The position numbers and the translations under genes are program-made. A stretch of DNA of 25,554 nucleotides from a virus: IMG/VR virus record IMGVR_UViG_3300040808_000709, positions 1 through 25,554 of that record. One strand, 5' to 3'. The first letter of the stretch is position 1, and each line of letters begins with the position of its first letter. Shown in pieces: positions 1-25,554 of this stretch. Below the pieces are notes generated by a model, which saw only the letters and a list, made by a program, of their open reading frames with translations, was not told the DNA's origin and made no database searches.

Positions 1-620
1 CCTTGTTCTATATAGTGTTTATAACTAAAATCGAGAGTAATATTTTTGTAGTTACTAGTTTCGTAATCTGCATGAGATCCTAACATCCATTGATTGTGCT
101 GGTGTCTGCCTAGGTCTCTAAAAGATAGCATTAAATCGTTTTGCCAATAATCGCCATCTTCAGGAAGTATCTCGGCTTTATACTCTTGGGGCAATGCCCA
201 AAGTTTTTTATCATTCTGATTTTTAAAATCCGCTGAAAATCTCGATTCAATATCGTGTACGTGTCTATTTACATCATGCCAAAACTTTGGCTGAGGGTGT
301 ATTTCATTTTTATAAGTATCGGTCAAATAAACCCATTTTTTATGCGTAGCATTTAAAAATTTTTGATCAAGTATTCTAGGTGAAAACTCAAACATAGATG
401 CTTCGCCATTTGTTCTCTCAGAAATAAAATAGTTTGCCTGAGAAATTGTGTTGTTTAATTCTTTAATTTTTTCAGATACAATTTTAGCTGTAGAATTATT
501 ACATGTATACTTGTCATTAATATTGTTATCAAACATATAATCAAACCAGCGTTCAATTACTTTAGCAGGATTGGGTTCTAATTCCAAAACGTCTCCTGAT
601 TTATAAAAAACAAATTTCAT
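1..620 (-). CDS. Hypothetical protein, 3' end cut by the left window edge
   Basis: An open frame of 206 codons starts with ATG at 620 and reads without a stop to base 1, so the C-terminus lies outside the window. Its start overlaps the stop of the upstream radical SAM gene as ATGA (617-620), a typical translationally coupled junction. The N-terminus reads MKFVFYKSGDVLELEPN. The protein is rich in aromatic and charged residues, with no signal peptide or membrane segment. Near the visible C-terminal end are DYWQNDLML and GRHQHNQWMLG, a His/Trp-rich stretch that could be functional. I do not recognise the family. Position and overlap place it last (so far) in the operon with the radical SAM and glycosyltransferase genes, so a role in the same process is likely but unproven. 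Confidence 0.8.
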   Translation of the reverse strand, partial: MKFVFYKSGDVLELEPNPAKVIERWFDYMFDNNINDKYTCNNSTAKIVSEKIKELNNTISQANYFISERTNGEASMFEFSPRILDQKFLNATHKKWVYLTDTYKNEIHPQPKFWHDVNRHVHDIESRFSADFKNQNDKKLWALPQEYKAEILPEDGDYWQNDLMLSFRDLGRHQHNQWMLGSHADYETSNYKNITLDFSYKHYIEQ

Positions 621-1948
621 TTTTTTAATCCTTTGTACCACTCGCTAAATTCTTTAGGAAAAACATCTTCTATATTTTTGTTTTTCCTTTTAGCATATTC
701 ATTAGTAAATGCAAGAAAATCACTACGTTTATTTTCCATTGTATCAGTATCTTCCTCGCTTCTGTCTACAGTTCTTAAGTATGTAGCAAGTCTTTTAACT
801 TGATTTATTTCAATATTAGACAACCCCTGTGTGCGTTCTACCCAATCTGTTAGCTCTTGTGCTTTAGAAAGTTTTAATTCAGTTGGCAATATGTTTACAT
901 TTTGAAAACTAGGAAATCTTAAAATATTTAAACTCATATGAAACTGATGTCCATTAAACTTTTTTCTAAGTTCGAGCATTTCATCCATAAATTCTGTTAG
1001 TGTCCATACACTCATTGCACTTATAGTTAACATAATATGTATCATTCTATATTTGCCATCTTTAGCAAACTTAACTAAATTTTCTTTCCATTGATTATAA
1101 TCTAATCCGGCTCTTACAAATTCTGCATGTTCTCCAACTGCTTCACAACTAGTATACAAATCAAAATGTTTAAACTTTTTGCTAGATTCTATAAGTTTGT
1201 TTAGTCTTGATTCGTCCATTATCATGTTTGAATTTACAGCAAAATCAAAATTCGTATCTTGGCATTCTTCAAGCAACTTCCAAAACCAAGGGCTTCTAGC
1301 AGGCTCGCCGCCTGTGACTCTAAGTTCAGTTAGATTATATTTTAAACTATCGTGAAACCATTTAAAAAATGCATCAACGTATGGATTGTTTTCATTTTTG
1401 TTGCCAAACGGCATTGCATGTTCTCCTGCATTGTGGTACGTTAATGCACCATTAGTTTTCATATCAGGATATTTGCCGTTTGTTTTTATATCGTTAGCCC
1501 ATGTACTACTAAACTCTGCATTACAGTAAGAACATTGTAAATTACATAAGTTATCAAAACTAATTTCTAATGTTTTAGGGTCGATATCTTTTAATCCAAT
1601 TTCCTTTAAAAGTCTAATATCTTCTTCTTTGTAAATATGACTTTTAAAAATTCGATCACTAAAAACATCATTGTCTCTATTATTTTCTACAGTCCAACAA
1701 TATGCACACTCTTGGCACTGTATTCCGTTCAACATTTCTTCTCTGCGCTGTTTCTTTTCCTGTGTATTATGTAATGCAGATGGATTTTCCATTATGTCTT
1801 TTAAAGGAATATAATGTGCTGGCGGCAAGTGACAGCTTGCGGTCCTACCGTTACCTAGCCAGATTGTTGCATTATACCATTTAGCTGCACAAAAACTAGA
1901 GCTAATTTCGTTTATAATATCAGATGTATCTGCTAGGGTTCTTTGCAT
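617..1948 (-). CDS. Twitch-type radical SAM protein (second of a tandem pair)
   Basis: 443 residues. The radical SAM signature CNLQCSYC gives C135, C139 and C142, the CxxxCxxC ligands of the [4Fe-4S] cluster that cleaves S-adenosylmethionine. VTGGEP at 211-216 is the usual SAM-contacting GGE motif. The N-terminus carries further cysteines, C20, C39, C78, C81 and C84 (CAYCW), and a SCHLPPAH motif. The layout matches the 'twitch domain-containing radical SAM' family known from marine T4-like phages (recalled). The substrate is unknown; related SPASM/twitch enzymes modify peptides or small molecules. The first codons overlap the end of the paralogous upstream gene by 16 bases, which suggests coupling. 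The 452-residue neighbour has its three cluster cysteines at exactly the same positions, so the two are clearly duplicates that have diverged. Catalytic residues look intact. Confidence 0.92.
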   Translation of the reverse strand: MQRTLADTSDIINEISSSFCAAKWYNATIWLGNGRTASCHLPPAHYIPLKDIMENPSALHNTQEKKQRREEMLNGIQCQECAYCWTVENNRDNDVFSDRIFKSHIYKEEDIRLLKEIGLKDIDPKTLEISFDNLCNLQCSYCNAEFSSTWANDIKTNGKYPDMKTNGALTYHNAGEHAMPFGNKNENNPYVDAFFKWFHDSLKYNLTELRVTGGEPARSPWFWKLLEECQDTNFDFAVNSNMIMDESRLNKLIESSKKFKHFDLYTSCEAVGEHAEFVRAGLDYNQWKENLVKFAKDGKYRMIHIMLTISAMSVWTLTEFMDEMLELRKKFNGHQFHMSLNILRFPSFQNVNILPTELKLSKAQELTDWVERTQGLSNIEINQVKRLATYLRTVDRSEEDTDTMENKRSDFLAFTNEYAKRKNKNIEDVFPKEFSEWYKGLKK

Positions 1949-3291
1949 AAGTTATAAAACTCCTCTAGCTCTGGAAATGTGTGATGAAAGTTTTTATTGC
2001 GTCTAATATCATACTCGTTAACAAAACTTAAAAAATCACGACGTAATGTATTAAGCCTGTCAGACGTGTGTTCTAAATACATGTAATCAACCATACGTTC
2101 TAATTGATCAACTTCGGCGTATGTTAGACTATCATAACCGTCCCATTTTCCTTTTTCTTCAATTAACTGTCGTACTTCGTGAGCAAACTTTTGTTTTGTG
2201 TTTTCGTCTAGTAGCCTCAACGATAAAAATTCAGGAAATCTTAAAGTATTAGTCATAAACTGTACTTTATTAAATGATGCATTTTTATTATATTTGCCTC
2301 TAAGTTTCAATAAGTATCTAATAAAGTCTACATAAGTTGTAACACTTGTAAGATTCACTGTAGTCATAATAGCAACAATGACATCGGTGTTGTCTAGTAC
2401 TTTTTCTAAATTAGAAGTCCACTTTTGATAATCTAATCCATCTCTGATATATTCGCCACATGCACCAATAGCTTCGCCGCTAGTAAAAAATTGAAATTCT
2501 CGTGTGTTCTTAGATATAGCATTTGTTTTTTCGATAATTTTATCTATAAATGTATCTGCTACACAAAGATTTGTATTGATAGCAAATACTAAATCTTTAT
2601 TAGGATTAGATTCGATATAGTCTATCATCTTCCACACATCTTTACTAAGTAATGGTTCGCCGCCGGACAGTCTTAGTGTATGTAAATTATCGTATAATTC
2701 TGGCCACCATTCCCAAAATGCTTCTACATATGGATTGTAGTCTCTATGATTGATCGGCATTTTGCCTTCTTTTTCAAACCATTCGAAATTATTAAATCTT
2801 TCGCTAGTAGGATATGCACCATATGTTTTAATTTCTTCAAACCATTTGCTACTAAGATCAGGTGCGCAGTATGCACATTTAAAATTGCACACATTAGAAA
2901 AAATTATTTCTAAATATGCAGGATTAACATCACCTGTTCCTGTTTTAAGAACTTCTTCTATTTTTGGCTTGGCCCAGCTAGTTCCACTTTTATAAATCCT
3001 GTCACTTATATGTCCTGCATCTTCTGCCTTCCAACAATATTCACATTCAGGAGGCCGTTTACCTTGCAGCATCATTTTCATTTGTTGTTTTTTATGCTGA
3101 GTATTGTGTAATGCTCTAAAGTTATTTTTTAATTCCTCCATAGGAATTTTGTGCGGCGACGGATGGTGACAACTATGATTATAACCATTTTGCAGATACA
3201 ATGTAGTTTGATGCCATTTAGCTAAACAAAAACTAGGACTAACATCGTCTAGCATATTTTGCACTGCTATATATTTTTCTTGTTCGTTCAT
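1933..3291 (-). CDS. Twitch-type radical SAM protein (first of a tandem pair)
   Basis: 452 residues, ATG at 3291. The cluster motif CNFKCAYC gives C135, C139 and C142; LSGGEP at 208-213 is the SAM-binding motif. N-terminal cysteines C22, C41, C83 and C86 (ECEYCW) align with C20, C39, C81 and C84 of the downstream paralogue, and SCHHPSPH with SCHLPPAH. The stretch FRALHNTQ near residue 58 is also shared (SALHNTQ). The fold is a partial TIM barrel by family; the C-terminal third is helical and charged. It follows the DGD glycosyltransferase-like gene after 10 bases and overlaps the next radical SAM gene. Its ribosome binding site is weak (AATAAACGACAAATA before the ATG), so it probably relies on coupling. 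Substrate unknown. Confidence 0.92.
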   Translation of the reverse strand: MNEQEKYIAVQNMLDDVSPSFCLAKWHQTTLYLQNGYNHSCHHPSPHKIPMEELKNNFRALHNTQHKKQQMKMMLQGKRPPECEYCWKAEDAGHISDRIYKSGTSWAKPKIEEVLKTGTGDVNPAYLEIIFSNVCNFKCAYCAPDLSSKWFEEIKTYGAYPTSERFNNFEWFEKEGKMPINHRDYNPYVEAFWEWWPELYDNLHTLRLSGGEPLLSKDVWKMIDYIESNPNKDLVFAINTNLCVADTFIDKIIEKTNAISKNTREFQFFTSGEAIGACGEYIRDGLDYQKWTSNLEKVLDNTDVIVAIMTTVNLTSVTTYVDFIRYLLKLRGKYNKNASFNKVQFMTNTLRFPEFLSLRLLDENTKQKFAHEVRQLIEEKGKWDGYDSLTYAEVDQLERMVDYMYLEHTSDRLNTLRRDFLSFVNEYDIRRNKNFHHTFPELEEFYNLCKEP

Positions 3292-3301
3292 TATTTGTCG
3301 T

Positions 3302-4216
3302 TTATTCTGGATCTATAATAAATTGCTGATTAGGATTACGACTAGGATTCTGATACACTGTTTTAAAGAACGCACTTTGGTCAGCATTTAGACATTCTAC
3401 AGCAATAGGTAAGTCTAATTCGTGCATTAATTTATCGCCTAATTCTTCTGTTTGATCGTCTATATCAGAAATATCTTTATTGTCCCACAATTCGTTCAAA
3501 TAATCAAAATCACGAACATTTACATAGTCCCAATCTGTACACATTGTTTTGTACAATCCTTCTCTAGCACCATGTATTGCCCAACGACCATTTTCTACAT
3601 CGGCGCCAACCATTAACCAAATCCAAAGACGGTGCAAGTTTTTCCAATGTCCTCTTAAAAATTCTTCTTTTGTTGGCTTAGCACCTTGGTCAAGCGCCAT
3701 CTTAACACCTTCTCTGAATCCTGCACGCCATGCTTGTTGCGGTGTTGCATTATTATATACATCACTATACCAACTGTTTTGTTGTATATAATTTAGATCC
3801 CAACAAAAATCTACTTGTGCATGTATGTTGTCCGGATCTGCATTTTCATGTGTGCGCATGTTAAGCACATATTCTTTAGGCCAACATTTTAAACCGCCAT
3901 TGCCGTACATTAGGCCATTAATTACATTCTTTCCGCACCAACTAATAACACTTCTTTCAAGATCAGCGTGTTCTGCAAAGTCCAGCTCTTGCTCGAAAAA
4001 CTTAGGATGTACAATATTATCACCGTCAACTGTGATAAATCTATCTGTTTCTGACAATTTTGCACATGCTTTGTGTGCTGCATCACTTCCTTTTACTCCG
4101 TGAACACGTTTTGCCCACGGGACTTTGCTACATAAATCAGCAAAGTTTTTTTCTGCGTTTGGTTCATCATAACTCAAATATATAATATCGTAATCGAGAA
4201 CTCGAAATTTAGTCAT
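3302..4216 (-). CDS. Glycosyltransferase-like protein with DGD motif
   Basis: 304 residues. The N-terminus (DYDIIYLSYDEPNAEKNF) looks like the first beta strand and loop of a GT-A Rossmann domain. FITVDGDNIVHPKFF at 60-74 carries a DGD at 64-66, the position expected for the metal- and nucleotide-sugar-binding DxD. MYGNGGLKCWPKEYVL near 103-118 resembles an acceptor-side loop. The remainder is helical and Trp-rich. No signal peptide or membrane segment, so a cytosolic enzyme is expected. I recall similar proteins annotated as family-2-like glycosyltransferases in marine T4-like phages; donor and acceptor are unknown. Its start overlaps the preceding 198-residue gene by 8 bases and a purine-rich AAGAGAG lies upstream. 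Glycosyltransferase identity is inferred from motif and context. Confidence 0.72.
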   Translation of the reverse strand: MTKFRVLDYDIIYLSYDEPNAEKNFADLCSKVPWAKRVHGVKGSDAAHKACAKLSETDRFITVDGDNIVHPKFFEQELDFAEHADLERSVISWCGKNVINGLMYGNGGLKCWPKEYVLNMRTHENADPDNIHAQVDFCWDLNYIQQNSWYSDVYNNATPQQAWRAGFREGVKMALDQGAKPTKEEFLRGHWKNLHRLWIWLMVGADVENGRWAIHGAREGLYKTMCTDWDYVNVRDFDYLNELWDNKDISDIDDQTEELGDKLMHELDLPIAVECLNADQSAFFKTVYQNPSRNPNQQFIIDPE

Positions 4217-4805
4217 TTATTTCTCTCTTTGCATAAGATACAAGTCTTCTATTAGTATATACACTATATTTTTCTAAATCAAGCTCTTCTTGGCTATCAA
4301 AATCAATGTCTATTGTTTCTTTGTCAGTCAAGTCTTTTAAACCTATGACAAAATGTCTATAAAGTACATTAGGATTATTTTTTTGTGTAACACTGAACCA
4401 GAGTGTTTCATCTAGTATAGTTGCATGTATATTATTTTGTCTTGTAAGATTACTGTCTATAGATAATTGCCAACATTTTTCTTTATTATTTTTTGTTACT
4501 AATAATTGTGCATTATTGCCATCTTGAATTTGGTGTATAAGATTACTAACGTCGAGAACTATTTTGTCGTTCTTGTGTACAATAAGATAATTAGACTTTT
4601 TTAAGTCATAAACTACTTTATGATCTATGAGATTCTTTGTACCTTCGATAAATTTTTCAACTTCATTAAATGTAGTAGAAAAGTATGTATCTAAATGCGG
4701 TTTTTCGTCTGTAGTAATAGACTGTATTTGACCAGTTTTTTTATCAAAATAAACTTTATAATAAGTGACAACGTGTTTTGATTGTTTTGGAATTCGCCAG
4801 CGCAT
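4209..4805 (-). CDS. Hypothetical phage protein between glycosyltransferases
   Basis: 198 residues, ATG at 4805 directly after the stop of the upstream gene (TAAATG, no gap). The sequence alternates short beta-strand-like stretches (VTYYKVYFDKKTGQIQSI; YLIVHKNDKIVLDV) with charged loops, and contains KEKCWQLSIDSN and NPNVLYRHFVIGL. No catalytic motif, membrane segment or signal peptide is visible. I believe homologues occur in other marine T4-like phages, with no known function. Its fixed place between two glycosyltransferase-like genes, abutting one and overlapping the other, suggests an accessory or structural partner of the same pathway; this is inference. Confidence 0.82.
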   Translation of the reverse strand: MRWRIPKQSKHVVTYYKVYFDKKTGQIQSITTDEKPHLDTYFSTTFNEVEKFIEGTKNLIDHKVVYDLKKSNYLIVHKNDKIVLDVSNLIHQIQDGNNAQLLVTKNNKEKCWQLSIDSNLTRQNNIHATILDETLWFSVTQKNNPNVLYRHFVIGLKDLTDKETIDIDFDSQEELDLEKYSVYTNRRLVSYAKREIND

Positions 4806-5636
4806 TTAAACTCCTACTAACATTTCATATGTTTTTATAGTACGGTCATCTAAAAAGTTATCCTCTGTATAATGAAAAATATCTTTTTGTTTATAGTTAC
4901 CAATAAATAATTCTGCATCGTCTGTAAGATATGACCCTACTTCCATTTGCCAGTTTTCTTTTAATCCAGACCAGTTTTGTATATTTGCTTTCATGTGTAC
5001 AAACATTGGTGCATACTTGCTAGAATCTGTAATTAGTGCTTCACAGTCAAGTATCGCAGTTGCAAGACTGCTACTTATGTCCATACTTGCAAAATTTTGT
5101 AGATTCATATTGTCTAAATTAAAAAACTCACTGTGATTATTAACAATAACATCTATTGTCTTGTAAAAATCAAATGCTAGTTTACTTTTTTTAAAATAAT
5201 GAAGTCCGTAATACACATTTGGAAGATTATATTTGTTAAGTTTTTTCCTATAAAACGGATTTGTTACAATTTCATCTCTGTATGTTTTAACATTATTACA
5301 GATCCAAAAATCGTATTTTTTGAAATATTCATCCCATCTCGATAGATCGTTTAACACTAACATATCTGTATCAATTACTAGAGAATCGTCAAAAGGACAT
5401 GCATGTATGATTTTAAATCTGTTGTGTATCTTCCAATCGTATTTGTGTGCTGCATCGCCCCATGGAATTTCAACTATGCTATCAAAAAGACTTGCATACT
5501 TGTCAGGTACTGTATCATTAGTAATTAAACAAATTCTGCTGTTAGGATTAGTATACTTAATGCTCATAGCAGAAACGCATGCCTGCTGTACATAGTCTAC
5601 ATCTTTACTGTTCTGCGCTAGCATTGTAAAATTCAT
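4806..5636 (-). CDS. GT8-like glycosyltransferase (DTD motif)
   Basis: 276 residues. The pattern is that of a GT-A fold nucleotide-sugar transferase: an N-terminal strand with YVQQACVSAMSIKYTNP, then RICLITND at 34-41, and FDDSLVIDTDMLVLNDL at 82-98 with DTD at 89-91, the metal/sugar-nucleotide ligand set. Further on, YYGLHYFKK (142-150) fits the acceptor-side strand and MFVHMK (211-216) carries the His expected near the C-terminal metal site in GT8-like enzymes. Start choice: ATG at 5636 has a good AGGAG eight bases upstream. It overlaps the upstream paralogous gene by 32 bases. Cytosolic; donor and acceptor unknown. Probably acts on host surface polysaccharide, virion proteins or nucleotide-derived sugars (inference). 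Confidence 0.8.
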   Translation of the reverse strand: MNFTMLAQNSKDVDYVQQACVSAMSIKYTNPNSRICLITNDTVPDKYASLFDSIVEIPWGDAAHKYDWKIHNRFKIIHACPFDDSLVIDTDMLVLNDLSRWDEYFKKYDFWICNNVKTYRDEIVTNPFYRKKLNKYNLPNVYYGLHYFKKSKLAFDFYKTIDVIVNNHSEFFNLDNMNLQNFASMDISSSLATAILDCEALITDSSKYAPMFVHMKANIQNWSGLKENWQMEVGSYLTDDAELFIGNYKQKDIFHYTEDNFLDDRTIKTYEMLVGV

Positions 5637-6456
5637 TAAGAATTTCTCCTAAACTAAATTTATTCATTATATGTACATTCAACTCTTGGGTCTTGCTAAG
5701 GTAATATTCTCCAGGTTTTTTTGTTTTTTCTAAAAGTAGTGTAATCTTATCGTTGTTTATTGTGTGACAAAAATCTCTATCAGTAATATAATACTTTTTA
5801 CCTGGTAGCTGTTTAGCAAATTCTCCTTGTGCAAAACCATTCATAATATGTATGGCAATACTAAATGCAAAATCATTCCTATAAGTAGGATAGTTTAATC
5901 TGTACACGGATTTGTAATGAAACCAATTTTCTTGTATATGTTGTAATAGATCAAAGAACGTTTTGTTTGCTTGAGACTTTGTAAAATAAAATACTGTAGC
6001 CCAATAGAAGTCTATGCTAGTGTCACTTATTCTTTCGAACTCGTTTGTTTTAGGTGCGTCAATGTTTAGATTACAAGCATCTTTGTAAATTAAAAAATCT
6101 TCATCTACATCAAAAGCTTTTTTTAAACTATCATTAGAAATAATATAGTCGGTGTCCATCACTAAAGTTTTATCATAAGGCGACAAATTGTATGCTTGCA
6201 CCCTAGCATCGTTTTTAAATTGCGCTGTTTTATGATAATAACTGCCGCTGTGGAATTTCCGTGTATTTTTACGTCCTGCAGGATAATATATCACTTGATC
6301 AAAGTTTTTAAAAGACTTAGCGTGTTCTATATCTCCAGTCACAATACTGGTGGGCAAGCCCATATACTTGCTTATACGGGATGCAAGGAAATCTGCTTGC
6401 ATCACATAATCAAACAAATTGTTATTGTATGCAAATAACAAACATCCTTTAGTCAT
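5605..6456 (-). CDS. GT8-like glycosyltransferase (DTD motif), paralogue of the next gene
   Basis: 283 residues. LLFAYNNNLFDYVMQADFLASRISKYMG forms the first strand and helix. LSPYDKTLVMDTDYIISND at 91-109 carries DTD at 101-103, matching FDDSLVIDTDMLVLND in the following gene. YWATVFYFTKS (151-161) corresponds to the YYGLHYFKKS of the paralogue. The two enzymes therefore share the GT-A architecture but are strongly diverged, suggesting different donors or acceptors. The start overlaps the 115-residue gene by 8 bases and has only a weak Shine-Dalgarno (TTGGAT), which fits coupled translation. The C-terminus (KFSLGEILNEFYNASAEQ) runs 32 bases into the next gene. Substrates cannot be read from the sequence. 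Confidence 0.78.
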   Translation of the reverse strand: MTKGCLLFAYNNNLFDYVMQADFLASRISKYMGLPTSIVTGDIEHAKSFKNFDQVIYYPAGRKNTRKFHSGSYYHKTAQFKNDARVQAYNLSPYDKTLVMDTDYIISNDSLKKAFDVDEDFLIYKDACNLNIDAPKTNEFERISDTSIDFYWATVFYFTKSQANKTFFDLLQHIQENWFHYKSVYRLNYPTYRNDFAFSIAIHIMNGFAQGEFAKQLPGKKYYITDRDFCHTINNDKITLLLEKTKKPGEYYLSKTQELNVHIMNKFSLGEILNEFYNASAEQ

Positions 6457-6796
6457 TAATTATATCCAAGATACTCTTTTTTATTTTTATATCGTTATAA
6501 TCATTTATATATCTATTAGAAGCTTGTTTAAAACAATCAACTAAATCACTTGTAAAAGATCTAAGATCTTCTACCCTACAAGGCAAATCATTTGAGTCTA
6601 TTAGTACTGCTGATTCTTGGTCTAAGTAAAGCAGCGATGTACAAAAAGAAATTAGTTCCGGAGTTGCTAAGAACTTAGAACCATTATAGTAAAAATCAAT
6701 ACTAGAATAAAATTTTTCTTTAAGATTGTTTTTTTGTGTTTGATGTGTAAGCATTAAGTTACTAAACTCTAATGCTTTCGCCAGTTTTTCGTCCAT
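6449..6796 (-). CDS. Small conserved phage protein, first gene of the early operon
   Basis: 115 residues, ATG at 6796 with a strong GAGGAG six bases upstream (6803-6808) and a very short leader from the sigma70 promoter. The N-terminal half is helical and charged (KALEFSNLMLTHQTQ); the centre holds FLATPELISFCTSLL and SAVLIDSNDLPCRVEDLRSF. I recall similar small proteins of unknown function in marine T4-like phages (a FISF...VVDKN-type core). No enzymatic motif, signal or membrane segment. Being the promoter-proximal gene, it should be the most strongly expressed product of the block. It overlaps the glycosyltransferase behind it by 8 bases. Confidence 0.85.
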   Translation of the reverse strand: MDEKLAKALEFSNLMLTHQTQKNNLKEKFYSSIDFYYNGSKFLATPELISFCTSLLYLDQESAVLIDSNDLPCRVEDLRSFTSDLVDCFKQASNRYINDYNDIKIKKSILDIIND

Positions 6797-6802
6797 GCGA
6801 TA

Positions 6803-6808
6803 CTCCTC
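6803..6808 (-). promoter_or_regulatory. Strong ribosome binding site of the early operon
   Basis: GAGGAG, six bases before the ATG at 6796. Together with the -10 box at 6819-6824 this leaves a leader of roughly 15 bases, so translation should begin almost at the 5' end of the transcript. Confidence 0.75.
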
Positions 6809-6818
6809 AGTTTGTATA

Positions 6819-6847
6819 ATTATATACGAAAACTAGGATTTTGTCAA
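6819..6847 (-). promoter_or_regulatory. Perfect-consensus sigma70 promoter (early type)
   Basis: On the minus strand TTGACA (6842-6847) is followed by exactly 17 bases and TATAAT (6819-6824). Both hexamers and the spacer match the bacterial sigma70 consensus without a mismatch. The predicted start lies near 6812, about 16 bases before the ATG of the 115-residue gene. The -10 box sits in a short AT-rich inverted repeat (GTATA at 6814-6818 against TATAC at 6823-6827). Early promoters of T4-like phages are read by unmodified host RNA polymerase, so this block is probably transcribed directly after infection. The -35 box lies 3 bases beyond the stop of the upstream fibre gene. Confidence 0.88.
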
Positions 6848-6850
6848 CTA

Positions 6851-7900
6851 TTAAAATGCGTCTGTAATTTGTGCTGTAGGTGCTTCTTTGCCTAGTCCTG
6901 TAGCAGTTCTAACTTGTACTACACAGCTGATGGCTCCAGTTACATTTTCATCAACTTTAAAGTCAAATCCATCGCCGGGACTTTGATCATCACCGATATC
7001 ATTATCTAGATAAGTTAGGGTAAAACGTATTGTGTTAGTTGCTGATTGCCACGCTTCAATTTTAAATAAGTTTTCGCTGTACACACCGCTACCTGATTTT
7101 TCAAATACTAAAAGTCTATTTGGTTGTCCGTTGAATGCGTTCCAATTAGTTTCTGTGTTTATGTCGCTATATATACCACTTACTGCTGCATTGGTAGTAG
7201 CACTACCGCTGATTACTTCACTGCCGGTTACGCTTAATTTGTAGGTACCGCCTGTGTTAAGCATGGTTTGCCAAATTTCATCTTTTGTTGCAGGAGGAGT
7301 ATTTGTTTCATCACCTGCGATACTTGTGCCGCCGCTAAGTCTACTAGCAATTGTAATATATCCGCCGCTGTTAAACCAGAAACGTCTTTCTTCTGCGTTA
7401 GTCCAAGTAAGGCTAAATCCAAAAGTAAGTTCTCCGTTCCACGGAGTTGTTCTTCTTACACTGATAGGAGTAGTAATTTCTGACTGACCTGCGCCTACTA
7501 ATAGTCTATCATTTTCAATGTCTGCGGCTGCATTTTCAAAATCTAAAAAACCTTCATCTGTGTCAGTAGTAGCATCATCACTAGTATCACCTTCGTCTGG
7601 GCCTACATCACTAGCATATACGCCTATGATCTCACCGGTGTCAGGAGCATCTAGACCATCACTTGCTAGTGTCCAAGTAACCGGAGCACCTACCTGATGT
7701 TGTCTTGCTTTTACTAGATCATTGTATAATGCATCCATATCAGCAGCACGTATTAGATCATTGTCAACTTTAGTAGTGCTTTCTAATGGTATGCCGTAAC
7801 CTCTATTGCCAGTGCCGCTGGTACCAAGTATACGGCTTACACGACTCCTTATGGAGTTGTAAACACTTGCTGTAATTGTTTGTCCTAATCCTGCTGCCAT
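6851..7900 (-). CDS. Fibre-like structural protein, short paralogue
   Basis: 349 residues. It aligns by eye along its whole length with the first ~335 residues of the 933-residue protein upstream: TASVYNSIRSRVSRILG against DADDYNGIRNKILKVLG, then DMDALYNDLVKARQHQVG against DMDNLFEDLKTIRQHHLG, KDEIWQTMLNT (207-217, identical), KSGSGVYSEN, IRFTLTYLDNDIGDD and KVDENVTG. A 27-base identical DNA stretch underlies KDEIWQTMLN. It ends shortly after this shared module (GKEAPTAQITDAF), so it is the core unit without the Calx-beta and tip repeats. AGGA lies eight bases before the ATG. Homologues are virion fibre-like proteins in marine T4-like phages (recalled). It is the last gene of the late block, and no terminator follows before the early promoter. 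Confidence 0.85.
   Translation of the reverse strand: MAAGLGQTITASVYNSIRSRVSRILGTSGTGNRGYGIPLESTTKVDNDLIRAADMDALYNDLVKARQHQVGAPVTWTLASDGLDAPDTGEIIGVYASDVGPDEGDTSDDATTDTDEGFLDFENAAADIENDRLLVGAGQSEITTPISVRRTTPWNGELTFGFSLTWTNAEERRFWFNSGGYITIASRLSGGTSIAGDETNTPPATKDEIWQTMLNTGGTYKLSVTGSEVISGSATTNAAVSGIYSDINTETNWNAFNGQPNRLLVFEKSGSGVYSENLFKIEAWQSATNTIRFTLTYLDNDIGDDQSPGDGFDFKVDENVTGAISCVVQVRTATGLGKEAPTAQITDAF
7260..7286 (-). repeat. 27-base identical repeat, copy 1
   Basis: Identical on the DNA level to 10032-10058 and in the same reading frame; it encodes the KDEIWQTML core of the shared fibre module. The flanking bases are also similar but not identical. It marks the two genes as a duplication and could serve for recombination between them. 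Confidence 0.85.
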
Positions 7901-7912
7901 CCGTGTTTCCTA

Positions 7913-10714
7913 TTATGGTTGATAATCTACATCTAATCGCATACTCGAAGTTGCAACTACAACTTGATCGCTCTTTCGTCTTACTCTTAGTGCGCCAAAC
8001 ACACTGAGTACATCACCGTTGTAATTAGTATCTTCTAGTATCCAATTATGATTTTGACCTGCATCAAGCCAACCGTTACCAGCATCGGTAAAATCTCCGT
8101 CGGTGTTTGCTAACGGGTTGTTATGATCCCATTGTACTTCGTAATCACTTGCGCTGCCGCTTTGTAGCCATTGTACAGTGTTACCATTCGGTGGTGTGCC
8201 GGCGGCTTGAGTTCCATTGTACGATGTTCCGAAGTAACCAGTAGTTCCTACCCAATTAAATGTGGCCCTTGCAAATCCTCCTAGCGTTGCACCGCTAGCA
8301 TACTGTGAGTATGGACCTCCTAACACTACCGGTGCTACTGTATTTGTATTATCAATAGATAAGTTGATGTTTTGGTTTACATCATATACTGTGCCTGCAC
8401 CGATCTTCCTAATTTTTAGATTAATCACAACTGTGTCAGAAGCTTCATAGCCTGGATCGAGTATTTCTGCACTCAAACTACTATCTAACGAATACCAAGT
8501 ATTTGTTGATACAATATTAACGCCGCCACGAACAACTTGTAAACTACTTGCACTACCTGTAACAACAGTTACATTAGCCTCATAATCAGCTGCATTACCA
8601 TTAGGTAACCAATCAATAATATCAGCATTAGCAGGAACAAAAGTATACCCTTCTAAACCATAACCAGAGTCAACACTAAGACCTGTCAGGCCACTAGGTA
8701 ATAAGGTAAACCCGTACCCAGGGGGCGGCGATCCTGCTGAAGGTGGTGTTGCACCACTGGGTGCAGTTGCACTCCATGTGCTGTTGATTGCTTGTGCTGA
8801 CTCTGAATACTGTGCTTCTAGATCTACAGTTTGTACTGCTGAAGACTCTACAAAACTACCGTTACTGTCTGTAATTCTTACGTCAAAATATACTAAATTA
8901 GCTGTGGTTAGGCCTCTAGTTGCAGTGTCAACACTGCTGTCATCTGCTATCCATGTAAAGGTTTCACTGCCTGCATCTGGTATAGTGATATACTGGCTTG
9001 CTGTTTGTGACGGATTGCTGCTGCTTTCATTAGCATTTGTATTTTGTGTTCCAACTCTATACCTAGCTTCAACGGTAACTCCTGATCCGCTGCCGCCGCC
9101 GAAAGAAAGTCCGCCGCCTATATTAGTATACGTAATGTATCCTGTGTATTCTGTTGGAGACCCTGTTGATTCGTCAAATGTTCTAGAAGTGATTGCTACC
9201 CTGCTGTTAGCACTATCATTTGTTACTTTTACATCAGCAGTGGCTCTAGCACTTGTAACAACGCCGTCACCTACAACAAAACGTTGCAGATCACCCCATC
9301 CTGTATGCGGGACAGAAGCTGGCCAGGTGTTGACTCCTGCACTTAAACTAGTGTCTCGGATAATCACTTCCGCAGTGCCGCCTTGTCCGTTGTTGAGTGT
9401 AAGACTAAATGTTTCGTCACTGCCGTCTGTAAATGCGTCTGCTGTGGCAGTAAATGTAATAGTTCTTGTGTTACTTTGGATGTTAAAGTTACCTGTCAAA
9501 CTTGCGCCATCGATATCTTCACTTGTTACACCAGTGATAGTGTACGCTACATTCGTGCCATTAGGTATTCCTGTAGTACCAAGTGTAACGTCAAAAGTTC
9601 CGCCTTCGTTAACTTCTGTTACATCTGTACTTAGACTGTATGAATTTGCAGGTGTACTTCCTTCTAGTGAAGTGTCATATGTTGCACTAGGGGCAGGTAT
9701 ACCTAAAAATACATCGGGTGTCACTGATTCTATTACACTATAAATATCACCTGTAATTGATTCGTCTACTTTATTTGGATACGGATCGGAGGGTGTTCTA
9801 TCATCACCTGTGTCAGCATCTACAAATCTAATAGTAAACCGTATACTTCTTGAGTCAACTTCTCTTGCTTTTATTTCGTAGAAGTTTTCTGCATAAACAC
9901 CACTACCACTTTTTGTAAAAAGCACTTGATCACTTGTTGTCATTTGATAGTTACCAACTGCTGTTGCAGCAGTGCCGCTACCTGTGTTAGTTGTTCCGTC
10001 TCTACCAAATGTAATTGTGCCCATTGTGTTGAGCATGGTTTGCCAAATTTCATCTTTTTCATATGCAGGATCAGCTGGATATGTAGTAGTTTGGTCTCCG
10101 GCTACACTATTGCCGCCAATTAAACTTGCACTAATTCTTAGGCGTCCGCCTGCATTAAAGAAATATCGTCTTGCATCAGCACTGCTCCAGCGTATAGTTG
10201 TTTCATGATTTATTTCTGTTGACCAATCTGTAGTTCTAGGGTCTGTTACAAGATTGTCAATAGTAAAACTTCCTGCGCCAGGAAAACTAGTAGGAAAATT
10301 TATAGCAAATGCTTGTGCATCTGCGGCAACACCATCAAAATCTACAAAACCTTCGCCTTCGTCTGCTGTTGCATCTGCACTTGTGCCGCCGGCACCTATG
10401 TCAGCAGCTTCTGCACCAATGAATTCTCCCGAGTCAGGAGAGTTAAGTGCATCTGCATTATTTAAACTCCACACAAAACTAGGATTTGTAACAGCAAGTC
10501 CTAAATGATGCTGTCTTATGGTTTTGAGATCTTCGAATAAATTATCCATGTCAGCAGATGTAACTATATCACCTGCTGATCTGGCACTACTTTGTAGGCT
10601 TCGGCCATAGCCTATTTTTTGATTTACACCGTCGTCGCCTAAAACTTTTAAAATTTTATTTCTAATACCGTTGTAATCATCTGCGTCAATTATGTTACTA
10701 ATTGCTATGGCCAT
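7913..10714 (-). CDS. Long fibre-like adhesin with Calx-beta-like domain and tandem tip repeats
   Basis: 933 residues. Residues 1-335 are the module shared with the 349-residue downstream paralogue (DADDYNGIRNKILKVLG; KDEIWQTMLNT at 220-230; KSGSGVYAEN; RFVDADTGDDRTPSD). Residues ~357-455 look like a Calx-beta domain: VTEVNEGGTFDVTLGTTG then ADAFTDGSDETFSLTLNNG, a calcium-binding beta-sandwich found in adhesins. Residues ~470-640 are beta-rich with a glycine-rich loop (GGGLSFGGGSGSG). The C-terminus holds two related units of about 90 residues, at ~698-790 (IDWLPNGNAADYEANV) and ~846-933 (VQWLQSGSASDYEVQW). No signal peptide, as usual for phage fibres. GAGGA lies six bases before the ATG. Role: distal fibre or receptor-binding protein, inferred from architecture and location. 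Confidence 0.85.
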   Translation of the reverse strand: MAIAISNIIDADDYNGIRNKILKVLGDDGVNQKIGYGRSLQSSARSAGDIVTSADMDNLFEDLKTIRQHHLGLAVTNPSFVWSLNNADALNSPDSGEFIGAEAADIGAGGTSADATADEGEGFVDFDGVAADAQAFAINFPTSFPGAGSFTIDNLVTDPRTTDWSTEINHETTIRWSSADARRYFFNAGGRLRISASLIGGNSVAGDQTTTYPADPAYEKDEIWQTMLNTMGTITFGRDGTTNTGSGTAATAVGNYQMTTSDQVLFTKSGSGVYAENFYEIKAREVDSRSIRFTIRFVDADTGDDRTPSDPYPNKVDESITGDIYSVIESVTPDVFLGIPAPSATYDTSLEGSTPANSYSLSTDVTEVNEGGTFDVTLGTTGIPNGTNVAYTITGVTSEDIDGASLTGNFNIQSNTRTITFTATADAFTDGSDETFSLTLNNGQGGTAEVIIRDTSLSAGVNTWPASVPHTGWGDLQRFVVGDGVVTSARATADVKVTNDSANSRVAITSRTFDESTGSPTEYTGYITYTNIGGGLSFGGGSGSGVTVEARYRVGTQNTNANESSSNPSQTASQYITIPDAGSETFTWIADDSSVDTATRGLTTANLVYFDVRITDSNGSFVESSAVQTVDLEAQYSESAQAINSTWSATAPSGATPPSAGSPPPGYGFTLLPSGLTGLSVDSGYGLEGYTFVPANADIIDWLPNGNAADYEANVTVVTGSASSLQVVRGGVNIVSTNTWYSLDSSLSAEILDPGYEASDTVVINLKIRKIGAGTVYDVNQNINLSIDNTNTVAPVVLGGPYSQYASGATLGGFARATFNWVGTTGYFGTSYNGTQAAGTPPNGNTVQWLQSGSASDYEVQWDHNNPLANTDGDFTDAGNGWLDAGQNHNWILEDTNYNGDVLSVFGALRVRRKSDQVVVATSSMRLDVDYQP
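7916..8179 (-). repeat. C-terminal tip repeat, unit 2
   Basis: Encodes residues ~846-933 of the 933-residue fibre. The unit opens with VQWLQSGSASDYEVQW and closes with RVRRKSDQVVVATSSMRLDV. It parallels unit 1 (WLxxGxAxDYE at the start, a Trp-containing middle, a final xLRxRxxxxxxV strand pair). Divergence is high, so the relation rests on pattern rather than identity. Confidence 0.55.
8345..8623 (-). repeat. C-terminal tip repeat, unit 1
   Basis: Encodes residues ~698-790 of the 933-residue fibre: IDWLPNGNAADYEANV, then TNTWYSLDSS, then TVVINLKIRKIGAGTVYDV. It matches the layout of the final unit of the same protein. Such repeated beta domains are common at phage fibre tips and can recombine. 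Confidence 0.55.
10032..10058 (-). repeat. 27-base identical repeat, copy 2
   Basis: Identical to 7260-7286 in sequence and frame; encodes the same KDEIWQTML core within the 933-residue fibre protein. Confidence 0.85.
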
Positions 10715-10740
10715 TTTCTATCCTCGTTATTTTTAAGTAA

Positions 10741-12234
10741 TTATAGCTTAAGAATACACTCAACTAGTTTTTCTGATCTATCTAGGTTAGTTTCTAATGC
10801 TACACCTACTCTAGGATTGCCATTATATCTTGTACTTGCAGTTCCGTCTGCATCTACATAAACAATTTGACCTTTTCTAACTTCACCTATAACTCTTACA
10901 GGAACACGACCTTCTAGTGCAATTGCCTGTCCTTCGCTTTCGCTGTTCATCAAGTAAGCTGGATTTTCTGATATAACACCAACTGGAAAACTATCTAGCA
11001 TGCAAGGAGCAATTTCATGTGCAACATCTTCGCACACATACATAACTGTGCCTACAGGGTGTGTTTCTGCTGTGGTATATTTTTCTGCCAAGTCAGCAAA
11101 TCTTGCACTTGTAGCAGTACCTTCAAAAATATCAGCTACTAGTTTATTATCGCTTGTTCTTACTGCAACTGTGCCTTGTATACCTGCGTCTGTAGCATAT
11201 GTGTATGCAGAGCCGCTATTGCCATTTCTAATCTCTAGGGCTCTATCCGCTGTACCTCTAAAATTTTGTGCCCAAACGTTATTCCATCTGTTTTGCGAAC
11301 TTACACCAATATCAAAAGTGTCTGTTGCACCTGGTTCTAAGCCTGTAGCATTTAAAGACATCATGTGTGTTTCTTGGCTTTGACCGTTTAGAGTTATAAA
11401 TTTTATATCGTTGTTTGCACCGCTGATGTTTTTAATAACACCGTAGTTTTGATCACCGCCAGCTCCTGGTTCTACTGCAAAACTAAACACACTATTTACA
11501 AGTATACCTAAATCAGATTCGATAAGTTGTGCAAATGTTGGGCTATCTGTTCTTACAAAATCTCCTGCTGAAAATCCTTGTAGTCTGTCTGCATCAGTAG
11601 CAGTACCCCAGAATCTGTAATCAGTAGATGTTTCGCCTGTAGCATTTTCAGTATTCTTTAGGGTTACACCTTGACGAATTGTTGTAAAGCCTTCGATAGT
11701 GTTTCCGCTAACGCTCTTGATAGTAAACTCTGTTGGGGAATAAACAGTGATTGGAACGTTATTAACAATACTAACAATAACAGGTCTTGCAACATCATTA
11801 GTGTCTAGTACAGTGCGGCTTACCATTTGTGTTTGGTTTTCGCCTGCGCCTTGTGGACCAATTAGGATAAATTCTGTACCGTTATAGACATATAGTTGAT
11901 CATTTGCAGTGTCCCACCAAAAGTCGCCTTCAGCAAGCCCTGCAGGCTGTGTTGCACTAGTTTCAGCGCCGCCGATTGTTCTCCAGCTATTGTTGCTGTC
12001 TCTAAACTTCATTCTGTCAGAGCCTGCATCATACCAAACTTGACCACTAACTGGTTTTGGCGGTTCGTTTGCGCCTGCAAAATTTTCTAGCAAGAACAAG
12101 AAGTTTTCGTTGTGAATTTCTCCATATCCTGCATAGTTCTTACCAACAAACTTGATGTCTGTTGTTTCGTCTAGAGTCCCGTCTTCTACTGTTGTAAGCG
12201 GAGTTCTATTAAATCTATCAATTTGATAAGCCAT
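10741..12234 (-). CDS. Fibre protein with shared N-module and Peptidase_G2-like C-terminal domain
   Basis: 497 residues. Residues 1-130 are the module common to three consecutive genes: FVGKNYAGYGEIHNENFLFL, LLENFAGANEPPKPVSGQVW, and EGDFWWDTANDQLYVYNGTE with FILIGPQ. Homology continues to ~240 (EGFTTIRQGV, FWGTATDADRLQGF). DIGVSSQNRWNNVWAQNFRG at 308-327 is a typical fibre segment. The C-terminus (380-497) begins ADLAEKY and contains VGVISENPAYLMNS and LEGRVPVRVIGEVRKGQ; the same domain ends the giant protein at 20404-25554. Its pattern recalls the Peptidase_G2 self-cleaving/chaperone domain (ADxAE..., GVVSxxPA...), though activity is unproven. A late promoter and AGGGGA lie upstream of the ATG. 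Confidence 0.87.
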   Translation of the reverse strand: MAYQIDRFNRTPLTTVEDGTLDETTDIKFVGKNYAGYGEIHNENFLFLLENFAGANEPPKPVSGQVWYDAGSDRMKFRDSNNSWRTIGGAETSATQPAGLAEGDFWWDTANDQLYVYNGTEFILIGPQGAGENQTQMVSRTVLDTNDVARPVIVSIVNNVPITVYSPTEFTIKSVSGNTIEGFTTIRQGVTLKNTENATGETSTDYRFWGTATDADRLQGFSAGDFVRTDSPTFAQLIESDLGILVNSVFSFAVEPGAGGDQNYGVIKNISGANNDIKFITLNGQSQETHMMSLNATGLEPGATDTFDIGVSSQNRWNNVWAQNFRGTADRALEIRNGNSGSAYTYATDAGIQGTVAVRTSDNKLVADIFEGTATSARFADLAEKYTTAETHPVGTVMYVCEDVAHEIAPCMLDSFPVGVISENPAYLMNSESEGQAIALEGRVPVRVIGEVRKGQIVYVDADGTASTRYNGNPRVGVALETNLDRSEKLVECILKL

Positions 12235-12264
12235 CGTGTGCTTCCCCTAATATGTCTACTGTTG

Positions 12265-12272
12265 TATTTATT
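12265..12272 (-). promoter_or_regulatory. T4-type late promoter motif AATAAATA
   Basis: AATAAATA within CGAATAAATACA, 30 bases before the ATG at 12234 in the 41-base gap behind the 618-residue fibre gene. T4 late promoters are a lone TATAAATA -10 element read with gp55; marine T4-like phages tolerate a varied first base (NATAAATAN). The 12-mer CGAATAAATACA is identical to that at 16869-16880. It should drive the 497-, 933- and 349-residue genes. Confidence 0.8.
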
Positions 12273-12275
12273 CGA

Positions 12276-14132
12276 TTATGGAGCAGGGCTTGTATCTACT
12301 ATCCATGAACCGTTACTAATTATAAATGCTCTTGTTTCCCTAGAAACTGAAAGTGTTACTGTTGTTGTAAGTGCAGTTGGTAAGTTTACACCTTGTACAA
12401 CTGTCACTGGATCGCCTACTCCGCCTACTGGTTCGACATCAACTGTTGTTACATTGGTTGATCCTGCAACGTTGATAGGATCACTTGTTTGCGTTCCATA
12501 GAATGTACATGCAATCCTAGCTTCTTTACCGTTGGCAGCTTGGCTAGCAGGATAAAGTTCTTCTAGCAATGTAATTAAATTATCATTTGTAGAGCCGCCC
12601 CATCCCGTTGTATCATGAGCAAACACAAGTCGTTGGGTTAAATTTTGAGTGTCAACATAGGATTTGTTAGCTGCATCGCCTGCATCTGTAGGATTTGCAA
12701 GGCCTGTGATTTTGCTGTTAGAAACAACTATGTCGCCACCTACACTAATAGTAAACCCTGTACCACTTGTTCTTGAAAGTGTGCTACCGTCAATCCTAGT
12801 TGTGTCAACATTTAATTGTGCCAATGTGCCAAGATTTTGTAAATTACTATTTACAACACTTGTACCCAAAGTAGTTGTAGATAAAACATCATTTGTATTA
12901 ATTTTAAATGTTTTACCTAGAGCAAGATCAATATTTTCACTTGATGTCCAGTTTCCGCCACTAGCATTCCATTGGAAGGTTTTATCAGTGTCTCCCTTTA
13001 GTGTAAATCCACCGTCTGCTGCTGTTAAGTCTGTAGGAGTATCTACATTACCTAGTACAATATTTTTATCTTCTACTTCAACAGTTTCAACATTAGTTGT
13101 TACACTGTCTCCTTCAACAACAAGATTGCCTGTAATTCTGCAATCTCCAGTTACATCTAGATTATACTGCGGATTACTGTTAAAAATACCAACTCGTTGT
13201 GTGTTTGCTTTAATAATAAAAGCGTTTGATTGTGATAGGTCTGTTAAATCACCTGCACTGGAGTTAACAATAATGTTAAAATCTTGTCCTGCTCTAGTGT
13301 TAACAATACTATAACCGCCTGAAATAATATGTCTTGTTTCGCCGTTGACTCCAACAGTTAATCCTTGACTACTTTGTAATTCTAAACTACCTTGGACAAC
13401 ACCATCTTCGTCGTTTTTTAACAATCTCGATTCTGGAATAATCTCGCCTACAGCACTGACCAAGTTTTCTGAGTTAAGTGCTGTTCCTCGAAATTTAAAT
13501 TCGTCAATTACGCCGCTTGCGCTAGGTATAATGTTTACACCTCTCTTGATAGTTCCGGCAGGATTATCATCTGTAATTAATCCGCTGATAATATTATCAG
13601 GCAATGGGTTAGGATTGAAATCTTCTCCGCCACTTATAACAGCTTGTAGTGCGTCTCTTACAAATACTTTAAGAACAGTACGAGGTCGTAGACCTGTATC
13701 AAATACTGTATCAGCAAAAATACCACTTTGTCCTTGGTTTCTATTGTACTGCGGTCCGATTAATATCCATTCTGTGCCGTTATACAAGAAAAATTGACTC
13801 TTGGATGTATCATACCAAGTGTCGCCAACAATCGCTCCGGCAGGTTCTAGTTCTGTAATATAACTACCTGCTGCACTTTGGAAACTTTCGCCATCAAAAA
13901 CTTTTAATTTGTTTTCGCTTGTATCATACCAAATTTGGCCACGTAACGGATTAGTAGGTTCGTTTGGGTTGCTAAAGTTTTCTAGTAGTTTTACAAAGTT
14001 TTCGTTAAATGCTTCGCCATAACCTTTGTAATTCCTTCCTACTAGACTTAAATCAGTTGAATCTGTATCTAATATGCCGTCAATTAAATCTACTAGTAGT
14101 GTTCCGTCTGTTTTGTTTACCTGGTATGCCAT
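12276..14132 (-). CDS. Fibre protein, second of three paralogues
   Basis: 618 residues. N-module: LVGRNYKGYGEAFNENFVKL, LLENFSNPNEPTNPLRGQIW, VGDTWYDTSKSQFFLYNGTE and WILIGPQY. FRGTALNSENLVSAVGE near 214 matches FWGTATDADRLQGF and YNGTAQNAENLVVGS of its neighbours. The middle has fibre-like turns (VGIFNSNPQYNLDVTGDCRI at 314-333) and GLANPTDAGDAANKSYVD at 477-494, a segment found in many tail fibres near the distal part. The C-terminal ~120 residues (from LVFAHDTTGWGGSTND) are unlike the ends of the other two; I do not recognise this domain. AAGGA precedes the ATG; the gap to the upstream gene is 10 bases. Role: virion fibre, receptor contact inferred. Confidence 0.85.
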   Translation of the reverse strand: MAYQVNKTDGTLLVDLIDGILDTDSTDLSLVGRNYKGYGEAFNENFVKLLENFSNPNEPTNPLRGQIWYDTSENKLKVFDGESFQSAAGSYITELEPAGAIVGDTWYDTSKSQFFLYNGTEWILIGPQYNRNQGQSGIFADTVFDTGLRPRTVLKVFVRDALQAVISGGEDFNPNPLPDNIISGLITDDNPAGTIKRGVNIIPSASGVIDEFKFRGTALNSENLVSAVGEIIPESRLLKNDEDGVVQGSLELQSSQGLTVGVNGETRHIISGGYSIVNTRAGQDFNIIVNSSAGDLTDLSQSNAFIIKANTQRVGIFNSNPQYNLDVTGDCRITGNLVVEGDSVTTNVETVEVEDKNIVLGNVDTPTDLTAADGGFTLKGDTDKTFQWNASGGNWTSSENIDLALGKTFKINTNDVLSTTTLGTSVVNSNLQNLGTLAQLNVDTTRIDGSTLSRTSGTGFTISVGGDIVVSNSKITGLANPTDAGDAANKSYVDTQNLTQRLVFAHDTTGWGGSTNDNLITLLEELYPASQAANGKEARIACTFYGTQTSDPINVAGSTNVTTVDVEPVGGVGDPVTVVQGVNLPTALTTTVTLSVSRETRAFIISNGSWIVDTSPAP

Positions 14133-14142
14133 TTATTTTTCC

Positions 14143-16236
14143 TTAAACATTGTCCGCAAATATGATATAGTTAATAGTTGCATATGGCGGCATAACGTCT
14201 AGTGCTGCACCTACTGCTTCGCCGTCTACGGTATTGTATTGGTCATTTCCGTTTGGTCCGCCATCTCTAATCTGCCCTGATGAAGGAATACCGGAAACAT
14301 TGACATCTCCTGTAGGAATACTCAATTCAATAATATTATTTGCTGCATCTGCTGGTGCTGCTAGATCATCTCTAATAGCGTAGTGTTGTATGCCCCCGGG
14401 AGATAGTAAGTTGTGATCGTGTGCAGGCAAGTTTGCTTTCTTAATTGTTTTATTTTGTGTACCGCCTTGTCCGCCTATGATATCTGCATTAATATTTGTT
14501 ACTCTATTAGCTGGCAATCCTCCCATATTGTCTGCACCGAGTAAAAATCTTCCTCTAAAATCTGGTAATGCAAAGTGTGTTGCACTTGAGTTGGTTAATA
14601 ATTCCGCAGCCTTAAAGCTATATCCTACTAAATTAAAAAGTTTTGGTGCCACTGCAATTTGTACTTCGCTTCCGTCGCATATTAACCAACCTAAAGGCGG
14701 AATTGGACCTGCAAACGGAACGATCATACCAACTGGATTTTTTGGAACCGTTGCAACTAAATTTTGTTGTGTAATTCTATACAACCCTGCTTCACCAGTT
14801 GTCCTGTTAATTAGTATTTCGTCGCCGTTTTGTATCTCTGTAACACTAGGTTTATCTGTAATAAAAGCAGGAGATAGGGTAGTGTCAAATGTTTTTTCTA
14901 ACTGATCGGCTCCGTCAAAGAAAAAGCTTTCCGAGCTTACATCTCCGATCATTCTAAATTCTGTTTTACTTGTCAATCTAGATGCTGTGCTAGCGGCTCC
15001 GTCGACGCCTCCACTTACTGTACCAATAAAGTTTCCTCTAAAAGTTGTAGCAGATATTTCATTGAATCCGCTTATGCTCGGCAATTGGTTTTGCAATAAT
15101 TCCGAATTAACTGTGATATTACCTGCTATATTAATATCTGACGCAAAAGTTGCTTCTTGTGCAACTTTTAAATTTCCTGCAATGCTTGCACCGCCTGATG
15201 TTACTAATGCACCACTTGTATAATCATCATTAAATGCTGTGTCTGCAAGATCAGTACTATCAATAATTGCACGTTGTCTTGCTGTAATACTACCATTAAC
15301 ATCTAATGTGGTTTGTGGATCTCCTGTTGCTATACCTACAGTCAAATCACTTTTTGCACGAATAGCTGTAGAATAACTGTTGCTGCCTGCGGGTTTAACT
15401 TCTATGTCTAAACTAGACCCTGCAAAATTACTTCTTAGTAATGCTCTTTCTGAGCTTGCGCCTAGTCCTAACTGCCCGTTTGCACCTACAACTACACCAG
15501 TATTATTTTTAATTCGTAGAATACCTGTTCCTGTACTGTCAACGTCTCCTCTTAAAAATGAAGTAGATGGAACATTGTCAGATCCAACTACTAGATTTTC
15601 TGCATTTTGTGCTGTGCCATTGTATTTTGGAACACCATTTTCAAAATTTCTAGTGCTTAAATTATAACCTGGCTTTAGTGTTGTAAAACCTCGGATACTA
15701 ATTTTAGGCGTAAATTCTTGTTGTGCAATAATTGCAATTGGAGCATTGTTTAAATCAATGACTAAGATAGTATATGTCCTATCATCTGTGCCAAGTATTT
15801 GTTCGGCTCGCATACCAGATGCAAGACCTTGGCTAAATTCTGGTCCTACAAGTATCCATGCACCGCCATTGTTTAAATATAGCTGCTGGTTATCTGTATC
15901 TACCCAAAGGTCGCCTTTTACACTGTTTGCAATATCAGGACGGTTGTCACTTCTTTTAAGTCCGCCGCTAGCAACCCAATTTGTACCGTCGTATACTTTA
16001 AGTTGATCAATACCAGGGCTGTTGTCATACCATGTTTGACCTTCAACTGGATTACTTGGAGGATTAGCACTTGCAAAGTTTTCTAACAAATGTAGAAAGT
16101 TTTCTGCAATATCTTGTCCATAGCTAGTACTTTGTCTACCAGGAAATCTCAAACTTGTATCGGAATTAATTTCTCTATCTTCAACAATTAATTCGCCTTT
16201 GTTGATATTATCTGTAAATCTTACTGTATAAGGCAT
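14143..16236 (-). CDS. Short-tail-fibre-like protein with phage tail-collar domain
   Basis: 697 residues. Residues 1-130 are the shared N-module (LLENFASANPPSNPVEGQTW; GDLWVDTDNQQLYLNNGGAW; ILVGPEF), continuing to YNGTAQNAENLVVGS. DVNGSITARQRAIIDS near 312 is fibre-like. Residues ~500-572 are a tail-collar domain: PVGMIVPFAGPIPPLGWLIC, DGSEV, then FALPDFRGRFLLGADN. After it come LPAHDH (603-608) and a terminal MPPYATINYIIFADN, both typical of collar-type fibres such as T4 gp12-like proteins, where the C-terminus binds the host surface. The start is set by GGAGGT nine bases upstream, and overlaps the previous stop as TAATG. Likely a receptor-binding short fibre. Confidence 0.9.
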   Translation of the reverse strand: MPYTVRFTDNINKGELIVEDREINSDTSLRFPGRQSTSYGQDIAENFLHLLENFASANPPSNPVEGQTWYDNSPGIDQLKVYDGTNWVASGGLKRSDNRPDIANSVKGDLWVDTDNQQLYLNNGGAWILVGPEFSQGLASGMRAEQILGTDDRTYTILVIDLNNAPIAIIAQQEFTPKISIRGFTTLKPGYNLSTRNFENGVPKYNGTAQNAENLVVGSDNVPSTSFLRGDVDSTGTGILRIKNNTGVVVGANGQLGLGASSERALLRSNFAGSSLDIEVKPAGSNSYSTAIRAKSDLTVGIATGDPQTTLDVNGSITARQRAIIDSTDLADTAFNDDYTSGALVTSGGASIAGNLKVAQEATFASDINIAGNITVNSELLQNQLPSISGFNEISATTFRGNFIGTVSGGVDGAASTASRLTSKTEFRMIGDVSSESFFFDGADQLEKTFDTTLSPAFITDKPSVTEIQNGDEILINRTTGEAGLYRITQQNLVATVPKNPVGMIVPFAGPIPPLGWLICDGSEVQIAVAPKLFNLVGYSFKAAELLTNSSATHFALPDFRGRFLLGADNMGGLPANRVTNINADIIGGQGGTQNKTIKKANLPAHDHNLLSPGGIQHYAIRDDLAAPADAANNIIELSIPTGDVNVSGIPSSGQIRDGGPNGNDQYNTVDGEAVGAALDVMPPYATINYIIFADNV

Positions 16237-16847
16237 TATGAATTACCTCCGCTAAGACTTTGTACCCTTACAGTGTAATCAATTTGTATTAGTCTGTTTA
16301 ATGACTTTTGCACAGGGTGAAAAACAACGTGAGTAAGTAGTCGTCCTTCTCCTAAATTACCTGTAGAACTTGCACTACGTAATCCTAGTTCGTCAAATAC
16401 ATAAAGTGCATTTTGATCAGTAGCAGTATCAAACGCATCCTGTCCGTTAGGTTCGCCGTAATCTAGTAGACAAGTAACTAAAATATCAGTATAGTTTGTG
16501 CCATTCAAGTGGCGAGTTTCTATTTTATTTCTAGTAGGATCAATGTTGTTTCTATTTCTGTCGTCTACAATTTTTGTAAACGTTTGATTGTACAAACCTG
16601 CATTAGTACCAGTGCTATTAGGAGTAAGGTATGTAATAATGCCAGTAGGATCAACATTAGTTCCGCCATTACCAAAGCTCATTTCAGCAATAGGTCCTTG
16701 ACCTGCGTTACCTAAACTTTCTGCTAGTGCTATACTCATATTTTCGTAGTGTATAGCATTCTTTTTATCAACAAGAACTTCTCCTGTTTCAGGATTATGT
16801 ATCTTTATGTGTCCTTGTAAATACACGCCACTATTTTCATTTATCAT
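16236..16847 (-). CDS. Conserved small structural protein (start revised to ATG 16847)
   Basis: 203 residues from the ATG at 16847 (MINENSGVYLQGHIKIHNP). A longer GTG start at 16859 would add four residues, but the only good Shine-Dalgarno, AGGAG, overlaps that GTG and lies 11 bases before the ATG, so the ATG is preferred. The protein is beta-rich (VYLQGHIKIHNPETGEVLVD; LLTHVVFHPVQKSLNRLI) with a glycine/asparagine-rich middle (SFGNGGTNVDPTG). I recall homologues next to fibre genes in marine T4-like phages, presumably virion or baseplate components, without a defined function. A late promoter lies directly upstream, so this is the first gene of the unit leading into the collar fibre. Confidence 0.82.
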   Translation of the reverse strand: MINENSGVYLQGHIKIHNPETGEVLVDKKNAIHYENMSIALAESLGNAGQGPIAEMSFGNGGTNVDPTGIITYLTPNSTGTNAGLYNQTFTKIVDDRNRNNIDPTRNKIETRHLNGTNYTDILVTCLLDYGEPNGQDAFDTATDQNALYVFDELGLRSASSTGNLGEGRLLTHVVFHPVQKSLNRLIQIDYTVRVQSLSGGNS

Positions 16848-16870
16848 CGGTTTGTTCACTCCTACTAGTG

Positions 16871-16878
16871 TATTTATT
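16871..16878 (-). promoter_or_regulatory. T4-type late promoter motif AATAAATA
   Basis: AATAAATA within CGAATAAATACA, overlapping the stop codon of the VrlC-like gene (16874-16876) and 23 bases before the ATG at 16847. Same 12-mer as the second late promoter in the window. It should drive the ~200-, 697- and 618-residue genes. Confidence 0.8.
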
Positions 16879-19800
16879 CGGGCAACTTACTTATGCTTCC
16901 GCGTAAGAAATTACCTATATCATTTTTCAAATCTTTAATTGGAGTACCTTGTGGTCCCCATAATTGTCCTACTCTTCTTACAATTGTTACTTTTTGTTTG
17001 TCAGCCATTGCATTTGCAAGTACTAGTGTACTACCGTCTAATGTAAATTCTGGAGCAAGAGTAACATCTCCTTCTGGAGAATCTAGTTCTGCACCTATAA
17101 CAAATTTTTCTAGACTTGTTTTTCTTAGTCTAGTTCCTGCTGCAAATACTTCAAAGTCGTTAACACTATTAGGAACAAAATCTAGTTCAAAATCTGTTTG
17201 ACCTTCTATAGCTACAAAATTCTGTACAAGTGTTTGATCTCTGTAAGGAATATTTTTCTCTTTACCTGCTGGTTCTATTTCTGTTCCTGCAGGATAAACA
17301 TCTTTAATACCTGTACCAAGTGTTCCTCTACGTATTTGGCGTAATAGATTTCCATCTTTTACAAAGTATTCAATTCTTTCACCGTCAACAAAAATTATAC
17401 CAGGGACATTATTTCGTCTATCTGGATCTGGTAATTGAGAAGAGTCTACAACACTAATTCTTAGGTCATAACTATTTAGATCTTCAGCAAGTTCTATACC
17501 ATAATCGTTGTCAAGACGCTTGTAAGTATTCCTATTTAGAATATCTTTAAACTGTCTCCAAGCAATTCTCGGTGTCGAAACTGGAGCAGCAAAATGTATA
17601 AGATCGACTTTATCATCATCTAGTAATTCATTTTCTAGAAGCAATGTTCTGCCATCTTCACTGAGTGTGTAATCGACATTTGGCTGAAGCAATTCATTGT
17701 TTACAAATGTAACAACATACTGTGCAGCAGCAGCTGGTTGTGCTAGAAGAATTTTACCACCTTTAATGCTATGGTAGCTATTAAATTCTGCTGTACCGGC
17801 TGTTAAACTACTTCTTGCTACAGCAGTATAACTATATCTCTGCATGTTATTCACATCATGGTTAGTAAATGTGTAAATGCTTATGCTGCTTCCATCTGCT
17901 GGTGCTCCACCTACTACTGCATCAACTACATATCCTGATACGCCTGCTTGACTTGGATCGTCCTGTGCTGGTGTATTGCCATCTTGGAATATGCTTCTAA
18001 TTGTTGCAAGTGATGGTTTACTAATAACTGGTGCAATGTACGTATTGTGGAAAGCATAACCTAATGGGTTATTTGCTTGAATACCTGCTTGGGTACGCAT
18101 ATCATCTGTCCACTCTGGAGCAAGACTTCCACCGTCCCATAATTCTGTGTATTCAAACATACAGAAATTCAACAAGTATAAGTATTCTTTTGCGGCTACT
18201 TCAAATGCATCTGCGATTGTTTTCCAATCATCTGGATTAACAAGATAACCCGATGGATCCCACTTGCCGGCATCGTATGCTTCTTCCATTGCGGCATACA
18301 AATCACCTGTCTGCCAGTCAGCAGCTAAGAACTGATATAATTTTATATCATCTGCAGGTAAACCGTGCATATGAAGCGTGTGGAATACGTGTTCAATAAC
18401 TTCTTGTGCATCTATGTCGCCATCGCCGTAGCCATCGCCTGTTGAATTCAAATACCAAACCATATCATTTTGTACATGAGTATCAAACAGGTTAGTTAGG
18501 TTCCAATCAATAACGCCTTGGTCAGTTAGGAAGTTTGGAGAGTAATCTGCTCCTGCGCCTCTTGCTACTCTTTGTATAGTTGGTAAGCCTGCGTGATAAG
18601 TTCCTGTGTCGCCACTTAGTGTTTTGATTAAGTTTCTTTGGTATTCTTCGTTAATACCTGCGCCATTTGGATCTGTAAACAATTCAAACATACGTGCTAC
18701 TTTTTCTAACCACGCATCTGGAACTGCTGTTTGTCCACCTACTGTGCCAGCACCCATAACTCTTACACCATTAACAGTAACTTCGCGTTTGAAGAAATCA
18801 CTGCCATCACCTATAACGTCAATAATTGGGCCATTGTTGTATTCTGTATCTAATGTGCCATCATTTCTAATAGTTAGAAAATCATTATATTCAGCCGTCC
18901 AAGTTTGTCCTCTCAATGTGCCCCAAAGTTCATCTGCATAGACTTTATTTTCTACTGCATCAACTATCTTGGTTGAATCATCTCCAAACACTGAACCTTT
19001 AACATCTCCAGTGTGGTAACCTGTTGTATCGCCTACCAAGTTTCCAGTTACATTGCCTGTAACATCTCCAGTAATATTTCCTGTAACATTTCCTGTTAGG
19101 TTTCCAAAGAAGCCACCTGATGCATACATTTCGTTTTCCACTGCATCAACCATCTTGGTCGAATCATCAGCAAATACACTTCCTATTATATCAGTATTAT
19201 TATCAAAACTAAATGTAACCTTGTCAGTTGCACCGTCAGTTGTGATTACAATATTTGATCCTTCAACAAACTCAACTCTACCAGCAACAGAATTTGCTTC
19301 GAGTGATGTTTGACCAAACACATCGACGAATCTAAATGCATTACCTGCAGGAGCACCATTTGTTACAGTAACAATACCAGTTGCCGTATCAGTAAATGTT
19401 GTAATACCAGTTCCAGCCTGGACTTCAATTACACCAGTGTTTGTTAGTGTTAGTGCTCCAGTCGCCGTGCTTGTAATAATACCTACGCCTGCACTTCTTC
19501 CTGATGCTATTGCAGGCAATGAAGTTGAATTAGAAACACTTATGACACCCGTATTAGCAACTGTTATATTTCCAGTTGCTGAACTAACACTTACTCCTGA
19601 ACCAGCGGCTAATTGTGTAACACCTGTGTTAGCAATCGTAATACTTTCAGCAGCACTATCCACGGTCATTGAAATAGCACTACCACTTATCAAATTAAGT
19701 GTATCTACAAAATCATCTGCTACCACTCTATTACCACTATCAACCTGAACACTCTTAAAGAAAGTTTGATCGGGATTAATAATTAGGTTACCGTCGACAG

Positions 19801-20404
19801 TTGAACCTGCAGGAAGATCAACTATACCTCCCGGCTTTCCTTTAATTTGTGCTGATCCTAACCATACTCCGTTGAACGCATCGGCATCGTTATCTGCATG
19901 TTCTGCCGTATATAAAGATTGCCAAGGTCTAGAAATGGTTCCTAGATCATATTCGGAAGCAATTCTTGGAGAAATGCTTGTTTGCATGTTTTCAAAATCA
20001 AGACTTGCATAACTTGTTAAGGCTTGTATATCACCACCGCCTGATGCATAAGCATCATATGCTGTTCCATCCACTGCTGTGGTTAATGCTTGATCTGAAT
20101 ATAATTCAAATTCCGTAGTGCTTATTACGTTTGCATAATATGTATTATCATCTAATTGGCTGATACCAGTATTAAAAATATCAACTTGATCTCCAGAAGC
20201 AATGTTATGTGGTTCGGTTGTAACAACTCTTACTGGATTACTTTCGATTGTTCCTGATTCTATGTGGGCAACATCTTTTCTTAATTGTCTTGCCAATGAA
20301 GATCCAATGATGGTAAAGTTTTCATTGATTCTATCAAATGCGTCTCTTACTCTGCTCCACACTAGTGGTGGATTGCCTGGATTAATATTATTATCGTATG
20401 CCAT
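16874..20404 (-). CDS. VrlC-like virion structural protein
   Basis: 1176 residues. N-terminus PPLVWSRVRDAFDRINENF, then a beta unit at ~58-125 (EPHNIASGDQVDIFNTG...) like the repeats of the giant upstream protein. Residues ~235-350 are repetitive beta (ITIANTGVTQLAAGSGVSVS). Residues 408-490 hold two GSVFxDDSTKxVDAVENxxYA copies flanking TGN tetrapeptide repeats. Residues ~560-810 form a helical, Trp/Tyr-rich domain with an EF-hand-like loop (657-668) and EHVFHTLHMHG. The C-terminus (RRNNVPGIIFVDGERIEYFV, LGTGIKDVYPAGTEI, VRRVGQLWGPQGTPI) resembles cyanophage proteins annotated VrlC, after a Dichelobacter virulence-related locus (recalled). Start overlaps the previous stop as TAATG. Virion-associated; precise role unknown. 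Confidence 0.8.
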   Translation of the reverse strand: MAYDNNINPGNPPLVWSRVRDAFDRINENFTIIGSSLARQLRKDVAHIESGTIESNPVRVVTTEPHNIASGDQVDIFNTGISQLDDNTYYANVISTTEFELYSDQALTTAVDGTAYDAYASGGGDIQALTSYASLDFENMQTSISPRIASEYDLGTISRPWQSLYTAEHADNDADAFNGVWLGSAQIKGKPGGIVDLPAGSTVDGNLIINPDQTFFKSVQVDSGNRVVADDFVDTLNLISGSAISMTVDSAAESITIANTGVTQLAAGSGVSVSSATGNITVANTGVISVSNSTSLPAIASGRSAGVGIITSTATGALTLTNTGVIEVQAGTGITTFTDTATGIVTVTNGAPAGNAFRFVDVFGQTSLEANSVAGRVEFVEGSNIVITTDGATDKVTFSFDNNTDIIGSVFADDSTKMVDAVENEMYASGGFFGNLTGNVTGNITGDVTGNVTGNLVGDTTGYHTGDVKGSVFGDDSTKIVDAVENKVYADELWGTLRGQTWTAEYNDFLTIRNDGTLDTEYNNGPIIDVIGDGSDFFKREVTVNGVRVMGAGTVGGQTAVPDAWLEKVARMFELFTDPNGAGINEEYQRNLIKTLSGDTGTYHAGLPTIQRVARGAGADYSPNFLTDQGVIDWNLTNLFDTHVQNDMVWYLNSTGDGYGDGDIDAQEVIEHVFHTLHMHGLPADDIKLYQFLAADWQTGDLYAAMEEAYDAGKWDPSGYLVNPDDWKTIADAFEVAAKEYLYLLNFCMFEYTELWDGGSLAPEWTDDMRTQAGIQANNPLGYAFHNTYIAPVISKPSLATIRSIFQDGNTPAQDDPSQAGVSGYVVDAVVGGAPADGSSISIYTFTNHDVNNMQRYSYTAVARSSLTAGTAEFNSYHSIKGGKILLAQPAAAAQYVVTFVNNELLQPNVDYTLSEDGRTLLLENELLDDDKVDLIHFAAPVSTPRIAWRQFKDILNRNTYKRLDNDYGIELAEDLNSYDLRISVVDSSQLPDPDRRNNVPGIIFVDGERIEYFVKDGNLLRQIRRGTLGTGIKDVYPAGTEIEPAGKEKNIPYRDQTLVQNFVAIEGQTDFELDFVPNSVNDFEVFAAGTRLRKTSLEKFVIGAELDSPEGDVTLAPEFTLDGSTLVLANAMADKQKVTIVRRVGQLWGPQGTPIKDLKNDIGNFLRGSISKLPE
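17975..18727 (-). other. Embedded helical domain of the VrlC-like protein
   Basis: Encodes residues ~560-810. In contrast to the beta-repetitive flanks it is predicted helical by eye: DAWLEKVARMFELFTDP, DAQEVIEHVFHTLHMHG, LYAAMEEAYDAGKWDPSGY, AKEYLYLLNFCMFEYTEL, then NPLGYAFHNTYIAPVISKPS. It contains three closely spaced histidines (H675, H678, H680) and H672. Its boundaries are approximate. Confidence 0.6.
18401..18436 (-). other. EF-hand-like calcium-binding loop in the VrlC-like protein
   Basis: Residues 657-668 read DGYGDGDIDAQE. Aligned to the 12-residue EF-hand loop, D1, D5, G6, I8, D9 and E12 match; position 3 is Tyr instead of the usual Asp/Asn/Ser. A helix (VIEHVFHTLHMH) follows directly, as expected for the exiting helix. 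Confidence 0.55.
18935..18997 (-). repeat. GSVF-DDSTK repeat, copy 2
   Basis: Encodes GSVFGDDSTKIVDAVENKVY plus A, residues 470-490 of the VrlC-like protein. It is a 21-residue near copy of residues 408-428, with 16 identical positions by eye. The GSVFADDST-type motif is common in marine phage fibres. Confidence 0.85.
19010..19105 (-). repeat. 12-base tandem repeats (TGN tetrapeptides)
   Basis: Eight in-frame units of 12 bases encoding GN-LTGN-VTGN-ITGD-VTGN-VTGN-LVGD-TTGY-HTGD, residues ~434-465. Each unit is x-T-G-N/D. Such runs form beta-helical or collagen-like spacer segments in phage fibres and can change length by slippage. Confidence 0.85.
19121..19183 (-). repeat. GSVF-DDSTK repeat, copy 1
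   Basis: Encodes GSVFADDSTKMVDAVENEMY plus A, residues 408-428 of the VrlC-like protein, on the other side of the TGN repeats from copy 2. Confidence 0.85.
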
Positions 20405-23400
20405 TATGATCTACCCACCGCTACTTGAATTGTTCCTATATGATCACTATCATAATTCTCAATCGCCTTACCGACAATTGTTCCTACTTTAGGATCTGTT
20501 GAAACTGTTGCTACACCGTGTATTCCTGCTGTTACAAGAATATCACCCTTCTTAATTTTTCCTACAACCTTACAAGGAACTCTACCAGTTAGTGCAACAA
20601 GATTCTTTAGTCCAGGACATGCTGTATACATAACGTATGCAGCCGTGTTGGATACAACTCCTGCTACCCTTGTATCACCTTGTTTGTTTGAAGTTGTAAC
20701 TTCCTTGTCACCACCAAATACTAACACTGTTCCGACTTCGTATTCCTTGTCACCCTCGTAGTATTCTGCAACGTCCGCCGAGTATGTTGCTTCAAATCTT
20801 GATTCACTCGGAGTTGTTCCTGTTAGAGTCCATCTACCAGTTACAGTTCCTGCTGTAGTATTACCACCTGTTGTTAATGAAGTAACCTGTATACTCTTGG
20901 CAACAATATCAGCATTTGTTAAACCGTTCTGTGTTCTAAATTGGTGAACATCATTATCGTAATATGTAATCTTGTCTGAAGGTAATGATCCATCCTGTAG
21001 GTAGATACCACCATTTCCGCTTCCACCTGTTCCGCCATATGTGTGTATTCTAACAAAACCACTAGAACCTCCTAGCGATCCAGTATCAATTGCTTCAAAG
21101 CCATCAATGTTAACCTGTTGAACATCAATTACTCTGCCACCAAAGTCACCATTAACATCTCTTACTATTAGTTTGCTTGCTTCAACTGTAGAACTAGATC
21201 CACTAGCCATATCAACAACGCCATAGTCAGCGTCTGATGTAAATGATCCTGAATTTTGTCTTCTTAGGAAACCAGTTGAACTAAACTGTGATTTCTTAGC
21301 AGCACCACCGTCATCTACAATGGTTGTGAATAAAACATCTGCTGCATTTGCCGTTGCTAATCCACTATTACCTAGCACTGATTTAGAAGCAACCTGCGCT
21401 AGTGCAGTTTTAGGAATACCATTTGTCTTGAGTTGAACCCAACCATCTACAACTGTAAACTGTGCATCATCGAAACTCGAAACACCCAATGTTGCCTGCT
21501 TGGTCTGCTCATCACCTGTTGGTGCCGCAGCAGCAGTGGTTGCCTTGTTCATGTTCAATTTGCTCTGAACAATTGCTCCTGAAGTAAATTCTGTGTTATT
21601 AATTGGTGCGTGGATATCAGCATTTAAAATTACATCTGGTTCAATCTGAGCATCGATTGTATTTGCAGTTGAATCAATGTTAATTGTAATATCACCAACT
21701 ATTTCGGCATTTATTGCATCATTGCCTACTCCGGTAAACACCATTATGTCATTGGCTTTAAGATTTGTAAATGAAAATTCTTGTAGGTTAGAATACGTTA
21801 AACTCTGTAGGTTAACTGCATCCGTAGGATTAACAGGATCAGCCATGTCGATAATTCTGTTACCGCCAATGTCCATGTTTCCTTTCATTTGCAGTTGTCC
21901 ATCCAAGGACATGAAACCACCACTCAATGGTGGAATTAAACTGGCCTGTATGACCGGAGCACCGCCGTGCGTGATACCTAATCTTCTTTCGATGTATACT
22001 CTTGCGGCATTTTCTGTTGGAACGGTATCAACTGCGTTATCACTAAATCCGCTATCTGTTGAAAATTCTGAAATAGGAACACCACGTTTGAATCCAATAC
22101 CATCCAAGTTACTCAACGCAATTGCTGCGGAGAATGTTACTCGACCCGTTCCTTGGTCAACCCTAAAGTAAGGTCCAACATTAAAGTTACCAAACTGATC
22201 AGTGGTTACATAGAACACACGTCCCACACCACGTTCTTCTGTTTCGTTTGAATCATTTAACGAATTAACAGGGGGACCAAAAATTTCGTTTGGATAGTTG
22301 GTATCAGCATACGAACCAGTTCCAATATCAAGTAAGTCGTGTCCTGTAACACGTGTCAAAGAAATTCTAATAGTTAGATTACCATTAGCACCAACAGTTC
22401 TTATTGGGACTGCTGATTTAATTGTGTATGTTGCTCCATACGCAATTATTGAATCAACCAAAGGTCTATCAAGAGTAATTCTTGCATACGGTTCGTTTAG
22501 ATCCTCTTCAGATTGATAAGTGTCAATTACATACTCTTCACCCTTGAATACAAATCTTGAACCAGCAACTCTTGATCTTTCCTGAGGTGCAACAGGAACA
22601 ACTGCAAAATTATCATCGCCTGCTCTACCAGTTACGAGTGCAAAAGAATGCGTTCCTGATTGTGTTCCTGAAGTCTCCACTTCAACTGCTGATCCTAGAG
22701 TAGGATATTCGACACTAACAGTAAATGTTGAAGGTCCAGATGGTGCATTATCGTAAATAAAATAATGGCCAGTATCATTTAAACCCGTAGGTAAATCTCC
22801 AGTAGTTTCTAGTGTAATACAGTCACCGACTGATAATCCGTGTGGTGAAGCAGTCGTAAATACGCCCGGGTTGGCAATTGAAATTGATGATAGTGTTGTA
22901 AATGCCCCTGGTGTGACCGGGTTGGCTCCTGTTGTTCCAACTGATTCTCCAGGTTTGTAAATTGTTAAATCAACATAGTTATAGTTCTCTCTTAGGGTAG
23001 TCTTGGTAATACCTTCCGCTGCTGCACTGTGAACACCGCTTCCAGCACCAGTAACTTCAACAGCAGCACCATTCAACACCGTTGAAATTTGGAAAGTAGT
23101 TGATGTAAGACCGTCTTCTAAGACAAAATATTCTGTAGCATCATTAATCCCAGTTGGTAGTGTTCCTGTGGTTCCGAATGATAATCTATAATCAGCCAAT
23201 TGTTTGTGTGGAATAGTTGCTATTAATCCTAAACCACTACCATTGGTAAGTCCGCTTAGTAAAGAACCACCTAATGTTGTAGATAACTGTAATTGATTAT
23301 AATTAGGAACACTGTAAACATAATAGGTTGTTGATGCAGTCAACCCATTAGCAGTTACTTTAGGTGTAAAAGTATCTCCTGTTCTTAAACCATGATTTCT

Positions 23401-25554
23401 TGCTGTGGTAAGTGTATCGGTTCCTGAAATGGTATCTACTTCTATTACGAATGAAACTAGTGTAGGATCAGCAACTGTGAATTCACATTTTTGTCTACCT
23501 CTACCATTTACTGTATCGTCATAATCTTCAAACTGTAACACACGATATACATCGTCGCCTTCCTGTAGTCTTAAACCAGTGGATGGTCTAGTAGCAACGT
23601 CTGCAAGTTCGCCCGTTAATAATACCTGTGAGTTGGATCTAATAACCATCTTAGTTCCGTCTGGAACTTGGTCAAATAATCCTTCGAAGTTTCCGGTTTC
23701 GTCGCTTGTCAAATTTAATCTAGCAACTCCATCAGGAAGATCCTCTGTTGCAACTGAAGTAACAGGATATCTATAAACTAAATTTCCATGATCAACTTCA
23801 AGTTCTGAATTGTTTAATGGAGTATAGTCATAATTTGTAACATAAATGAACAGTCCATTGGCATTGTTTGTGTAAGTCGGACTAGGAAAATAACAATCAA
23901 CACGCTGTGATAGATCATAATAAACTGTTGTCGGTGTTGGAACTTCTAATGGATCCGATCCATCTGCTACTAGTGCATAAACACCGTGTGCTGATGAACC
24001 CCCAATCGATCTAATCTGTGCGCCATTTAGTGCAAAGTAAGATGTATAACAGTAGTAGGTAAACATTGATACTGCTTCTGTTAAACCACCGTTAGTTGCA
24101 AGTAGGCCATAACCCATATCCGCAACTTGTGTAAAGTCATTTGACAACATTGATCTGTTACCAGGCATCAATATTTCATAAAGTCTTTGATATCTATGTG
24201 TTCCTGAACCTGCACCGGTTGTGTTTATTAATACAGTGCCACCAAATGTTTCTGTAATTCTAAATGTGTTAGCAGTCAATCCATTTTCTGCAACGTAGTA
24301 TTCCTTGCCGGCAGTTATTCCTGTTGGCAATGTCCCTGTTGTAGAAAATATTATAGAAGCATTAGCCTGTAGTCCGTGATCATTTAGTGTAATCACCGCA
24401 GGAGTTCCAACACTAATCGAAGTTATTGTTTGTTGACCTGGCGTTAAATCAAAAGGTGTAGTTTCATCTAGTGAAAATGTTGCAGTTGAACCTGCAGGAT
24501 CATAAACAAAATCTCTTACATAGTTAATTCTGAAAACTTCATCGCTTACAATAAAAGATGCTGGAAGTTGAGGAAATCTTTCAAGACCAGAAACAGTAAT
24601 TCTTGTGTTACCAGTTCCGGCTACAGTGCCTGTATGTTTAAACTGTAGGTTGCCCGAAAAGCCGTCAACAAACATACCGCCCGCGAATGTCTGTGCGTTA
24701 ATGGATTTTGAGAATGAGGCTGATTCTTGACAGTATGGTGACTTGGCCAATATCTGTCCTGTTGGATCTAATACCATTGAGAATCCGCCATGTCCCTGTG
24801 TGGTGATTGCTCTGATGATTACTGCATCATTACATAGGAACACGTCAAGTTTATCGTTGTCCTTAGGGTAGTTAACACTTCCTGAACCATCAATAACATC
24901 TTCTAGTGCATCAAATAGTAAACCTATGACTGTAGAAGTTCCTGCTTCTTGTGTGTAGGCGTTATCAATTATCTGAGGGAATACTTGATTGTAAACTGTG
25001 GTAATTTCGTTATTGGCAATAACATCATTAATCAATCCCTCAAGATGATTAAGCGCAGCAATTGTTTCTGAAAGTTGTGTCGTGATTGCAATTCTACCAC
25101 TGGCATTTTGATAATATTTTAAACCCGCCGAAATTGTTCTATCGTATCCGCCATACTTGATATCGAAAATCATTGCATCGATAATCAAGCCAGCATCACG
25201 TTTACATATGTCTTCGTTGTATTCAAACGAAGATGTAAATGGTGCTGTGTTTGTAGAAATCTGTTGATTGATCCAAGCCACCACTTCATTCTGTAAGAAT
25301 GATCTATTCAAAGATATTAGTGTAGCGGATTGTTTTAGGTTTCCTGGATTGTTTATCTTAGGATATACAGGCTGTGTAGGATCTTCCAGATAATGATATC
25401 CATATAGTTGGGTAGCAGTTGTTAGACTATCTATTTCTGTATCTCTTCTAAACTTTTGGAATGCCCATGGCGAACTAGAAGTTCCTGCTCTAGGCTTAAC
25501 TATACATCTTCTAAATTCATCACCGATAAGTGCAACGTTCTGTGGAACCTTGAT
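20404..25554 (-). CDS. Giant fibre-like structural protein, 5' end cut by the right window edge
   Basis: The frame is open from the stop at 20404 to base 25554, at least 1716 residues. The codon at 25309-25311 is TTG, not a start: 81 in-frame codons lie upstream (VPQNVALIGDEFRRCIVKPR...). Numbering from that TTG: residues 1-130 are helical (FEYNEDICKRDAGLIIDAMI); four FCCH-like beta repeats at ~296-375, 635-697, 703-762 and 808-893 (HGLxxGDxIxxxTTGxLPTG... pattern); a conserved stretch GNFNVGPYFRVDQGTGRVTF at 1041-1060; and fibre signature NRIIDMADPVNPTDAVNLQS at 1151-1170. The last ~130 residues (SADVAEYYEG, AGVVSNTAAYVM, ALTGRVPCKVVGKIKKGD) match the C-terminal domain of the 497-residue fibre. 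No transmembrane segment. Likely a tail or baseplate-attached fibre. Confidence 0.87.
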   Translation of the reverse strand: MKVPQNVALIGDEFRRCIVKPRAGTSSSPWAFQKFRRDTEIDSLTTATQLYGYHYLEDPTQPVYPKINNPGNLKQSATLISLNRSFLQNEVVAWINQQISTNTAPFTSSFEYNEDICKRDAGLIIDAMIFDIKYGGYDRTISAGLKYYQNASGRIAITTQLSETIAALNHLEGLINDVIANNEITTVYNQVFPQIIDNAYTQEAGTSTVIGLLFDALEDVIDGSGSVNYPKDNDKLDVFLCNDAVIIRAITTQGHGGFSMVLDPTGQILAKSPYCQESASFSKSINAQTFAGGMFVDGFSGNLQFKHTGTVAGTGNTRITVSGLERFPQLPASFIVSDEVFRINYVRDFVYDPAGSTATFSLDETTPFDLTPGQQTITSISVGTPAVITLNDHGLQANASIIFSTTGTLPTGITAGKEYYVAENGLTANTFRITETFGGTVLINTTGAGSGTHRYQRLYEILMPGNRSMLSNDFTQVADMGYGLLATNGGLTEAVSMFTYYCYTSYFALNGAQIRSIGGSSAHGVYALVADGSDPLEVPTPTTVYYDLSQRVDCYFPSPTYTNNANGLFIYVTNYDYTPLNNSELEVDHGNLVYRYPVTSVATEDLPDGVARLNLTSDETGNFEGLFDQVPDGTKMVIRSNSQVLLTGELADVATRPSTGLRLQEGDDVYRVLQFEDYDDTVNGRGRQKCEFTVADPTLVSFVIEVDTISGTDTLTTARNHGLRTGDTFTPKVTANGLTASTTYYVYSVPNYNQLQLSTTLGGSLLSGLTNGSGLGLIATIPHKQLADYRLSFGTTGTLPTGINDATEYFVLEDGLTSTTFQISTVLNGAAVEVTGAGSGVHSAAAEGITKTTLRENYNYVDLTIYKPGESVGTTGANPVTPGAFTTLSSISIANPGVFTTASPHGLSVGDCITLETTGDLPTGLNDTGHYFIYDNAPSGPSTFTVSVEYPTLGSAVEVETSGTQSGTHSFALVTGRAGDDNFAVVPVAPQERSRVAGSRFVFKGEEYVIDTYQSEEDLNEPYARITLDRPLVDSIIAYGATYTIKSAVPIRTVGANGNLTIRISLTRVTGHDLLDIGTGSYADTNYPNEIFGPPVNSLNDSNETEERGVGRVFYVTTDQFGNFNVGPYFRVDQGTGRVTFSAAIALSNLDGIGFKRGVPISEFSTDSGFSDNAVDTVPTENAARVYIERRLGITHGGAPVIQASLIPPLSGGFMSLDGQLQMKGNMDIGGNRIIDMADPVNPTDAVNLQSLTYSNLQEFSFTNLKANDIMVFTGVGNDAINAEIVGDITINIDSTANTIDAQIEPDVILNADIHAPINNTEFTSGAIVQSKLNMNKATTAAAAPTGDEQTKQATLGVSSFDDAQFTVVDGWVQLKTNGIPKTALAQVASKSVLGNSGLATANAADVLFTTIVDDGGAAKKSQFSSTGFLRRQNSGSFTSDADYGVVDMASGSSSTVEASKLIVRDVNGDFGGRVIDVQQVNIDGFEAIDTGSLGGSSGFVRIHTYGGTGGSGNGGIYLQDGSLPSDKITYYDNDVHQFRTQNGLTNADIVAKSIQVTSLTTGGNTTAGTVTGRWTLTGTTPSESRFEATYSADVAEYYEGDKEYEVGTVLVFGGDKEVTTSNKQGDTRVAGVVSNTAAYVMYTACPGLKNLVALTGRVPCKVVGKIKKGDILVTAGIHGVATVSTDPKVGTIVGKAIENYDSDHIGTIQVAVGRS
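22633..24426 (-). repeat. Four FCCH-like beta repeats in the giant fibre protein
   Basis: Units at about 24426-24187, 23409-23221, 23205-23026 and 22890-22633. Each has the form HGLxxGDxIxFxTTGxLPTGL, then YYV or YFV, then TFxIS, then VxxTGxGSGxH. The second unit is the most diverged. An additional related unit occurs at residues ~58-125 of the VrlC-like protein. The family name (E1_FCCH-like) is from memory. Confidence 0.7.

Follow-up and report, generated by a model that had tools for sequence, protein, structure and literature searches.

A fibre-linked operon of glycosyltransferases and radical SAM enzymes in uncultured T4-like phages

The window, i.e., the whole stretch of DNA analysed here (25,554 nucleotides), is a 25.5-kb IMG/VR virus contig. 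Eight tightly coupled open reading frames occupy positions 3–6796 of its minus strand, and neighbouring frames either overlap by 8–32 nt or are separated by 0–10 nt. The operon is incomplete, in that its 3' gene, g0, runs off the contig end, and no minus-strand intrinsic terminator is listed within the module in the promoter scan of the window. The features are the following.

3..641, minus strand: g0, conserved protein of at least 213 amino acids, cut by the contig end
617..1948, minus strand: g1, N-terminal-twitch radical SAM enzyme (NF033640), 443 amino acids, second of a pair
1933..3291, minus strand: g2, N-terminal-twitch radical SAM enzyme (NF033640), 452 amino acids, first of the pair
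3302..4216, minus strand: g3, GT-A glycosyltransferase with a DGD motif, 304 amino acids, assigned from a fold model and the invariant motif
4209..4805, minus strand: g4, fast-evolving protein with no assigned fold, 198 amino acids, characterized by alignment
4806..5636, minus strand: g5, GT8-like glycosyltransferase with a DTD motif, 276 amino acids, profile match to glycogenin
5605..6456, minus strand: g6, GT8-like glycosyltransferase with a DTD motif, 283 amino acids, paralogue of g5
6449..6796, minus strand: g7, 115 amino acids, predicted DUF4376/prefoldin-like fold (AlphaFold, Foldseek and likeness to prefoldin)
6819..6847, minus strand: early promoter of sigma70 type, TTGACA-N17-TATAAT, within the 54 nt that separate g7 from fibre gene g8
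6851..7900, minus strand: g8, fibre-like structural protein encoded just before the module, its fibre role suggested by context
7913..10714, minus strand: g9, longer paralogue of g8 (context)
12264..12272, minus strand: late-type motif AATAAATAC, before structural gene g10

An earlier note on this DNA described eight coupled genes behind one perfect sigma70 promoter, and the reading frames, the junctions and the promoter match are all present. TTGACA-N17-TATAAT has this sole exact match in the window, where 0.01 are expected from shuffles, and a promoter with at least 11/12 matches precedes g7 in the upstream regions of 54 of 73 non-redundant relatives, where shuffles expect 0.15. The fibre genes further upstream in the relatives carry late-type motifs rather than an early promoter. 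The motif before g10 is not significant alone in the window; among relatives, 54 of the 61 regions upstream of g10 have a late-type motif, where shuffles give about 9%. In a minority of relatives such a late-type motif replaces the early promoter before g7, and early expression of the module, to judge from these motifs, is therefore probably typical but not universal. Expression with the late genes only, which the note had named as evidence against its proposal, is not what the conserved early promoter indicates, as far as sequence allows.

To see how the genes belong together, consider the 53 non-redundant loci that were picked by the DGD enzyme g3 alone. In all 44 testable loci the order is fibre, g7, g6, g5 and g3, with homologues of g8/g9/g10 preceding g7, and a radical SAM gene comes after g3 in 48 of 50; the families are thus not scattered singly, as they might have been had the note been wrong about their association. 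Downstream of g3, gene content differs widely between relatives. The module consists of two cassettes, a fibre-linked glycosyltransferase core and an exchangeable radical SAM array. In the freshwater group that was checked, the array is inverted and separated, while the core still lies directly behind the fibre. The same division appears in the divergences: that of the array is uncorrelated with those of the fibre (rho −0.02) and g3 (0.08), g7, g6 and g5 diverge together, and the divergence of g3 follows the fibre with rho 0.50, above the 0.23–0.34 for its neighbours g5–g7. Related islands add enzymes of nucleotide-sugar metabolism (a UDP-sugar dehydrogenase, epimerases and a dTDP-sugar isomerase) and also a methyltransferase.

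The operon of the window is a compact copy of a module that recurs in many uncultured T4-like phages of marine and fresh waters. A g3 scan of the virus collection gave at least 599 matching stretches. Among the cultured phages of INPHARED, neither g2, g3 and g6 nor a consensus of g7 has a match, and relaxing E for g3 and g7 did not alter this; zero matches at an E of 10 is odd for a large collection, and the absence applies to INPHARED and this search tool only. Distant radical SAM relatives were recovered by other queries. A cyanophage identity was rejected, with no psbA in 18 large related contigs, and with gp23 and g13 nearest to those of jumbo T4-like phages that infect other hosts; cyanophage S-RIM12 shares 92% identity with the middle part of g14. 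Contigs L203–L206, L208, L209, L213 and L215–L217, from metagenome-assembled genomes, were considered as bacterial copies and rejected, their phage gene order marking them as mis-binned phage.

The two DTD enzymes and the one DGD enzyme that the note called glycosyltransferase-like have real, family-conserved motifs. The paralogy of g6 and g5 is supported by an hhalign probability of 99.7%. Over its N-terminal 100 residues, which include the DTD at 89–91, g5 matches glycogenin by profile (E 3e-5), and D89 and D91 are at least 90% conserved in the family; g6 has a weak direct match to glycogenin (E 0.05), and its D101 and D103 are invariant across the family alignment. Thus g5 resembles the GT8 family, which includes glycogenin and the LPS sugar transferases, in its glycogenin match and its DXD motif, but it has no Pfam match, and here such enzymes stand as a tandem pair inside a phage fibre operon. 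In the PDB the g3 sequence profile gave only chance matches, and the c37 profile nothing useful; for g3 the fold search settled the GT-A assignment: the AlphaFold model (pLDDT 88, pTM 0.89) has PDB matches in Foldseek and VIA-align that are led by glycosyltransferases and include NTP-transferases, which share this fold. D64 and D66 are invariant across the family, and g3 is the slowest-evolving gene of the module. Its bacterial homologues lie away from fibres and adjoin other glycosyltransferases.

The two radical SAM paralogues of the note are likewise borne out. Against NF033640 (NCBIfam N_Twi_rSAM), with a curated cut-off of 170 bits, g2 scores 340 bits and g1 288 bits, over model positions 1–398 and 1–397, so both are clear members of a family that here forms tandem arrays in phage islands. 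The CX3CX2C motif of g2 reads CNFKCAYC, and its N-terminal part contains C22, C41, C83 and C86; in 25 sequences, C135, C139 and C142 of the motif are invariant, as are C41, C83 and C86, while C22 is at least 90% conserved. The g1 proteins form a supported clade separate from g2, and adjacent pairs have g2 before g1 in 14 cases and the reverse in 0. The arrays reach 21 family matches in one phage contig, some of them below the curated cut-off, and a Bdellovibrionia genome has 33. The array of relatives is closed by full-length, 266-residue homologues of g0 (41–44% identical to it), after which more genes follow. The g4 protein is only 57% identical to its counterpart in the nearest relative, and longer or unrelated genes take its place in relatives. 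Where dS can be estimated, the module is under purifying selection (dN/dS 0.04–0.25). No module protein has a 19-residue hydrophobic stretch reaching 1.6, and it follows from this absence of predicted membrane segments that the module encodes no flippase, polymerase or membrane lipid-glycosyltransferase.

The first gene, g7, was a "small unknown" in the note, a label that no longer fits, since a DUF4376/prefoldin-like fold, as in fibre chaperones, is predicted for it. Its AlphaFold model (pLDDT 90) finds a run of DUF4376 proteins in BFVD by Foldseek, from E 8.6e-4 and with TM by query of about 0.4–0.6, which is a match of moderate strength, and it resembles prefoldin beta with Z 8.2; the other VIA-align rows are middling and were left out. 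Pfam DUF4376 is not among the matches listed (for 25 of 32 families) for 31 g7 members, and with sequence HMMs silent g7 is not filed as a DUF4376 member. The gene starts 54 nt downstream of g8, and a fibre-like gene precedes it in 44 of 44 loci. In Alteromonas phage V22, the DUF4376 protein gp27 is a fibre chaperone by experiment, encoded just downstream of the fibre gene (PMC7289586). Like such chaperones (PMC7289586, PMC10579305), g7 is small, directly downstream of a fibre gene and similar in predicted fold; unlike them, it is shorter, has no sequence-level match, is the first gene of an enzyme operon with an early promoter, and diverges alongside the glycosyltransferases instead of the fibre (rho 0.69–0.74 with g6 and g5, 0.27 with the fibre). 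The idea of a dedicated chaperone of the adjacent fibre is weakened by this divergence. From the predicted fold, g7 is possibly a fibre chaperone or an adaptor between fibre and glycosyltransferases.

The explanation placed first, and held tentatively, is that cytoplasmic enzymes build a glycan and tailor it by radical chemistry, with the receptor-binding fibre of the phage itself, or some other virion protein, as the most likely acceptor. From an operon in the fibre, or host-recognition, island, soluble enzymes would build a short glycan that radical chemistry then tailors. Host sigma70 RNA polymerase would read the operon early, from the conserved promoter that separates g7 from the late fibre genes; g7, with its predicted fold, may hold or fold a fibre subunit and may recruit the enzymes; g6, g5 and g3, with their DXD motifs, would add sugars from nucleotide donors to the acceptor; and g2 and g1, with their cluster cysteines, would oxidise, epimerise or otherwise edit a sugar or a residue. 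In this way the enzymes would already be waiting once the late fibres are made. Since the array is swapped cassette-like between phages, the final glycan structure would vary. A fibre glycan is favoured by the linkage of fibre, g7, g6, g5 and g3, by a core that stays at the fibre, by the g7 fold, by the tracking of the fibre by g3, by the absence of membrane segments and by the nucleotide-sugar enzymes of related islands. Against it, early expression and nucleotide-sugar genes fit remodelling of the host surface equally, g7 diverges with g6 and g5 and not with the fibre, which is unexpected for a dedicated fibre chaperone, g7 lacks a DUF4376 sequence match, and bacterial g3 homologues lie away from fibres. 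The more specific proposal, a fibre-dedicated system in which g7, as a chaperone-like adaptor made early, and the glycosyltransferases glycosylate receptor-binding fibres and exchangeable twitch radical SAM arrays then edit the sugars into a chemical adhesin coat that can be switched rapidly, is doubtful. Of the dedicated modification pathway in the note, the meeting of sugar transfer and radical SAM enzymes beside adhesins stands; its function and acceptor are conjectural, and the array is exchanged apart from the glycosyltransferase core.

Remodelling of host-surface glycans comes close behind the fibre-glycan explanation and is a real possibility. Here, the early enzymes would modify O-chain or capsule precursors on host lipid carriers at the cytoplasmic face, so that superinfecting phages would lack a receptor or progeny would escape from debris; the radical SAM array would diversify the sugar. 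The conserved early promoter, the GT8-like g5, and the sugar dehydrogenase, epimerases, isomerase and methyltransferase of related islands all accord with this, as does Vibrio phage K566, where the gene for PagP, a lipid A acylation enzyme, is about 5 kb from a distant radical SAM cluster. The gtr serotype-conversion cassettes of temperate phages are likewise phage glycosyltransferases that alter host glycans. They depend on the membrane proteins GtrA and GtrB, whereas no membrane flippase or bactoprenol glycosyltransferase is seen in the hydrophobic-segment scan of the module proteins. Also against a host-surface role are the core that stays with the fibre when the array does not, in the freshwater group checked, and the late-type motif before g7 in some lineages.

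In an unlikely alternative, the module would be the phage version of a peptide or aminocyclitol pathway: the radical SAM enzymes would act on a protein or peptide, or produce a small molecule, and the glycosyltransferases would complete the product. It is suggested by one phage island with about 21 radical SAM matches, which also encodes a StrB1-like inosamine-phosphate amidinotransferase (PDB 1bwd, E 2e-55), a tryptophan halogenase and Asp/Asn beta-hydroxylases, and by a Bdellovibrionia chromosomal cluster with similar contents. The amidinotransferase, halogenase and hydroxylase genes are, however, absent from the window, and with module genes overlapping or separated by 10 nt at most, the coding strand has no room for the precursor peptide of a RiPP. 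Still less probable is that the genes only share a hypervariable island, their linkage marking where foreign cassettes are tolerated rather than one pathway; the exchangeable, independently diverging array and the variable content downstream of g3 would agree with this, but the fixed order in 44 of 44 loci, the dedicated conserved promoter, the co-divergence of g7, g6 and g5 and the never-reversed order of g2 and g1 would not. Least credible is DNA hypermodification, in which the DNA of the phage would be the substrate of the glycosyltransferases and radical SAM enzymes. Phage glycosyltransferases and early expression are typical of such a use, but g3 is GT-A and g5 and g6 are GT8-like, in contrast to the GT-B glucosyltransferases of T4, no base-modifying enzyme is seen in the module, and the fixed linkage to fibre genes is left unexplained.

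We know of no radical SAM enzymes in the virion glycosylation of mycobacteriophages, which are unrelated to the phages considered here. Their capsid and tail tube glycans have been linked to phage-encoded glycosyltransferases (Freeman et al. 2023, as cited in PMC12619734). Nearer is the host recognition cluster (HRC) of pelagimyophages, located between VrlC and gp14 in SAR11 phages, where glycosyltransferase and radical SAM cassettes have already been noted (mSystems 2020, PMC7029224), so that the "undescribed system" of the note is only partly that: the setting is in PMC7029224 and the operon itself is a new variant. The HRC resembles the window in its T4-like aquatic phages, fibre genes and glycosyltransferases (GT8 most represented), and its radical SAM cassettes differ between close relatives. 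PMC7029224, in its available portions, describes content, with no mention of a fixed g7-g6-g5-g3 order, an early promoter or a chaperone-like first gene. For the glycosyltransferases of these islands it proposes O-chain modification, which favours the host-surface explanation; HRC phages infect SAR11, and the host of the window may or may not be SAR11.

With at least 599 g3 matches in the virus collection and core genes for which the INPHARED search gave no relative, it follows that these aquatic phages are an abundant group with a heavy investment in the chemistry of this module. If the fibre is decorated, control of phage host range would gain a new layer, and if the host surface is changed, it would be superinfection exclusion by radical chemistry. 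Either way, the islands offer a natural collection of NF033640 radical SAM enzymes tied to defined glycosyltransferases, and the function of the NF033640 family thereby becomes directly testable.

The module occupies the minus strand of the window, a virus contig of 25,554 bases from IMG/VR, as eight co-directional open reading frames (g7 to g0 in order of transcription) from position 6796 to 3. Neighbouring genes overlap by 8-32 nt or lie 0-10 nt apart, and a gap of 54 nt separates the module from the fibre gene g8 directly upstream. The last gene is truncated by the contig end; in relatives it has its full length (266 aa) and is followed by more genes. The G+C content of the module is 32%, compared with 39% in the rest of the window. 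The sole exact match to the promoter consensus in the window, where 0.01 is expected, lies within the 54-nt gap and is the following:

6847-6819, minus strand, promoter TTGACA-N17-TATAAT

At least 11 of the 12 consensus bases are found upstream of g7 in 54 of 73 non-redundant regions (0.15 in shuffles), with a 17-nt spacer in nearly all cases and about 46-58 nt ahead of the start codon. Early-type sites of this quality occur zero or one time each upstream of g6, g5 and the further upstream genes g10, g11 and g12, and five times upstream of g3. A late-type motif containing TAAATA precedes the structural genes (g10, 54/61; g13, 21/35; g8, 14/35; about 9% in shuffles). Since a well-placed early site is absent from 20 of 74 g7 upstream regions, and 11 of those 20 have the late-type motif, the operon would usually, though not always, be under an early promoter in its relatives, and its early timing is what the motifs predict. 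An early-type promoter is also present in 12 of 73 regions upstream of homologues of g9, the longer paralogue of g8.

Relatives were gathered by scans with g2, g6 and g3, which yielded viral contigs of marine and freshwater origin; with g3, the virus collection gave at least 599 matching stretches. For a test set independent of gene order, loci were chosen by g3 alone among the matches listed, giving 53 non-redundant loci. In this set, and thus among the matches listed, g7-g6-g5 stand in order with a fibre-like gene upstream in all 44 loci with sufficient flank, the next gene is a radical SAM gene in 48 of 50, and each locus has one to seven radical SAM genes within 8.5 kb. In comparisons with close relatives, dN/dS is 0.04-0.25 where dS is unsaturated, and the genes so compared are under purifying selection. 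T4-type gp23 is found on 14 of 18 large related contigs, and psbA on none of the 18. Chromosomal relatives of g3 lie beside the same radical SAM families in Bdellovibrionia and beside other glycosyltransferases in Rhodobacterales. Elsewhere in the window, the middle 302 residues of g14 (16874-20404) are 92% identical to a baseplate protein of cyanophage S-RIM12, and because only this part matches, a mosaic gene is suggested.

The AlphaFold model of g7 (pLDDT 90) has a small alpha/beta core with two long helices around it. Among viral models, the leading hit of its structure search is an uncharacterised phage protein, followed by a series of DUF4376 proteins; the best solved structure is prefoldin beta, at a Z of 8.2, moderate for a helical protein. 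The DUF4376 protein gp27 of phage V22, encoded directly behind the fibre gene, is experimentally required for a functional fibre (PMC7289586; see also PMC10579305). Because g7 has no Pfam sequence match to DUF4376 among the matches listed, we label its predicted fold chaperone-like and no more specifically.

The g5 profile matches glycogenin, a GT8 enzyme (E 3e-5); g6 is a paralogue of g5 (hhalign 99.7%) with a weak glycogenin match of its own. Both DXD aspartates of g6 are invariant, and those of g5 are conserved to at least 90%. A sequence search of the PDB found no relative of g3, the model of which (pLDDT 88, pTM 0.89) is predicted to have a GT-A fold: PDB glycosyltransferases top both structure searches, with same-fold NTP-transferases among the matches, and both aspartates of the DGD motif are invariant across the family. 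The alignment of g4 indicates fast evolution. A family frequently found behind g3-like enzymes (L166:19860-20462 and homologues) resembles a SAM methyltransferase on visual inspection; its sequence search against solved structures gave no match.

With scores of 340 bits for g2 and 288 bits for g1 against a cut-off of 170, both belong to NF033640, the N-terminal-twitch radical SAM enzymes. All 25 relatives compared keep the CX3CX2C cysteines and three of the four N-terminal ones, and the remaining cysteine is at least 90% conserved. The two lineages form distinct, supported clades, and in neighbouring pairs g2 comes first and g1 second, 14 times against 0.

Such genes also occur in larger numbers. 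Behind the core of glycosyltransferase genes, a phage island roughly 47 kb long (L246-L248, contig positions 40-97 kb in the record of L165) has about 21 NF033640 matches. It also encodes an inosamine-phosphate amidinotransferase resembling StrB1 (PDB 1bwd, E 2e-55), together with a tryptophan halogenase, a nitroreductase, Asp/Asn beta-hydroxylases and an epimerase similar to GDP-mannose dehydratase. A chromosomal cluster in the Bdellovibrionia genome of L214 (L241-L242), with about 13 radical SAM genes within 30 kb, shares the amidinotransferase and Asp/Asn beta-hydroxylase content; three Bdellovibrionia genomes have 25-33 NF033640 matches each. The cultured Vibrio phages K566 and KVP40 have distant radical SAM relatives (about 23-26% identity), near a PagP gene in K566 and adjoining a QueC-like gene in KVP40; QueC-like genes are close to radical SAM genes in Bdellovibrionia, too.

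Sequence comparison indicates that the module is two cassettes, a glycosyltransferase core (g7-g6-g5 and g3) and a radical SAM array. To exemplify, the related locus L110 is 57-80% identical to the window from g8 to g3 but only 32-37% in the radical SAM genes, while L004 is 72% and 64% identical in the radical SAM pair and 34% in the GT8-like enzymes. One freshwater group has the array in inverted orientation and on the opposite side, yet its core still lies directly behind the fibre; g7 is preceded there by a late-type motif. In distance matrices of 51 close taxa, rho is 0.69-0.76 within g7-g6-g5, 0.50 for g3 with the fibre and 0.23-0.34 for g3 with g7-g6-g5, while the divergence of the first radical SAM gene shows no correlation with that of the fibre or g3; as the fibre alignments are partial, these correlations are indicative.

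That the host-recognition island of aquatic T4-like phages can carry glycosyltransferases and radical SAM cassettes is already known (PMC7029224). A literature search found no description of the operon as a fixed unit, the conserved early promoter ahead of it, its chaperone-like first gene, the two-cassette structure or the size of the radical SAM arrays.

Which acceptor the pathway serves can be stated only tentatively. We favour the phage's own fibre, because the glycosyltransferase core stays with the fibre, the g7 fold is fibre-chaperone-like, g3 diverges with the fibre and no membrane step is encoded (a membrane-segment signal was sought in all module proteins and none was found). Remodelling of the host surface is a nearly as good, if somewhat doubtful, reading: it is favoured by the motif-predicted early expression and by nucleotide-sugar genes, and PMC7029224 already proposes it for glycosyltransferases of this island in pelagimyophages. 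Related islands encode a UDP-sugar dehydrogenase and further an epimerase, a dTDP-sugar isomerase, a methyltransferase and GT2/GT7 proteins. Modification of a protein, peptide or small molecule is unlikely; that the genes are merely co-located in the island is improbable, and DNA modification more improbable still. Whether fibre or host surface is the acceptor, the favoured readings have a common core to which we give good confidence from the families and their neighbours, namely that the module would encode a soluble pathway building and tailoring a glycan.
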